A stretch of 64,000 bases of DNA from an uncultured Ectothiorhodospiraceae bacterium (GTDB lineage Bacteria; Pseudomonadota; Gammaproteobacteria; UBA6429; Thiohalophilaceae), in contig CAMYOL010000065.1 in the NCBI GenBank assembly GCA_947260005.1, positions 1-64,000 of the forward strand, given 5' to 3'. Under the pieces are notes generated by a model, which saw only the letters and a program-made list of their open reading frames with translations, ran no database searches and was not told the DNA's origin. Below, one piece after another: positions 1 through 64,000 of the stretch. The translations under genes and the position numbers were made by a program. Numbering within the stretch: position 1 is the stretch's first letter; the number at the start of each line of letters is the position of its first letter.

Positions 1-49
1 GGAATAAAATTAACTAACTTTAAAATAGAGTGAGAGAAGAGGGGTAAAC

Positions 50-943
50 ATGTCAGACTCAAAATATTATTTGCCCGAGCCGAGTCACTGGCCTTTAGTC
101 GGTTCAGTAGGTTTGTTTGTAACCATGTTTGGTTTTGCAAATGCATTACCAACAACAGTTGATGGTCAAATTGGCAGCTTAATACCAATGTACATCGGCT
201 TGTTCATCATTGCCTTTATGATGTTTGGTTGGTTCGGTACCGTTATACGTGAAAGCGAGAGCGGTAAATATAATGCACAAGTTGATACATCGTTTCGTAT
301 GGGAATGATGTGGTTCATCTTCTCTGAAGTAATGTTCTTCGCGGCATTCTTCGGCGCGTTATTTTATGTGCGTCAATTATCTATTCCCTGGTTAGCCGGT
401 GAAGGTAATAATGCGATGACAAACGAATTGCTTTGGAAGGGCTTTGAAGGTGGCTGGGCTTCAGTCGGTAATCCTTTAGTTAATCCAGATCCTGAAGTAT
501 TCCCAACACCAAAGGATGTGATTCCGGCAACGGGTCTTCCGCTTATAAACACCATCTTGTTACTTAGCTCAAGTGTGACCGTTACCTTTGCTCATCATGC
601 GTTAAAAGCAGGTCATCGTGCGAAACTAAACATCTGGTTACTTATTACCGTTATCCTCGGCTTTGTATTTGTTGGCTTGCAAGCACAAGAATATATTCAT
701 GCCTATAGAGATTTAGATCTGAAACTAACGAGTGGTAGCTATGGTTCAACCTTCTTTATGCTGACCGGCTTCCATGGATTGCATGTAACGATCGGTGCAA
801 CGATGTTGACCATTATGTTGTTTAGAACGCTTAAAGGTCATTTTACCGAGAAAAACCACTTTGCATTTGAAGCAGCGGCCTGGTACTGGCACTTTGTAGA
901 TGTTGTCTGGGTTGGTTTGTTTATCTTTGTTTACTGGGTATAA
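50..943 (+). CDS. ctaE: Cytochrome c oxidase subunit III (aa3 type)
   Basis: Third core membrane subunit of the proton-pumping aa3-type cytochrome c oxidase. The 297-residue protein has seven hydrophobic segments and typical subunit III stretches such as WFIFSEVMFFAAFF near residue 87 and the C-terminal AAAWYWHFVDVVW. A loop of about 40 residues rich in Asn and Pro lies between helices III and IV, as in gammaproteobacterial versions. AGAGGGG sits just upstream of the start. Subunits I and II would lie before the window edge. A strong hairpin terminator follows, so this ends the structural-gene transcript. ctaE/coxC naming varies between species. Confidence 0.96.
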   Translation: MSDSKYYLPEPSHWPLVGSVGLFVTMFGFANALPTTVDGQIGSLIPMYIGLFIIAFMMFGWFGTVIRESESGKYNAQVDTSFRMGMMWFIFSEVMFFAAFFGALFYVRQLSIPWLAGEGNNAMTNELLWKGFEGGWASVGNPLVNPDPEVFPTPKDVIPATGLPLINTILLLSSSVTVTFAHHALKAGHRAKLNIWLLITVILGFVFVGLQAQEYIHAYRDLDLKLTSGSYGSTFFMLTGFHGLHVTIGATMLTIMLFRTLKGHFTEKNHFAFEAAAWYWHFVDVVWVGLFIFVYWV

Positions 944-969
944 GAGGCAAGGGTAAAAGCAAGAAACTA

Positions 970-997
970 AAAGGCGCCGGGTTCGGCGCCTTTTTTC
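970..997. terminator. Rho-independent terminator after cox subunit III
   Basis: The stem GGCGCC-gggttc-GGCGCC is followed by six or more T. A-rich sequence on the other side lets it also end the convergent DUF2909 gene. Confidence 0.85.
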
Positions 998-1275
998 TAT
1001 TCTGGGTTTTTATTTGTTTTCTGTTGTTCCTGTTTTTGCTGTTCCATTTTTTCTTCTACAATTTTATCAACCATCGCAGGGTTCATATTAGTTTTAAGGT
1101 AACCTAATTGATGGCCAACAATGAGAAAAACAATGAGCGCTACGGAGAGGCCAACTCGAACCGATAAAGCGTTAACCATACGGTTGGACTGGCCTTTATC
1201 TTTGATAAACGCAAATAATGCAAAAAACAAACTTATGACAATCAGAAGTAGCAGTACTAAAATAGCAATTTTCAT
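997..1275 (-). CDS. DUF2909 twin-transmembrane protein
   Basis: A 92-residue protein with two membrane helices (about residues 3-22 and 37-58) and a charged Glu/Gln/Lys-rich tail. It matches the DUF2909 family, which is regularly found on the opposite strand between cox subunit III and SURF1 in gammaproteobacteria. I chose the start at 1275 because GGAG lies about 7 nt upstream; an in-frame ATG at 1287 has no such site. The function is unknown, and location suggests a link to oxidase assembly. It is convergent with ctaE and divergent from SURF1. Confidence 0.8.
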   Translation of the reverse strand: MKIAILVLLLLIVISLFFALFAFIKDKGQSNRMVNALSVRVGLSVALIVFLIVGHQLGYLKTNMNPAMVDKIVEEKMEQQKQEQQKTNKNPE

Positions 1276-1322
1276 AACCAGCTCCAAATGGATACAGGAC
1301 TGAGTATAAACGATCTGGATAA

Positions 1323-2051
1323 ATGATGCGCATTGGTCACTATCAATTTAAGCCCAAATGGGTACCTTCAATATTAACAATACTGATGCTACCGATCCTG
1401 ATTGCCCTGGGTTTTTGGCAGCTAAGTAGAGCCGAAGAAAAGCAGCAAATACTTGACCAGCGAAATCAGAGAATGGCGTTGCCCAAAAATGTTTTAACGT
1501 CGATTCCAAAAGACTTATCTGAAATCGAGTATCGCAGGCTGGTTATTAAAGGCAAATATCTAAATCAGTACCCAATCTATATTGATAATAAAGTTTATCA
1601 AGGACAAGTTGGTTACCAGATTGTTATACCATTCATGATAGCAGGCAGTGATGAGCTGATCCTTGTTAATCGAGGTTGGGTTAAAGCAACTGAATCGAGA
1701 AGTCGTCTACCCGTCGTACCGTTTATTGAAACTGAAGTTACCTTAAACGGCCAGGTTAAACTAAATTCAAAAGACGTGGCGAGTTTAGGCAGCAAAAATC
1801 GATTGGGAAATGACTGGCCGGCCCTGGTAAGGTGGGTGGATCCACTGGCCTTGGATAAAGATATACCTGGAAAAGTTGCCCCGTTTGTCTTTTTACAGGA
1901 TCCAGAGCCAATAGATGAGCTAAAAAGAGAATGGGTTTTTATTAATGCGCCACCTGAAAAAAGTATCAGTTATGCATTACAGTGGTTTAGCCTGGCAGGG
2001 TTACTCTTTATAATATATATCGTTGTGAATACTAAGCGAATTAAGAATTAG
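1323..2051 (+). CDS. SURF1 family cytochrome oxidase assembly protein
   Basis: A membrane protein that helps insert heme a into subunit I of aa3 oxidases. The 242 residues have the family layout: a first transmembrane helix (about 15-33, followed by LGFWQLSRAEEK), a large periplasmic domain and a C-terminal helix (about 217-236). Other SURF1 features are GxYLNQYPIYIDN in the middle and NRGWV near residue 116. It begins a short run with the CxxxC protein and ctaB. Confidence 0.92.
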   Translation: MMRIGHYQFKPKWVPSILTILMLPILIALGFWQLSRAEEKQQILDQRNQRMALPKNVLTSIPKDLSEIEYRRLVIKGKYLNQYPIYIDNKVYQGQVGYQIVIPFMIAGSDELILVNRGWVKATESRSRLPVVPFIETEVTLNGQVKLNSKDVASLGSKNRLGNDWPALVRWVDPLALDKDIPGKVAPFVFLQDPEPIDELKREWVFINAPPEKSISYALQWFSLAGLLFIIYIVVNTKRIKN

Positions 2052-2060
2052 GCCAAACAA

Positions 2061-2684
2061 ATGAATGAAATCGATCCGAAACAACAAACACGTTCGCGTT
2101 GGACATTGATTATCCTGGTTGCGGTATTTGCCTCGCCAATAATCTTAGCCTTTATCGTTTATAAAAATAAATGGATGATACCATCGGGTAGAGTCAGTCA
2201 CGGTGTGATTATTTCACCCGCCCAACCATTATCAAAATTTACTGTTAACACCCAGAAAGATACCAAATTTGGTCTCGAAGACATACGTCGTAAATGGTCG
2301 TATATTTATGTGATCGAAAAGGAATGTGATGATGCGTGTCAGCTGAATCTGGTCAAAATGCGAAATGCGAGAATAGGGCAAGGGGCGGAAGGCCGACGTG
2401 TTAATTATTATCTGATCCTCACCTCTGAAACCAAGGTAGATTGGTTTTCTGACGAATTTAAGAAGGCTCATCCGAAGTTGAAGATTTTATATGCGAATAG
2501 TGATGGTGCCAAATCGTTATTAAAAACACTAAAAGGTACTGAGCAAAGCCGGATAGAAGAGATGAAACGTGTCTATATGATTGATCCATTGGGAAATTAT
2601 ATGATGTTTTATGAAGATGGCTTTGATTCACTGGGCATTATGGAAGATTTGAAGCTGCTATTGAAGGCATCTCAAATAGGTTAA
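2061..2684 (+). CDS. SCO-like thioredoxin-fold membrane protein of the cox locus
   Basis: A 207-residue protein with one N-terminal membrane helix (about 16-34) and a periplasmic domain. ECDDAC, near residue 89, gives a CxxxC motif like the copper-binding site of SCO proteins; the Asp-Pro-x-Gly turn near the end (MIDPLGNYMM) also fits a thioredoxin-like fold. Family members usually lie between SURF1 and heme A synthase and are annotated as hypothetical. I infer a copper or redox chaperone role for the aa3 oxidase; no catalytic evidence is visible. The gap to SURF1 is 9 nt. Confidence 0.7.
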   Translation: MNEIDPKQQTRSRWTLIILVAVFASPIILAFIVYKNKWMIPSGRVSHGVIISPAQPLSKFTVNTQKDTKFGLEDIRRKWSYIYVIEKECDDACQLNLVKMRNARIGQGAEGRRVNYYLILTSETKVDWFSDEFKKAHPKLKILYANSDGAKSLLKTLKGTEQSRIEEMKRVYMIDPLGNYMMFYEDGFDSLGIMEDLKLLLKASQIG

Positions 2685-2724
2685 CAGCTTAACTAATAGT
2701 TGAGATAAATGGTAAACTACACTT

Positions 2725-3669
2725 ATGTCCGAACAAGTAGACAATCAGACTAATATTCACCAGGACAAACCTGGGGAAGGCCGGACAAATATGGGTTGGT
2801 CAACGGACTGGCGTGATTATTACGACCTGTGCAAGCCTAAGGTGGTGGGTCTTATCATATTTACCGCGATTGTTGGCATGCTGTTAGCAGTCCCGGGCTT
2901 ACCAGAGTTTAGTGCGGTATTATTTGGCACGCTGGGGATTGGGCTTGCCTCTGCTTCCGCTGCTGCAATTAATCAAATCGTCGATCAAAAAGTCGATGCC
3001 GATATGCAGCGCACAAATCAACGACCCATACCGCAAGGGAATTTATCTAATCGCCATGCACTGATATTTGCTTTTGCGATTGGAATTATCGCCATGTTGA
3101 TCCTGGTGTTTCTGGTCAATATCCTCACCGCCGTTTTAACTTTTCTGTCATTAATCGGTTATGCGGTTATTTATACGATGTTTCTGAAACGGGCAACGCC
3201 TCAGAATATTGTTATTGGTGGCGCTGCAGGGGCCGCGCCCCCTGTGCTTGGCTGGACGGCAATCACAGGGACTATTGATCCGAATAGTCTTTGGTTGTTT
3301 CTGATTATTTTTGCCTGGACGCCCCCTCATTTTTGGGCGTTAGCCATTCACCGCCGGGATGAATATGCAAAGGTCGATATTCCCATGTTGCCGGTTACCC
3401 ATGGCATCGATTTTACTCGGCTACATGTATTGCTCTATACAATCATACTTATAATAGTGACTATCTTTCCTTATCTCGTTGGAATGACCGGTATCGTCTA
3501 CCTGCTGGCTACTCTTATCCTTGATGGCATATTTTTATTTTATGTCTTAAAGTTACAGAAAAGTCTTAAAGATGGCATTGCCATGAAAACCTTTGGATTT
3601 TCAATACTTTACCTCATGCTGCTGTTCGCCGTCCTGCTTATCGACCACTATATCCCCTATTCAAACTAA
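2725..3669 (+). CDS. ctaB: Protoheme IX farnesyltransferase (heme O synthase)
   Basis: Transfers a farnesyl group to heme B to make heme O for heme-copper oxidases. It is a multispanning inner-membrane prenyltransferase of 314 residues with the UbiA-type first Asp motif (NQIVDQKVDADMQRTNQRP, near residues 85-103) and the second conserved region WTPPHFWALA with DEYAKVDIPMLPVTHG. A soluble N-terminal extension of about 35 residues precedes the first helix. The gene follows the CxxxC protein by only 40 nt; heme A synthase, which often lies here, is missing. Confidence 0.95.
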   Translation: MSEQVDNQTNIHQDKPGEGRTNMGWSTDWRDYYDLCKPKVVGLIIFTAIVGMLLAVPGLPEFSAVLFGTLGIGLASASAAAINQIVDQKVDADMQRTNQRPIPQGNLSNRHALIFAFAIGIIAMLILVFLVNILTAVLTFLSLIGYAVIYTMFLKRATPQNIVIGGAAGAAPPVLGWTAITGTIDPNSLWLFLIIFAWTPPHFWALAIHRRDEYAKVDIPMLPVTHGIDFTRLHVLLYTIILIIVTIFPYLVGMTGIVYLLATLILDGIFLFYVLKLQKSLKDGIAMKTFGFSILYLMLLFAVLLIDHYIPYSN

Positions 3670-3733
3670 ACTATTTTTCTCTCTAACCCCTTGTTTTCAT
3701 TAGATTAAATAATGAATTACTGGGTATTCGTAA

Positions 3734-3763
3734 ATTTCTGTTGATCCAGAAATACCATATAAT
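3734..3763 (+). promoter_or_regulatory. Putative ccoN operon promoter with dyad operator
   Basis: A perfect 7-bp inverted repeat, ATTTCTG-ttgatc-CAGAAAT (3734-3753), lies just before a TATAAT hexamer (3758-3763), where it would overlap the -35 region. TTGAT inside it recalls half an FNR/Anr box but the other half does not match, so the regulator is unknown. This 184-nt gap is the only sizeable space before ccoN. Confidence 0.35.
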
Positions 3764-3853
3764 TTATCATATAAGGATATTCTTATTTACTAATTAAATT
3801 AACGGTCCAGGTGGCCGATAGATAGTCCAACTAAATTTTGAGGCCAGCCGAGC

Positions 3854-5314
3854 ATGAGTTCCATCTCACTAACTAACTCCCAACCTTACAACTACGACAT
3901 CATTCGCAAATTCACCGTGATGGCCATAATTTGGGGGGTATTAGGTATGACCGCCGGGGTGTATATCGCACTTGAACTGACCTGGCCTGCATTTAACCTC
4001 GATATACCGGCAATAACATTTGGTCGCCTGCGTCCTGTGCATACAACTCTGGTGATTTTTGGTTTTGGCGGCAGCGCCTTGTTTGCAACATCCTATTATG
4101 TGGTGCAGCGTACCTGTCAGGTTCGTTTGACTTCAGATGTGATGGCCAATATGACCTTTTGGGGCTGGCAGATCGCCATTACCTTAGCAGCTGTAAGCTA
4201 TATGGCTGGTTTTACTCAAGCGCGTGAATATGCGGAAATGGTCTGGCCAATTGATATCTTGATTGCCGTCACCTGGGTAACGTATTTTATTTTATTTGTT
4301 TCTACCTTAGCGAAACGTACTCAACCTCATATCTATGTTGCCAACTGGTTCTTTGTTGCCTTTATTCTGGCGACCGCCATCTTACATATTTTTAACAACA
4401 TGGAAGTCCCTATCAGCTTTTTTAGCTTGAAATCATATAGCCTGCATGCAGGCGTACAAGATGCGATGACGCAATGGTGGTATGGACATAATGCGGTTGG
4501 TTTTTTCTTAACGGCAGCATTTTTAGGCATGATGTATTATTTTGTTCCCAAGCAAGCAGGTCGCCCGGTTTACTCTTACCGTCTTTCTATCATTCACTTC
4601 TGGGCCCTGGTGTTTTTGTATATGTGGGTTGGGGCGCATCACCTGCATTGGACGGCGTTACCTGACTGGACTTCAACTTTAGCGGCGACGTTTTCGATCT
4701 TATTATTACTTCCCTCATGGGGTGGCATGATCAACGGTATCATGACGTTGTCGGGCGCCTGGGATAAGTTACGTAGTGATCCCGTTATACGTTTTTTAAT
4801 CGTGGCACTTTCATTTTATGGAATGTCGACATTCGAAGGACCATTAATGTCATTGAAGAGTGTGAATGCGCTTTCTCATTACACTGACTGGACAATCGGA
4901 CACGTTCACTCCGGTGCGTTAGGTTGGGTTGCGATGGTGACCTTTGGATCGTTTTACCATCTAATCCCGCGCTTGTGGGAAACGAAGATGTACAGCGATA
5001 AGTTAATCTTCCTGCATTTCTGGCTCGCCACGGTCGGTATTGTTCTTTATATCAGTGCAATGTGGGTCGCCGGGATTGGCCAGGGCTTAATGCTGCGTGC
5101 ATTTGATGAGTATGGAAATCTTGCTTACACATTTATAGAAACCGTTGAGTTTTTATATCACCCTTATGCCGTTCGAGCATTCGGAGGAATGTTCTTTGTC
5201 GCAGGAATAATCGTCATGGCCTATAACGTCTTTATGACAATTCGCAAAGGGCGAATCGAAAAAGCAGCTTTAGAAGAAAAGCTGGCTGCAAAATTAGCGA
5301 AAGTACAGGGGTAG
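3854..5314 (+). CDS. ccoN: cbb3-type cytochrome c oxidase subunit I
   Basis: Catalytic subunit of the high-affinity cbb3 oxidase, holding heme b and the heme b3-CuB site. The 486-residue protein has about 12 membrane helices. Candidate ligands are visible: His in [13 protein letters not shown] (low-spin heme), [11 protein letters not shown] and [10 protein letters not shown] (CuB) and HVHSGALGW near the heme b3 ligand. The C-terminal tail is Lys/Glu/Ala-rich. First gene of a complete cco operon; ccoO starts 9 nt later. Confidence 0.97.
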
Positions 5315-5323
5315 AGTTAAAAC

Positions 5324-6073
5324 ATGAAACACGAAACAATAGAAACTCACGCCGGCATATTAATTGTACTGACCTTGATCGTAATTAGTATCGGTGGATT
5401 GGTTGAAATCCTCCCGTTATATTTTATTGATGATACCGTTGAAGAAGTGAAGGTCGATGGGATTGAAAGTGTTCGTCCTTATACGCCATTGGAATTACGT
5501 GGTCGCGATCTCTATCAACGTGAAGGTTGTTATACCTGCCATTCACAAATGATTCGCCCGTTCCGGGATGAAAAATTACGCTATGGTCATTATTCCCTGG
5601 CTGCTGAGTCTAAATATGATCATCCTTTCCAATGGGGCTCGAAAAGAACAGGGCCTGATCTGGCACGGGTCGGTGGTAAATACTCCAATGAATGGCATGT
5701 GCAGCATTTAGTGAATCCCCGTTCTACCGTTAAAGAATCTATTATGCCTAATTACGGCTGGTTCCTGGAAAATCCATTACAGTTCAATGATATTGCCGAC
5801 CGAATGCGCGCACTCAAATTGGTTGGTGTTCCATATTCTGAAACACAGGCTGAATATGAACTCAATATTAAGAACTTTGGTAAAGAAGTGGCTAATCAAC
5901 TTGATATTACTCAAGCTGAGGCAAATCTGATCGAGCAGGCGGTATCTAAAAATTACGATGGATATATAGCTGAAATTACTGAAATGGATGCGATGGTCGC
6001 TTACTTGCAGGTACTTGGGACGATGGTCGACTTTAAACAATTTGATGATGGATACTTTGCTACCTTCAGGTAA
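5324..6073 (+). CDS. ccoO: cbb3-type cytochrome c oxidase subunit II (monoheme)
   Basis: Membrane-anchored c-type cytochrome that passes electrons to CcoN. 249 residues, with an N-terminal membrane helix (about 10-34), one heme c motif CYTCH at residues 69-73, and a likely axial Met in ESIMPNYGW. The length is slightly above the common 200-240 because of an insertion after residue 170. It lies between ccoN and ccoQ. Confidence 0.96.
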   Translation: MKHETIETHAGILIVLTLIVISIGGLVEILPLYFIDDTVEEVKVDGIESVRPYTPLELRGRDLYQREGCYTCHSQMIRPFRDEKLRYGHYSLAAESKYDHPFQWGSKRTGPDLARVGGKYSNEWHVQHLVNPRSTVKESIMPNYGWFLENPLQFNDIADRMRALKLVGVPYSETQAEYELNIKNFGKEVANQLDITQAEANLIEQAVSKNYDGYIAEITEMDAMVAYLQVLGTMVDFKQFDDGYFATFR

Positions 6074-6078
6074 TTATT

Positions 6079-6246
6079 ATGTTCGAATGGCTAACCTGGT
6101 TTACCAATATGGAGAATACAAAACCCTTTGCTTTGGTTTTGTATTTTACCTGTTTCGTTGGAATTATTGCTTATGTTTTCATAGGTAAGAAAAGAGCTAA
6201 GCGATTTGAAGAGTATAAGTTTATCCCCTTTGACGAAGACAGTTAA
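6079..6246 (+). CDS. ccoQ: cbb3 oxidase small subunit CcoQ
   Basis: A 55-residue protein starting MFEWLTWF, with one membrane helix (about residues 17-36) and a basic then acidic tail ending FIPFDEDS. Size, single helix and position between ccoO (5 nt before) and ccoP (16 nt after) identify it as CcoQ, which stabilises the complex. Confidence 0.88.
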   Translation: MFEWLTWFTNMENTKPFALVLYFTCFVGIIAYVFIGKKRAKRFEEYKFIPFDEDS

Positions 6247-6262
6247 TTAAAGAGAATTTTTA

Positions 6263-7171
6263 ATGAGTAAAGAGAAGAAAAGCCAGACCGTACAGACCAC
6301 AGGTCATGCCTGGGATGGGGATATACAGGAATTTAACAATCCTTTACCGACCTGGTGGATATGGGGTTTTTATATAACCGTGGTATTTGCAATTGTGTAT
6401 TGGTTCTTATACCCAGCCTGGCCGGTGGGCGACAGTTATACGAAAGGCATGGGGAATACGGTTGAGTACACTACCAAAGAAGGTGAGGTAGTCGTTACAC
6501 ACTGGACGACTCGTGCTCTTTATCAAAAGGAAATGCAGGCTGCGCGGGAACAACAGGCCGTACAACTTGCGAAATACTCTAAATTATCTTTTGATGAGAT
6601 TAAAAAAGATGATGCCATGCGCGCCTATGCAATTTCGGTTGCTAAGGTTTTATTTGCGGATAATTGTGCGGCCTGTCATCAACCTGGTGGCGCTGGTCTA
6701 ATCAGTATGTATCCGAGTCTGGTGGATGATGACTGGATTTGGGGCAGTGACTATAAACAGATTGAAACCAGCATACGCTCGGGACGTAAGGGGGTTATGC
6801 CATCTTTTTCTAAGACGTTAAACGAAAAGCAGATTGATGATGTTGCCTATTATGTACTTAATTATTCATCAAAGCAGAACGATTTTGCACGTGTGAAAAA
6901 TGGTAAGGAAATATTTAATACCAATTGCGCAGCCTGCCACACTCAAAAAGGAATCGGAAACATTCAATTAGGTGCTGCAAATCTGACTGATAAAATTTGG
7001 ACAGTAGCCGGTATCACTGCAAAAATGAAAGATAAAGATAAGATCAACTCAATAAAACAGGTTATTAAAAATGGTATCGCCCGAGAAATGCCGGGCTGGG
7101 AAAATCGTTTTTCAGATCTCGAGATAAAGATGTTAACGTTTTATGTTAATGAGTTAGGTAGTAAACAGTAA
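6263..7171 (+). CDS. ccoP: cbb3-type cytochrome c oxidase subunit III (diheme)
   Basis: Diheme cytochrome c that delivers electrons to the cbb3 complex. 302 residues: an N-terminal region with HAWDGDIQEFNNPLPTWW preceding one helix (about 31-50), then two heme c domains with CAACH at residues 135-139 and CAACH at 222-226. RKGVMPSF and AREMPGW carry the probable axial Met residues. GAGAATTTTTA precedes the start. It follows ccoQ directly. Confidence 0.97.
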   Translation: MSKEKKSQTVQTTGHAWDGDIQEFNNPLPTWWIWGFYITVVFAIVYWFLYPAWPVGDSYTKGMGNTVEYTTKEGEVVVTHWTTRALYQKEMQAAREQQAVQLAKYSKLSFDEIKKDDAMRAYAISVAKVLFADNCAACHQPGGAGLISMYPSLVDDDWIWGSDYKQIETSIRSGRKGVMPSFSKTLNEKQIDDVAYYVLNYSSKQNDFARVKNGKEIFNTNCAACHTQKGIGNIQLGAANLTDKIWTVAGITAKMKDKDKINSIKQVIKNGIAREMPGWENRFSDLEIKMLTFYVNELGSKQ

Positions 7172-7243
7172 TGTATCTTAGATGTTAACTATTTATTCTA
7201 TTTTCATGGAACAATGTTAATTTTATGTGACAGGTTTTAGTTT

Positions 7244-8647
7244 ATGTCCGACTCCGCATTGTACATAGACAAACGTGTCCCTGTATTTCCTCGTTCCGTA
7301 AAAGGATTTTACCGCAACCTTAAGACAGCCATTTTAATATTAGCTTATGGTGTTTATTTTCTTTTACCATGGATACCCTGGCAGCGTGGTCAGGGACCGA
7401 GTCAAACTATTCTGTTTGATATTGTCAATCGTCGGTTTTATATTTTTGATCTAACTGTTTATGCGCAGGATATATTCTGGTTAGCAGGTTTCCTGATAAT
7501 CGGTGCTTTCTTACTTTTTTATATAACCGGTATTTTAGGTCGAGTCTTTTGTGGGTATTTCTGTTTTCAGACCTTATGGACGGATGTCTTTATCGCAATA
7601 GAAAGGATGGTTCAGGGGGAACGTAATAAACGTATCAAACTTGCTAATCAAGAGTGGAATGGACGTAAAATTTTTCTCATAGCCACGACCTGGATACTTT
7701 GGGTTTTAGTCAGTTTCTGGACAGGGCTATCCTTTACCTTATATTGGGGAGAAGCGAACCAGTTAATTATAGATTTTTTTACTGGTCAGGCTCCTTTCCC
7801 GGCCTATGCGACAACCTTGTTTCTAACTGCAACGACCCTGGTGATGGCCGGTTTAGCTCGTGAGCAAGTGTGTACTTATATGTGTCCTTATGCCCGTTTT
7901 CAAGGTGCAATGTTTGATAAAGATACGGTCGTGGTTGCTTATGATTCAATTCGTGGTGAACGTGATAATGGACGTTTAAAACCGGATAAACAAAACCTGC
8001 CTGCGCAGTACCGTACTGAGAATGAGATTGGTGACTGTATTGATTGTGGATATTGTGTCCAGGTCTGTCCGGTTGGAATCGATATTCGCGATGGTATTCA
8101 GTATCAATGTATAACGTGTGCCTTATGTATTGATGCCTGTAATAATGTTATGGACGCAGTCAAATATCCTCGCGGTTTAATAAGTTACACCTCAGAGTCA
8201 AATATTGAAGGTCAAAAAGGCGCCGCCTGGCTGAAACCCAAGAACTTAGGGTATGCAGCGATTATATTAGTAACGAGTATTACCCTGATATATAGCATGT
8301 TAAATAAGTCTCAAATTGAATTACATGTTAAACAGGTTCGTCAGCCATTGTATATTCAACTATCAGATGGACAGGTTCAAAATCGATATGATCTTAAGGT
8401 TTTTAACAAAAAACAAACGGCAATCGAACTTGAGATAGGGATAACAGGATTACCCGGAGCACAACTTGATGTGAGGCCAGCAAAACGGTTTAATGTTGCA
8501 TCTGGGGAAAGTTTCGTCCTGAATGCTCGTGTGGCGATAAACCCTAAAAGCCTGAGTGTCGATTATCAGGAGTTTAGCTTTGTGCTAAAAACAATCGACA
8601 ATGAAGAAAGCATTACCGTTTCAGCACAGCACTTTTTGCCAAATTAG
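7244..8647 (+). CDS. ccoG: Cytochrome oxidase accessory protein, ferredoxin type
   Basis: A membrane iron-sulfur protein needed for copper delivery to cbb3 oxidase; CcoG reduces cupric copper. 467 residues with several membrane helices, paired Cys motifs in the membrane part (CGYFCFQ and CTYMCPYARFQ), two [4Fe-4S] motifs (CIDCGYCVQVCP and CITCALCIDACN around residues 265-300), and a C-terminal Ig-like periplasmic domain. The start is 72 nt after ccoP. It begins the assembly part of the operon. Confidence 0.95.
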   Translation: MSDSALYIDKRVPVFPRSVKGFYRNLKTAILILAYGVYFLLPWIPWQRGQGPSQTILFDIVNRRFYIFDLTVYAQDIFWLAGFLIIGAFLLFYITGILGRVFCGYFCFQTLWTDVFIAIERMVQGERNKRIKLANQEWNGRKIFLIATTWILWVLVSFWTGLSFTLYWGEANQLIIDFFTGQAPFPAYATTLFLTATTLVMAGLAREQVCTYMCPYARFQGAMFDKDTVVVAYDSIRGERDNGRLKPDKQNLPAQYRTENEIGDCIDCGYCVQVCPVGIDIRDGIQYQCITCALCIDACNNVMDAVKYPRGLISYTSESNIEGQKGAAWLKPKNLGYAAIILVTSITLIYSMLNKSQIELHVKQVRQPLYIQLSDGQVQNRYDLKVFNKKQTAIELEIGITGLPGAQLDVRPAKRFNVASGESFVLNARVAINPKSLSVDYQEFSFVLKTIDNEESITVSAQHFLPN

Positions 8648-8667
8648 ATAATATTAAAGGAAAAGCA

Positions 8668-9471
8668 TTGAATCTTCTCATTAGTCTACCGGTTGGAATT
8701 GCGATTATTATAATCGGATATATTGTGACCTTACGAGTGACCAATATTAACCGTTACGTACTTGCCGGTGTATTCGCTTTATCGATTGCCGCTGTCTATA
8801 GTTTTATCGCTGCAGTTAACTGGCCCGGTGCGGATGTCTATGCCATTCATTTAGCATTGTTTTTATTGGCGCTCTACGCAACGACGATTATTTCAAGCCA
8901 AAAAAATAATTCAAAAAAAATGCATTGGGGCCCAAAGGCAATATTTACCTTTTTTGCGGTTGTATTAATTACCAATTCGGTGTTTGTTTATCTTGCTCAA
9001 ACCGGGATGAGCTCTGATTTGGCAAAATGGTTTTTACCCGAGCCGAAAAGTAAGGCAGAGGTACAGTCGGTTTTTCCTGGAGTAGTCAGCCATGATTTTC
9101 GTGAAAAGGAAAGTCAGTTTAATGCCTATCAGCAACAACGATTAAAACAGGAATCACTAGGCTGGACGGTTAAATTAGGCTGGAAAAACGCTGCTCTGAT
9201 TGAAAAATCAAATACCTTTATGTTAAACATAACTCAAAGTACCGGTGAGCCTCTCAAAGATGCTAAAGTTACGGCGAAATTTCTTTATCCGGCTAATTTG
9301 AAATACGATCAGGAGCATCAACTAATTGAGCAGGCCAATGGTTTCTATTCAGTTAAAATGGAATTACTTCAACCTGGAAACTGGGATGTGATTGTTAATA
9401 TACAACATGCTAATGGGTCGTACGAAATACGATCGAAAACGACCTTAAAATCGAATACGAAACTCAGGTAA
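8668..9471 (+). CDS. ccoH: FixH/CcoH family oxidase assembly protein
   Basis: A cbb3 assembly factor linked to copper delivery. At 267 residues it is longer than the usual 160-180 because several hydrophobic segments (about residues 1-115) precede the typical FixH part, a transmembrane helix plus a periplasmic Ig-like domain (SLGWTVKLGW to NYEIRSK-like end). The start is TTG at 8668 with AAAGGAAA upstream; no ATG fits. Its stop overlaps the ccoI start by one base (9471), implying coupled translation. Confidence 0.85.
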   Translation: MNLLISLPVGIAIIIIGYIVTLRVTNINRYVLAGVFALSIAAVYSFIAAVNWPGADVYAIHLALFLLALYATTIISSQKNNSKKMHWGPKAIFTFFAVVLITNSVFVYLAQTGMSSDLAKWFLPEPKSKAEVQSVFPGVVSHDFREKESQFNAYQQQRLKQESLGWTVKLGWKNAALIEKSNTFMLNITQSTGEPLKDAKVTAKFLYPANLKYDQEHQLIEQANGFYSVKMELLQPGNWDVIVNIQHANGSYEIRSKTTLKSNTKLR

Positions 9472-11966
9472 TGACCGGGCAGGATCAAACGTGTTTTCAT
9501 TGCAACTTGCCTGTTCCGGCTGATAGCGATTACGCGGTTAAAATTGAAGGCAAAGTACGACCTATGTGCTGTCCAGGTTGTCAGGCTGTTGCCCAGGCGA
9601 TTGTCGACAATGGACTTGAAGACTTCTATAAATATCGAACAGAGCCAAGCAAACAATCATCACAACTTATCCCGCAAGAGCTGGCGAATTTAGACTTATA
9701 CGATAATCCCGTAATTCAAAAGAATTTTGTACATGCCACCGATGCGGATATCAAACAAGCCTCGCTGATTTTAGAGGGTATTGTCTGCGCTGCCTGTGTT
9801 TGGTTAAGTGAACATCATGTGCAGAAGATACCGGGTGTGATACGTTTTCAAGTCAATTATTCTACTCACCGAGCACAGCTTGAGTGGGATGATCAACAAG
9901 TAAAATTAAGTGAAATACTAAAGGCCATTCGCGATATCGGTTATTTGGCCCACCCCCTCGATCCCAATCGACAAGAACAGGTTTTTAAAAAGGAACGCTC
10001 ACAAGCCATTCGCCGTATTGCGGTGGCTGGTCTGGGTGCGATGCAGGTTATGATGTTAGCCGTTGCTTTATATGCGGGTGACTATGAGGGTATGGATAGC
10101 AACTTGGAGCGGTTTCTACGCTGGGTGAGTTTGTTTATTACCACCCCCGTTTTACTTTATTCTGCGCGGCCATTTTTCGTTGCTGCAATGCGCGATTTAA
10201 AAATGCGAGGCCTGGGTATGGATGTACCGGTGGCATTGGCAATAAGTGCCGCTTATGCTGCTTCGGCATGGGCAACCATCTCGAACTCCGGTGAAGTCTA
10301 CTTTGACTCGGTGACGATGTTTACCTTCTTCCTGTTAAGCGGTCGATTTTTAGAGATGACGGCTCGCCAACGTGCAGGAAGAGCAGCAGAAGAGCTGGTC
10401 AAGCTCATTCCTGCGATGGCAACGCGGTTTAACGATGATCAGCAGCAAGTTGTCGCAGTATCTGAGTTAGTAACGGGCGATTTGATTCTGGTAAAACCCG
10501 GTGAGAGTATTCCTGCAGATAGTATCGTTGTGCAAGGTCGCTCAAGTGTTGATGAATCCCTTTTAACGGGAGAAAGTATGCCGGTAGTTTATCGTGAAGG
10601 TGATCAAGTCGTAGCGGGTAGCGTTAATATAGAAAGTAGTCTGAAATTGAAAGTTGAAGCATTGGGTACGGATACCATTCTTGCTTCAATACAAAGGTTG
10701 CTGGAACGCGCACAGACCGAAAAACCAAAATTGGCGGTACTTGCGGATAAGGTGGCCGGTTATTTTGTGTTTGCATTGCTAGTCATTGCCTTGACGGTAG
10801 GTGGATACTGGTGGTGGGTCGATCCTCAAAATGCGTTCTGGATTGTCATTTCAGTTTTAGTCGTGACCTGTCCTTGTGCTTTATCTTTGGCAACACCGAC
10901 TGCACTCACTGCAGCAATGGGGAAACTAACGAAGTTAGGCATGTTAACCACTCGTGGGCACGCATTAGAGACTCTGGCGAAGGTGAGTCATGTTGTGTTT
11001 GATAAAACGGGTACTCTGACGGAAGGGAAATTGGTTTTATCGAACATCCAGAGTTTTACTGGATTACCCGAACAGCAAAGTTTACTTATTGCCAGTTCGA
11101 TAGAACAGTTTTCTGAACATCCGATAGGTAAATGTTTACATCACAGTTATCAGGGAGATGAGCTGTTGGAGGTGAGTGACGTCGAAAACGTACCGGGGAT
11201 GGGTATGCAGGCAGTTATCAATAATCAACAATATTTCATCGGTCATGCAAACTACATAAAAGAAAAAGTATCGTTTGATTTAGATGATGTTTTACTGAAT
11301 GACAATCGAGTAATACTTTCCGATCAGCAACAACTCCTGGCTGCATTTACATTTGAAGACAAAATCAGGGCGAGCGCGAAAACAACGATACAACAGTTAC
11401 ACGATTTAGGAATAAAAACGGTTATCTTAAGTGGTGATCAGCAAGCCAATGTTGATCAAGTGGCGAGCCAGATCGGTGTGACGCAAGCCTTTGCAGGTTT
11501 TACCCCGAATCATAAGCTCGATAAACTGTCTGCATTGCAACAACAAGGTGCTATTATAGCGATGGTAGGTGACGGTATTAATGATGCACCAGTCTTGTCG
11601 AAGGCGCAGGTATCCATCGCCATGGGCCAGGGAACGCAGATTGCTCAGGCCAGCGCGGACATGATCCTGTTATCCGATAATCTGTCCCATATAGTCTCGA
11701 GTATTGAGACGAGTAAAGCCACCCGCATGGTAATACGTCAGAATTTGATCTGGGCACTGCTCTATAATTTAGTGGCGCTGCCACTTGCTGCAATGGGGTG
11801 GGTAGCGCCCTGGATGGCGGCGATCGGCATGTCTGCAAGCTCTCTGATTGTGGTGTTAAATGCGTTACGATTAACCAGTCCCATGGGTAGCAATAGGGGT
11901 AACGCCGTGGGTAGCAATAGGGGTAGCGCCATGGGTAGTTCTAAAGCTCTAGGGGAGCTTAAGTAA
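9471..11966 (+). CDS. ccoI: Copper-exporting P-type ATPase of cbb3 assembly
   Basis: P1B-type ATPase that moves copper to the periplasm for cbb3 oxidase. 831 residues. N-terminal Cys-rich metal site (CFHCN, MCCPGC), an HMA domain with CAAC near residue 106, eight membrane helices, TGES phosphatase loop, CPC in the membrane (VTCPCALS), DKTGTLTE phosphorylation site, HP locus (SEHPIG), and GDGINDAP hinge. The last 27 residues carry a short repeat of GSNRG-x-A. Slightly longer than the usual 780-820 because of this tail. Confidence 0.96.
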   Translation: MTGQDQTCFHCNLPVPADSDYAVKIEGKVRPMCCPGCQAVAQAIVDNGLEDFYKYRTEPSKQSSQLIPQELANLDLYDNPVIQKNFVHATDADIKQASLILEGIVCAACVWLSEHHVQKIPGVIRFQVNYSTHRAQLEWDDQQVKLSEILKAIRDIGYLAHPLDPNRQEQVFKKERSQAIRRIAVAGLGAMQVMMLAVALYAGDYEGMDSNLERFLRWVSLFITTPVLLYSARPFFVAAMRDLKMRGLGMDVPVALAISAAYAASAWATISNSGEVYFDSVTMFTFFLLSGRFLEMTARQRAGRAAEELVKLIPAMATRFNDDQQQVVAVSELVTGDLILVKPGESIPADSIVVQGRSSVDESLLTGESMPVVYREGDQVVAGSVNIESSLKLKVEALGTDTILASIQRLLERAQTEKPKLAVLADKVAGYFVFALLVIALTVGGYWWWVDPQNAFWIVISVLVVTCPCALSLATPTALTAAMGKLTKLGMLTTRGHALETLAKVSHVVFDKTGTLTEGKLVLSNIQSFTGLPEQQSLLIASSIEQFSEHPIGKCLHHSYQGDELLEVSDVENVPGMGMQAVINNQQYFIGHANYIKEKVSFDLDDVLLNDNRVILSDQQQLLAAFTFEDKIRASAKTTIQQLHDLGIKTVILSGDQQANVDQVASQIGVTQAFAGFTPNHKLDKLSALQQQGAIIAMVGDGINDAPVLSKAQVSIAMGQGTQIAQASADMILLSDNLSHIVSSIETSKATRMVIRQNLIWALLYNLVALPLAAMGWVAPWMAAIGMSASSLIVVLNALRLTSPMGSNRGNAVGSNRGSAMGSSKALGELK
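11881..11952 (+). repeat. 24-bp tandem repeat in the 3' end of ccoI
   Basis: Two full copies and one partial copy of a 24-bp unit (ATGGGTAGCAATAGGGGTAA and variants) encode repeated GSNRG-N/S-A-V/M. It adds a hydrophilic tail past the end of the conserved ATPase and looks like slippage-generated extension. Confidence 0.75.
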
Positions 11967-11982
11967 AGGTGATTAAAGACCG

Positions 11983-12165
11983 ATGGATATTTTATACTTA
12001 TTGATACCGTTAGGCTTGGTTTTGCTGGGTGTAGCGATTTGGGCATTTATGTGGGCTGTACGCAGTGGACAGTTTGAAGATTTAGATGGCCCTGCACATC
12101 GAATTTTAATGGATGATGATGAGCCAAAACAGACAGATAACCACTTGCAGAATAAGGACAAGTAA
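11983..12165 (+). CDS. ccoS: cbb3 oxidase assembly protein CcoS
   Basis: A 60-residue protein with one N-terminal helix (residues 3-25), then GQFEDLDGPAHRILMDDD, the hallmark of CcoS, needed for cofactor insertion into cbb3 oxidase. It lies 16 nt after ccoI and usually closes the assembly operon. Confidence 0.93.
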   Translation: MDILYLLIPLGLVLLGVAIWAFMWAVRSGQFEDLDGPAHRILMDDDEPKQTDNHLQNKDK

Positions 12166-12201
12166 ATTAGAATTAGCTAATATAGTTTAGAGGAAAACCC
12201 A

Positions 12202-12300
12202 ATGAAACGATTCTTCACCTTCCAGAACCTGCCATTAACCATTATTGTTGCTCTGATTCTATTAAGTATGGCTTCACTCATTTCGATATTAATCGCCTAA
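12202..12300 (+). CDS. 32-residue single-helix membrane peptide after ccoS
   Basis: A short frame beginning MKRFFTFQNLPLTIIVALI with an AGAGGAAA ribosome site 6 nt upstream. About residues 12-31 form one hydrophobic helix; the first ten are basic and aromatic. It lies 36 nt past ccoS on the same strand. Size and position recall tiny oxidase subunits such as CcoM or CydX, but I see no recognisable similarity, so a role in the cbb3 complex is inference. Confidence 0.5.
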   Translation: MKRFFTFQNLPLTIIVALILLSMASLISILIA

Positions 12301-12422
12301 TTAAACTCCGTTAAGTGGTTCCCTGCCTGGCGAGAGAGGGTATTTAGCCCTAAAACCTCACATATAATCTCCACAACCGTGGCTAAGCTAATGCTTTTGC
12401 GACTTTTTCCGCTAATATTTAT

Positions 12423-14297
12423 ATGAAATTGTGGAAAAAGACGCACCATGTTGAGATAAGTGGATTATCAGCCATCACCCTTGATTTTTGGTCATGGGCT
12501 CAGCTTCGTATGTGGCTATTTCTTTTATGTTTTTTCGCCTCTTTTCTTGTTCAAGCCAAGACGGTGAGTGACGTTCGCGTCCTTATTGATGTCTCTGGCA
12601 GCATGAAAAAAAATGATCCGAATAATCTACGTAGCCCAGCGGTCAAAATGCTAGTCGGGCTCATGCCTGAGAGTACTAAAAGTGGTATCTGGACGTTTGG
12701 CCGATACATCAACATGCAAGTCAAGTTAGGGAACGTGGATAAAACATGGAAACAAAAGGCAATGCTTGAAGCGAACAAGATACATTCGCGTGGCTTGTTC
12801 ACCAATATAGAAGACGCAGTGAAACAAGCGACCGTTGACTGGCAAACGCCGGATCCCCGCTATGATCGACATTTGATTTTATTGACCGACGGGGTGGTTG
12901 ATATTAGTAAAGACTCACGCCTCAACGAACAATCAAGAAGACGATTATTACATGATATTTTACCGAAACTTGAATCTGCCGATGCGACCATCCATTCCAT
13001 CGCCTTATCGAAAAATACGGATGAAGAATTACTGAATGCATTATCTGGTTCAACCAAGGGTTCGTTTGTTCAGGTTGATAAAGCCGAAGAATTACAGCGT
13101 GTTTTTTTTAAGATATTTGAAAAGTCGGTTAAACCTGACACCCTTCCCATTGAAGAAAATAAGTTTACGGTTGATAAACATGTCAGCGATATTACGGTGT
13201 TGATATTCCTTGCCAAGGATTCACCGGCGACAAAACTGACTTTACCTGACGGCCAGGTATGGTCTGAGAAAAAACATCCGCAGATAGCAAACTGGCATCA
13301 TGATACTGGCTACGATTTAATTACGGTTAAAGGTCCGACGGCTGGAGAATGGAAGTTACAGGCAAAGGTTGATCCTGATAATCGTGTGATGATCGTAACG
13401 AACTTGCGAATGAAAGTGAGTAATCTGCCGAATTCAATTATGCTGGGGGATGAATTTGACGTTCGTGCGAGATTATTAGAAGAGGGAAAAATCGTTACCA
13501 ATAAAAATTTATTGGAAAAGACTAACTTTGAATTAAAACGTATTGATAATGAAGATCGAGTTACGAATATAAAATTAGTTGATGATGGAAATAGCCCTGA
13601 TGTGATAAAAGGTGATGGTGTCTTTAGTGCCAAATTTGATGCACTTGAAGTTGCTGGAGATTATGAGGTCGCCATTCGCGCCAGGAGTCTTACTTTTAAA
13701 CGTGCCATTCGACATTCACTTAAAGTACACGATAGCCCAGCGAATATTAAAATAAGTCAAGAAGCTGATGACAAGCCCTTTGTTATCAATATTGTTCCAC
13801 ATGTTGGATTGATTCGACCGGACTCAATATCGATGCAGGTAGGGTTACCCGATGGGTCAAGCATGCCGGTTCAACAAACAGATGATCTGGCCTGGTCAGT
13901 CGAGATCCCGAATAAATTTACTAATAAAAAATTTAAATTAACTTTAGCTGGAACACGGTATTCAGATGAACCTATTAAAATGGATTTTGAACAAATTCTT
14001 TCTGTTACGAATAAGTCGCAATCATTAGCATTAAAAATCAAAGCCAATAAAAAATCGAAACCTCATATTGAAAAAGAGGCCAATGCAGATGATGATGATA
14101 CTGAAAAAGATGAAAAAAGTGATACTGCAATAGTAGAGGAAGATGCTGAAACCGATGAATTTAATTGGGCAATCGTAATCGGCCTGGTGGTCGGAGTGAA
14201 TGCGCTTGTAATTGGTGGTGGTTGGTTTGCTTATCGGAAATGGAAAAAGCGTCAAACCCGGGCGCAGGATGCCGTAGCTGAAGAGTTAACAACATGA
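12423..14297 (+). CDS. VWA-domain membrane protein (TIGR03503-like)
   Basis: 624 residues: N-terminal hydrophobic export segment (about 30-44), a von Willebrand A domain with complete MIDAS (DVSGS near residue 54, Thr in RGLFTNIED, Asp in LLTDGVVD), beta-rich middle domains, an acidic stretch (DADDDDTEKDE) and a C-terminal membrane helix (about 580-603) with a basic end. Most of it should be periplasmic. It resembles the gammaproteobacterial TIGR03503 family of unknown function. An in-frame ATG at 12510 is an alternative start. The last 4 nt overlap the next gene. Confidence 0.75.
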   Translation: MKLWKKTHHVEISGLSAITLDFWSWAQLRMWLFLLCFFASFLVQAKTVSDVRVLIDVSGSMKKNDPNNLRSPAVKMLVGLMPESTKSGIWTFGRYINMQVKLGNVDKTWKQKAMLEANKIHSRGLFTNIEDAVKQATVDWQTPDPRYDRHLILLTDGVVDISKDSRLNEQSRRRLLHDILPKLESADATIHSIALSKNTDEELLNALSGSTKGSFVQVDKAEELQRVFFKIFEKSVKPDTLPIEENKFTVDKHVSDITVLIFLAKDSPATKLTLPDGQVWSEKKHPQIANWHHDTGYDLITVKGPTAGEWKLQAKVDPDNRVMIVTNLRMKVSNLPNSIMLGDEFDVRARLLEEGKIVTNKNLLEKTNFELKRIDNEDRVTNIKLVDDGNSPDVIKGDGVFSAKFDALEVAGDYEVAIRARSLTFKRAIRHSLKVHDSPANIKISQEADDKPFVINIVPHVGLIRPDSISMQVGLPDGSSMPVQQTDDLAWSVEIPNKFTNKKFKLTLAGTRYSDEPIKMDFEQILSVTNKSQSLALKIKANKKSKPHIEKEANADDDDTEKDEKSDTAIVEEDAETDEFNWAIVIGLVVGVNALVIGGGWFAYRKWKKRQTRAQDAVAEELTT

Positions 14298-15010
14298 GTG
14301 AATATTTTACAGGTTTGCTGGTTATTTTCTCCCAATTAGGCGTTGTGCTTGTTGTTATTGCTGTTGGCACTGTTATTTTTCTTATTGTTAGAAAGAATAA
14401 AGATAACTCCTTAGCAAAACTTTTTGTCGGAAAATTAAAAAGCAATGAGGGAACCCGTAAAGATAAATTAACCGATGTGTTGAAAAAAGTTCATGAGATG
14501 GATGAAGATATAGCTGAGAAAACAGCATCATCAATGTTGACGTGTGAAAAGCAAATTTATAATCGCGCCTTAAAACTTTTCCTGGGACATGATCGTGATA
14601 GTTTAGGCAGTTTACAAAAGGAAGTTGAAAACATGGCGGGTGCCTATCGGAAACTTATTGCTTCTTCTGAGACCGTGGAAGTTGTTGAGCGCGGTGGTAA
14701 CCCAAAAGCTGAGGCACAACTTCGGGCTGCTGTTAAGCAAGTGACCGCAGAACGAGATAAGGTACAAAAAGATCTAGATGAAGCTATGATATCAATGGAA
14801 AACATGCTTAAAGAATATACTCAGATGTATTCGGGCGGTGGTGCTAGGAAAGAGGGCGTTAAGCATATTGAAAATGAGCTGACCATGCTTAAACAAAAAA
14901 TTGATAATAATGTAGTTGAGGTCGATGACGATCTTGATGTGGAAGGTGGCGGTTCTGAGGATTCAGATGATTCTGGTGAAGTCCCTGATCTATCTGCTTC
15001 TAAAGATTAG
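14294..15010 (+). CDS. Coiled-coil membrane protein coupled to the VWA gene
   Basis: 238 residues: one N-terminal helix (about 8-29), then a mostly charged helical body with coiled-coil character (residues 60-215) and an acidic tail ending DLSASKD. Its ATG overlaps the stop of the VWA gene (ATGA), so the two are probably co-translated partners. Function unknown. The last 300 bp exist as a second, diverged copy at 47533-47834, on the far side of the accessory island. Confidence 0.7.
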   Translation: MSEYFTGLLVIFSQLGVVLVVIAVGTVIFLIVRKNKDNSLAKLFVGKLKSNEGTRKDKLTDVLKKVHEMDEDIAEKTASSMLTCEKQIYNRALKLFLGHDRDSLGSLQKEVENMAGAYRKLIASSETVEVVERGGNPKAEAQLRAAVKQVTAERDKVQKDLDEAMISMENMLKEYTQMYSGGGARKEGVKHIENELTMLKQKIDNNVVEVDDDLDVEGGGSEDSDDSGEVPDLSASKD

Positions 15011-15017
15011 AAAATAA

Positions 15018-15160
15018 ATAGGGGTCAGAGACTGGAAATCCCCACGAATATTCCCGACTGAAACGCCTTCTCCCTCAGGGAGATGACTACAGGGATGTAG
15101 GAGGTAGGGCGACGCAGGAAGCAAAAAGCCGAAGGTTGGGATGAGGGGAATAAATAGCGG
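15018..15160. repeat. Intergenic repeat with GGGGTCAGAGAC and CTCCCTCAGGGAG motifs
   Basis: This gene-free stretch starts with AATAGGGGTCAGAGAC, the unit that builds the palindrome at 47838-47957. It continues with short dyads (CTCCCTCAGGGAG, CTACAgggaTGTAG) and GGGATGAGGGG, a sequence type often dispersed between genes in gammaproteobacteria. No coding frame is credible. Confidence 0.5.
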
Positions 15161-15208
15161 TTTTTGCTGCTATTTTTCTTTTAAGCAATAATTAAATTTA
15201 TAATCCCT

Positions 15209-15345
15209 TTCCAGTGAATAACATTGAGCCTATACGCATTGTTTCTGAACTAGCAAATCTCCAGGAATGCGATGTTCTTTTAGACGCGATTGAGAGAAAT
15301 CGTACAATTATTGATTTTGATTCGGGAGCGATCAAAGGAGCATTT
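15209..15345 (+). pseudogene. 3' fragment of a gene also present at 47140-47413
   Basis: In frame it reads PVNNIEPIRIVSELANLQEC and on to DFDSGAIKGAF before running into the insertion sequence. It has no start codon and no upstream part. The same residues occur in the minus-strand gene at 47140-47413, joined to the same IS end, so this is a duplicated, truncated copy of a protein of unknown function. Confidence 0.65.
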
Positions 15346-16640
15346 GGGAGTGTTCATGAATCTGTGTCATTTCATTAAACTAGAAGTATAAACGAAATGG
15401 AGTAACAGATGACACAATCATTTGATTTTGAACAAGCACTAAAAGAATTACAATCCGGAAAAGACCTGACCGGCAAAGATGGCATTCTAATACCTCTGAC
15501 AAAGCAACTTACCGAAGCGGCGATCACTGCTGAATTAAACCATCACCTGGACACGACTGATGAACCCTACCAAAAGAATGGCAACGGCTCAAAAACGATT
15601 AAAACAGGCACTGGGAGTTTTGAGCTTAACGCCCCAAGAGATCGCGCCGGTACCTTTGAGCCCACAACTGATCAAAAAGAATCAAACTCAACTGCCCCCC
15701 GAAATTGATCGCAAACTCTTATCCCTGTTCAGTCACGGCATGAGTTATCGTGATATGAAGTATCATATCCATGACCTCTACGGAATAGAGGTATCGACTG
15801 GCGCGATAACGGCCATTACTGATCAACTTCTACCTGAGCTAAAAGAATGGCAACACCGTCCTTTAGAGAGTCATTATCCCATTGTTTGGATGGATGCGAT
15901 TCACTATAAAATCAAAGAAGACGGTCGCTATATCAGCAAAGCCATTTACACCCTTTTAGGACTTAACGTCGAAGGCCAAAAAGAAATCCTGAGCATCTAT
16001 TTGTCCGATAATGAAAGCGCCAGTTACTGGCTCAGCTTGTTGACGGAACTGCAGAATCGAGGCGTTGAGATATACTCATTGCTTGTATCGATGGGTTGAC
16101 GGGCTTTCCTGAGGCCATCGCGAGTCTTTTTCCACAAACCGAAATTCAACTCTGCATCATTCAACAAATTCGCAACTCAATGACGTATGTGGCTTCAAAA
16201 AATCAAAAAGCCTTTATGGCCGATTTAAAACCGGTTTACCGTGCCAGCAGAATCGATGCCGCCGAAACCGCACTCGATGAACTGGACGCAAAATGGGGCG
16301 ATACCTACCCGATTGTGCTCAAGTCCTGGTGTGGCAAGTGGGCGCTTTTATCCGCTTATTTTAAATACCCTGAAGCGATACGGAAAATTATTTATACGAC
16401 CAATGCCGTCGAAGCCATCCATCGGCAATTTCGTAAACTGACCAAAACCGAAGGGGCCTTCCCCAATGAAAATAGCTTGTTAAAATTATTGTACGCTGGC
16501 AAATTGAACGCGACAGAAAAGTGGACCATGCCGATTCAAAATTGGAGTCAAGTATTGTCTCAATTAGACATTTATTTTGAAGGCCGCCTGAATAGTGTGC
16601 TGGATATTTAAATTATCCTGACACAGAATTTTGAACGCCC
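15346..16640 (+). mobile_element. IS256-family insertion sequence, inactive
   Basis: About 1.3 kb with imperfect terminal inverted repeats: left GGGAGTGTTCATGAATCTGT then GTCA (15346-15369), right TGACACAGAATTTTGAACGC then CC (16619-16640). It contains one transposase broken by two frameshifts. No 8-9 bp target duplication is visible at the ends, consistent with rearrangement after insertion. The left end is duplicated in inverted form at 47052-47139. Confidence 0.8.
15409..16611 (+). pseudogene. IS256-family (mutator-type) transposase, two frameshifts
   Basis: Reads as a DDE transposase of about 400 residues in three pieces. Piece 1 (15409 to about 15665) ends at APRDRAGTFEP; one extra base then shifts the frame to QLIKKNQTQLPP. 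Piece 2 has the first catalytic Asp (VWMDAIHY). One missing base near 16085 splits the second catalytic region, which should read IDGLTGFPEA. Piece 3 carries TTNAVEAIHRQFRK with the catalytic Glu and the C-terminal GRLN. With both shifts it should make no active enzyme. Confidence 0.85.
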
Positions 16641-16920
16641 TCTAGCCTATGGTCTGAAATTGAAGGAGTGGCCCGTGGCCGCGAAGTCTTGACAACATGA
16701 TGTTATCGCGGCCACGCTACTCATACAAACACTTCACTCTACTGTTTGTAATAAGCCACGTGGTCAGGAATATGGAACAGCTCTTTAGCCTGGTCTTCAA
16801 GTTATTAAGCATGGATTAGTCTAGAAGATATATGACGATTATTGTCCGCACACCGCGAACTATTTTATATTTATCTTAATATCCTCTTATATTTTTTTAA
16901 TCTCTTGTTTGTTCTTCAAT
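16641..16920. other. Gene-free spacer with an 11-bp perfect hairpin
   Basis: No credible coding frame. It holds one perfect dyad, CGTGGCCGCGA (16674-16684) and TCGCGGCCACG (16706-16716), with a 21-nt loop and no T-run. AT-rich sequence from 16850 leads into the first promoter box. Confidence 0.5.
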
Positions 16921-16955
16921 CTGTCACCTATCTGTGACAGCATTTCGAATATGGT
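16921..16955 (+). promoter_or_regulatory. Box promoter 1 (20-bp box plus -10)
   Basis: CTGTCACCTATCTGTGACAG at 16921-16940, then 9 nt, then TATGGT (16950-16955). The start codon is 32 nt downstream. The box reads both as a 6-bp dyad (CTGTCA/TGACAG) and as CTGTSA direct repeats 11 bp apart. Confidence 0.8.
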
Positions 16956-16987
16956 TACCTCAAAGTCAAATGAGAACGAGGTGCATC

Positions 16988-18982
16988 ATGAAAACGTTAA
17001 TTAAATATTTCGGGCTATTGTTGCTTAGCCTGTCGATTCTCTCTGCCTGTGGTGGAGGCGGCGGGGGTGGTGGTGCTCCGACACCCACTGATACCCCCAT
17101 TGGCGAAGTCGATGGGGTCTGGATGATTGATGAAACAATCAAACCAAGTAATTGTGCCGTACCAGCACCTGAAGAAAGTTTTAATCTAACGGTGACCCAG
17201 AATGGCAATGATGTAACGGTGACAGATGAAGATGGCAATGTCTTTTCAGGTAGTATTACGGGCAACACTTTACGCTGGAGTGGCAGTTATGCCGACGAAG
17301 CGCCGGACGGGACACCAGGCAGAACGAATCTACAACCAATGACTGCAACGATTGCTGCTGATTGTAATAGCTTAAGTGGCCGGGCCGATTGGACCTGGAC
17401 CGCAACGGATGGTAGCGGTTATGTTTGTTCGGGCTATACCGATTTTGAAGGAACCCGATCGGGTGCACCTGGTTGTGGCACACCACCACAGGCAGCGCCT
17501 GATGCACCCACTAATCTGAGTGCGGGTGCGGTTTCGGAATCATCGATTCAACTGAGCTGGCAGGATAACTCAAACGATGAAGATGGTTTTAGCATTTATC
17601 GTAGTCTGACCCAAAATGGCGGTTACTCGCAGGTTGGTTCTGTCGGTGTCAATATGGATTTGTTCACTGACACCGGTCTCAATAGCGATACCACTTATTA
17701 CTATTATGTTAGCGCTTATAGTAATGCAACGGGTCTGGCCAGCTCATCCAATACAGACAGTGCGACAACCATGGCCTCTGGTCCGACTTCACCGCCCAGC
17801 ACGCCGACCGGGTTTAACTCTTTAGCGCAGTCAAGTTCGAGTATTACCTTGCTGTGGGATGATGTGACCACCGAAACGGGTTACCGTTTAGAACGGAGCA
17901 CCTCACCGAATAGTGGTTATACTGTCATTGCCGGTTCATTAGCGGTAAACACGATCATGTATACCGATACAGGCCTTGCCAGTAGTACAACCTACTACTA
18001 TCGATTAGTAGCGTTCAATGCGGTCGGTGATTCCGGCGTGGCTACGATTTCAGCCACGACTACAGCTGGTAACCAACCGACTGTACCGGCCTCGCCCAGT
18101 GGTGAGGGGATATCAAACATCACCGCTACGAGTGCAACTATGACCTGGACCGACAATGCCACCAATGAAACCGGCTATGAAATTGGTACTTGTAGTGGTC
18201 TGACTTCAGTAACCAGCACCGGACGCAGGAGCTGTGTGGCATACCAAGGTGGCGGTGGTTTTGATGTGATTGCCCAGGTAGGTGCTAATGTGACGAGTTA
18301 CAACATTACCGGTCTGAATCCAAGTACGGTTTATGCCTATTATGTTCGGGCCTATAATTCGGCCGGTGTGTCACAAAACTACGGCATCAGGTTTACGACC
18401 ATTGCAGCACAACAGACTGTTACTTTAACGCCGGAGTATGACAACCTGACCCTGATCTCAAGTTTGGACGACGCAGTAGCGAATAGCGTATATCAGTCAG
18501 GAAACCTGGCCGTTGGTTGTAACTGGGATTACGGTACCTTTACCGGCCAGCAGTTTGTCTGTTCTCAGAGCTTGGTGAAGTTTGATACCTCTGCATTTAC
18601 TGGTAGAACCATCCAGAGTGCGAGACTGGGGCTGACCGTCGATATTGCGGGTGTAGGTTTTTATCCTCAAAATTGGCACATTCGGGCAATGGCCACAAAC
18701 TGGTTCCCTTCATCTATCACCTGGAACGGGTTGCAAACTACCCAATATTATCTAGCTTCACATACGGTGCTTAATCCGCCTGCCTTTGGGGGTCAAACAT
18801 ATGATGTCGACGTCACCAGTATCGTACAAAGCTGGGCCGATGGAACGTTTGATAACAACGGACTGGTGTTTGGATCAGAAGACTATACCTTCCCCTATGC
18901 AACTTCCTTAGATGCCTTCGAGTTTATTAGCGCGGAAGGTACAGCGGGTTACACACCAACCCTGGTTGTGACTTATCAATAA
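16988..18982 (+). CDS. Lipoprotein with three FN3 domains and a DNRLRE-type C-terminal domain
   Basis: 664 residues. A lipoprotein signal with lipobox LSAC is followed by nine Gly. Then come a beta domain (about 45-150), three fibronectin type III domains (about 175-260, 275-360, 370-475; each with the TxYYYYV/YxxRLVA strand pattern) and a C-terminal domain with SLVKFDTSAFTGRTIQSARL and DVTSIVQSWADG, like DNRLRE/CBM96-type modules of surface proteins. Start at 16988 follows GAGGTG. Likely outer-membrane anchored and surface exposed; binding partner unknown. Confidence 0.82.
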   Translation: MKTLIKYFGLLLLSLSILSACGGGGGGGGAPTPTDTPIGEVDGVWMIDETIKPSNCAVPAPEESFNLTVTQNGNDVTVTDEDGNVFSGSITGNTLRWSGSYADEAPDGTPGRTNLQPMTATIAADCNSLSGRADWTWTATDGSGYVCSGYTDFEGTRSGAPGCGTPPQAAPDAPTNLSAGAVSESSIQLSWQDNSNDEDGFSIYRSLTQNGGYSQVGSVGVNMDLFTDTGLNSDTTYYYYVSAYSNATGLASSSNTDSATTMASGPTSPPSTPTGFNSLAQSSSSITLLWDDVTTETGYRLERSTSPNSGYTVIAGSLAVNTIMYTDTGLASSTTYYYRLVAFNAVGDSGVATISATTTAGNQPTVPASPSGEGISNITATSATMTWTDNATNETGYEIGTCSGLTSVTSTGRRSCVAYQGGGGFDVIAQVGANVTSYNITGLNPSTVYAYYVRAYNSAGVSQNYGIRFTTIAAQQTVTLTPEYDNLTLISSLDDAVANSVYQSGNLAVGCNWDYGTFTGQQFVCSQSLVKFDTSAFTGRTIQSARLGLTVDIAGVGFYPQNWHIRAMATNWFPSSITWNGLQTTQYYLASHTVLNPPAFGGQTYDVDVTSIVQSWADGTFDNNGLVFGSEDYTFPYATSLDAFEFISAEGTAGYTPTLVVTYQ

Positions 18983-19008
18983 AAGGAGCATTAACGAAAA
19001 GAAGACAT

Positions 19009-19039
19009 CGCCCCGCCAATCTGGCGGGGCGTTTTTTTT
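19009..19039 (+). terminator. Rho-independent terminator
   Basis: The stem CGCCCCGCCA-atc-TGGCGGGGCG is followed by eight T. It separates the FN3 lipoprotein gene from the next box promoter. Confidence 0.9.
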
Positions 19040-19055
19040 ATACGGTTTCAGTAAT

Positions 19056-19090
19056 CTGTCAGTTATCTGTGACAGTGGTTCCGCTATGTT
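19056..19090 (+). promoter_or_regulatory. Box promoter 2
   Basis: CTGTCAGTTATCTGTGACAG (19056-19075), 9 nt, TATGTT (19085-19090). The leader sequence GTTAAAGCCATAGTCAAAAC is repeated in unit 5 at 28163. Confidence 0.82.
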
Positions 19091-19120
19091 AAAGCCATAG
19101 TCAAAACAACACGGTGTATG

Positions 19121-21826
19121 ATGAACATCGCGATCAAAACATTCGCTATTTCATTGTTATTTGCCCTGGGTAATATCACCAGCCAGGCGGCTACTATCAC
19201 TGTCGATACCCTGGAAGATGTGCTTGATAACACCAATGGTAACTGCACCCTGCGCGAGGCGATCACGGCAGCAAATAATGAAGCACCGGAAGATAACTGT
19301 GTGGCAGGTAGTGGTGCAGATGAGATCGTGTTTGCGAGCGGAGTGATAGGCACAGTTGCTTTATCAGACCAATTGCCCGCTATTAGCTCTGATATAACTA
19401 TTAGCGGGCCCGGTCGGGATAATTTGATTATCAGCGGCGAGGATAGTTGGCGTGTACTGCAAATTAATAATGGTACGGTTGTTGTTGCAGGGATCACGGT
19501 AGCCAATGGTTTTATTAACTCAGGCAGTAATGGCGCAGGCATTAATATCTCTGGGAATTCGACTATCGTAACACTGCGCAACTGCCGTATTGAAGACAAC
19601 CATAACCTCGATAATCGTAGTGGTGGGGGAGTGTTTAATCTAGCTGAACTGACAATTGAAAATTGTATTATAGAAAATAATTCTATCGCAGGCAGAGGAG
19701 GTGGTGTTATCAATGGCAGTAACAGCAGTGGTTTAACTGCCACTTTAACGATCAGGGATTCAATAATACGTGGTAATTCGGCAAACGTTGGTGGTGGTAT
19801 TTACAATGCCGCTTCGGGGACTGCGTCTGTATATGATTCAGAGATAAGTGACAATGATATAGGAGGAAGTAATGGTAGTGGTATATATAACAGCGGTTCA
19901 ATGCTAGTTCAGAATAGTCGTATTGAAAATAATCACTCTGACTCAATTGGTTCGACGATTTCGAACGTAGCAGGTGACCTGAGTATAGAAAATAGTTCTA
20001 TCAGTAATAATTATGTAGCCCTTGGAAGGACTATCAGGGCAGGTGGGACCGTTACCATTACCAACAGTACGATAAGCGGGAATTATGCCACCGATGAGGG
20101 AGCAGTGAATGATGCTCTGCTAGCGAATGGCACCGTCAGTTTAATTAACTCGACAATTAGTGGTAACTCCGGGCGCGGTGTTTATGTTTCTGCCGGTTCG
20201 GGTACGCCGCGTCCTAATATTACCATTACATCCAGTACTATCACAGAAAATGGACAACATGGAGTAGCGAATTCAAATGAGCTCAATATGCAAGGTAGTA
20301 TTGTTGCTAATAATGGCAGTGAAGATTGCTTTCTGTCGAGCGGTGTCTATAACAATCTCGGTTGGAACATCGACAGTGACAACACCTGCCAGTTAACCCA
20401 AGCGACCGATCACCCCGGTGTCGATCCCCTGCTCGGTCCATTACAGGATAACGATGGTTATACTGCCGGTGGACCTGGTAATCGACAGATTGTGCCGACC
20501 CATGCCCTGCTGGCTTTCAGTCCCGCCATCGATAGCGGTGACAACGCAACTTGTCCGGTGCAGGATCAACGGGGTGGTATGCGACCTGTCGATGGTGATG
20601 GGGATGGAACGGCCACTTGTGATATCGGTGCCGTGGAGCAGGTGTATGAAGCGCATATTGTTGTAACGGACGGTATTGCGCCAGTTGACGATCATGACAT
20701 ACCGTTTGGGGATGTGATGGTCGGTGATAGCCTTGAGCATATCGTTACCCTGGGAAACCAGGGTATGCAGAATCTGGTGATTGACGGGCTGGCCCTCAGT
20801 AGTCGGGCATTCAGTTTCGATCTAAATTCCGGCGCTTCACCATGTGGGGCGTTCGATATTATTCTCGGCCCGTCAGAGACCTGTACCATGGGTATCAGCT
20901 TTATTCCCGTTGCAACTGGTGAACAATCCGGCCAGATAGTGATCACCTCCAACGACCCCGATGAACCGGGGACTGTGATAATACTGAATGGCCGGGGTAT
21001 TAATCCCGACCTGGTCGCCGATACTAACAGACAAGACTTTGGTCTGTTGAATGTGGGGGATGCTAGTTCGCAGACGATTACCCTGAGTAATACTGGTGTC
21101 GGTCTGCTGCAGATTTCAGCCATGTCAGTTATTGGTTCAGATGCGAGCAACTTTCGCGTTACTACAGGAAGTCTAAGAAGTGCCTGTCCGGCGATTCCAT
21201 CCATGGAGATCAATGACGGCGCGAGTTGCACCATTGCACTGGAGTATTCACCGACAACCAATGGTATTCATATCGCCCAATTGGAATTAGTCTCCAATGA
21301 TCCGGATGGCAGTCCTTTGGTCATAGCTGTGACTGGCGAAGGCAACAGTCTGCCACAGTTCACTGGTGGCACCGGCAGTTTTGATATCGCCGAAGATGTT
21401 GCTAACGGTACAACGGTTACTACATTGCAGGCAGTTGATGTCGATGATGACGTGCCGGTTTTCAGTATTGTATCGGGTAACCAGGATGGCCACTTTGCCA
21501 TCGACAGTGGTAGTGGTGAGATCACCGTCGCCGCCAACCTGGATTTTGAAACCATTAGCTCCTATCAACTCGGGGTGAGGATTGATGACGGACGCGGTGG
21601 GACAACTACCGTGGATGTGATCGTGAATATTACCGATGTGGATGAAACCCAGCAGAATAATTCACCAGGCTCAGGTGGTGGCGGTGGATGTAGCGTGCGT
21701 AGCGAAGCCCCGTTCGATCCATTGCTGCCAACAATGATACTGATCGCGATGTTCTATCTTGCGCGACGACGGTATCAAACCAAAGGTTCCGTGCCTGGAT
21801 TAAAAATATTTCTCCAGGTGCGGTAG
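19121..21826 (+). CDS. CSLREA-type beta-helix surface protein with JDVT-CTERM-like tail
   Basis: About 901 residues. Signal peptide to SQA, then ATITVDTLEDVLDN and CTLREAI, the CSLREA module. A right-handed parallel beta-helix follows (about 70-500; repeats rich in NSxISGN), then two ASH-like choice-of-anchor D domains (about 530-730), and a cadherin-like domain (about 745-850). The C-terminus has a Gly run then Cys (GGGGGCSVRS), FDPLLP, a membrane helix and Arg-rich end, like JDVT-CTERM sorting signals. ATG at 19118 is equally possible as a start. Probably a surface adhesin or matrix protein. Confidence 0.8.
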   Translation: MNIAIKTFAISLLFALGNITSQAATITVDTLEDVLDNTNGNCTLREAITAANNEAPEDNCVAGSGADEIVFASGVIGTVALSDQLPAISSDITISGPGRDNLIISGEDSWRVLQINNGTVVVAGITVANGFINSGSNGAGINISGNSTIVTLRNCRIEDNHNLDNRSGGGVFNLAELTIENCIIENNSIAGRGGGVINGSNSSGLTATLTIRDSIIRGNSANVGGGIYNAASGTASVYDSEISDNDIGGSNGSGIYNSGSMLVQNSRIENNHSDSIGSTISNVAGDLSIENSSISNNYVALGRTIRAGGTVTITNSTISGNYATDEGAVNDALLANGTVSLINSTISGNSGRGVYVSAGSGTPRPNITITSSTITENGQHGVANSNELNMQGSIVANNGSEDCFLSSGVYNNLGWNIDSDNTCQLTQATDHPGVDPLLGPLQDNDGYTAGGPGNRQIVPTHALLAFSPAIDSGDNATCPVQDQRGGMRPVDGDGDGTATCDIGAVEQVYEAHIVVTDGIAPVDDHDIPFGDVMVGDSLEHIVTLGNQGMQNLVIDGLALSSRAFSFDLNSGASPCGAFDIILGPSETCTMGISFIPVATGEQSGQIVITSNDPDEPGTVIILNGRGINPDLVADTNRQDFGLLNVGDASSQTITLSNTGVGLLQISAMSVIGSDASNFRVTTGSLRSACPAIPSMEINDGASCTIALEYSPTTNGIHIAQLELVSNDPDGSPLVIAVTGEGNSLPQFTGGTGSFDIAEDVANGTTVTTLQAVDVDDDVPVFSIVSGNQDGHFAIDSGSGEITVAANLDFETISSYQLGVRIDDGRGGTTTVDVIVNITDVDETQQNNSPGSGGGGGCSVRSEAPFDPLLPTMILIAMFYLARRRYQTKGSVPGLKIFLQVR

Positions 21827-21847
21827 CAATAGACAGGGAGAACGGCC

Positions 21848-23047
21848 ATGAAATATTTTTCGGTATTACTATCTACCTTGCTCGCGGGCTTGTTTGCAAG
21901 CACTGGCGTCATTGCGGATAACGTGTCTATTCCACATACTTTCACCAGTGGTACACCGGCTGTAGCAGGCGAGGTCAATGCCAATTTTGAGGCTATCGCC
22001 GATGTCATCAATATCAATGACACATTATTCAATGACCATGCTGCCGATGAGGCCGCACACCACACGCGTTACAGTGATGATGAGGCCAGGAATGCCATGG
22101 GCCAAAAAAGTACTACAAACGCATTCAATCACGATCGCTATACGGATGCTGAGGCAATGGCTGCAGTGCAAAGTGCGAATGTGTTCCAGCCAGCCTATGT
22201 TCGGACCGTGGTGGTCAGCCCGGTGGGCAACCTTTATGAAAACGGTGCCCATCTGGTCAACAGTCTAAACAGTATTACCGATGCAGGCAGTGAAAACCGG
22301 TATTTACTGAAAATCGAGCCGGGTGTGTATCATGTAGCTTCAGACTATCTGGTGATGAGGCCCTACGTCGATGTCGAGGGATCCGGTGTGGGCGTGACAC
22401 GTGTCACAACAGATCAGGGTTTGTCTACCCAGGGGACAGTGTCGCTGGCCGATTATGCGGCGTTGAGAAACCTGACAGTAGAAAATTATAGCGGCGGACG
22501 TGCAATTGGAATCTCAGCAAATGATGTTACTCAGGGCAAAGTAACCAATGTCAGGGTGGATGTGAATGATGTTGGTATACCACAGGGTGTGAATGTGAGT
22601 AATTCTTCGGTTATTTTTGATAATGTCGATATCACTGGTAGTACCAGCAATGCTAATAGTGAATGTAATGCCCTGTTCATGATCAATTCGAGCGGGGAAA
22701 TACGCAACAGTCGAACCTCCTGCAGCGGGGGACTGCGTACCACCGGTTTATATTTCTATAACGCGCACGTCCAAGTACGTAATGTTGAGGCTAGTGCAGA
22801 CGCGGGGCAAGCAAATATTGGTTTGCTCACTCTATCCAGTGACCTGGGGGGCTACAGTGTGCATGTCTATAACTCAAAGCTTAACGGGGCAGAATACAGT
22901 GTCAGGGCTACAGGCGACTTTGATGTCTATATTGGGGCCAGCCAGTTGTCGGGTGGTAACAGTTATGTAGATATCGGCACCCTGACCTGCATCGGTGTGT
23001 TTGATGAGAGCTTTACCAATACTGGTGGATACACGGCCTGTCCCTGA
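21848..23047 (+). CDS. Exported beta-helix protein with the IPxTF N-terminal signature
   Basis: 399 residues with signal peptide (cleavage near VIADN). The mature N-terminus carries IPHTFTSGTPAVAGEVNANF, a signature shared with genes at 28373 and 30450 and the remnant at 46439. A heptad-like helical stretch follows, then a parallel beta-helix (about 120-380) of the pectate-lyase type. No catalytic residues are assignable. It starts 21 nt after the CSLREA gene without its own box, so it is co-transcribed. GGGAGAAC precedes the start. Confidence 0.75.
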   Translation: MKYFSVLLSTLLAGLFASTGVIADNVSIPHTFTSGTPAVAGEVNANFEAIADVININDTLFNDHAADEAAHHTRYSDDEARNAMGQKSTTNAFNHDRYTDAEAMAAVQSANVFQPAYVRTVVVSPVGNLYENGAHLVNSLNSITDAGSENRYLLKIEPGVYHVASDYLVMRPYVDVEGSGVGVTRVTTDQGLSTQGTVSLADYAALRNLTVENYSGGRAIGISANDVTQGKVTNVRVDVNDVGIPQGVNVSNSSVIFDNVDITGSTSNANSECNALFMINSSGEIRNSRTSCSGGLRTTGLYFYNAHVQVRNVEASADAGQANIGLLTLSSDLGGYSVHVYNSKLNGAEYSVRATGDFDVYIGASQLSGGNSYVDIGTLTCIGVFDESFTNTGGYTACP

Positions 23048-23215
23048 TCTGTCAGAGCGCGCAAAAACAAAAAGTGTAAATTTCGTTTTTATCGAAAAAT
23101 CAAATGCATGTTGCGTTCGATTATGCTGGCACCTCCCTGTGTCGAAGTAACCGCTGATTTGATAAGAAGTTCCTTCGATAGCACTTACATTGTTTCAATG
23201 TATTTAATCATTTAT

Positions 23216-23250
23216 TTGTAATCTATCTGTGACAGAAGGTGGACTATGGT
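23216..23250 (+). promoter_or_regulatory. Box promoter 3
   Basis: TTGTAATCTATCTGTGACAG (23216-23235) matches the consensus at 17 of 20 positions; the right half is perfect. TATGGT lies at 23245-23250 after the fixed 9 nt. The gap 23048-23215 before it holds nothing else recognised. Confidence 0.72.
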
Positions 23251-23281
23251 GACCTCAAACTTGGGGATTTTGAGGTGTGCC

Positions 23282-25085
23282 GTGAAAAATAAAATCAAAT
23301 TGTTAGCAGTGCTATTGAGTTTGACTGTTCTGTTCGCCTGCGGCGGTGGGGGCGGTGCGGCCACACCACCATCAGCAACAACGGGGGATGCTGTTGCCGA
23401 TGCCGGTAGTGATCAGGATGTTAATCGTATTGACATGGTGTTGCTTGATGGCAGTAACAGTGATGACCCGGACAATGCATCCCTGACCTATACCTGGACA
23501 CAGGTCCATGGACCCGATGTCACCGGGGGTGCTGGCAGCCTGACGGGTGTCAGTCCAAGCTTTACCGCACCGGAACAGGTGAGCACGTTAATTTTTGAAC
23601 TACGTGTCAATGATGGTATGGACAGTCCAGCGGATACGGTACAGATCAATGTCATGGAGGCGGTGAGTCTGGCCCTGTTTGTTGACGGGGATAATGGTAG
23701 TGATACAAGCGGTGATGGCAGTCGCGACAATCCATTTGCTACCATCCGTCATGCCCTGTCCCAGGTCTCATTACCGCGCAGAGATATTTATGTAAAGACA
23801 CTGGCCAATGATGCCAGTTATGATGAAGTCATTGGTACGCTAGAGATTTATTCCGGCACCAGTTTATATGGTGGCTACGACGGGAACTGGGTCCGTGACG
23901 TGGCCGCAAATAAAACCTTGATTGCAGGTCACGGGCAGGCCGTGATGATTTATTTTGGTGAGATGGATATCTGGCTGTCCGGTTTTGATATTTCCGCACG
24001 TGATAGTCTTCTTGCCAACACCAGCGTTGAGGTCATCCGCATCGATAACTTTCCCCTGGAACCGGCAACCGCCCGCCTAGTGATCCGTGACAATACTCTG
24101 ATTGCCGGTAACGTCGGCGCCGGAACAGCAGGTACACCAGGGAACAGTTTTGGTATCCATAGTCTTTATCACCCTGACCTGGAGATTAGCAATAATACCA
24201 TTGTCACCGGACGGGGCGGTGATGGTACCGATGGTGATAATGGCACCGATGGCGTGCATGGTGGTGACGGGCTTGATGGTCAAGGTAGAAGTGCAGGTGT
24301 TGGTGGCTTCACCCCGGTCGATGGCCTGTTAAGTGGTGGACGTGGTGGTACTGGTGATTATAGAACTTTCGTTGACCTACCGACTCTTCCTCCTTTGTGT
24401 GGTTCTTTACCTGCTACTGCCGGTGAGGGTGAAGCTGGTGGTGAAGCCGGTGTGGGTGGTGACGGCGGTAATGGTGCCGATGCCACAGTGGCGGGCCTGG
24501 ATGCCAACATCGCCGGTGCAGGTGATGGCGACTATAGTACGGGCAACTTATTACCCGCCCATGGTCAGCGCGGTGGCGATGGTCAACCGGGTACCCCTGG
24601 CAGTGGTGGCGGTGGTGCAGCCGCATCTGCTGGTTTGGGTGGTGACGCAGGTTCCGGTGGTGGAGCATCCGTAGCGATTTATGTCAGGACAACGACAAAT
24701 AATCAACTGACTATCACGGGTAATAGCCTGCAAAGTGGTGATGGCGGTAATGCTGGTCGTGGGTGGCGGTAATAGTACGGCTGGTGGTGATGGCAGCGGT
24801 GGTGGTGGTGGTCTTTCATACGGAATATTTCATCTTGGTAGCATCAATTCGGGCCTGATTTATAACAATGACATCGCAACCGGTAACGGTGGTGTCGGTG
24901 GGGGTAGTCGTATTGCCGGGGCAGGATACGGTGGCTATAGCTATGGCATGTTTATGGACAGTTTGAATATCGTGATTGGCGTGAATAATAGTTATGTGCT
25001 GGGTAATGGTGGTGCAGGCGGCATAGCAGATGGCACAGGCAGTGACGGCTTTGTCGGGCAAACAGGCGAAGTATTAATGGACTAG
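23282..25085 (+). pseudogene. Poly-Gly lipoprotein with PKD-like and beta-helix domains, frameshifted
   Basis: Starts at GTG 23282 after GAGGTGTG. Lipobox LFAC-GGGGG; a PKD/K319-like domain (ADAGSDQDV to ADTVQINV, about 40-130); a DUF1565-type segment (FVDGDNGSDTSGDGSRDNPF) leading into beta-helix and Gly-rich repeats. An extra G in the GGG run at 24761-24763 stops the frame at 24772. The next frame continues the same Gly-rich sequence (GGGNSTAGGDGSG) to 25085. Whole length would be about 600 residues. An inactivating mutation, a switchable G-run or an assembly error are all possible. Confidence 0.7.
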
Positions 25086-25109
25086 CTACAGAGTACCTAT
25101 ACCTGCCAA

Positions 25110-25140
25110 AGCCCCGTGGAGTTCTCACGAGGCTTTTTTT
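25110..25140 (+). terminator. Rho-independent terminator
   Basis: GCCCCGTG and CACGAGGC pair with one mismatch and are followed by seven T. It closes the frameshifted lipoprotein unit. Confidence 0.8.
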
Positions 25141-25158
25141 CAATCAATCATCTTTAGT

Positions 25159-25193
25159 CTGTCAGCTATCTGTGACAGTACCCGGGATATGCT
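25159..25193 (+). promoter_or_regulatory. Box promoter 4
   Basis: Perfect consensus CTGTCAGCTATCTGTGACAG (25159-25178), 9 nt, TATGCT (25188-25193), start codon 31 nt later. Confidence 0.85.
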
Positions 25194-25224
25194 GACACCA
25201 AATCTGGAAATTGTGAGGTGTGCC

Positions 25225-27075
25225 GTGAAAAATAAAGTCAAATCGCTAGCTGTGTTATTGAGTCTGACGGTCCTGTTCGCCTGCGGTGGCGGTGGTGAGT
25301 CGGATGGTCCACGTATTGCTGTGATTGGCGATCCGGAGCAACCTGCAATGGCCGACTACCTGCGTCAGCAGGGTTTCACAGTAGATGCCTTTTCCGGCAA
25401 TCTGTCAGTGAGTGATGTAGTCATGGGCGATGACCTGGTGGTGTGGGTGGATCGCAGTGAACGTGCAGCAGGGGATATTCATGCCTATCGGATTTCCACT
25501 GCGCAGCAGTTCGTTGTCAGCGAGCAATCAGTGCGGCCGGATAACATCGCTGTCTCCGGTAACCTGATTACCTGGCATGATGATCGACATGGTGATGTTG
25601 AACTGAATGATATTTATGCCTTCATCGTTGATGCGGGTGGGGCCGCTGGTACAGAGGTCCGTATTTCCACTTCGTCTGATCGCTACCGGGATTCGGTTTT
25701 GACGGGTAACCGTTTGCTGTGGCAGGTTGGATTGAATGACCTTTTTACCTGCACCGTTACTAACGCCGGTTGTGAACAGGCTCCCCAGTTGCTGCCGGCG
25801 GTGGACGGTTCCAAATCTTTTCTTGATGCCGAAGGTGACTGGCTGGTATGGCAAAACACAGTCACAGAAGTCAATGACACGTTCTTTGATATCTATGCTT
25901 ATAACCTGGCATCACAACTTGTCTTTCAGGTAAATCAGAGTCGCGTGGGTTATCGCTCAAGACCTCGTGTCTCCGGTAACGTGATGGTGTGGAGTGACGA
26001 GCGCAATGGTGTTAACAATGGCGATATCTACGCCTACCGGGTGACGGATTTCATGACAGGCGAGGGAACGGAGTTTGTCGTTACCAATTCCGCGGAAAAT
26101 GAACTCTCTCCCGAGGTCGATGGTTTATGGGTGGTGTGGGAGATTAATCGTAATGGTGGTGATTGGGACATTGGTGTGGCACGGCTGGCCACCAGAGGCA
26201 CTGACGTGACAACGACTGATTTGGTAGTGGCCTCCGGTATCCAGACTGTTCCGATACTCAAAGAGAACGTTGTGTTGTGGCGAGATCGAAATACCGGCCA
26301 GTTTGGTGTGAGCCATCTGTATACCTCCAGTTTGTTAATCTCGCAAACAGGGATACAAACCATTGAAACTTTTATTACAGAGACCGGGGAGGGAAATTAC
26401 GCTATCAATGGTAACCAGATTGCCTGGGTGCAAGACATGTCTCTGGGCAGTGATGTGCTGTATAGCAGTGATTTTGCTCAGACCACATCGAAGTTAAGCC
26501 GCGATAAGGTATCACCATTGGAACTGGATCAGGCAGCTTATGATGCGCTGGTGTTTGGCGATAGCCTGGCAGGTATTAGTGATGATGACTTGTTGACACT
26601 CTATGATGTCGTCGATCAGGCCGGGGTGCCGATGTTGGTGATTGGTCAGAATACATTTTACAGTTTACCGGCGCGCCTGGCGGGTGCTGATCGATTGGGG
26701 TTGCAGATCGACAATGGCATAGCGTCCGGAGACATGCTAATTGCAGTCGAGGCCGATGCCAGTGGTCACGCGTTGTTTGACGGCCTCGATGTGAACAATG
26801 ATATTAACCTGGCGTACGACGACTTTAAAAATAATGTCGACGGCATGGAGTTGATGTTCGATGACATGCATCCCGATGCGCCACTTGATATTAGGGTATT
26901 GGCCCGCTATAGCCCGGTCATGGATTTCAGTGGTATCTCGAACAATGCGCCCGCGCTGGTGGAAATGACCAGTCCCAACGGTACCCCTATGATCTTCGAT
27001 GTGGCGACAGGCGATGACTTCAGGGCTGCGCGCTGGCAGTTACTCTATAACGAGGTAGATTATCTCACTCACTAG
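25225..27075 (+). CDS. Poly-Gly lipoprotein with TolB-like beta-propeller repeats
   Basis: 616 residues from GTG 25225 (GAGGTGTG upstream, as in the preceding unit). Lipobox LFAC-GGGG; the signal peptide differs from the previous lipoprotein's by only a few residues. The body has repeated blades with VVWVDR, ITWHDDRHG, VMVWSDERNG and VVWEINRNG, typical of TolB/WD40-like propellers. The last 200 residues read like a DUF4350/GATase-type fold (FGDSLAGISDDDL, VIGQNTFYSLPARL). Surface role inferred; no enzyme motif seen. Confidence 0.78.
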   Translation: MKNKVKSLAVLLSLTVLFACGGGGESDGPRIAVIGDPEQPAMADYLRQQGFTVDAFSGNLSVSDVVMGDDLVVWVDRSERAAGDIHAYRISTAQQFVVSEQSVRPDNIAVSGNLITWHDDRHGDVELNDIYAFIVDAGGAAGTEVRISTSSDRYRDSVLTGNRLLWQVGLNDLFTCTVTNAGCEQAPQLLPAVDGSKSFLDAEGDWLVWQNTVTEVNDTFFDIYAYNLASQLVFQVNQSRVGYRSRPRVSGNVMVWSDERNGVNNGDIYAYRVTDFMTGEGTEFVVTNSAENELSPEVDGLWVVWEINRNGGDWDIGVARLATRGTDVTTTDLVVASGIQTVPILKENVVLWRDRNTGQFGVSHLYTSSLLISQTGIQTIETFITETGEGNYAINGNQIAWVQDMSLGSDVLYSSDFAQTTSKLSRDKVSPLELDQAAYDALVFGDSLAGISDDDLLTLYDVVDQAGVPMLVIGQNTFYSLPARLAGADRLGLQIDNGIASGDMLIAVEADASGHALFDGLDVNNDINLAYDDFKNNVDGMELMFDDMHPDAPLDIRVLARYSPVMDFSGISNNAPALVEMTSPNGTPMIFDVATGDDFRAARWQLLYNEVDYLTH

Positions 27076-27183
27076 TTCCATAGCATATTTTAAATAGAGC
27101 AGGGAAATAATTGAATTGAAGATAAGACAAGGAAGCGATAAGTGAAAATTTTGAGCAGACTACCGGTTGTTGTGCTGTAATGT

Positions 27184-28104
27184 TTGGTGACATATGTATT
27201 ATATGGTTGTGCCATAAGCAGTATGGCCAAGTCATCTCGTTATGGTTTTTATCCGCCTATCTCTCCGTTAATAAATAAACAATACAAATCAGGCAAACCC
27301 ATTGCCCAGCATGTTTCCTATACCTGGCAGACGGTGTCCAGGGAACTGGCACCGGGGATGGCTATTAAGGAAAAGACGAGTGCTGTTACAACGGCTAAAG
27401 CGCCAAACATCAAAACCATGGTCAGGCAGGCACAACTACGGGCCGATAATGCCAGTGAACAAAATCGAGTCCATGCCCGCTTGCGTGATGAGAAAAAGAA
27501 ACGGGGTAGTGCCAGTTATCATAATGCACTGGCAGGCTATCATGCCGAAGATGCCTACGTTAAACAACAGATGGCGATTGCCACCAGCCGTATCGATACA
27601 TCTATCACAATGGTTAACAGTGTATTTGGTATCTATGGTTCTCTGGCTGCAGTTGCTAAAGAGGCCGGTGATAGAAATTACGGTATTATCACCAAAAACA
27701 TTACATCCGATCTGGGGCTGCTTGGTCAGGCCGTACCAGACGGATTGACCCTGCACTTTGAATACCACTATGGAATGGAACCCTCCAAAGCTAAACAGTT
27801 CGGTGCAGGTATGAGCATGATGTTCGGAGGTGATACAGAGGCCAATAACGAATTCATGGTAACGGCAGTGCTGACCCAGCCTGGTAGACGGCGTATCACG
27901 GCGACCCGTTTGGTGAAAATGATCTGGTATGCCGGTGAGGGTAATCTCAAACGTGCTTTTCCGGCAGGCTATGAAGAATACAATCCCATCCTGATTCCGA
28001 ATCCGCGTGGTGGTGATCCATATCTTCTTTACTATCAGGTTCTCAACCAGTTGGCGCATGCTGCAGTGGATGATATTCGCTATAAACTGAAACGCAGAAA
28101 ATAA
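27184..28104 (+). CDS. Hypothetical lipoprotein with an in-frame stop in its signal peptide
   Basis: 306 residues of unknown function with basic N- and C-terminal ends and a helical middle (AEDAYVKQQMAIATSRIDTS). Upstream in the same frame, GTG 27142 after AAGGAAG gives MKILSRLPVVVL, then TAA (27178-27180), then CLVTYVLYGCAISSM. Joined across the stop this is a textbook lipoprotein signal with lipobox LYGC. The present gene is therefore either a nonsense mutant, starting weakly at TTG 27184 or GTG 27187, or read through. It has no box of its own and probably follows the propeller gene. Confidence 0.55.
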   Translation: MVTYVLYGCAISSMAKSSRYGFYPPISPLINKQYKSGKPIAQHVSYTWQTVSRELAPGMAIKEKTSAVTTAKAPNIKTMVRQAQLRADNASEQNRVHARLRDEKKKRGSASYHNALAGYHAEDAYVKQQMAIATSRIDTSITMVNSVFGIYGSLAAVAKEAGDRNYGIITKNITSDLGLLGQAVPDGLTLHFEYHYGMEPSKAKQFGAGMSMMFGGDTEANNEFMVTAVLTQPGRRRITATRLVKMIWYAGEGNLKRAFPAGYEEYNPILIPNPRGGDPYLLYYQVLNQLAHAAVDDIRYKLKRRK

Positions 28105-28131
28105 ACAGGTTTTCTGGTAATGACTGACTAT

Positions 28132-28166
28132 CTGTCAGTTATCCGTGACAGCACCTCTACTAAGTT
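28132..28166 (+). promoter_or_regulatory. Box promoter 5
   Basis: CTGTCAGTTATCCGTGACAG (28132-28151), 9 nt, TAAGTT (28161-28166), start codon 30 nt later. The leader is nearly identical to that of unit 2. Confidence 0.82.
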
Positions 28167-28196
28167 AAAGCCATAGTCAAAACCATGAGGTGCAAC

Positions 28197-28349
28197 ATGA
28201 ACACCGTTATCAAAGCTTTAACAATTTTACTGCTTGCTTTTTCGATCCTGTCTGCATGTGGTGGCGGGGGTGGTGGTGATGCGCCGCAACAACCAACCGG
28301 ATCCAGTAACTGGGACAGCATGGTCTGGGATCAGGACAACTGGGAATAA
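28197..28349 (+). CDS. 50-residue poly-Gly mini-lipoprotein
   Basis: Encodes a lipoprotein signal (MNTVIKALTILLLAFSILSA), lipid Cys and six Gly, then only about 23 residues ending DQDNWE. The mature peptide is about 30 residues. GAGGTG precedes the ATG. The signal is almost the same as that of the FG-GAP lipoprotein at 32202. It sits right behind box 5 and 24 nt before the next gene. It may be a minimal cassette left after loss of its passenger domain, or a true small lipoprotein. Confidence 0.7.
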   Translation: MNTVIKALTILLLAFSILSACGGGGGGDAPQQPTGSSNWDSMVWDQDNWE

Positions 28350-28372
28350 TATTGATGCAAAGGAGAAGTATG

Positions 28373-29131
28373 ATGAACACGTTTGTTAAACGAATGATTG
28401 GATTGGGAATCATTGCGGGTTTGGGTTCACCAGCATGGGCAGGGGATTTGACGATTCCAAATAGTTTTACCGCGGACACACCTGCTGTTGCCGCGGAGGT
28501 GAATGTCAATTTTGATGCTGTCGAACAGGAAGTGGATGATAACAACGCACGGATTAATACAAATAATTCTAATATTGATGCTAACAGGGATGATATTGAT
28601 AGAAATACTGATAGTACCAATCTTAACGACGATCGTATTTCTACTCTGGAGTTACTGCATCAAACTCTGACACACACCGTGTCTTATGCAGGTAGTGTAT
28701 TTATACCATCTCATCCAACAATAGGTGTCAATACCAATCCGGATTTGCAAAGGAGCGAACCGATTGAAGGTTATAATTGGGCAACAGACACCGGGGCCCA
28801 GTACCGATTACTGCCTCTGAATCTGCCTAATGGATCAGAGGTGACTGATTTAACCTGTTACTACTATGATAACGACGCGGTGAATGATATGAATCTCTTT
28901 GCCAGCATCAGAGAGTATTCACTGGCTGCCGGGGTAAGGAATAATTATCTAGGTGTAACCTCGAGTCCAACCACGGCAGGTACTAGCACAATGATTTATA
29001 ATTATTCATCCAGTGGTTCGTTTGTCATTGATAATACTGAAAATGCATATGTCTTATATACATACAGTGCTTTGTTTGGGGGATCGGAAGACATCCGGTT
29101 TTATGGCTGCACTGTGACATACAATAACTAG
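28373..29131 (+). CDS. Exported protein with IPxTF N-terminal signature
   Basis: About 252 residues, signal peptide cleaved after PAWA. The mature start is GDLTIPNSFTADTPAVAAEV then NVNF, followed by an Asn/Asp-rich helical stretch (DDNNARINTNNSNIDANRDD) resembling coiled-coil stalks of trimeric fibres, and a beta-rich C-terminal domain with one Cys pair (LTCYYY, FYGCTV). AAGGAGA precedes the start; ATG 28370 is an alternative. Shares the operon with the mini-lipoprotein. Confidence 0.75.
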   Translation: MNTFVKRMIGLGIIAGLGSPAWAGDLTIPNSFTADTPAVAAEVNVNFDAVEQEVDDNNARINTNNSNIDANRDDIDRNTDSTNLNDDRISTLELLHQTLTHTVSYAGSVFIPSHPTIGVNTNPDLQRSEPIEGYNWATDTGAQYRLLPLNLPNGSEVTDLTCYYYDNDAVNDMNLFASIREYSLAAGVRNNYLGVTSSPTTAGTSTMIYNYSSSGSFVIDNTENAYVLYTYSALFGGSEDIRFYGCTVTYNN

Positions 29132-29187
29132 TGTCTGTTCTTATCAATCCTCATGCCACTGACCCGTGTTAACAGACACGGGTCAGT
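29131..29187 (+). promoter_or_regulatory. Alternative hairpins overlapping box 6
   Basis: ACTGACCCGTGT (29158-29169) pairs perfectly with ACACGGGTCAGT (29176-29187). AACAGACAC (29170-29178) can instead pair with GTGTCTGTT (29131-29139). The two structures exclude each other, and the right arm of the first enters box 6. There is no T-run, so termination is uncertain. Confidence 0.4.
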
Positions 29188-29214
29188 TATCTGTGACGGC
29201 ACCCAGGCTAGGTT
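29180..29214 (+). promoter_or_regulatory. Box promoter 6
   Basis: GGGTCAGTTATCTGTGACGG (29180-29199) is a weaker match, altered at both edges. TAGGTT (29209-29214) keeps the 9-nt spacing, and the start is 31 nt later. Confidence 0.7.
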
Positions 29215-29245
29215 AATCCATAACCTAGGGATTATGGAGTGCGTC

Positions 29246-30274
29246 ATGAAAAATAGAATCAAATCATTGTCAGTGCTGTTTAGCCTGTCCGTACTGTTTG
29301 CCTGCGGGGGTGGAGGTGAAACGACTGACATGGCTGATCCGCAAGATGCACACTACACGTTATATATCAACTATGATGATGTTGGTGAAATAAGAACCTA
29401 CAGCACTTATGAGCTGAATGCGGATGGTAAGCCGGTGCATAGACGACGCTTTGATAATCCCGGTATGGATGGCGTGTGGCAGACTGGGGACGACGGGATG
29501 TCATCTTATGATGACGTTAGTTACTCTGAGACACAGCGGATACGTATTTATTACGGCATTGGTGGTGAGGGTGATGATGGTGAATGGTTTACCGCTGATG
29601 ATGTGCCACAAAGTTGGAATGTGACCGAGTACGATTCACAGGGTAATGAAGAACTAATCACTGGCTATACTCACCCGGGTCCGGATGGTCAGTGGTTGAC
29701 GGCGGATGATCTGAACAATTCTATTTACGAATTTACTTATTCTGGAGAAGGACTCTTACTTCGAAGAGTGTATAAATTTCAAGGCACGGTTGGTATCCCG
29801 GTCACTGATGACGATATTCATAATTATTTTGACTTTTTCTATAACGTTGCTGGGGACAGGGCACATTATTTTAGATATAACGCTCCGGGTGTTGATGGTG
29901 TCTGGTTCACTGGTGACGATGAAGTCAATTCACTCAGTGAGTACTATTATGACTCAGACGGTTATGTGGTGGAACGGGTCTTCTACAATGCTCCTGGCGG
30001 GGATGGTACCTGGTTAACCGGCGACGATGTGATCAGTTCTATCTGGGCATATGATAATAATACACGGGGGAACTGGATCGAATGGGTTTCTTATAGTGGA
30101 GCAGGAATCGACGGTCTCTGGCAGACCGCCGATGATGACGTATCTTTTTATCGAAACTTTATCTACAACCAATCAGGTGACAGGTTGTTGACCGAGACAG
30201 GTTATGGTGACGCTGGTGATGACGGCCAGTGGTTTACCGATGATGATGTGCGCAGTTACCATGCGGAGTATTAA
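29246..30274 (+). CDS. Poly-Gly lipoprotein with DGxWxTxDD repeats
   Basis: 342 residues from ATG 29246. Lipobox LFAC-GGGG. The mature part is about seven units of 40-50 residues, each with a form of P-G-x-D-G-x-W-x-T-x-D-D (for example PGPDGQWLTADD, PGVDGVWFTGDD) followed by Tyr-rich strands. The acidic turns suggest calcium binding, as in other Asp-rich surface repeats; this is inference. Monocistronic, with its own box. Confidence 0.78.
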   Translation: MKNRIKSLSVLFSLSVLFACGGGGETTDMADPQDAHYTLYINYDDVGEIRTYSTYELNADGKPVHRRRFDNPGMDGVWQTGDDGMSSYDDVSYSETQRIRIYYGIGGEGDDGEWFTADDVPQSWNVTEYDSQGNEELITGYTHPGPDGQWLTADDLNNSIYEFTYSGEGLLLRRVYKFQGTVGIPVTDDDIHNYFDFFYNVAGDRAHYFRYNAPGVDGVWFTGDDEVNSLSEYYYDSDGYVVERVFYNAPGGDGTWLTGDDVISSIWAYDNNTRGNWIEWVSYSGAGIDGLWQTADDDVSFYRNFIYNQSGDRLLTETGYGDAGDDGQWFTDDDVRSYHAEY

Positions 30275-30381
30275 CCATCCTGACTGCGCAAGTTGAGTAG
30301 TAAACACTAAACATTTGTTTTTCGACTATAGACATAAAATTAGAACTGATCGTCTTTGTCTGCTTTAAGATTCATTTATAT

Positions 30382-30416
30382 CTGTCAGCTATCTGTGACA
30401 GCACTGCCGCTAACTT
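30382..30416 (+). promoter_or_regulatory. Box promoter 7
   Basis: Perfect consensus CTGTCAGCTATCTGTGACAG (30382-30401), 9 nt, TAACTT (30411-30416), start codon 33 nt later. Confidence 0.84.
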
Positions 30417-30449
30417 GAACCCATCAGTAGAGTCAACGGGAGAATAGCG

Positions 30450-31337
30450 ATGAAAAAGAAATTGAAACTGATGATTAGTGTTGGACTATTCGTAGGGTTA
30501 GGTACACAGGTCTGGGCGGGAGAGGTCACGATCCCCAATACCTTCACATCAGGAACACCGGCGGTTGCTGAGGACGTAAATGAAAATTTTAATACGGTTG
30601 CGACAGAGATAAATGATAACAACACAAGAATTACCAACAATACCAACAATAAACAAAACCGGGTGAATGGTTCCTGCCCGGCCGGCTCTTCGATTCGCAC
30701 CATCGATGTGAATGGCGGGGTGACCTGTGAAACCGATGATGTTGGTGGCGGTACCAGCGGTGTGACTAGCATCACTACCTATGATGGATTAAGCGGTGGC
30801 GGTACGGGGGCGGTCAGTCTGTCCATTTCGGCCAACGGTGTTAATAATAGCATGCTGACCAATAACGCAGTGACCAGCGCTAAAATCGAGAATGGGACAA
30901 TCCAAAATGCCGATATTAATGCTGCCGCTGCAATTGCGGTTAGTAAGATCTCAGGTGATGTGGGGATTGAATATAATAATAGCTGGTGGGAATACAATAC
31001 TATTCCGGACACAGTGACATCTCTTGGGAATATTGTTGTCAGTGCGCCCAGTGCTGGTACTATCTTGCTACTGATGAACGGCAATGCGAACCTGTCCAAT
31101 AACGGTGTCGGTTTGGGTGTAGGGATAGGCACTACGGATAGTGTTTTTAACGTGAGCAGGTTTTTGGCCTATAGCGGAGGGCAAATTCCTTTTTCCGTGA
31201 TGTGGGCCCACAATGTAACAGGTGCGGGTGATTATACTTTCTACGGCTTAGTGCAAGAAACTGATCCAACAAACTGCTGTACTGTATCAGTTTATGGCGT
31301 CAACCTGGTGGCATTGTTTATACCCAAGCGCTACTGA
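30450..31337 (+). CDS. Exported fibre-like protein with IPxTF signature
   Basis: 295 residues, signal peptide cleaved after QVWA. The signature IPNTFTSGTPAVAEDVNENF is followed by DNNTRITNNTNNKQNRVNGS, a Cys-containing CPAGSSIRTIDVNGGVTCE segment, then NSMLTNNAVTSAKIENGTI repeats like those of phage tail-fibre or tail-spike stalks, and a C-terminal beta domain. I infer a trimeric stalk with a globular head. It leads the unit with the HEAT-repeat lipoprotein. Confidence 0.76.
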   Translation: MKKKLKLMISVGLFVGLGTQVWAGEVTIPNTFTSGTPAVAEDVNENFNTVATEINDNNTRITNNTNNKQNRVNGSCPAGSSIRTIDVNGGVTCETDDVGGGTSGVTSITTYDGLSGGGTGAVSLSISANGVNNSMLTNNAVTSAKIENGTIQNADINAAAAIAVSKISGDVGIEYNNSWWEYNTIPDTVTSLGNIVVSAPSAGTILLLMNGNANLSNNGVGLGVGIGTTDSVFNVSRFLAYSGGQIPFSVMWAHNVTGAGDYTFYGLVQETDPTNCCTVSVYGVNLVALFIPKRY

Positions 31338-31392
31338 GTGTCGTCCTAAAGCCATGCAATCATACCATTGTAGTTTTTACTGTTTATATGTC

Positions 31393-32058
31393 ATGCAACA
31401 TAAGATCTTAACGGGTTTAATTTTGTTGGTAGGCTTACTTGGAACAGGTTGTGATCTGGAGCTACGGCAGTTTGAGACTAAGTTAATTGATACCGAGGTT
31501 GTGGCTTCGAGCTCTGTTGCACCATGTAAAAATGGCATACCTGATTGTTTGCCGATGACGGTCAACAATTTTAATCAGCAGGATAAGGAAAATATTCTTC
31601 AAACTTATACGTCTGTATCTGATATCACTGTAGAGGAACAAGCACCTATCCGCAGTGATGACAGTACGACTGCGAATCAAACGCATATTGATGGCGTGCA
31701 AAGTGCGCAGATAAACAGGCAAGACCAATCCGCTCCCCCAACCCTGGCAGAACTTTCACATCAGGCACTGTATCAAGCCGATGTACAAAAAAGAATTGAC
31801 GCAGTAAACACCATTACGCTATATCGAAATGATCAGGCGATTGAAACGTTACTGCAGGCAACATCTGATTCAGAACCAGCGGTTCGTTATCTGGCGCTTC
31901 AGACTCTACGTTATGCGGTAGCCGATGGCCTGGATGAGGATGGGCGTATTGTTGCCGTGCTGGAGCAGGCACGGCTTGATTATGATCAACAAGTCGCACT
32001 ATTGGCTGAACGATTCGTTAAGGAATTGTCAACGTCCGTCGATATAGAAACCCCGTGA
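31393..32058 (+). CDS. HEAT-repeat lipoprotein
   Basis: About 221 residues from ATG 31393: MQHKILTGLILLVGLLGTG then Cys 20, with lipobox LGTGC. There is no poly-Gly linker. The second half has two to three HEAT-like helical repeats (DVQKRIDAVNTITLYRNDQA, SEPAVRYLALQTLRYAV). An earlier in-frame ATG at 31354 is possible; neither has a strong ribosome site. It lies 55 nt after the fibre gene. Role unknown; HEAT repeats usually mediate protein contacts. Confidence 0.65.
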   Translation: MQHKILTGLILLVGLLGTGCDLELRQFETKLIDTEVVASSSVAPCKNGIPDCLPMTVNNFNQQDKENILQTYTSVSDITVEEQAPIRSDDSTTANQTHIDGVQSAQINRQDQSAPPTLAELSHQALYQADVQKRIDAVNTITLYRNDQAIETLLQATSDSEPAVRYLALQTLRYAVADGLDEDGRIVAVLEQARLDYDQQVALLAERFVKELSTSVDIETP

Positions 32059-32139
32059 TAGATAATCTGAATTTTCTGAAATAACAGTTATCAATTATCG
32101 CTATCCATAGTCAATTTCAAACTATCACTTAATCATAAT

Positions 32140-32174
32140 CTGTCAGCTATTTGTGACAGCACCTCGTTTAATTT
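32140..32174 (+). promoter_or_regulatory. Box promoter 8
   Basis: CTGTCAGCTATTTGTGACAG (32140-32159), one base from consensus, 9 nt, TAATTT (32169-32174), start codon 27 nt later. Confidence 0.84.
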
Positions 32175-32201
32175 TAACTTATTAAAACATCGAGGTGAAC
32201 C

Positions 32202-34004
32202 ATGAACACTGTTATCAAAACTATAGTAATTTCACTGTTCAGTTTGTCGATCCTGACTGCCTGTGGTGGTGGTGGTGGCGGAGGCAGTGGTGGCAGTACA
32301 CCGTCAACCGATGCCAGTTTGTCAGATCTGGTTTTGATTAATGCTACGCTGGATCAAATCTTTCAAAGCTCTCAAACCAGTTACACGGCCAGTGTTGGCT
32401 TTCTCAAAACAAGTTTGCAAGTTACGGCGATGACCAATGATGCCAATGCCAGCATGACGATCAATGGCAGTAGTGTGGCGTCGGGTGCAGTCTCACCAAC
32501 GTTTAACCTGGCTGAAGGGATTAATAACGTTAATGTGATTGTCACTGCAGAAGATGGGATGACGACACAGACTTATACTGTTGATGTTAACCGCCAATTA
32601 GCCGCGACCTTTGCACAACAAGCCTATGCTAAGGCGAGCAACACCGATGCGGGTGATCGCTTCGGCCAGAGTGTGGCGCTGGATGGCGATACCATGGTGG
32701 TGGGGGCTACTGGGGAAGCCAGTACTGCGAGCGGCGTTAATGGTAACCAGGCAGATAACAGTGCCAGTTTTGCCGGGGCGGTGTACGTGTTTATCCGCAG
32801 TGGTAGCAGTTGGTCTCAACAAGCCTATATCAAGGCCAGCAATCCCGATGCGAATGACGCTTTTGGCTGGAGCGTGGCACTCTCCGGCGATACCTTGGCG
32901 GTGGGCGCGCGAGGTGAATCCAGTAGTGCCACCGGGGTCAACGGTAACCAGGTGGACAACAGTGCAGCCGATGCCGGGGCGGTGTATGTGTTTACCCGCA
33001 CTGGTACCAGCTGGGCCCAGCAGGCCTATATCAAGGCCAGCAATACCGACGCAGGTGACGATTTTGGCTATAGCTTGGCACTGGATGACGACACCCTGGC
33101 AGTCAGCGCAAATACTGAATCAAGTAATGCTACAGGGGTCAATGGTTATCAGTTGGATAATAGTGAAAGCGGTGCCGGGGCGGTGTACGTGTTTACCCGC
33201 AGTGGCACCACCTGGGCGCAGCACGCCTATATCAAGGCCAGCAATACCGCTTCGGGTGATCAATTTGGCCTGGGCCTGGCACTGGCGGGTGATACCCTGG
33301 CGGTAGGCGCTTACCTGGAAGACAGTAACGCCACCGGAGTCAACGGTGACGAGGCTGACAATAGTGAAAGCGGTGCCGGGGCGGTGTATGTCTTTGCCCG
33401 CAGTGGTTCAACCTGGGCGCAACAGGCCTATATCAAGGCGAGCAATACCGACGCAAATGATCATTTTGGCGCGCATGTAGCGCTGGCGGACGATACTCTC
33501 GCGGTAGGTGCTTATGGTGAAGCCAGTAATGCCGCAGGTATCAACGGCAATCAAAGCGATAACAGTGCAAGCGATGCCGGGGCGGTGTACGTGTTTAGCC
33601 GCAATGGTACAACCTGGGGCCAGCAGGTTTATATCAAGGCCAGCAATGCCGGGATGAATGATCGTTTTGGTACCAGATTGTCGCTGGCTGAGGATACCCT
33701 CGCGGTGGGAGCTTATCTGGAAGACGGTCGTGACACCGGGATCAACGGTGATCAAAATCTTAATGATGCAGCCAATGCCGGTGCGGTGTACGTGTTTACC
33801 CGCAGTGGCAGTAGCTGGAGTCAACAGTTCTATGTCAAGGCCAGCAATACCGATGCGCAAGACCAGTTTGGTTATAGCGTGGCCGTCTCAAGTGATTCCC
33901 TGGCGATAGGGACTGCCATTGAAGCAAGTAGCGCCAGAGGGGTCAGTGGCGATCAAGCTGATAACACGACAAGCCTTGCCGGGGCAGCATACGTGTTCGA
34001 ATAA
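32202..34004 (+). CDS. Poly-Gly lipoprotein with seven-bladed FG-GAP propeller
   Basis: 600 residues. Lipobox LTAC-GGGGGGG, a cadherin-like beta-sandwich domain (about 38-130; SYTASVGFLKTSLQVTAMT), then seven tandem repeats of about 67 residues, each with AYIKASNTDAxDxFGxSVAL, DTLAVGA and GAVYVFTRSG. This is the FG-GAP/integrin-alpha-like propeller pattern, and seven blades close a full propeller. GAGGTG precedes ATG 32202. Probably a surface adhesin; ligand unknown. Confidence 0.83.
   Translation: MNTVIKTIVISLFSLSILTACGGGGGGGSGGSTPSTDASLSDLVLINATLDQIFQSSQTSYTASVGFLKTSLQVTAMTNDANASMTINGSSVASGAVSPTFNLAEGINNVNVIVTAEDGMTTQTYTVDVNRQLAATFAQQAYAKASNTDAGDRFGQSVALDGDTMVVGATGEASTASGVNGNQADNSASFAGAVYVFIRSGSSWSQQAYIKASNPDANDAFGWSVALSGDTLAVGARGESSSATGVNGNQVDNSAADAGAVYVFTRTGTSWAQQAYIKASNTDAGDDFGYSLALDDDTLAVSANTESSNATGVNGYQLDNSESGAGAVYVFTRSGTTWAQHAYIKASNTASGDQFGLGLALAGDTLAVGAYLEDSNATGVNGDEADNSESGAGAVYVFARSGSTWAQQAYIKASNTDANDHFGAHVALADDTLAVGAYGEASNAAGINGNQSDNSASDAGAVYVFSRNGTTWGQQVYIKASNAGMNDRFGTRLSLAEDTLAVGAYLEDGRDTGINGDQNLNDAANAGAVYVFTRSGSSWSQQFYVKASNTDAQDQFGYSVAVSSDSLAIGTAIEASSARGVSGDQADNTTSLAGAAYVFE
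32614..34002 (+). repeat. Seven ~200-bp tandem repeats in the FG-GAP gene
   Basis: Each propeller blade is a DNA repeat of about 200 bp with long near-identical runs (for example GGGGCGGTGTACGTGTTTAC recurring in several copies). They could recombine to change blade number. Confidence 0.75.
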
Positions 34005-34271
34005 CACATGAATATGATTTTGATGGGGATCCCTCGAATGGGGTAGATCATCGTGAAACTGTCACAACCCATGTGACACGCACTACTACCTGGAAGGCCT
34101 TGTCCTATGTTAATAGGTCTTTCTGAGGACGGGACAGATCTTTACCTATCGCTACCTAGTAGCGTTCAGATGATTTTGCGTTTCTATTTATATAGCTAAT
34201 AGTCATCTGACGTACTTAACAACAACCAACCAGCTCTCCGTGGGATGGTGATTCTCGCCTTTACTTTCAAT

Positions 34272-34306
34272 CTGTCAGCTATCTGTAATACCTGTCCCTG
34301 TATAAG
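34272..34306 (+). promoter_or_regulatory. Degenerate box 9 upstream of the two-partner secretion operon
   Basis: CTGTCAGCTATCTGTAATAC (34272-34291) is perfect in the left 15 bases and decayed on the right. TATAAG (34301-34306) keeps the 9-nt spacing. The start codon is 188 nt away. The preceding stretch 34005-34271 shows no gene. Confidence 0.55.
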
Positions 34307-34489
34307 TTAGGGGTATTCGATCACAATATCCCTTATATAAATATCGGTAAAATAGTTGAAATTCATCCAATTAAAGGCCTGTTGCCTGATTTGGATCAAA
34401 ATCAACGTTTTGGTATTGGAGTAGAGTTTCAAAAAAGAACACGTAATGTCTATATAAACAAAGACTTATATAGCATGCGGCAGGGGTGA
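34289..34489 (+). pseudogene. Open frame resembling a PilZ-domain tail, no start
   Basis: An open frame without a usable start reads NIGKIVEIHPIKG and QRFGIGVEFQKRT, a pattern like the last strands of PilZ c-di-GMP-binding domains. It ends just inside the start region of tpsA. With no 5' part it is at best a remnant, and the similarity is a weak impression. Confidence 0.25.
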
Positions 34490-34494
34490 GAACA

Positions 34495-37314
34495 ATGAGC
34501 GGAAGGAAGGGAGACGGGAGTCCACGATTTGTTCGTGGATCACACTATATTATTAGTCTGACAATAGGCTTGCTAGCTACGACCACATCGGCCGAAGTGG
34601 TGCTCGATGGTAGCCTGGGTCAGAGCGGGGCGGTGACGGGCCCGGATTTTGCGATTACCCAGGGCATGGGTCAGACTCGCGGTAACAATCTTTTTCACAG
34701 CTTCAGTGATTTCAATCTCAACAGTAGTGAATCCGCGACCTTCAGTGGTGCCGCCAATATCAACAATATCATTAGCCGAGTAACCGGCGGTAATGCCTCT
34801 AACATCGATGGCACCATCAGCAGCACTATCAATGGTGCTGACTTTTATTTTATAAATCCTAATGGCGTGGTGTTCGGTGAGAACGCGACTCTAAATGTCA
34901 GCGGCTCGTTTTATGCCACGACGGCGGATTACGTGACCCTCGGCAGTGATGGCCGTTTCGATGCCAGCCAACCCGGTAACAGTGTGTTGACCGTGTCCAC
35001 TCCTTCCGCCTTTGGTTTTGTTGATGCCAGTATAGCTCCCATCACCGTCAATCGAAGTCAGCTTGCTGTTGCTGAGGGTGAGACCCTGGCCTTGATTGGT
35101 GGTGATATCCATTTGAGTGGTATTGAAGCTGTTTTTGGTAACGATGGAGGTACGTTGCGGGCAGCAAGTGGTCGGACTGAACTCATATCGCTCGCTTCAG
35201 TTGGGGAAGTCGACATGACAGACGATCCCGATGTCAGTAGTTTTCAAAACCTGGGTAACATCAGCATGGATCGAGGCACCTATATAAATACGCGGGGTGA
35301 TCCGGGTGGAACGATTTACATTCGAGGCGGCAACCTGGTGATAGAAAGTTCTTCGTTAACTTCAGCGACGACAGGTGATGTCGATCATGCTGGGATTGGT
35401 ATTGATATTGCCGTGCGTGGCGATCTGGAAATGCGTATTGTCCAAACTGGATATGATGCCACTACGGAAATTGTTTCATCCAGTTTCGGGACAGGCCGGG
35501 CAGGGGATGTTCGAATTCGTGCTGATCGGTTGATCATGCGCGGTGAAAATAATGTGAGTGACACAAGACCTGCCGGTGCATATACAGCTATTGCATCCCG
35601 TGCCTTTGGCAGTGGTGATGGTGGTGATATCACAGTCGATGTGCATGAAGTCTCGCTTGGCACTAATTCACAGATCGATACCCATTCCTTAGGGGGCGGT
35701 CATGCGGGTGATATTAGTTTGAACAGCAATAGCCTGGAGATTGTTGGAATCGAAGGGCCCAGCTCACGTATTTCGTCGTCGACTTTTTCCCCCGGTAATG
35801 CGGGTAGCTTGAATATTAACGCTAATAACATTTCTATCCAGGGTGGGACAAATAATTTTGTTGGTATTAGTAGTCAGGCTAGTAGCGCTTCCGGTGCCAA
35901 TGCCACATCCGGTGATATCAATATCACAACCGATCAACTAACTGTACGGGACGGCGCACAAATTAATGCAGACGTGTTCAGTGGTAGTGGCGACGCAGGT
36001 GATATCAATGTTAATGCTAATAGCATTGAGATCTCAGGAATTAACAACCGCGGTTTTTCCGCAGGTCTATTCTCTACAACCAGTGGTTTTAATACTCGTG
36101 GCAATGCCGGTGATATTAATGTCACCACCAATGATCTGACTTTGTCACAAGGTGGTCGTATCGATAACAGCGCCTATTCATGGGGAGCCGCCGGTAATAT
36201 TGATATCGTCGCTAATAACGTGCAGATATACGGTGCAGGTATTGCCGGTACCAGTTCGGGTTTATTTTCAATTAGCGGTTGGGTAGCAACACGGGGCGGC
36301 AACATCGATGTCGCTGCGGACCGTCTGGAATTGGTTGATGGTGGACTGATTAGCACGCAAACGGTAGGTATAGGCAACGGCGGTAATATAAACCTGGATG
36401 TTGATCGCTTATTGGTAACCGGCGTTGATTCTGTGAATGAGCTTGCTTCTGAGATTACCGCGTCGACAGTTGTTTTCTTATATCCCAACTATGCATTAGG
36501 TGACGGCGGCAGCATCAACATCAATGCCCGTGATGCAGAAGTATCTGACCAAGGTCGTATCTCGACAGCATCTAGTTCGGCCGGTGATGGCGGCACCACC
36601 ACGATTGATGCCGATACGATTATGGTGAGTGATAAGGGGATTATTACTGCCACCAGTACCAGCACGGGTCAGGCGGGTAATCTTAGTCTGAATACAACAG
36701 ACAGTCTGACAATTGATCATGCAAGTATCGAAACCTCGGCAGCGCAAAGCGATGGCGGTGATATTACAATCCGTGCAACCCAACTTCTTTATTTAAATGA
36801 AGGTTCGATTACAACATCAGTACAAAGCAGTACAGGCAATGGTGGTAACATCGATATCGATCCTGTTTTTGTCGTATTGAATCACAGCAACATCACTGCT
36901 GATGCACAAGGTGGTAACGGCGGTAACATCACCATCGTGGCAGCTAATTATCTAGCTTCACCCGATAGTAATTTGAGCGCTTCATCGAGCCTGGGTGTGG
37001 CAGGGACAGTCGTGGTGAATGCACCTAATAATGATATCAGTGCTGAACTTGAGGCCGTACCAGAACCGGCACCGGATGCAACGAAACATTTTCGTAATGA
37101 CTGTGTTGCCGTTGGCAGCGGTTTTAGTAGTTTTGTTGCGGCAGAAGTTGGGCCGCCGGCCAGTGGCAGCAGGGTCTATATACCGAGCAATTATATTCCC
37201 ATTGATAGAGTGAATGCGACGGAAGCCGTTCAGCATAGAAAGAAAATCAAACAAACAGGTAAACCCGCCTTGATACTTGCAAAACAAGGTGTGGATTGTC
37301 TTGCCCGTTTGTAA
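34495..37314 (+). CDS. TpsA-type exoprotein with filamentous hemagglutinin N-terminal domain
   Basis: About 939 residues. Signal peptide (ending near TTTSAEV), then the TPS secretion domain (about 37-300) with TQGMGQTRGNNLFHSFSDFN and INPNGVVFGENATLNVSG, which TpsB recognises. The rest is a long right-handed beta-helix of GDININA/GGNIDV-type repeats. A C-terminal Cys pair region (NDCVAVGSGFSSF, VDCLARL) ends the protein. GTG 34486 is an alternative start. It is followed by its TpsB transporter 32 nt later. Predicted role: secreted or surface adhesin. Confidence 0.9.
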   Translation: MSGRKGDGSPRFVRGSHYIISLTIGLLATTTSAEVVLDGSLGQSGAVTGPDFAITQGMGQTRGNNLFHSFSDFNLNSSESATFSGAANINNIISRVTGGNASNIDGTISSTINGADFYFINPNGVVFGENATLNVSGSFYATTADYVTLGSDGRFDASQPGNSVLTVSTPSAFGFVDASIAPITVNRSQLAVAEGETLALIGGDIHLSGIEAVFGNDGGTLRAASGRTELISLASVGEVDMTDDPDVSSFQNLGNISMDRGTYINTRGDPGGTIYIRGGNLVIESSSLTSATTGDVDHAGIGIDIAVRGDLEMRIVQTGYDATTEIVSSSFGTGRAGDVRIRADRLIMRGENNVSDTRPAGAYTAIASRAFGSGDGGDITVDVHEVSLGTNSQIDTHSLGGGHAGDISLNSNSLEIVGIEGPSSRISSSTFSPGNAGSLNINANNISIQGGTNNFVGISSQASSASGANATSGDINITTDQLTVRDGAQINADVFSGSGDAGDINVNANSIEISGINNRGFSAGLFSTTSGFNTRGNAGDINVTTNDLTLSQGGRIDNSAYSWGAAGNIDIVANNVQIYGAGIAGTSSGLFSISGWVATRGGNIDVAADRLELVDGGLISTQTVGIGNGGNINLDVDRLLVTGVDSVNELASEITASTVVFLYPNYALGDGGSININARDAEVSDQGRISTASSSAGDGGTTTIDADTIMVSDKGIITATSTSTGQAGNLSLNTTDSLTIDHASIETSAAQSDGGDITIRATQLLYLNEGSITTSVQSSTGNGGNIDIDPVFVVLNHSNITADAQGGNGGNITIVAANYLASPDSNLSASSSLGVAGTVVVNAPNNDISAELEAVPEPAPDATKHFRNDCVAVGSGFSSFVAAEVGPPASGSRVYIPSNYIPIDRVNATEAVQHRKKIKQTGKPALILAKQGVDCLARL

Positions 37315-37346
37315 TTCACTACGCACGACAAAAAAACAGTATTATT

Positions 37347-39002
37347 ATGAAACGACTATGGATTGTCTTGTTTTGTATGCTGCCAGTCATGGCCTGGTCG
37401 GTAACTTTACCTTACGATCAGCCGGTTAAGAAAAAGCTGCAGACACCCCCATTAAAAACTCTCGAAGAAGTCAAACCTCAAATTGAACTGCCGCCACCGC
37501 CAGAGGGGAAAGACCTGGCAGCCAGCGTTACAGTAACGGTTAAACAGTTTCGCTTTGAAGGTAACACGGTAATAAGTAGTGATGAACTGGCCACGGTCAC
37601 ACGCCCCTATGAAAATAAGCTATTGGATAGTTCACAACTGGAAGCCATTCGACAGGCGCTGAGTCGTTATTATCTCGACCGAGGGTTTGTGAATTCGGGA
37701 GCGATATTACCAGATCAAAAAATTGAGAATGGAATTATTACCTTTCGGATAATTGAAGGTAGACTCGGAATTATCCAGCTTAGCGGGCAACAAAAACTAC
37801 ATCACAGTTATATTTATGACCGGATTGTGTTGGGTGCAGAGGCTCCACTCAACGTTAAACAATTACAGGAAGCGTTATTTTTATTGCAACAGGATCCACG
37901 CATCAAGACCATTAATGCACGTTTACAACCGGGAGCAACGGTGGGTGAGAGTGTGCTGTATGTTGATGTAAAAGAAGACAAACCCTATGCTGTCAGGCTC
38001 AATTTAAATAACCATCGCCCTCCCAGTGTTGGTGCGGAGCGACTTGAGCTAAGGTTAGTACACTATAATCTGACAGGCTATGGTGATGAGATTAACTTTC
38101 GCTATGGGTTTACTAGAGGTCTCAATGATTATGACCTGTTGTATAGTTTTCCACTGAACGCGAATAACACTCGCCTGAATGTATATTATCGTGAAACTGA
38201 TTCTGAAGTGGTTGAGGAACCTTTTGCATCCTTGGATACTATAAGTTTATCAACTACTGCTGGTGTGGGAGTGAATTATCCCGTTTTCCGGAATAGTGAT
38301 GCTCAACTGGACCTGAGTTTAAATTTAGAGAAGCGCAAGAGTGAAACTTTTTTACTGGGCCAGCCTTTTTCATTCGAAAGTGGACCACAGGACGGAGTGA
38401 GCAGGGTGAGCGTCATGCGTTTTGCCCAGTCCTGGTTTAAGCGAGATTACTTGCGTGTTTTGGCATTACGTTCGACATTTAGTTTTGGTGTTGATGCCAT
38501 CGACGCAACGATTAATGATGATGCACCAGATGGTAAGTTTCAAACCTGGCTGGGTCAGTTTCAATGGCTGGAACGTTTTCAAGCTAACCAAAGTGATTTG
38601 ATCTTTAGGAGTAACCTTCAACTGAGTGATGATCCGCTGTTGCCGTTAGAACAGTTTGCCATTGGTGGGGTGAACAGTGTCCGTGGTTACCGCGAAAATC
38701 ACGCAGTCGGGGATAATGGTATTAATTTGTCTTTGGAGTACCGCTATCCCTTTGTAAATACGAGTGATAATGTCTGGCAGCTGGCGATCTTTACTGATTA
38801 TGGCCGAGTCTGGAACAAGCAACGTTCAAGTATTGAACCGAATGATTTATATAGTGTTGGCTTAGGATTGCGCTGGACAGATAACCAGGGCATGGGGTTT
38901 GATCTTTACTGGGGCGAAGGATTAAGAGAAATCGCAGATAACAATCAAAATGATTTACAAGATAACGGTATACACTTTCAGTTCTATATGGGATTGTTCT
39001 AG
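37347..39002 (+). CDS. TpsB outer-membrane transporter (ShlB/FhaC/HecB family)
   Basis: 551 residues. Signal peptide (cleavage near AWSV), a Pro-rich linker, POTRA domains (about 60-135, FRFEGNTVISSDEL, and 140-215), then a 16-stranded barrel with the family motif GVNSVRGYRE near residue 435 and a terminal Phe-rich strand ending FYMGLF. It exports the TpsA protein encoded just upstream. The start at 37347 was chosen because the signal peptide begins there; an upstream TTG frame overlaps tpsA. Confidence 0.93.
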   Translation: MKRLWIVLFCMLPVMAWSVTLPYDQPVKKKLQTPPLKTLEEVKPQIELPPPPEGKDLAASVTVTVKQFRFEGNTVISSDELATVTRPYENKLLDSSQLEAIRQALSRYYLDRGFVNSGAILPDQKIENGIITFRIIEGRLGIIQLSGQQKLHHSYIYDRIVLGAEAPLNVKQLQEALFLLQQDPRIKTINARLQPGATVGESVLYVDVKEDKPYAVRLNLNNHRPPSVGAERLELRLVHYNLTGYGDEINFRYGFTRGLNDYDLLYSFPLNANNTRLNVYYRETDSEVVEEPFASLDTISLSTTAGVGVNYPVFRNSDAQLDLSLNLEKRKSETFLLGQPFSFESGPQDGVSRVSVMRFAQSWFKRDYLRVLALRSTFSFGVDAIDATINDDAPDGKFQTWLGQFQWLERFQANQSDLIFRSNLQLSDDPLLPLEQFAIGGVNSVRGYRENHAVGDNGINLSLEYRYPFVNTSDNVWQLAIFTDYGRVWNKQRSSIEPNDLYSVGLGLRWTDNQGMGFDLYWGEGLREIADNNQNDLQDNGIHFQFYMGLF

Positions 39003-39017
39003 AGGGGTTTGATCTGA

Positions 39018-41333
39018 GTGAGAACATTGATGCAAAAACAAATAATTCGCATGTTTAGCCAGACGAAAATGGTCATAATCGCTTTGTTATTCATTTCTGT
39101 AGTATCGCATAGTCTGGCACAAACAAATGGAGTCACTGCAGGCTATCAGTTTGCAAATTCGGGCGACTATGAACAGGCCCTGCAGGAGTGGCAACGGGCA
39201 TCGCAGCAACTGGAAAAAGAAAATGATGTTGCAGGTTTGGCGCTGTTATATCAGCGCATGGGGTCTGCCTACCAGGCAATGGGTCAATACCAAAAAGCGT
39301 TGCAGGTATTACGCAAGGCCAGTGCCCTGGTCAAACAACTCGATAAACCGTCCTTGCAATATAAAATTACAGCCAACATTGCCAGTGTGCACGTGATGCA
39401 GGGTAACTTGAAGATAGCAGAGCGTTTACTACAAGAGACATTGTTTGTAGCAAAACGAATTAATGACTATTCGCTACAAGCAGCCATATTGAATGATCAT
39501 GGAAATATGTTGGCTGCCAATGGTTATCATGACGGTGCGACCTCTCGTTATTACCAGAGTTTACACCTGGCGGAGGAACATGGGCTCAAAGATCAACGGC
39601 TAAGGGTTTTGATCAATCTTGCAACGGTATCGGCACATTATCGTGAACATGAAAAGTATTTGGATTATATAAAGCAAGCATTACAACTGATCAAGGTCGA
39701 AACAATAAATTATGCCCATGTTGATTATGTTTTGCGTATGAATGAATTGATGTTGAACATGCAGGCAGGAGCGGGGCCGCAACGCAAGGAAATACTAGAG
39801 ACTGCACATGCATCAATCAACGTGATTTATCATTTTTTAAAATCCGGTGATAACCATCAACATCAACGGTCTTATACACTCGGTTTGATGGGCTGGTTAT
39901 ATCATATTAATGGAAATCAAGAACATGCCAGAGAACTAATGCAACGTGCCAGTTTTCATGCGCAGCAGGCTGATGCACAGGAACTGCTTTATCGTTGGCA
40001 GTGGCAACTGGGCCGATGGGAAAAACAGCAGGGGAAACTACAACAGGCACTAGTCTATTTTCGTAATGCACAGCTTGCTTTTGATAACTTAAACCCGCTA
40101 TTCACGTGGACCTATATAAACCCAGACTACTCGGATGACAGTCCAGTCGTATTTCATTACGAGCTGGCAGACCTGCTATTGCACAAAAGTTCCACCGAGA
40201 AGGAGCGTGAAAAAAGAAACAAGTTATTACATGAAGTACGCCAGACTATTGAAGGCATTCGCAGTGCCGAGCTACAGGATTATTTTCGTGACAGTTGCAT
40301 CACCCGAACTCGGCAGAAGGTATCCAACATTGATCACAATATAGATAAATCCAGTCTAGTCATATATCCATTGGTGTTTGTCGATCGTCTGGAGATCCTG
40401 GTCAGCCAGGGATCACAGATTACGCGTTACACAACTTCTATCCGGGCAGATGAGCTAAAGGCATCAATAAAACAATTTCGCGTTAAATTAGAAAAACGTC
40501 GCACTCGTGAATATCTGCCACTTGCACAACAACTATATGATTGGATAATTCGGCCGTTGGATGAAGCAAATCGTTTTAGCGGAATTGATACGATGATACT
40601 GATTCCTGATTTAGCCTTACGCGGTTTACCTTTTTCTGCCTTACATGATGGTAATGTTTTTTTAATTGAGAGAATTGCGCTTGCAACCAGCCCGGGCTTG
40701 CAATTGACGGATCAACGACCATTACCAAGAGATAATATTTCAATTTTGTTGGCAGGATTGACTGAATCTGTCCAGGGATTTCCTGCGCTGGTACATGTTA
40801 GTAGTGAAGTTCAGAATATCCAAAATATTTATCATGGTGAGGTCCTGTTAGACCAGGCGTTCAGGCGGCAACAAGTTAATAATAAATTATCGGCACAACA
40901 ATTTAACATTGCTCATATTGCGTCTCATGGAGAGTTTCGTGGTGACGTAAAGAAATCATTCATTGTCACTTATGATGGCAAAATGTCGGTGAATGATCTT
41001 TCATCGGCTATCGGCTCTACACGGTTTCGGCCACAGGCCATCGAGTTATTGACTTTAAGCGCTTGTTATACTGCGGCAGGAGATGACAAGGCCGCACTGG
41101 GTTTAGCGGGTATTACGGTGAAGGCAGGGGCAAGAAGCGCACTTGCCTCCTTATGGCCAATCAATGACATGGCAACAGCGGAATTGATGATTGAATTTTA
41201 TACTCGTTTAAAACAGACAAAGCTTGGTAAAGCCCAGGCCTTGCGAGAAGCGCAATTAAAATTACTGCAGGATAAACGTTACCGGCATCCAGGTTACTGG
41301 TCACCGTTTTTATTGATTGGGAACTGGCTGTAG
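39018..41333 (+). CDS. CHAT-domain protease with TPR repeats
   Basis: 771 residues from GTG 39018 (ATG 39030 possible). A signal-like segment ends at SHSLAQ. Then six or more TPR repeats (about 40-370; GDYEQALQEWQRAS, GQYQKALQVLRKAS), a linker, and a C-terminal CHAT domain (caspase-like, clan CD). The catalytic dyad is visible as His in IAHIASHGEF and Cys in LLTLSACYTAAGDD; ALASLWPINDMAT is also typical. It follows tpsB by 15 nt. TPS operons with CHAT-TPR proteins recur in bacteria; I infer processing or surveillance of the exported protein. Confidence 0.88.
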   Translation: MRTLMQKQIIRMFSQTKMVIIALLFISVVSHSLAQTNGVTAGYQFANSGDYEQALQEWQRASQQLEKENDVAGLALLYQRMGSAYQAMGQYQKALQVLRKASALVKQLDKPSLQYKITANIASVHVMQGNLKIAERLLQETLFVAKRINDYSLQAAILNDHGNMLAANGYHDGATSRYYQSLHLAEEHGLKDQRLRVLINLATVSAHYREHEKYLDYIKQALQLIKVETINYAHVDYVLRMNELMLNMQAGAGPQRKEILETAHASINVIYHFLKSGDNHQHQRSYTLGLMGWLYHINGNQEHARELMQRASFHAQQADAQELLYRWQWQLGRWEKQQGKLQQALVYFRNAQLAFDNLNPLFTWTYINPDYSDDSPVVFHYELADLLLHKSSTEKEREKRNKLLHEVRQTIEGIRSAELQDYFRDSCITRTRQKVSNIDHNIDKSSLVIYPLVFVDRLEILVSQGSQITRYTTSIRADELKASIKQFRVKLEKRRTREYLPLAQQLYDWIIRPLDEANRFSGIDTMILIPDLALRGLPFSALHDGNVFLIERIALATSPGLQLTDQRPLPRDNISILLAGLTESVQGFPALVHVSSEVQNIQNIYHGEVLLDQAFRRQQVNNKLSAQQFNIAHIASHGEFRGDVKKSFIVTYDGKMSVNDLSSAIGSTRFRPQAIELLTLSACYTAAGDDKAALGLAGITVKAGARSALASLWPINDMATAELMIEFYTRLKQTKLGKAQALREAQLKLLQDKRYRHPGYWSPFLLIGNWL

Positions 41334-41334
41334 C

Positions 41335-43143
41335 TTAATCCCAATACAGTAACCAACCTGTGACTTTGCCATCTTGAGTCTGGAAGGTGATGCCTACGTC
41401 TATATAAGCCAGGCTTGTGCCATGGAGGGTTTGTTCAATCCGATCAGCTACACCATACAGCTTTACGACCTGATCGAGTGGATAACCAATTCTGATACCA
41501 CGGGCACTGCTGCCGCGGTAGTTTTTACTTGTAACTAAGATACGTATCTCGTTTACTTCAGATAATGTTTGAATACCGTTGTGGTAGCTGGATAGCATGT
41601 GTGCCGTAGCATCAAGATTAAATGTTTTACTTGTCCGTTTTTGCCAGTTAGGTGGGAGTTCTTCCAGGTAGGTTCCAACTTCGATTCCATCCAGTTTTTC
41701 TCGCAGTTTCTTCGCGGAAGGTTTGTTTTTTGCGATTGGATCATGACCTGTATGTTTTATCACTCGCTGTGCCCAGGCACTTTGGGTGTCCAGCTTTAAA
41801 TAGGATTGCCAGTATTTGTCAGCCAACACATTATCATTGGTTCGTTGCGCAATCACGCCAAGATTGAAGATGGCGGGTGCATAGCTTGGGAAGTGACGTA
41901 GTGCGCGATGTAAATAGTCACGTGACTTGATAACATCTTTAGTATAATAAAAAGCGACACCCATATTGCTTAGTAGCATAGGGTCAAGAGGATTAAACTT
42001 CTCTGCATCCTGCAGAGTGGCAATCGCTTTGTAAGGCTGATTTAATAACAACCAAGCGCTAGCTAGATTATTGTAGCTGATTATATATTCCGGATCGAGG
42101 GCAATGGCTTTTTGGTAGTTATCGATAGCGTTGTTGATGTATTGTCTGAATAAATTATCCTGAGTGGGTTTTGAACGATATGCTAGCCGATTGGCACGGT
42201 TTAGCGGATCGATGGACAACGCAAGCTGAAATGGGAGTTGTTTTTGTTCTTGCGTGGATGGTGTGTAATGTTGGATTGCCGATTGATGCCAACTGCTGGC
42301 AAGATTATGATAAACCTCACGACCAGGGTAGTATTGGCGAAACTCATTAAATGCCAGTTGTGCGCGTTGAAAATCACCAGCTTGATAAAACCATAGTCCA
42401 AGATTAAATAAGTCCCCTTTGTTGGCGACTTGTTGCAAGCGGGACCGAACTGCTGCAGCACGTTGATGTGCACTTGGGTGGGTAGGATTATATTTTTTTC
42501 CTCTCTGCAGTCGCTTAGGATTTATTCGAAATTCCCATTGCGTGAAGAAGCTATCTTTATTATTGGTGTCGATAATGGCATTGACATCATATCCAGCCAT
42601 CATCGTGTAGATTATTCCCAGTTCATCAGCACGTAATTCTTTAGCAAGGATGCGATCACTGTTTTTAACTCTCTTTTGCAACTCGTCCACTAGCTTGCGA
42701 TTTCTTGCATGGCTTGCCTGCATGGCCTGGAAAAACTTCATATGCCAGAAATCATCTTCCAGTTGATGGGCGATTTCGTGGGCCAACACGAAGGCGAGCC
42801 GGGCATCGCCTTTAGTATCATCGAGATAGCAGATGTCCAGTACCTTTTGGGAAAGAATAATCCAGCCATCAGGGATGGAAATGGGTAAGGCCATATTATG
42901 TGGATCTTCTTTGATAATTAGCAGGCGAGGTTCCACGCCAGGGCGGTGGCCTGCTGCTTTCACTAAACGTTTGAAGATTTTGTATGCCTGGTTGACTCGA
43001 GCATCATCGTATTTTGTCAAAGCAGTATAATTTTCCTGCCAGAAATCGATCCGTTCTTTTGGATTGGGGATTGCGGACATGACCGGGTTCATCGAAGAGA
43101 GGATAAAGGTGAAAACCAGTATTAGGTACGAATATCGATGCAT
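41335..43143 (-). CDS. M48-family zinc metalloprotease with TPR repeats
   Basis: 602 residues with a signal peptide (cleavage near VMSA), an M48 peptidase domain with FVLAHEIAHQLEDDF (HExxH) and the downstream Glu in KELRADELGI, then TPR repeats (about 265-440; YQKAIALDPEYIISYNNLAS, DYLHRALRHFPSYAPAIFNL) and a C-terminal domain of about 100 residues. Similar in layout to periplasmic BepA-type proteases. It starts 2 nt after the anti-sigma gene and ends one base from the convergent CHAT gene stop. Confidence 0.88.
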   Translation of the reverse strand: MHRYSYLILVFTFILSSMNPVMSAIPNPKERIDFWQENYTALTKYDDARVNQAYKIFKRLVKAAGHRPGVEPRLLIIKEDPHNMALPISIPDGWIILSQKVLDICYLDDTKGDARLAFVLAHEIAHQLEDDFWHMKFFQAMQASHARNRKLVDELQKRVKNSDRILAKELRADELGIIYTMMAGYDVNAIIDTNNKDSFFTQWEFRINPKRLQRGKKYNPTHPSAHQRAAAVRSRLQQVANKGDLFNLGLWFYQAGDFQRAQLAFNEFRQYYPGREVYHNLASSWHQSAIQHYTPSTQEQKQLPFQLALSIDPLNRANRLAYRSKPTQDNLFRQYINNAIDNYQKAIALDPEYIISYNNLASAWLLLNQPYKAIATLQDAEKFNPLDPMLLSNMGVAFYYTKDVIKSRDYLHRALRHFPSYAPAIFNLGVIAQRTNDNVLADKYWQSYLKLDTQSAWAQRVIKHTGHDPIAKNKPSAKKLREKLDGIEVGTYLEELPPNWQKRTSKTFNLDATAHMLSSYHNGIQTLSEVNEIRILVTSKNYRGSSARGIRIGYPLDQVVKLYGVADRIEQTLHGTSLAYIDVGITFQTQDGKVTGWLLYWD

Positions 43144-43145
43144 GT

Positions 43146-44183
43146 TTATCCCATGATTTGTTGTATGACATTGATATGTTGTAGAACCATTGCATAATCT
43201 TCATCAGCCAGGCTGGATGATTGCATGATAACGAGAATCTGTTTGAGTTTTGCTATTGTCCCTTTTGGCAAGTTTTGCGCTTGCATAGCATCAAGCAGAT
43301 ACTCTGCTGTGTGAGATTGCCTAAGTACCCTAGGATTTTTAACAGCAGCGGCAAGTTTTATATCGTTCAACCAGCTGCCCAGCTGAAACAGCAGTCGATC
43401 CTTTTCAGATTGATTGGCTGCCTGTTTTTCCAACTCTGGTTGTAGCTCGGCAATCGCCTTTAGCAGACTGGTTTGCTCGGTAGCCCCTTTGCTGATGGTT
43501 GCATTAATTTCATTCAGCCTTTGGTTGACTGGCATATTCGACAGTTCATTACCCAGTAAAAGAAGATGTTGTTGCAGGGCGTTTATGTCGTTACCAGCCA
43601 GTAATGCCAGTGACTCTGAATAGATCATCCCTGTTTTGAAAAAATCAGCCTGTGCAGGTTGATTGCCGAAGCCGTAGCTATTGTTATCGGCGACGATAGT
43701 AATATGTTGTTTGATCGCGGTGGCAAGATTTTGCTGACTACCTAATTGTGCCTGTAGTTTCGCCGAGTCAAACTGGATTGATGCAGGTTGAAAGCTCCAG
43801 AAGACGATGCCACCAATGGCAATGGTCAACATGATTGTTTGCATGGCCAGTTGAGGCCAGCGATTGGGTAGTAACCAATCTTGCAGTGTTTGCAAGAGAG
43901 AATTTTCTGTCCTGACGCTATCGGTAGCTACGTACTCGGGGGCAGTTTGCTCCTGTTTCTTATAGGCATCCAGGACTTGGTCAGGAAAGGCTTCCCAGAA
44001 TTTTTCATCTGGCTGAGGGGCTGGTACCTCACTGACTTGCGCAATAGTTGTTTGCAATTCTTTATACTCAAGTTGGCATTCCGGGCAGCTGCGTAAGTGT
44101 TTTTCGAGTTCTATTGTGGCCTCTGCATGGAGTGATCCCTCAATATACTCGATCAGTAATTGTTGGCTCTGTTCACAGTTCAT
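43146..44183 (-). CDS. Anti-sigma factor with zf-HC2 domain
   Basis: 345 residues. The N-terminal zinc-binding anti-sigma domain has Cys3, His29, Cys33 and Cys36 (HLRSCPEC). One membrane helix (about 115-133) follows, then a large periplasmic helical domain of about 210 residues, much bigger than in simple anti-sigma factors. It should hold the sigma factor encoded 10 nt upstream at the membrane and release it on an envelope signal. Confidence 0.88.
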   Translation of the reverse strand: MNCEQSQQLLIEYIEGSLHAEATIELEKHLRSCPECQLEYKELQTTIAQVSEVPAPQPDEKFWEAFPDQVLDAYKKQEQTAPEYVATDSVRTENSLLQTLQDWLLPNRWPQLAMQTIMLTIAIGGIVFWSFQPASIQFDSAKLQAQLGSQQNLATAIKQHITIVADNNSYGFGNQPAQADFFKTGMIYSESLALLAGNDINALQQHLLLLGNELSNMPVNQRLNEINATISKGATEQTSLLKAIAELQPELEKQAANQSEKDRLLFQLGSWLNDIKLAAAVKNPRVLRQSHTAEYLLDAMQAQNLPKGTIAKLKQILVIMQSSSLADEDYAMVLQHINVIQQIMG

Positions 44184-44193
44184 GGTCGTTTAC

Positions 44194-44745
44194 CTATTCT
44201 GGATTCAGGCGTTTGCGTAGTGCCTGGATCGCATGGTGATAATTTGCCTTAGCAGTACCAGTCGGGCAACCAAGAATGTTTGCAATTTCCTGGAAACTGC
44301 AATCCTGATAAAGGTGTAAATACAGGGTCTGGCGTTGTCTTTCTGGCAAACGAGTAATGGCGCTGTTGAAAATTTTCCGCTCTTCGTCACCATGTACGAG
44401 TTCATAGTCGACACTCTCAGTTCGGGTATCTAGCTCGTCCGGAGCAACCGGATCAACCGGGTGGCGTGCCTGGCTGCGATAATAGTTCTTACATTGATTG
44501 ATGGCGATTTGATACAACCAGGTTTTGAAGCTGGCCTCACCGCGGTACTGTTCTGCTTTTCGGAACACTTGTATAAACACCTGCTGGCAAATATCTGCTA
44601 CATCTTCATGTTGTCCAATATGGCGCCTCACGAAACTGTACAGCTGACGCTGGTAGCGATTCAGCAACGCTTTAAACGCTGCCTCGTCCTGCTTATGTAG
44701 GAATCTGGATAACAGTACTTCATCTTGTAAAACGTCATTATTCAC
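44194..44745 (-). CDS. ECF-type RNA polymerase sigma factor
   Basis: 183 residues with sigma region 2 (FSFVRRHIGQHEDVADICQQ-like block near 33-60 and ASFKTWLYQIAINQCKNYYR) and region 4 (LPERQRQTLYLHLYQDCSFQ, then EIANILGCPTGTAKANYHHA). It starts at GTG 44745. First gene of the sigma, anti-sigma, protease operon. An ECF-like promoter of the same form as the one facing the BTAD gene lies just upstream, suggesting autoregulation. Confidence 0.92.
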   Translation of the reverse strand: MNNDVLQDEVLLSRFLHKQDEAAFKALLNRYQRQLYSFVRRHIGQHEDVADICQQVFIQVFRKAEQYRGEASFKTWLYQIAINQCKNYYRSQARHPVDPVAPDELDTRTESVDYELVHGDEERKIFNSAITRLPERQRQTLYLHLYQDCSFQEIANILGCPTGTAKANYHHAIQALRKRLNPE

Positions 44746-44758
44746 TTACATTTCACTT

Positions 44759-44788
44759 ATTTTGACACCGCGACTCGGCAGCCTGTTT
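44759..44788 (-). promoter_or_regulatory. ECF-type promoter for the sigma factor operon
   Basis: On the minus strand AAAC, 18 nt, GTC-A-AAAT. The divergent promoter at 44855 has the same AAAC-N18-GTC-N-AAAT layout. The predicted leader before GTG 44745 is only about 10 nt. Confidence 0.5.
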
Positions 44789-44854
44789 ATTGGTTTAGCA
44801 AAAAATACCGGAATATTTTGGCATTATCGCACAACAAATTCCTGTATTTGGATT

Positions 44855-44884
44855 AAACACCTTTTTCCTCTCCGGCGTCTAAAT
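44855..44884 (+). promoter_or_regulatory. ECF-type promoter for the BTAD regulator
   Basis: AAAC (44855-44858), 18 nt, then GTC-T-AAAT. Known ECF promoters often have an AAC -35 core and a CGTC -10 core spaced 16-17 nt, which fits here (AAC to CGTC, 17 nt). Confidence 0.55.
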
Positions 44885-44928
44885 GAACAAGAACAAATAA
44901 TCCACATATCTAGGATAAAGAGGAGCTT

Positions 44929-45939
44929 ATGTCGCACTCTCCATACACAGCTGAACAGGGTATTTCAAGGTTTGAAGCCGTTTCAACCGACCTGGATCAG
45001 GCCATCCATTCCCGGTTGGTATTGATTTTGTCGGCACTGGAGTCTGGAGATGTTCAGGCTGGATTGGCTTATATAAAGGGACTGATTGGTAAAATGAGCA
45101 GGAACCCATCTGATGAGTGGGGGAACAACGGGGATCATGGCGATGACAATGTCGTGTCCATGCACAACGTGAAACCTGCTCAATTAGGCACCAAAACCTC
45201 AAGTCTCCCGGTGACCATTTATACTTTGGGACGTTTTGCCGTGCTTAAGCAGGGAAAACCACTCCAGTTTCGTACAAAAGCACAGAAAAAACCGCTTGAT
45301 CTACTCAAGGTAATTATTTCCCTGGGGGGGCGTTCGGTATCCAAGCTGCACATAGCAGAACTGTTATGGCCTGATTCAGAAGGGGATGCTTCTATTTCAG
45401 TGGTTAATACGACGTTGTCTCGTTTGAGAAAACTCATCGGCAAAGAGGCAATCCTGACCGAGAGTGGACGCTTCACCTTGAATCCGGAGTTATGCCAGGT
45501 TGATTGTTGGGACCTTGAGAAGTCCCTGAATGCAATCAAGACCAATGATCATGACAAAAAGGATGCAAGTGAGTTTGTGCGTCAAGCGCTTGTCTATTAC
45601 CAGGGTAGTTTTCTAGCGGGAGAGGACGATGGCTGGTCGGTGTCACGAAGAGAACGGATACGCAGCCGTTTTTTGCATACGATGGCACATCACGGTCAGT
45701 TATTAATGGCAGAGGGTGACTGTGAGTGCGCCATAACACTTTACACCAAGGTGCTGGAAATCGACGATTTGAACGAAGAATTTTATATCAATTTGATGCG
45801 CTGCCAGATCTCACTCGGACGAGTTGCGGAGGCGATGCAGGTTTATCAACGTTGCAAGCAGACCCTGAACGAGACGCTAGGTATTGATCCGTCCCGTGAA
45901 GTGACTGCACTTTATCAGATAATGACCGAAAATAATTAA
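44929..45939 (+). CDS. SARP-like transcriptional regulator with BTAD domain
   Basis: 336 residues. An N-terminal segment of about 95 residues is unassigned. An OmpR-type winged-helix domain follows (about 98-185; YTLGRFAVLKQGKPLQF, LLWPDSEGDASISVVNTTLS, RLRKLIGKEAIL), then a bacterial transcriptional activation domain of TPR-like helices (about 200-335; EFYINLMRCQISLGRVAEAM). No NTPase domain, so it is a short SARP type. AAAGAGGAG precedes the ATG. It is divergent from the sigma operon and is the best candidate to bind the 20-bp boxes. Confidence 0.87.
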   Translation: MSHSPYTAEQGISRFEAVSTDLDQAIHSRLVLILSALESGDVQAGLAYIKGLIGKMSRNPSDEWGNNGDHGDDNVVSMHNVKPAQLGTKTSSLPVTIYTLGRFAVLKQGKPLQFRTKAQKKPLDLLKVIISLGGRSVSKLHIAELLWPDSEGDASISVVNTTLSRLRKLIGKEAILTESGRFTLNPELCQVDCWDLEKSLNAIKTNDHDKKDASEFVRQALVYYQGSFLAGEDDGWSVSRRERIRSRFLHTMAHHGQLLMAEGDCECAITLYTKVLEIDDLNEEFYINLMRCQISLGRVAEAMQVYQRCKQTLNETLGIDPSREVTALYQIMTENN

Positions 45940-45971
45940 ATCCATCTTTGGATGTTCACATGCAATATTGA

Positions 45972-45991
45972 GAACCCGCAACTGCGGGTTT
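45972..45991 (+). terminator. Hairpin after the BTAD regulator
   Basis: AACCCGC-aact-GCGGGTT forms a perfect short stem, but only a weak T-rich tract follows, so terminator function is uncertain. Confidence 0.45.
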
Positions 45992-46005
45992 ATTAATGGG
46001 TTTAT

Positions 46006-46040
46006 CCGTCAGTTATTTGTGACAACGAGTGATATAGGGT
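46006..46040 (+). promoter_or_regulatory. Box promoter 10
   Basis: CCGTCAGTTATTTGTGACAA (46006-46025), 9 nt, TAGGGT (46035-46040). The leader to GTG 46096 is 55 nt, longer than in most units. Confidence 0.65.
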
Positions 46041-46095
46041 TGTGAAAACCTGAACAAGTTGCAATAAAAATAATAGGCGTGTAAGGGGGTTAACA

Positions 46096-46296
46096 GTGGA
46101 AAGTTATATTTTACACATATACCGGAAAGATGGATTACCTAGACAAGATCTGTCAAGGCGGAAGACCGACAAATGCCATATGACAGGAGTGCTTGAGTTA
46201 GTCGCCAGTGAACAGCGTTTGCCTTTTCATAATGCCGAGGAGCTATGGGACTTGTTAGCGAATAATAATCGTAAAAAAATATGTGACGCCAGTTAA
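46096..46296 (+). CDS. 66-residue hypothetical protein of the box regulon
   Basis: Starts at GTG 46096 after AGGGGG. The product (MESYILHIYRKDG to NAEELWDLLA) has no signal peptide or helix and looks like a small soluble cytoplasmic protein, unlike the other box-driven genes. Position 156 nt downstream of the BTAD gene suggests a regulatory accessory role, but this is inference. Confidence 0.6.
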   Translation: MESYILHIYRKDGLPRQDLSRRKTDKCHMTGVLELVASEQRLPFHNAEELWDLLANNNRKKICDAS

Positions 46297-46373
46297 TTCA
46301 TACTGGTTTCTGTATAGGTACGGCGATTAAAGATTGAAGTGGATCAGACTATATCGTTTACCAGGAAATAGGT

Positions 46374-46408
46374 TTGTCAGCTATCCGTGATAGCGCGATG
46401 AGTATGCT
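46374..46408 (+). promoter_or_regulatory. Box promoter 11
   Basis: TTGTCAGCTATCCGTGATAG (46374-46393), 9 nt, TATGCT (46403-46408), start codon 30 nt later. It drives a truncated gene. Confidence 0.7.
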
Positions 46409-46438
46409 AATTCTCAACTTGAGAAGAAAGGTACTGCT

Positions 46439-46555
46439 ATGAAAATGCTCTTCAGAATTATATTGTGCCTACATTGTATGATTGGAATACCAAGCTGTTG
46501 GGCTGGTGATTTGACTGTACCAAACACATTCAGTTCAGTTACACCTCACCAATAA
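46439..46555 (+). pseudogene. Truncated IPxTF-family gene
   Basis: Reads a signal peptide (MKMLFRIILCLHCMIGIPSC then WAG) and DLTVPNTFSSVTPHQ before a TAA at 46553. It matches the N-termini of the genes at 28373 and 30450 and stops inside the signature. AAGAAAGG precedes the ATG. The rest of the gene is gone; the following 170 nt show nothing recognisable. Confidence 0.75.
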
Positions 46556-46724
46556 ATGGCAGGCGTGACTCATGCGCGGCAGAGTAATTACTAATATGTT
46601 GACAGGCCTGGCTGAACGTCATAGAGCCACAGCGCCCGGTGCTAAGTATAAATATATTCATTGTTGCTATATTGTTATAGGTTTAGCGTTTGCTTGTTCG
46701 GGGAAATATTGATTAAATCGCAGA

Positions 46725-47105
46725 GTGAAAGCCCAAATGCAAGAAAATCTCTCTGAATTCTATAGCCGATACCTCGGTGGTTTTGTCGGCATCTTAAAAT
46801 GGCCCCAGCTGGATGAGTTTTGGCAGGTACTCAAAAGCAAGGCCGATGCGAGTTGGTATATATATGCCATCGGTGAGACATTACCCGATACACCGATGAC
46901 AGCAGAACAGCTGGATAGGTTTATTACCGAGATAGATAGTCTGTTACGAAAGGAACATCAGGAAGAATATTGCGGTGTGGTGTATGTTGACGACAAAACC
47001 GATCCTGGATTTATCAAAATATACGACCCAAACAATCTGGGTGTGGTCTGTGGGAGTGTTCATGAATCTGTGTCATCTGTTACTCCATTTCGTTTATACT
47101 TCTAG
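46725..47105 (+). pseudogene. Hypothetical protein truncated by an 88-bp IS-derived palindrome
   Basis: 126 residues from GTG 46725. The body (FYSRYLGGFVGILKWPQLDE to GFIKIYDPNNLGVVCG) looks like an intact small soluble protein. From 47052 onward the reading frame is IS256-end sequence (SVHESVSS), so the native C-terminus is lost. Function unknown. Confidence 0.65.
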
Positions 47106-47139
47106 TTTAATGAAATGACACAGATTCATGAACACTCCC
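47052..47139. mobile_element. 88-bp palindromic derivative of the IS256-family left end
   Basis: Two perfect 25-bp inverted repeats (47052-47076 and 47115-47139, beginning GGGAGTGTTCATGAATC) flank 38 nt taken from the 5' leader of the IS at 15346. It looks like a fold-back deletion product or MITE-like element. The junction falls in TGTGTCAT, complementary to ATGACACA at the transposase start. Confidence 0.75.
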
Positions 47140-47413
47140 CAATGCTCCTTATGATCGCTCCCGAATCAAAATCAATAATTGTACGATTTCTCTCAATCGC
47201 GTCTAAAAGAACATCGCATTCCTGGAGATTTGCTAGTTCAGAAACATTGCGTATAGGCTCAATGTTATTCACTGGAATCGGAATACTAATCCACATTTTC
47301 TCAACTATTTCTTGAAGCGCATCAATTGCATTTTTTAAGTTCCCTTGCATCCCTGTAGTGGTCATAATCAAAAGGCTATACTTCCCCCAAAACCTATGCA
47401 CGTCTATGCTCAT
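47140..47413 (-). pseudogene. Hypothetical protein truncated at its C-terminus by IS sequence
   Basis: About 90 residues from ATG 47413 (MSIDVHRFWGKYSLLIMTTT onward, through PVNNIEPIRNVSELANLQEC) before entering the IS-derived palindrome. Its distal half is duplicated at 15209-15345. I do not recognise the family. Confidence 0.55.
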
Positions 47414-47532
47414 TTTTTCCTTATTGATTGTTTCCGGTCTAGGAATCTAGTTTATTGGAGGTACAGTAAAATTTCATTTAGATGCCTGCAGTGTACTGGC
47501 TATTTCTTGAGTTTTTACTCTGACCCCAAATA

Positions 47533-47834
47533 CTGAGGCGAAACTTCGTGCAACGGTTAAGCAGATTAGCGCTGAAAGAGATAAGGTACAAAAAGATCTA
47601 GATGAAGCTATGATAGCAATGGAAAACATGCTTAAAGAATATACTCAGATGTATTCGGGTGGTGGTGCCAGGAAAGAGGGCGTTAAGCATATTGAAAATG
47701 AGCTGACCATGCTTAAACAAAAAATTGATAATAATTTAGTTGAGGTCGATGACGATCTTGATGTGGAAGGTAATAATCCAGATGATTCGGATAATTCTGG
47801 TGATGTCCCTGATCTATCTGCTTCTAAAGATTAA
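47533..47834 (+). pseudogene. 3' fragment duplicate of the coiled-coil gene at 14294
   Basis: In frame it reads EAKLRATVKQISAERDKVQK, then the coiled-coil part and acidic tail ending DLSASKD, as at 14713-15010. There is no promoter or 5' part. Differences cluster in the first 40 bases and in the acidic tail, so the copies have diverged. It marks the right side of the accessory island. Confidence 0.8.
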
Positions 47835-47837
47835 TAA

Positions 47838-47957
47838 AAATAAATGGGGGTCAGAGACGAAATAGGGGTCAGAGACGTATTATTATTTTTAGGAGTTGAA
47901 AACTAAAAATAATAATACGTCTCTGACCCCTATTTCGTCTCTGACTTCTATTTATTT
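47838..47957. repeat. 120-bp near-perfect palindrome of GGGGTCAGAGAC units
   Basis: Two 54-nt arms (47838-47891, 47904-47957) differ at three positions and enclose a 12-nt loop. Each arm holds two units of AATAGGGGTCAGAGAC type. A single unit lies at 15025, on the left side of the island, and ACTCTGACCCC lies at 47516. Such units recall REP-like palindromes mobilised by Y1 (RAYT) transposases; none is in the window. Confidence 0.8.
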
Positions 47958-47961
47958 AAGC

Positions 47962-47994
47962 AAAAAAAACGCCGTCGTAAGACGGCGTTTTAAG
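47962..47994. terminator. Bidirectional terminator downstream of rpoH
   Basis: AACGCCGTC-gtaa-GACGGCGTT is flanked by A-run and T-run, so it works for rpoH on the minus strand. Confidence 0.88.
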
Positions 47995-48012
47995 TTGAAC
48001 TAACTTCTTTTC

Positions 48013-48858
48013 TTAACTAAGAGCGTTACGTAATTTTTTCATCGCGTTATTCTCTAACTGACGAATGCGCTCGGCAGAGATACTGTACTTGTCAGCCAGA
48101 TCCTGTAATGTGCTCTTGTCTTCATTTAACCAGCGTTGTTGTACAATGTCCTGGCTGCGTTCGTCTAAGGTCGACAACGCATTCAGTAAACGATTTTTGT
48201 TATGCGCTTCCCACTGGTTGTTTTCATTTTCTTCAGCTGGACCATCAGAATGATCCTGTAAAAACATCGCCGGTGAGGTAGGCGCGTCGTCGTCATTGTC
48301 ATCGCGCAAGTCAAAGCCAATATCCATTCCGCTCATACGAGATTCCATCTCAACAACATCTTTGGTACTGACGCCGAGATCTTTGGCAACCTGTTGAACT
48401 TCATTATGACTAAACCAGCCAAGTTGCTTTTTTGAACTGCGAATGTTGAAAAACAGTTTACGCTGAGCCTTGGTGGTGGCAACTTTAACAATACGCCAGT
48501 TGCGTAAGATAAACTCGTGAATTTCAGCGCGAATCCAGTAGACCGCGAATGAAACTAAACGTACACCGACGTTCGGGTCGAAACGCTTAACGGCCTTCAT
48601 TAGTCCGATATTACCTTCCTGGATTAAATCGGCCTGTGGTAAACCATAACCGGAGTAACTCCGTGCAATATGGGCGACAAAGCGCAAGTGGGCCAGAATC
48701 AATTGCCGTGCAGCTTCAAGATCGCCATTCTCATGCAGTTTGATGGCAAGGGCCTTTTCTTGTTCAGCACTTAAAACATCGATTCCTCGAATGGCCTGCA
48801 TATAGGCATCAAGGCTGCCAGCAGGAACAGGCATTTGCATGGTGGTTGAATTGCTCAT
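48013..48858 (-). CDS. rpoH: RNA polymerase heat-shock sigma factor (sigma-32)
   Basis: Directs transcription of heat-shock genes. 281 residues from ATG 48858, which has GAGGT about 11 nt upstream; an in-frame ATG at 48876 lacks one. Region 2 is clear ([59 protein letters not shown]), with the RpoH box region ([17 protein letters not shown]) and region 4 ([20 protein letters not shown]). It is transcribed toward the island. A CIRCE operator overlaps its promoter. Confidence 0.97.
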
Positions 48859-48892
48859 ATTTTGTGTGTACCTCATCTATTAGGGTTGATTA

Positions 48893-48922
48893 ATACTAGC
48901 ACTCTAAACAATAGAGTGCCAA
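48893..48922 (-). promoter_or_regulatory. CIRCE operator over the rpoH promoter
   Basis: On the minus strand TTGGCACTC-N9-GAGTGCTAG (48896-48922) matches CIRCE (TTAGCACTC-N9-GAGTGCTAA), the HrcA site, at 16 of 18 arm positions. The same stretch holds a sigma-70-like promoter, TTGGCA, 18 nt, TAGTAT (48893-48898), so HrcA binding would block it. Confidence 0.75.
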
Positions 48923-48978
48923 TAATCGCGAAAGTTCACTGAGAAAAAGGCTATATTTCAGGCATTTAACCTTAATAT

Positions 48979-50364
48979 TTAGTGGGTAAAAGAGGGCACT
49001 GGTTCGGAAAAATCAGGGTCGTCATTCCATGGGGAGGCGGTTGAGCCTTGCTGGGTGTAAATGTAAATACGGTTTCGCCCCGCCTCTTTTGCAGAATACA
49101 GGGCCTTATCCGCCATCGCGAGAAAGCGAGTGAGCGTCTCATCGGGATGGTCTGCGGTTGAGGCTAAGCCAATGCTGACGGTGATATCAACGCCCGCCGG
49201 TTTCAAGGTAGCGATGTCATTACGGAGTTGTTCCGCCCTTTCCAGCATTTGATCGGCATTAAGATTTGGCAGCAAGATACAAAACTCCTCACCTCCAAAA
49301 CGCACGACCATGCCATCCGGGAAAGAATCATTCAGTTTCTCACCCAGTTCGGCTAAAACGTGGTCTCCGGTAATATGCCCCAGTGTGTCGTTGATGGTTT
49401 TAAAGTGGTCGATATCAATCAGCATGCCCCAGACGGGCTGGTAGTCACTGTTGCTAATGTAAGCCTCACCATTGTCAACCAGATAGCGTTTGGAACGAAC
49501 GCCAGTAAGGCTGTCTGTGACGGCAATCCAGCGCATATCCTCGGCTTGTTGTTTCAGGGCATCATATTGGTGTTTAATCAGCAACAGGGCACGAACCCGC
49601 GCAATCATCACTTCCTCAACAATCGGTTTGGCGACGAAGTCATTGGCACCGGCATGAAAGACTTCAACCTGAGTCGACTGATCGTCGGTGCTGGTGAGAA
49701 CCAGGACCGGGCATTCCTGCTGAGACATATGCATTTTGGCACGAATGGCGTGCAGCAAATCACCACCGGTCATTTCACCTTCCAGGATGAAATCGGTAAT
49801 GACCAGATCGTATTCGGAAAGCGTTTCTTCATCGCCTTTTTGCTCGACGATGAGCCGCAAGGCTTCTTCAGCCGTGGCCACCTGAGTGACTTTGAGACCA
49901 TGCTTCTCAAGGATTTTGGTGATTACGGCCGCGGCGGTTGCGCTGTCTTCTACAAATAGAATATGGCCGATCAAACCGGAATGACGCTGTACGAAAGAAC
50001 GGACAAATCCACCAAAGGCTTTATAGCCTTGAGACTTGTCAAAATAATCGGTGACACCGGCTTCAAAGCCCTCTCTGAGCAAACGACTGTCGGCATCGCC
50101 AGAGACGACAATAATCGGGATATAGTTATGGGTTTTAGAGGTTCTGACTTCTCTGCTGAGCGCCAGACCGTCCATATCAGGCAGCATGAGTGCGGTGGAG
50201 ATTAAGTCGTACTTGCTATGGTTGAGCAGAGTGAGTGCTTCCTCACCGGTCGCACAGGGGTAAATCTCGGCATTTTTAACCTCTTCCTGTAGGATTCGGG
50301 TCAAAATAGCTCGAGTCACGGAAGATCCGTCTACGACGATAATGCGTGTTTTATGCTCATTCAT
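48979..50364 (-). CDS. Diguanylate cyclase with two receiver domains (PleD-like)
   Basis: 461 residues: REC1 (about 6-125), REC2 (about 135-265), GGDEF (about 285-445). REC2 has a full phospho-acceptor set (FVEDS, Asp in LVITDFIL, Thr in VLTST, Lys in VAKPI). REC1 appears degenerate: VDGSS replaces the acidic pair, and the acceptor position in STALMLPDMDG is Ala. The GGDEF domain has an active GGEEF site and DIDHFKTINDTLGH. The I-site Arg is missing (SFPD), so product inhibition is unlikely. Makes c-di-GMP. Confidence 0.9.
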   Translation of the reverse strand: MNEHKTRIIVVDGSSVTRAILTRILQEEVKNAEIYPCATGEEALTLLNHSKYDLISTALMLPDMDGLALSREVRTSKTHNYIPIIVVSGDADSRLLREGFEAGVTDYFDKSQGYKAFGGFVRSFVQRHSGLIGHILFVEDSATAAAVITKILEKHGLKVTQVATAEEALRLIVEQKGDEETLSEYDLVITDFILEGEMTGGDLLHAIRAKMHMSQQECPVLVLTSTDDQSTQVEVFHAGANDFVAKPIVEEVMIARVRALLLIKHQYDALKQQAEDMRWIAVTDSLTGVRSKRYLVDNGEAYISNSDYQPVWGMLIDIDHFKTINDTLGHITGDHVLAELGEKLNDSFPDGMVVRFGGEEFCILLPNLNADQMLERAEQLRNDIATLKPAGVDITVSIGLASTADHPDETLTRFLAMADKALYSAKEAGRNRIYIYTQQGSTASPWNDDPDFSEPVPSFTH

Positions 50365-50446
50365 AGTGTTTAAGAATACATCATTATAGTAAGTTTATAG
50401 TTGATATATTGACCAACCTTTTAATTAATTACGGCCTGATTGAGCT

Positions 50447-51430
50447 TTAGCGTGGCTCAATTTCATGTAAGTGCCGACTAACGGCAATCCATGAGCCCCC
50501 CAGGCCAAGTCCTATGCTCAACACTAGTATGGTAAATATCGTACCAAAATCCATTTTATGTAGGCTAAATTCACTCTGATAGAGTCCGGCAAGATTTTCA
50601 ACAGGGCCGCTAATCAGGAGCAGGCTCACAAAAACGAGTATTAGCGCAATTAAACCACCGATAAAGCCGTACCAAAATCCAGTATATAGGAATGGGCGGC
50701 GAATAAAGCCGTTCGTGCCTCCAATGAGCTTCACAATCACAATTTCATCACGTCGGTTCTGGATGGCCAGACGAATGGTATTACCGACCACGAGTAACAC
50801 CCCGATCGACAACATCAGGCCCAATACGGTGACGCCGCGACGTACGATGTCCATAATGGCGTATAGACGCTGCACCCATTCACTATCCAGTTGGACTAAT
50901 TCAATTTGTTTGTAGGCCCCCAGTTGTTTGGCGAGTTGCTCGACCTGTTTAGCATCATTGTGCTGTAGTTTTGGGGTGACCACGAGTGTCGCCGGGATCG
51001 GGTTCTCATCGAGCGCCTTAATCGCAGCCTTGTATCCACTGCGTTCCCTGAATTCTTCTAGCCCTTTTTGTTTCGAAATGTACTCAACTTCGGCGATCTC
51101 GGGTAGTTTACGCAGTTTATTGGCAAGTAACTGTGCTTGTTTATCCGATACTTTTTGTTTCAGGAATAAAGAGACCTTGGCGGCGCCATCCCAGCCGCCA
51201 CTGATCTGTTGAGCATTATTCAACAGGATATGCATGCCTGTGGGCAAGGCCAGGGCGATGCCAATGACGGCTGCTGTCATAAACAAATTAAACGGAGCCC
51301 GCCATAAGATTCCGAGACTATAAAAAAAGACCTGGGCGTGGCGCAGAAAATAGGTTTTTATGCTGGTGAGCAAACCTGGCCGGTCTCGACCTTCTACATC
51401 TTCAAATAAGGGCTCGTTACGATCGTTCAT
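50447..51430 (-). CDS. ftsX: Cell division protein FtsX
   Basis: Membrane partner of FtsE; links septal peptidoglycan hydrolase control to division. 327 residues with a cytoplasmic N-terminus, four membrane helices (first about 39-62, the others after 210) and a periplasmic loop carrying AAKVSLFLKQKVSDKQAQLL. The start overlaps the ftsE stop by 4 nt. Confidence 0.95.
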   Translation of the reverse strand: MNDRNEPLFEDVEGRDRPGLLTSIKTYFLRHAQVFFYSLGILWRAPFNLFMTAAVIGIALALPTGMHILLNNAQQISGGWDGAAKVSLFLKQKVSDKQAQLLANKLRKLPEIAEVEYISKQKGLEEFRERSGYKAAIKALDENPIPATLVVTPKLQHNDAKQVEQLAKQLGAYKQIELVQLDSEWVQRLYAIMDIVRRGVTVLGLMLSIGVLLVVGNTIRLAIQNRRDEIVIVKLIGGTNGFIRRPFLYTGFWYGFIGGLIALILVFVSLLLISGPVENLAGLYQSEFSLHKMDFGTIFTILVLSIGLGLGGSWIAVSRHLHEIEPR

Positions 51431-52095
51431 GGATTAGCTGAATCTCCAACCAATTGCCCATTTTTCAATACCAGGATGCGTTGCTGCAGGCGTTTAATCA
51501 TATCCAGGTCATGACTGGCGACCATCACCGTTACCCCAACCTGGCGGAATTGCTCAAATATTTGCATGATTTCCCAGGACAAATCGGGATCAAGGTTTCC
51601 GGTCGGCTCATCAGCAAGTAACAGAGGGGGTTTATTGACGACGGCACGGGCAATGCCAACGCGTTGTTGTTCACCACCTGAGAGGGTAATCGGAAAGCTT
51701 TTTTCTTTATTTAACAGGCCAACTTTGTCTAATGCGGCACGAGCGCGACGGGCAATCTCACGTGGCGGTTGTCCGGAGATAATTAAAGGCAAAGCCACAT
51801 TGTCATAAACGGTGCGGTCGAACAGGAGCTGGTGATCCTGGAAAATAATACCAATATTACGCCGGAACATCGGGATGCGACGTGATTTTACCTTGGAGGT
51901 ATTCTCGCCATTAATTAGGACCTGACCGCGGGAAGTGCGTTCGATCAATGCAATCAGTTTCAATAAGGTGCTTTTACCGGCGCCTGAATGCCCGGTTAAA
52001 AAGGCCATTTCGCCTTGTTGTAGCTCAAAGCTGACGTTAGACAGGGCATCGTGTCCGCTCTCATAGCGTTTGCAGGCTTGGATAAACTGGATCAT
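51427..52095 (-). CDS. ftsE: Cell division ATP-binding protein FtsE
   Basis: ABC ATPase of the FtsEX complex. 222 residues with Walker [10 protein letters not shown], the ABC signature [14 protein letters not shown], Walker [14 protein letters not shown] and the H-loop in MVASHDLD. It lies between ftsY and ftsX in the standard order. Confidence 0.97.
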
Positions 52096-52281
52096 TTTTC
52101 GCTAGCACGCTTGTGAACGTGCGGCCCCCTTTATAACAAATGCTCGTGTTTAACTCAGGAAACGCTGATTAATTCGGAGTTTCCTACAACCCCACTTAAG
52201 TTGACGGAGTTGCTAAAATCACATTTTTTGCATGGCAGCCTCCGATAATCCAGGAATGGATTCTTCAGGGCTGCAATCAGT

Positions 52282-53253
52282 CTAATTATTCAGGTCCAAC
52301 AATGCATCGACAAAGGTCTCAGCATCAAATACCTGCAAATCATCCAAACCTTCTCCCACGCCAATGAAACGAATCGGGATACCTAACTGTTTGGCGATGG
52401 CAAATACAATACCACCTTTTGCGGTACCATCAAGCTTAGTGAGGGTAATTCCGGTCACATTGACCGCATCATTAAATTGCTTGGCCTGTACCAGCGCGTT
52501 CTGACCTGTACTGGCGTCCAGCACCAGCATGACTTCCTGGGGGGCATTCGAGTCGTGTTTCTGCATCACCCGTTTGACCTTCTTTAACTCGTCCATCAGG
52601 TGCGACTGGGTCTGGAGTCGTCCGGCTGTGTCAGCAATGATGACATCAACCTTGCGTGCAGCAGCAGATTGCATCGCATCAAATACCACGGCCGCACAAT
52701 CACTGCCTGATTGCTGGGCGATCACAGTGACGTCATTACGCTCCCCCCAGGTTTGCAGCTGTTCAACCGCCGCAGCACGAAAGGTGTCACCAGCAGCCAG
52801 TAAGACTTTTTCACCCGCATTTTGTAAATGCTTGGCGAGTTTACCAATAGTGGTGGTTTTACCGGCACCGTTTACCCCGACAACAAGAATGCTGTAGGGA
52901 TCGGTTTGTTCGGGAATGGCCAGAGGCTGACTAATCGGGGCAAGCATAGTGAGAAGTTGTTCACGCAATGCCTTAAACAAGGCGTCGCCATCGGCTAATT
53001 GCTTGCGGCTGGTTTGTTCGGTCAGGGCCTTTATAATGCTTTGCGTGGCCTCGACACCGACATCCGCCATTAACAACGCCGTTTCGATGTCTTCGAATAA
53101 ATCCTCATCAATTTCACGCTGGCCCAGAACGAGATCACCCAGCCCGGAAGTGAGTTGCTTGCGGGTGTTTGAGAGGCCGTCCCGAAGGCGACCGAACCAG
53201 GATTTTTCTTCAGGGGTATTATCTTTGGGTTTTTTGAAACTAAATAAAGCCAT
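52282..53253 (-). CDS. ftsY: Signal recognition particle receptor FtsY
   Basis: GTPase that docks SRP-bound ribosomes at the membrane. 323 residues: a short N-terminal region without the long acidic A domain of E. coli, then the NG domain with GVNGAGKTTTIGKLA (G1), DTFRAAAVEQL, DTAGRLQ (G3), TKLDGTAKGG (G4). The gap to ftsE is 186 nt without an obvious gene. Confidence 0.97.
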   Translation of the reverse strand: MALFSFKKPKDNTPEEKSWFGRLRDGLSNTRKQLTSGLGDLVLGQREIDEDLFEDIETALLMADVGVEATQSIIKALTEQTSRKQLADGDALFKALREQLLTMLAPISQPLAIPEQTDPYSILVVGVNGAGKTTTIGKLAKHLQNAGEKVLLAAGDTFRAAAVEQLQTWGERNDVTVIAQQSGSDCAAVVFDAMQSAAARKVDVIIADTAGRLQTQSHLMDELKKVKRVMQKHDSNAPQEVMLVLDASTGQNALVQAKQFNDAVNVTGITLTKLDGTAKGGIVFAIAKQLGIPIRFIGVGEGLDDLQVFDAETFVDALLDLNN

Positions 53254-53369
53254 GCTAGTCTAGAATGCTAAGTTGCTTGCGTAGCGTGATTGCTGGCAAG
53301 TGCGCTATCCTACCATTTGCAGGACCCGCGCGTTAGTAAAAAACAAAACGATTAAAAAATGGACCCAAT

Positions 53370-54755
53370 ATGCGACGTTATCAATCTGTACTATTTTCCG
53401 GTTTATTAACCGGTTGTCTGCTTGGCAGTGCTTTTTTTGTTCAGGCAAAATCCAAAGTTCACGAATACGAACTGAGTAATGGCCTAAAACTTCTGGTTAA
53501 AGAAGATCATCGTGCCCCCGTGGTGGTCTCTCAGGTCTGGTATAAGGTGGGTGCGAGTTCTGAGCACAATGGCATCACCGGGGTATCGCATGTACTTGAA
53601 CATATGATGTTCAAGGGTACCAAAAAGATAAAACCTGGCGATTTCTCCAAGATCATTAAAGAAAATGGCGGACGTGATAACGCGTTTACGGGGCGAGACT
53701 ATACGGCCTACTTTCAGTTATTGGAAAAGAGCCGCCTGGAAGTCAGTTTTGAAATGGAAGCGGATCGGATGCGCAATCTGATCATACCGGAAAAAGAATT
53801 TATTAAGGAAATTGAAGTCGTTAAAGAAGAGCGCCGTATGCGTACGGATGATAAACCACGTTCTTTAACCTATGAGCATTTTAATTCGGTTGCATTTGAT
53901 AATAATCCTTACAAAAGTCCGATCATTGGCTGGATGAATGATCTGGATAATATGAACGTGGCTGATCTTCGTCAGTGGTATGATATGTGGTACACACCGA
54001 ATAATGTTACTGTGGTGGTTGCTGGCGATGTCAATCCCGAAGAAGTGTATTCTTTGGCCAAAAAACATTTTGGGCCAATAGCAAAACATAAAGTCCCCGT
54101 CCTTAAGCCACGTCAGGAACGGGATCAAATCGGCCCGCGCCGGGTCGTGGTCAGAACACCGGCACAAGTACCCTATCTGTTAATGGGTTATAAAGTACCG
54201 GTATTACGCACGGTCGAAGAAGATTGGGAACCCTACGCGTTGGAAGTGCTTGCTGGAGTGTTAAGTGGAAGTGGTAGTTCTCGACTGCCAAAAATCCTGG
54301 TGCGCGAAAAACAAATCGTAGTCAATGCCGATGTCGGTTACAACATGCACGCCAAACATGACGAGGTATTTTTATTTGATGCAACCCCTGCGCAGGGCAA
54401 TACCGTAAAACAGGCTCGATTGGCAATTCTTGAACAAATTGATGAATTGAAAAAGAACAAGGTTAGTGAAAAGGAATTAGATCGTATCAAAGCGCAAGTG
54501 ATAGCCGGTGATGTTTATGAAAAAGATTCAGTTTTTTATCAGGCGATGGTATTAGGCACGCTTGAGACCGTTGGACTGAATTGGCAAATGGCAGATGAAT
54601 ATCTGGCAAAAATTAAAGCCGTCACCGCAGAGCAAGTGCAGCAGGTTGCGCAAAAATATTTTGTCGAAGATCGTCTAACGGTGGCTGAGCTGGAACCGCA
54701 AAGTACGGCGAAAAAAACTCAACGTCAGTCGAAACCTATTTCAATCAGGCATTAA
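53370..54755 (+). CDS. M16 zinc metallopeptidase, catalytic subunit
   Basis: 461 residues with a signal peptide (ending near VQAK), HVLEHMMF carrying the inverted zinc motif HxxEH near residue 78, and the distal Glu in EVVKEERRMR. Second-half domain has PYLLMGYKVP and RY-type substrate elements. Periplasmic peptidase, predicted to pair with the next protein as in two-subunit M16B enzymes. Divergent from ftsY, 6 nt before its partner. Confidence 0.92.
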   Translation: MRRYQSVLFSGLLTGCLLGSAFFVQAKSKVHEYELSNGLKLLVKEDHRAPVVVSQVWYKVGASSEHNGITGVSHVLEHMMFKGTKKIKPGDFSKIIKENGGRDNAFTGRDYTAYFQLLEKSRLEVSFEMEADRMRNLIIPEKEFIKEIEVVKEERRMRTDDKPRSLTYEHFNSVAFDNNPYKSPIIGWMNDLDNMNVADLRQWYDMWYTPNNVTVVVAGDVNPEEVYSLAKKHFGPIAKHKVPVLKPRQERDQIGPRRVVVRTPAQVPYLLMGYKVPVLRTVEEDWEPYALEVLAGVLSGSGSSRLPKILVREKQIVVNADVGYNMHAKHDEVFLFDATPAQGNTVKQARLAILEQIDELKKNKVSEKELDRIKAQVIAGDVYEKDSVFYQAMVLGTLETVGLNWQMADEYLAKIKAVTAEQVQQVAQKYFVEDRLTVAELEPQSTAKKTQRQSKPISIRH

Positions 54756-54761
54756 TTTATT

Positions 54762-56141
54762 ATGTTTAATCAAAAAAACTTTTTTATCTTATTTATTCTA
54801 GTCGTTGTCGTTGGTGGATTATATGCCTTATCAAATCGTGACGATTCTAATTCAGCCATCAGTTCGGGTGGGCTTGATATTGATAGCTGGCAAAGTGATA
54901 AAGGTGCAAAGGTCTTGTATGTCAATGCACCAAACTTACCGATGGTTGATGTTCGTATTGTTTTTGACGCCGGCAGTGCACGTGACGGTGCTAAGCCCGG
55001 TCTGGCAAACATGACTAATATGTTGCTTGATCATGGTGCGGGTGAGTGGAATACGAACGAGATCGTAGAACGTTTTGATAGTGTCGGTGCACAGTTTAGT
55101 ACTAGTGCCTTACGTGATATGGCGGTCGTGAGTCTACGTTCTTTAACCGAGAAGGCCTGGCTTGAAAAAGCCCTGGCAACGACGGCGGCTATTCTACAAA
55201 AGCCTGAATTTGTCTCTGGTGAATTAGAACGTGAACGCAAACGGATTTTAGTTGCCCTGAAAAATCAAAAAGAATCCGCTGGCACATTAGCGACCATCGC
55301 GTTTTATAAGGCATTGTATGGCGATCATCCTTATGCAACGCCTAGCTCGGGTGATGAGGATTCAGTTAAAAAAATTAGTCGCGATGACATAGCAGCATTT
55401 TATAAGAAATATTATGTGGCCAAAAATGCAACCGTGGTCGTCGTCGGCGCAGTGGATAAATCGCAAGCGAAAAAAATTGTTAAGCAGTTGGTGGATGGAT
55501 TAGAAGCGGGTGAAAAGGCAGCGGAATTACCTGAGGTAAAAGCAGTCACAAAAGCTGAAAAGATTAAAGAACTTCACCCTTCAAAACAAACGCACATCCT
55601 GGTTGGCCACCAGGGCAAGATCCGTGGTGATGAGGATTATTTTGCCCTGTACGTTGGTAATCATATTCTTGGCGGCAGTGGTTTTGGTTCACGTATCGTC
55701 GAAGAGATACGTGAGAATCGGGGACTGGCCTATAGTAGCTATAGTTATTTTTCGCCGATGCGTCAAAAAGGTCCTTTTGTCATGGGTTTGCAAACCAAAA
55801 ATGATCAAGCGGAAGAGGCGCTAAAAGTTTTATTCGAGACCGTGAAAAAATTTATTGATAAGGGGCCTAGTGAAGATGAATTAATTTCATCGAAGAAAAA
55901 CATTACCGGTGGTTTTCCGTTACGAATTGACTCCAATAAGGATATTACCGAATACGTTGCCATGATTGGTTTTTATGATCTGCCTGTTGATTATCTTAGT
56001 AAGTTTAATGAACATATCGAGCAGGTTAGCGTAGCGCAAATCAAAGATGCCTTTGCTCGACGTGTCGATCCAACCAGGATGGTGGCCGTTTTGGTTGGTG
56101 GCGAAGTCGGAGACAAAACTGAAACAAAAACAGAGAAATAA
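54762..56141 (+). CDS. M16 peptidase homolog, non-catalytic partner
   Basis: 459 residues with an N-terminal signal anchor. Same M16 fold, but the zinc motif is replaced (MLLDHGAGEW instead of HxxEH), so it cannot hold zinc in the usual way. It keeps GGSGFGSRIVEEIRENRGLA YSS-type residues of the C-terminal half that bind substrate. It should form a heterodimer with the preceding subunit. Confidence 0.9.
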   Translation: MFNQKNFFILFILVVVVGGLYALSNRDDSNSAISSGGLDIDSWQSDKGAKVLYVNAPNLPMVDVRIVFDAGSARDGAKPGLANMTNMLLDHGAGEWNTNEIVERFDSVGAQFSTSALRDMAVVSLRSLTEKAWLEKALATTAAILQKPEFVSGELERERKRILVALKNQKESAGTLATIAFYKALYGDHPYATPSSGDEDSVKKISRDDIAAFYKKYYVAKNATVVVVGAVDKSQAKKIVKQLVDGLEAGEKAAELPEVKAVTKAEKIKELHPSKQTHILVGHQGKIRGDEDYFALYVGNHILGGSGFGSRIVEEIRENRGLAYSSYSYFSPMRQKGPFVMGLQTKNDQAEEALKVLFETVKKFIDKGPSEDELISSKKNITGGFPLRIDSNKDITEYVAMIGFYDLPVDYLSKFNEHIEQVSVAQIKDAFARRVDPTRMVAVLVGGEVGDKTETKTEK

Positions 56142-56160
56142 TAAATCTCTGCTATCGACG

Positions 56161-56724
56161 ATGGCGGGACGAGATCAACAAACACTGCGAATTATTGGCG
56201 GCCAATGGCGGGGTCGGAAATTTCAGTTTCCTGACGTGGAACATCTTAGGCCGACACCTGATCGTGTTCGTGAAACTTTGTTTAATTGGTTGATGCCGGT
56301 TATTAAGGGTGCTAATTGTCTTGATTTATTTTGCGGCAGTGGTGCGCTTGGTCTGGAAGCCTTGTCACGCGGTGCAGCCCAGGTGAGCTTTGTTGATAAG
56401 AATAAACAGGTTATCGATGCGCTCAAAGAAACCTGTCGAGTACTTGGCAGTACTAATGTGGAATTTTACCTTGGTGATGCACGCTCTTATTTAACAAATG
56501 AATTTCCGTCAGTCGATATCGTGTTTATTGATCCCCCTTATGATTTTCAGTTACAGGTTGAAATCGCCAATCTACTGCAAGAATCGGGGCATTTAAGCGA
56601 GCATGCGTGGATTTATATCGAGCATGATGGTCAGCTTGATGATAAACGACTGCCTGATAGCTGGGACAAACATAGAGAAAAAATAGCCGGTCAGGTGCAT
56701 TACGCTTTATACAAGAATCATTAA
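56161..56724 (+). CDS. rsmD: 16S rRNA (guanine(966)-N2)-methyltransferase
   Basis: Methylates G966 of 16S rRNA. 187 residues from ATG 56161, beginning MAGRDQQTLRIIGGQWRGRK as RsmD proteins do. SAM motif I is LDLFCGSGALGLEALSRGA, and the catalytic motif is FIDPPYDF. It begins 19 nt after the M16 pair. Confidence 0.95.
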   Translation: MAGRDQQTLRIIGGQWRGRKFQFPDVEHLRPTPDRVRETLFNWLMPVIKGANCLDLFCGSGALGLEALSRGAAQVSFVDKNKQVIDALKETCRVLGSTNVEFYLGDARSYLTNEFPSVDIVFIDPPYDFQLQVEIANLLQESGHLSEHAWIYIEHDGQLDDKRLPDSWDKHREKIAGQVHYALYKNH

Positions 56725-56816
56725 GGTTATGACTTATCTTTCTCCGATCAATATTTTTCTGAGACGGGTCGTTGTTTTTACTTGCTGCCGGGCGGTTGCT
56801 TAAGTATCTTTATCTC

Positions 56817-57296
56817 ATGCGAAATATAACGGCAATCTATCCAGGAACCTTTGATCCCATTACCAATGGTCATACGGATTTAGTTCACCGAGCCTGTCAG
56901 TTGTTTGATAAATTGATTGTTGCGGTCGCTGAAAATGCAGAGAAGACCCCGTTTTTTGATCTCGATACGCGTATCGAGTTAGCGCGAACTTCAATGAGCA
57001 TGCATGACAATGTTGAGGTATGCGGATTTAACAGCCTGTTAGTCGAGTTTATGCGCGAAAAGGAGGCCACTGTGATTGTGCGTGGGCTTAGAGCGGTCTC
57101 TGATTTTGAATATGAATTCCAGCTCGCCAGTATGAATCGTCACCTTAGAGACGACATTGAGACCGTGTTTTTGACGCCAGCCGAGCAGTATTCCTATATC
57201 TCATCCAGCCTGGTACGCGAAATTGCCAAATTGGGTGGTGATATCAGCTCGTTTGTTCCTGCTAATGTAGTAGCCGCTATTAACAGAATGCGCTAA
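56817..57296 (+). CDS. coaD: Phosphopantetheine adenylyltransferase
   Basis: Penultimate step of coenzyme A synthesis: 4'-phosphopantetheine plus ATP to dephospho-CoA. 159 residues from ATG 56817; [19 protein letters not shown] carries the nucleotidyltransferase (T/H)xGH motif, and [18 protein letters not shown] is the other active-site block. Standard neighbour of rsmD. Confidence 0.96.
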
Positions 57297-57333
57297 TATT
57301 CGTTTCCCTAGTAATTTTGTCGGATATTTGTAG

Positions 57334-57600
<267 letters not shown>

Positions 57601-57699
57601 AGTTTCATAGTCATTTTGTCGTCGTCGCTTCACTTCCGCTGGATTTATTTCTGATAAGATTAAAGCTCTTTTGCAAATCAACTAACGAACGGGCTGCCG

Positions 57700-59367
57700 A
57701 TGTTAAAAGTCATTCTGTCTTTTTTATTTTCATTTATGTTGTTGGCCTGTGATGGCTATGATCAGTCCGAAACACAGCATGCCGTCGCCAGCGCGCATCC
57801 AATTGCAACCCAGGCAGGAATCGATATATTAAATCAAGGTGGGAATGCTTTTGATGCGGCGGTGGCGGTGAGTGCGACCTTAGCCGTGGTTGAACCTTAT
57901 AGTTCGGGGATGGGTGGCGGCGGTTTTTGGTTGTTGCATTCCGTAAAAGACCAGTCCGATGTGATGATCGATGGACGTGAGGTTGCCCCACAAAAAGCAC
58001 ATCGAGATATGTATCTGGATAAAACAGGTAACGTAATTCCGAAATTATCAATTAACGGACCGTTATCAGCGGGAATTCCTGGTCAACCTGCTGCCCTGGT
58101 GCATATCAACAAACAATATGGGCAATTATCATTAAAAGAGGTCCTGGCACCAGCGATTAAAGCCGCGCAACAGGGTTTTAAGGTGAGTAAACACTATCAA
58201 CGTATGGCGAGCTTTCGGCTTAAGGCGTTACAGGCATCACCTGCGGCCGCAGAAATATTTTTACAGGACAATGAACTGCCTGAGATAGGGTTTACGATTA
58301 AGCAAAATGATTTAGCGAATACTTTAACTGCTATTGCGAACCAGGGGAGTGCAGGGTTTTACCAGGGTAAAGTCGCCGATGCCCTGGTCAATGGTACAAC
58401 CGCCGCAGGTGGAATCTGGACGCTTGCAGATTTGGCTGAGTATCAGATAAAAAGCAGACAACCCATTGTAGGGCAGATTGGAAGATTCAAAGTAACTTCA
58501 GTCGCACCACCTTCATCCGGTGGAGTTGCGCTTTTGTCCATGTTAAATATGCTCGAGGCTCGGGATTGGGCCTCTCTCAAATTGGTTGATCGGAAACACT
58601 TAATAATAGAATCGATGCGCAGAGCCTATCGCGATCGTGCAATGTTCTTAGGTGATAGTGATTTTGTTTCAGTACCGGTTAAACGGTTAACCAGTAAATC
58701 TTATGCAAAACAAATTGCCGCAGATATTAATATGAAACAAGCCACACCGAGTAACGAATTACCGGGTCTTGATGTAGAGGCAAAAGGAAATCATACGACA
58801 CACTTTTCGATCATCGACAAGCAGGGCAATCGTGTTGCGGCAACATTAAGCGTTAACTATCCATTCGGCTCGTGTTTTGTACCGCCGGGAACGGGTATTT
58901 TGTTAAACGATGAGATGGATGATTTTTCTGCCAAGCCTGGCAGCCCAAACGCATATGGACTCGTCGGGGCAAAAGCCAATGAAATCCAGCCTGGTAAACG
59001 TATGTTATCAAGCATGAGTCCAACTTTTATTGAAAGTGACGACAAGCTTGCTGTCCTCGGTACCCCGGGTGGTAGTCGTATTATTACTATGGTGTTGCAC
59101 AGTATTATAAATGTAGCCGATGGCAAATCAGCACAACAGGTTGTTTCCATGCCGCGCTTCCATCATCAATACCTGCCGGATGAAGTGCAATATGAAACGG
59201 GAAGTTTCAGCGCAGAAGAGGCGAATGTGCTTGTATCACGTGGGCATCGTTTAAAAAGTTTAAGCTCTAGCTATGGAAATATGCAGGTTGTTGTCGTTAA
59301 TAAAAAAACACAACAAATAGAGGCGGCCAGTGATCCTCGTGGCGAAGGACAGGCTATCGTCGAGTGA
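57700..59367 (+). CDS. ggt: Gamma-glutamyltransferase, probably lipoprotein
   Basis: Cleaves gamma-glutamyl bonds of glutathione in the periplasm. 555 residues, with a lipobox-like LLAC at residue 17 rather than a plain signal peptide. Autoprocessing precursor: the catalytic Thr lies in GNHTTHFSIID at about residue 365, starting the small subunit. SSGMGGGGFWLLH, NDEMDDFS and TPGGSRIITMV are family marks. SLSVNYPFGSC differs slightly from the consensus lid loop. Confidence 0.93.
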   Translation: MLKVILSFLFSFMLLACDGYDQSETQHAVASAHPIATQAGIDILNQGGNAFDAAVAVSATLAVVEPYSSGMGGGGFWLLHSVKDQSDVMIDGREVAPQKAHRDMYLDKTGNVIPKLSINGPLSAGIPGQPAALVHINKQYGQLSLKEVLAPAIKAAQQGFKVSKHYQRMASFRLKALQASPAAAEIFLQDNELPEIGFTIKQNDLANTLTAIANQGSAGFYQGKVADALVNGTTAAGGIWTLADLAEYQIKSRQPIVGQIGRFKVTSVAPPSSGGVALLSMLNMLEARDWASLKLVDRKHLIIESMRRAYRDRAMFLGDSDFVSVPVKRLTSKSYAKQIAADINMKQATPSNELPGLDVEAKGNHTTHFSIIDKQGNRVAATLSVNYPFGSCFVPPGTGILLNDEMDDFSAKPGSPNAYGLVGAKANEIQPGKRMLSSMSPTFIESDDKLAVLGTPGGSRIITMVLHSIINVADGKSAQQVVSMPRFHHQYLPDEVQYETGSFSAEEANVLVSRGHRLKSLSSSYGNMQVVVVNKKTQQIEAASDPRGEGQAIVE

Positions 59368-59379
59368 CTTTTAGCGGCA

Positions 59380-60195
59380 CTACTTTTGGCACTGGGTACA
59401 ATAATAGGTTGAACGCTGAGCGATCACGGACTGGGTGATAGGTTTATTACAGTTTGGACAGGGCTCACCTTTTTTACCATATACATTCAATGATTGCCTG
59501 AAATAGCCGGGTTTACCGTCTGATTTAGTAAAGTCGCGCAGGCTTGTTCCGCCGGCCTGAATGGCTTCTTTTAAGACTTCTTTGATGGCAGTCGTCAATA
59601 AATTATATTTTTCTTTTGTTACTTTACCCGCAGCGCGTTTTGGATGGATGCCGGCACGAAACAACGCTTCACTCGCATAAATATTTCCTACCCCAACCAC
59701 GATCTTACTATCCATAATGAAAGACTTAATAGTGAGTTGACGTTTTCGTGACTTCTCAAATAAGTAATGATCCGAAAAATATTTGCTCAGTGGTTCAGGA
59801 CCAAGTGATTTTAGAAGTTTATGTTGAGTCGGTTCTTCTTTTGTGAATAGTACCGCGCCAAAGCGTCGAGGATCACGCAGGCGTAAACATTGGCCGTTAG
59901 TAAAAATAAAATCGATATGGTCATGTTTTTCAGGTGGCGTATTTGCATTAAGTACGCGAAGACTGCCTGACATCCCAAGATGCAAGATGACATGGCCAGC
60001 ATCACAACTAAGAATGAGATATTTGGCGCGGCGACTAACGCTCTTGATGACTTGTTTTGATAATATTTTTGAGAGACCGGTTGGAATTGGCCAACGTAAT
60101 TGACTTTGTCGAATAATAACTTTGGTTATTGTCTGCTTTTCGACATGTTTGCGTATGCCGCGTCGAGTTGTTTCCACTTCTGGAAGTTCAGGCAT
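59380..60195 (-). CDS. mutM: Formamidopyrimidine-DNA glycosylase
   Basis: Removes 8-oxoguanine from DNA. 271 residues starting MPELPEVETTRRG with catalytic Pro2 and Glu3, Lys in RRAKYLIL, and a C-terminal zinc finger (CPNCNKP and CTQCQK). Convergent with ggt, 12 nt apart. Confidence 0.97.
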   Translation of the reverse strand: MPELPEVETTRRGIRKHVEKQTITKVIIRQSQLRWPIPTGLSKILSKQVIKSVSRRAKYLILSCDAGHVILHLGMSGSLRVLNANTPPEKHDHIDFIFTNGQCLRLRDPRRFGAVLFTKEEPTQHKLLKSLGPEPLSKYFSDHYLFEKSRKRQLTIKSFIMDSKIVVGVGNIYASEALFRAGIHPKRAAGKVTKEKYNLLTTAIKEVLKEAIQAGGTSLRDFTKSDGKPGYFRQSLNVYGKKGEPCPNCNKPITQSVIAQRSTYYCTQCQK

Positions 60196-60227
60196 GACTT
60201 AAAGTTGTCTCACAATTGTCTGCGACT

Positions 60228-61166
60228 TTAGGGAGAGGGCTGGGGTGAGGGGCTGGGCGTTGGTGATTTTTCTTTATTATTTTGATTAGCATCCGATATG
60301 TCTTTTTCAATCTGTTCTGATGCAATGGCAGGTGGTAACTGCAACAGGTCACGGCGTTGTTCTTTAGTCAGTTTGTACATAATTTTAAGATCAATGCGAG
60401 CCAGATAATAAGTTTCTTCATTTTTTAGCAATTCAAATAGTAAAGGCGTGTCATTATCTTTAAGGTTGATACTGATTTTGCCAATTGATGTCCCGGATGT
60501 AAATTTCATAACATTTTCAGCGTGAGCATTGGACCATTTATCGGCGAGTTCATTGGCCTGGTCATTGGAAAAATTTTCAGGCATTGGGCTGGCTGTCCAG
60601 GTTCCATCGTTCAATTTTAAATTAAGATTTGGGATATCGATTTGGACTATTTTTTTTCCTTCAGGCAACAGGGCATGACTGAGAAATGAAGTGGCAGGCC
60701 CCAGGATGCGATGATGAAAGTAATCATCTGTTACATACATTTTGTCTTGATGGCTTAAATAACGATATTTATTTAATGCCTCGGTGGTACCAAAATCAAA
60801 TCGATGCTGCTTGTTATAGATAATAGTGGCATGCGGTTTTTCGAGGTCATATTTTTTCAATTCGATATTTTTTTTATCATAGGCGGCGTGATAGTTGTAG
60901 TCGAGTAAATCCAGTAAGCTTTCAACATTTATTTGAGTCGTTGCTAACGCAAATGGCGAGAGCATCTCCCATTGACCATCTACTTTGGAAAATTCAATTG
61001 GCTCAGCTTTGATACGTTCAAGGCGGATGTGATTTACGTTTGATTTAGCGAGCTTTGAAATTTTATATTTATCTTCCGGGTCTTTGCCGGGTTTATACAC
61101 GATGATTAGGATAAGAAATCCAATCGCAATCAAAAGTGCAAAGTTAAGTTTTGCTTTAGAGGTCAT
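60228..61166 (-). CDS. DUF4340 domain protein of the Gld-type ABC operon
   Basis: 312 residues: N-terminal membrane helix (about 8-25) and a periplasmic beta-rich DUF4340 domain. The C-terminus is SPTPSPSPQPSP, encoded by a CTCTCCC/GGGGTGAGGGG-type intergenic repeat, so the gene has run into repeat DNA. It ends the four-gene operon with the GldG-like, GldF-like and ATPase genes. Confidence 0.8.
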   Translation of the reverse strand: MTSKAKLNFALLIAIGFLILIIVYKPGKDPEDKYKISKLAKSNVNHIRLERIKAEPIEFSKVDGQWEMLSPFALATTQINVESLLDLLDYNYHAAYDKKNIELKKYDLEKPHATIIYNKQHRFDFGTTEALNKYRYLSHQDKMYVTDDYFHHRILGPATSFLSHALLPEGKKIVQIDIPNLNLKLNDGTWTASPMPENFSNDQANELADKWSNAHAENVMKFTSGTSIGKISINLKDNDTPLLFELLKNEETYYLARIDLKIMYKLTKEQRRDLLQLPPAIASEQIEKDISDANQNNKEKSPTPSPSPQPSP

Positions 61167-61168
61167 GA

Positions 61169-62572
61169 TTATTTTTTGCGGCGTTTAAGCCAGATAACAA
61201 TACCACTGCCAATAAGTAGCACGGGCAGTATCACCAGTATCAGAAGGGCGAATATGATAAGTTGGTTTTGATCCGCCGAGATTTTACTATCCGGTGCTAT
61301 GGTGGCAGGTATATCAATAAAGTGGTCATCGTGTGCGAGCCAATTAAAAATACTCTCGCCCATGGCCATATTTCCTTGCGTACCTAAAAACGTGTTAGAA
61401 ATAAAATCACCGTCACCGATAACAATTATCCGTTGTTGTTTTTCACTGGCCGGTGCCGTTTCATCTGAAGCAGTATTAGTTGCTGCTGGGCTATTAGGCT
61501 GATTGATAGAACGGGTGATGGCATAGCCAAAAGTAATTGGGCCTGATTTATCCTGTTCTGGATCATAGCTGATGGTGCCTTTCAGCTCTCCGGTCTCCAG
61601 CCAGCTGCGCGGCATACTTTGTAAAATTGGATCTATTGTCCAGCCTTCCTGTGCGCCAACTTCCAGTCCAATGACTTTAGGGAATAAGGTCTGGACGGAT
61701 TGAACGTTTTCGGTAATGGTATGTTCCTGGTATTGGCCTAATACCATAGTAGGATCATTTCCAAGCAACGACATATCCAGATCAACCACAATGCCTTTGG
61801 TAATGTTTAATTTAAGCCATTCAGCGAGTGGTGCCAGTTTATCTGATTTGTCAGGATCAATTAGCCAGAGTAAATTTCCGCCTGCGTTAACGAAATCCAA
61901 AATTGCTTTAACTTCACCAGCAAGAAAATCGAGCTGAGGGCTGGCGATAACCAGTACTGACGTGTTTTCCGGAACAGTTAATGTTTTACTGAGATCCAAT
62001 GGTGCAATATTAAAGCCTTTGTTCGATAAGTTTTCACCGAATAGACCCAGATCATGATTAGCCTGGCCGATTGGATTACGTTCGCCATGGCCACTCACGA
62101 ACAGGATATGCCGATCACTATTGCGTAATAAGCGTTGCAACGCATTGGTAACGCCTTTTTCGGTAAAGTCCTGTAAGTTTTCACTGCGACCTTGATATTC
62201 TATAATCATTTCGCCGTTAAAACGAATTCCTAATTCACGAATCTTATCTGGCGCCAGACGCGGATCGATAAATTCAATTTCAATTTTATCGCTTAATTTT
62301 TGGTAACGTTTGATTAGTTCGCGAATATCACTACGGACTTCACTTAATGCATCGCCGGTTGCATACGAGGTGATTTTTACCGGTGCTTCAATTTTTTCGA
62401 CGACTTTAATGCTGGCTTCATTCAGAGTATGCCGTCCGGTCGCCGTCCAGTCGAATTCCTTGTCGTATTGCCGAGAGACCTGAATTAACAGGCCAGTAAT
62501 AACCAATACCAATGCGACGAAACTAATGCCCTGGAAACGTAACTGGTTTCGAGTTTTCTTATTAATTTCCAT
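61169..62572 (-). CDS. GldG-like ABC transporter auxiliary protein
   Basis: 467 residues: N-terminal helix (about 12-31), a DUF4350/GldG-type periplasmic domain (VTNALQRLLRNSDRHILFVS, GHGERNP, DFVNAGGNLLWLIDPDK), GDGDFISNTFLGTQGN, and a C-terminal helix (about 440-462). Related to gliding-motility GldG, but in proteobacteria the operon has no proven substrate. Start and stop overlap its neighbours closely. Confidence 0.85.
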   Translation of the reverse strand: MEINKKTRNQLRFQGISFVALVLVITGLLIQVSRQYDKEFDWTATGRHTLNEASIKVVEKIEAPVKITSYATGDALSEVRSDIRELIKRYQKLSDKIEIEFIDPRLAPDKIRELGIRFNGEMIIEYQGRSENLQDFTEKGVTNALQRLLRNSDRHILFVSGHGERNPIGQANHDLGLFGENLSNKGFNIAPLDLSKTLTVPENTSVLVIASPQLDFLAGEVKAILDFVNAGGNLLWLIDPDKSDKLAPLAEWLKLNITKGIVVDLDMSLLGNDPTMVLGQYQEHTITENVQSVQTLFPKVIGLEVGAQEGWTIDPILQSMPRSWLETGELKGTISYDPEQDKSGPITFGYAITRSINQPNSPAATNTASDETAPASEKQQRIIVIGDGDFISNTFLGTQGNMAMGESIFNWLAHDDHFIDIPATIAPDSKISADQNQLIIFALLILVILPVLLIGSGIVIWLKRRKK

Positions 62573-63324
62573 TAGTGTTGTAACCGGTCGCTATCAAGAC
62601 GTCGAATCGCTAAAATTAAAAAGGCCAGGCTGAATAAAACGTAGTATAAAAAGTCACTACTGCTAAAGATTCCACGCTGGAAGGCCTCGAGGTGCTGGAA
62701 TAGAGAAAGATCAGCCAGGCTAAATTCTTCAGGTGAGTCACCTTTGGCAACTGAGAATATCCATAACAATAACAGACTAAAGAACGTTAATATGGCGGCG
62801 ATGATTGGGTTGGCAGTCAAGCTTGAAATAAAGAGCCCTATCGCCGCGCAGGTTGCCATAAACAGGAAAATGCCGAGTATTGCACTGGCAAGTAAACCAA
62901 AATCAAGATTGCTCACAAATAACAAACTCAATGGCATAATGGCATAAACCAGCAACATAGCGATGATTATAAATAGTAATCCGACATATTTTCCGAGAAC
63001 GATCTCAGTCATGGATATCGGTGCTGAGACGAGTAGCGTAAGTGTTTTGTTGCGCCGTTCATCACTAAAGACCCGCATGGTAAATAATGGCATGGCAAAA
63101 ACCATCATTACCGCTAATAATCCGTATTGAGGAATGACAACAATATCAGTGACGCCAATAGGAACTTTTAATAAGTGTTGTTGCGGTTGGATGATTTCAA
63201 TATAGTTTTGTAAGCTAAATGCCGTCATGAAGCCTAAAATAATCTGTATGACCCCAATCATCACCCAGGCGATAGGCGATAAAAAGGCAGATCGAATTTC
63301 GCGTGCCGCGATTACGAAGATCAT
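62572..63324 (-). CDS. ABC-2 type permease, GldF-like
   Basis: 250 residues with six membrane helices (REIRSAFLSPIAWVMIGVIQ at the N-terminus, then PLFTMRVFSDERRNKTLTLL typical of ABC-2 permeases). Its start overlaps the upstream ATPase stop by 4 nt and its stop touches the GldG-like start. Confidence 0.9.
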   Translation of the reverse strand: MIFVIAAREIRSAFLSPIAWVMIGVIQIILGFMTAFSLQNYIEIIQPQQHLLKVPIGVTDIVVIPQYGLLAVMMVFAMPLFTMRVFSDERRNKTLTLLVSAPISMTEIVLGKYVGLLFIIIAMLLVYAIMPLSLLFVSNLDFGLLASAILGIFLFMATCAAIGLFISSLTANPIIAAILTFFSLLLLWIFSVAKGDSPEEFSLADLSLFQHLEAFQRGIFSSSDFLYYVLFSLAFLILAIRRLDSDRLQH

Positions 63325-64000
63325 GTTGACGTCTCCGTTGAAATTACAGAGGACGAATTGCTATTACTATTCGAGGTATTATTCTCAGAAATATTTTCCG
63401 AACCATCTTCAGAGGTGGTGATGTCGACAAAGATTTGTTCCAGGGTTTTTTGTTCCGGCGTTAGTTCAGTTAACCCCCAGCCATTTTCAACTATTTGTTT
63501 AGCGATGTCCTGTACTGGTTCACGGCCTTCATCAAAAACCAAACGCCAGCGTTTGGAGGTAATTTTTTCAATAGAGCTAACATCGGGTAATTGGCGAATT
63601 TTGTCTTCACTGATTTCTTCACCGAGTCCGATAATCAAACAACTGCCGGTAAACTGATGTTCCAATGCCTCCATCGTATCCTGATAAACCAGTTCGCCGT
63701 TGCGAATGATCTGAACTCGATCACAAGTCATTTGTACTTCTGGCAGGATGTGGGTCGATAAAATAACACCATGCTGCTGGCCGAGCTCACGAATTAATGT
63801 GCGTATTTCACGAATCTGTATTGGATCCAGCCCGACTGTGGGCTCGTCGAGAACGATAATAGCGGGTGAATGAATAATCGCCTGCGCGATCCCAACACGT
63901 TGTTGGTAACCTTTAGATAAATTGCCGATCAAGCGTTGACCAACCTTATCCAGCCCGCAACGCTGTTTGCTCGCAGCAACGGCCTCGGGGACCCTGTTTT
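63321..64000 (-). CDS. ABC transporter ATPase (5' end beyond the window)
   Basis: Open frame to the window edge. The visible part has the signature LSKGYQQRVGIAQA, Walker B IIVLDEPTVGLDP and the H-loop in LSTHILPE; Walker A lies outside. The C-terminal 70 residues, ending in a Ser/Asn-rich tail, are not conserved. ATPase of the GldF/GldG-like exporter. Confidence 0.93.
   Translation of the reverse strand, partial: NRVPEAVAASKQRCGLDKVGQRLIGNLSKGYQQRVGIAQAIIHSPAIIVLDEPTVGLDPIQIREIRTLIRELGQQHGVILSTHILPEVQMTCDRVQIIRNGELVYQDTMEALEHQFTGSCLIIGLGEEISEDKIRQLPDVSSIEKITSKRWRLVFDEGREPVQDIAKQIVENGWGLTELTPEQKTLEQIFVDITTSEDGSENISENNTSNSNSNSSSVISTETST

Follow-up and report, generated by a model that had tools for sequence, protein, structure and literature searches.

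The window, by which we mean the whole stretch of 64,000 nucleotides that was analysed, carries a genomic island of genes for exported proteins next to a regulatory module. The gene at 44929..45939 (+) encodes a small SARP-type regulator of 336 residues, a BTAD protein and the proposed activator of the island, assigned from its Pfam BTAD domain, a match to AfsR and AF2/Foldseek. Divergent from it lies the gene for an ECF sigma factor (44194..44745, −; Pfam Sigma70_r2 and r4_2). A zinc-finger (zf-HC2) anti-sigma factor (43146..44183, −; Pfam among the bases) and an M48 peptidase with TPR repeats (41335..43143, −; Pfam) are encoded on the same strand, and the latter is 45-46% identical in the relatives G005 and G028. 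Domain searches place a CHAT protease-like protein with TPR repeats at 39018..41333 (+), a TpsB (ShlB/FhaC-type) transporter at 37296..39002 (+) and a TpsA exoprotein with its TPS domain at 34486..37314 (+). The left edge of the island carries a transposase-like gene in two overlapping pieces (15560-16611), identified by eye only. The right flank at 48013-53253 looks like core chromosome, with a sigma-70-type sigma factor, a GGDEF response regulator, FtsX, an ABC ATPase and an SRP54-type GTPase.

The BTAD domain (Pfam PF03704) covers residues 204-330 of the regulator with 93.6 bits (45538..45918, +). Trans_reg_C at residues 119-178 reaches 24.7 bits, slightly under the Pfam cut-off of 26.2. 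Residues 100-330 match AfsR by sequence with an E value of 1.7e-11, and the N-terminus carries about 93 extra residues. The AF2 model has a mean pLDDT of 73, and Foldseek on this model returns AfsR in the transcription complex at its promoter (8k60/8hvr) as the top match, followed by EmbR, each over about 250 residues. On this model, the protein has the SARP architecture of an N-terminal OmpR-type winged helix followed by BTAD. The predicted helix at residues 153-170, DASISVVNTTLSRLRKLI (45385..45438, +), is assigned as the recognition helix of the winged helix from the AF2 model and a gapless alignment with AfsR. AfsR contacts DNA through R87, T88, S91, R92, R94 and K95, of which T88 and R92 touch bases (PMC10936776). 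Five of these six contact residues are kept in the alignment: the base-contacting T88 and R92 correspond to T161 and R165, and S91, R94 and K95 to S164, R167 and K168. The one change is R87, which is replaced by N160. The sequence-only reading had called this protein the only SARP-like regulator in the island. It is the sole BTAD protein on the contig; genome-wide it is not alone, as three more BTAD paralogues are encoded on other contigs, a small SARP on C22 and large SARPs on C26 and C44.

Within the window, CTGTCA-N5-CTGTGA with up to two mismatches has 22 matches, compared with 4.25 ± 1.95 expected, and 0 of 100 shuffles gave a count as high. Eleven boxes form one family with the consensus ATCTGTCAG[C/T]TATCTGTGACAG, all on the plus strand. 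Their PWM scores range from 25 to 37, and no other site in the window exceeds 11.4. A search of the 3.7-Mb genome for the strict form, allowing up to three mismatches, gave eight sites, every one inside the island, and the reversed control gave no match. The 11-bp distance between the starts of the half-sites CTGTCA and CTGTGA, as first read from the letters alone, is exact in the island boxes. The second half-site is TGTGA or TGTAA in all eleven and never TGTCA. A −10-like TANNNT lies 12 bp past CTGTGA in ten boxes, with TATAAG in the remaining one. This gap is fixed and amounts to 9 to 12 bp according to where the repeat unit is ended. No −35-like hexamer was found at the usual distance before the island box promoters; the box sits in its place. 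A CACCTC...GAGGTG hairpin after the box was also considered and was dropped because its first arm, located between the box and the −10, would be left out of the transcript; GAGGTG resembles a ribosome-binding site.

Boxes 1 to 9 all lie upstream of exported proteins, namely lipoproteins, domain-bearing surface proteins and TpsA. Fn3, cadherin, PKD, FG-GAP, beta-helix and TPS domains are found among these targets, and the lipoproteins have poly-Gly after the Cys. Box 1 (16921..16937, TATGGT at 16950) precedes a lipoprotein gene (16988-18982), whose homologue on G028:C32 (40% identity) is also located behind a box. Box 2 (19056..19072, TATGTT) lies ahead of an exported beta-helix/cadherin-like protein (19118-21826), box 3 (23216..23232, TATGGT) ahead of a PKD lipoprotein ending at 24772 and box 4 (25159..25175, TATGCT) ahead of a lipoprotein ending at 27075. 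Downstream of box 5 (28132..28148, TAAGTT) are a lipoprotein of 50 residues (28197-28349) and the gene at 28352-29131. This two-gene unit of an NWDxMVWDQxxW small lipoprotein and a "GTPAxAxEVN" protein stands behind a box in the window, in G014:C24 and in G022:C3. The small lipoprotein ends in SSNWDSMVWDQDNWE and is kept with its next gene at both of these loci (L194 and L206, respectively). Box 6 (29180..29196, TAGGTT) is followed by a lipoprotein ending at 30274, box 7 (30382..30398, TAACTT) by an exported protein (30450-31337) and box 8 (32140..32156, TAATTT) by an FG-GAP lipoprotein (32202-34004). Box 9 (34272..34288), which carries the TATAAG variant, is located 214 bp upstream of tpsA.

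The last two boxes lie beyond the regulator gene. Box 10 (46006..46022, TAGGGT) starts 67 bp after the regulator stop codon, in agreement with its earlier placement just behind this gene. Under it, and directly behind the regulator, is a small ORF of 66 residues, VESYILHIYRKDG... (46096..46296, +), which has no match in Pfam or NCBIfam. Relatives of this ORF (SYIVRIYRR...) adjoin BTAD genes in G022, G137, G118, G183 and G352. Box 11 (46374..46390, TATGCT) lies upstream of a truncated member of the same surface-protein family, 38 codons reading AGDLTVPNTFSSVTP and then a stop (46439..46555, +). Since this remnant keeps its box, the island appears to gain and lose surface-protein cargo.

A different motif marks the regulatory genes themselves. 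An ECF-type promoter motif, AAAC-N15-CGGCGTC-like, is found at 44855..44879 (+), 50 bp before the regulator start, and the motif search places a second one at 44764..44788 (−), pointing to the ECF gene. Window hits of AAAC-N15-[CG]G[TC]GTC lie at 44788−, 44855+ and 46309−, against an expectation of about 0.3 per 64 kb. Each of the six module genomes (window, G005, G028, Ww186, L128 and G335) has the motif ahead of its ECF gene, and in the window, G005, G028, Ww186 and G335 it also precedes the SARP gene. In G335, the SARP and ECF genes are on separate contigs, and the motif is still located before the SARP gene. This suggests that the ECF sigma factor transcribes the SARP gene. The presence of the motif upstream of both genes further suggests a cascade from ECF to SARP to surface proteins. 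L128 has the ECF module with no BTAD gene in reach, and no box followed by a suitably spaced −10 was found there. Its surface gene at 8027 is instead preceded by an ECF-like promoter, which shows one deviation.

The weightiest evidence comes from related genomes. Related loci were collected by a protein search over 58 genomes, after which the neighbourhoods were retrieved. G028 and G005 contain the module in full, with BTAD, divergent ECF sigma, zinc-finger anti-sigma, M48/TPR, CHAT/TPR, TpsB and TpsA, and a short contig of Chromatiales bacterium Ww186 contains it from BTAD through CHAT. A scan of the genome collection with the M48 protein gave seven loci. Before tpsA and other exported genes, G005 and G028 have perfect direct repeats, TGTAACTTATCTGTAAC, TGTAACTTAATTGTAAT, TGTAACCTCTATGTAAC and TGTAATCCGTATGTAAT, of the non-palindromic form TGTAAY-N5-TGTAAY. 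Three of these four repeats are followed by TANNNT or a near match at 11 bp from the second copy, a distance like that in the window. The homologous tpsA is boxed upstream in three genomes, the window's own, G005 and G028. When TGTNA pairs with periods from 7 to 18 were compared, a pile-up was seen at 11 only; direct repeats at the target promoters with the 11-bp spacing of SARP sites are present in the window and in the relatives at this one period. Position 164 of the helix is mostly His in genomes with TGTAAY boxes and Ser in the window, which is suggestive only.

G005 and G028 were chosen for having the gene, and their boxes alone are therefore not an unbiased sample; the unbiased part of the comparison is the pattern scans over the 58 relatives and over 369 genomes of the class. 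Among the 58 relatives, TGTMA-N6-TGTRAY-N11-TANNNT has 22 sites in 18 BTAD-positive genomes of the family and 5 in 19 negatives. With the strict box, defined here as this pattern plus the ATY core of the window boxes, 16 sites remain in 5 of the 18 positive genomes (the window's own, G005, G014, G028 and G032) and none in the 19 negatives (Fisher p = 0.02, or 0.04 leaving out the window's own genome). The new sites in G028, G005, G014 and G032 are mostly ahead of lipoproteins or exported proteins. Class-wide, a strict site is present in 4 of 52 BTAD-positive and 4 of 317 BTAD-negative genomes (p = 0.016), with one match apiece in the negatives and none in the reversed control. The co-occurrence of box and regulator homologs that the sequence-only reading had proposed to look for is thus found in the family, with modest statistics at the level of genomes. 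Its refuting case, a box in genomes lacking the regulator, is absent from the family negatives and does appear in the four class negatives. G014 likewise has three boxes, and only large SARPs were found in it. An exact orthologue of the regulator would hence not be required, unless it was missed in the assembly. Several genomes are fragmented metagenome bins, so that the absence of a gene is weak evidence. The boxes at homologous genes are stronger evidence than the genome-level statistics.

The association is narrow in its range. For the majority of BTAD genes in the class, no box of this kind lies close by, and in G335, which encodes a small SARP, no TGT-type repeat was found ahead of its tps genes. 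A general enrichment of boxes beside any BTAD gene of the class was not retained: it is weak, with four pairs at period 11 and 0 to 2 at each of the others over 61 loci, and we therefore confine the claim to this subgroup. Large SARPs of about 1070-1090 residues adjoin surface lipoprotein genes at L195 (G014:C152) and at L206 (G022:C3), and the surface lipoprotein genes by the large SARP of G022 have TGTA-type period-11 repeats.

Regulators of the PhoB/OmpR type also bind 11-bp-spaced direct repeats that replace the −35. The island boxes could accordingly be Pho boxes for the host PhoB or sites of another OmpR-type response regulator. This is the most serious rival, because CTGTCA is a Pho half-site and the genome has a PhoB. 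The first half-site of the island boxes coincides with the E. coli Pho motif CTGTCAT (PMC4415409), and a true PhoB is encoded at C51:31918-32586 (353.9 bits) in addition to about ten further OmpR-like regulators. The host's own Pho boxes, however, are of a different make. Those at pstS and pstC, CTGTCATACTACTGTCAC and TTGTCACAATTCTGTCAT, are canonical, with TGTCA in both halves and CTGTCA in the second, whereas the second half in the island is TGTGA or TGTAA; no island box has CTGTCA(T/C) in both half-sites. The pst boxes score below 9 bits with the island PWM, compared with 25-37 for the island boxes. The boxes of the relatives carry TGTAAY twice, unlike Pho boxes, and they track the SARP module. 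We consider the Pho reading unlikely. Much the same low probability is given to a paralogous SARP, large (C26 or C44) or small (C22), as the real or an additional binder. The large SARP on C26 has the same helix end, TTLSRLRK, as the island protein, the large SARP of G022 is located about 2 kb from box-bearing surface genes, and G014 combines boxes with large SARPs. Against this, the strict box is confined to the island in this genome, so that none lies near the C22, C26 and C44 paralogues, and the island gene, the sole BTAD gene on its contig, is syntenic with boxes in G005 and G028.

Direct reading of the boxes as promoters by the adjacent ECF sigma factor would fit its membership in the same conserved module. 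We reject this reading, as the sigma factor's own motif has been found: AAAC-N15-[CG]G[TC]GTC precedes the ECF gene in every module genome and is absent from all 11 boxes in the window motif search. A 20-bp repeat element 12 bp from TANNNT is also unlike an ECF promoter, and the ECF-only module of L128 has no such box promoter; the chance that this sigma factor reads the boxes is very slight. Equally improbable is a reading of the box in which an unrelated repressor binds the inverted repeat CTGTCA-N8-TGACAG as a symmetric dimer. The CTGTCA/TGACAG arms are real in the best boxes, with a column similarity of 0.54 for the dyad and 0.65 for the direct repeat, but AT is conserved upstream of both direct copies rather than symmetrically. 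The dyad was rejected on the sites of the relatives, where it is found in 0 of 14 and the direct repeat is perfect. The direct-repeat reading prevails because the perfect TGTAAY-N5-TGTAAY repeats cannot be palindromes and share the −10 spacing and homologous targets with the window.

Regulators of the SARP kind are best known from antibiotic-producing Streptomyces. To our knowledge, they are described almost entirely as activators of antibiotic production in actinomycetes, and our literature search, with its partial open-licence coverage, found no study of a SARP controlling surface proteins in Gammaproteobacteria. The closest parallel is AfsR of Streptomyces coelicolor, a large SARP (PDB 8hvr, 8jke, 8k60) with the same OmpR-type winged helix and BTAD. 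It binds two 11-bp direct repeats that overlap the missing −35, and 8 bp separate the 3′ repeat from the −10 (PMC10936776); in the island this distance is 9 to 12 bp, according to where the unit is taken to end. T88 and R92 are conserved. In contrast to AfsR, the island protein has no NOD or TPR extension and carries its N-terminal addition of about 93 residues, the half-sites are TGTCA/TGTGA, and the predicted targets are surface proteins in a gammaproteobacterial host. EmbR of Mycobacterium tuberculosis (PDB 2fez, 2ff4) shares the winged helix and BTAD fold (Foldseek E about 2e-8) and has a C-terminal FHA domain that the island protein does not have. PhoB and the Pho box share the winged-helix fold, the direct repeats with 11-bp period and the first half-site CTGTCA; the island protein differs in having no receiver domain, and its boxes differ in the second half-site TGTGA, in not being located at pst genes and in their TGTAAY form in the relatives. 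ActII-4, RedD and DnrI, small cluster-situated SARPs of actinomycetes, are likewise short SARPs within a target cluster, which is presumed for the island. They control antibiotic biosynthesis, while the regulon proposed for the island SARP comprises surface lipoproteins and two-partner secretion, with an ECF sigma factor probably acting above the SARP.

We conclude that the island's SARP-type regulator very probably turns on the surface-protein genes through the two-copy box ahead of each, and that it is itself probably switched on by the neighbouring sigma factor. The earlier proposal of the BTAD protein as the likely binder of the boxes gains support from the repeats in the relatives, the predicted AfsR-like fold and the aligned contact residues. 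Two protomers would sit side by side, one on TGT[C/A]A and the other on TGT[G/A]A, half-sites that are spaced by 11 bp and closely followed by a −10 of the sigma-70 type (TANNNT). With the box in place of the missing −35, the regulator may recruit RNA polymerase to genes whose products are exported lipoproteins, beta-rich surface proteins and the TpsA exoprotein. Transcription of the regulator gene would start from a promoter of the divergently encoded ECF sigma factor. A signal that frees this sigma factor from its zinc-finger anti-sigma factor would then raise the SARP and in turn switch on the surface proteins. Binding, activation, the cascade and its signal are what we infer here; the boxes with their spacing and conservation, the module, the predicted fold, the contact residues and both motifs are read from sequence. 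As a whole, a SARP activator at the boxes that is under the divergent ECF sigma factor is the best explanation, and we hold it to be likely.

Beyond that, small and large SARPs together could represent a regulatory code for exchangeable surface-protein islands in this gammaproteobacterial family. An ECF sigma factor would feed the SARP, and the SARP would read TGTNA-N6-TGTNA boxes. Half-site and helix would shift together, TGTCA/TGTGA with Ser164 and TGTAAY mostly with His164. Incoming genes would then join the regulon by carrying a box. Taken jointly, we give this wider reading slightly less than an even chance. The boxes provide a ready target list, a definition of the regulon and a testable ECF-to-SARP cascade, and the natural occurrence of both TGTCA/TGTGA and TGTAAY half-sites opens a route to SARP specificity. 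If true, the finding would show how a genomic island holds many unrelated surface-protein genes under a single control.
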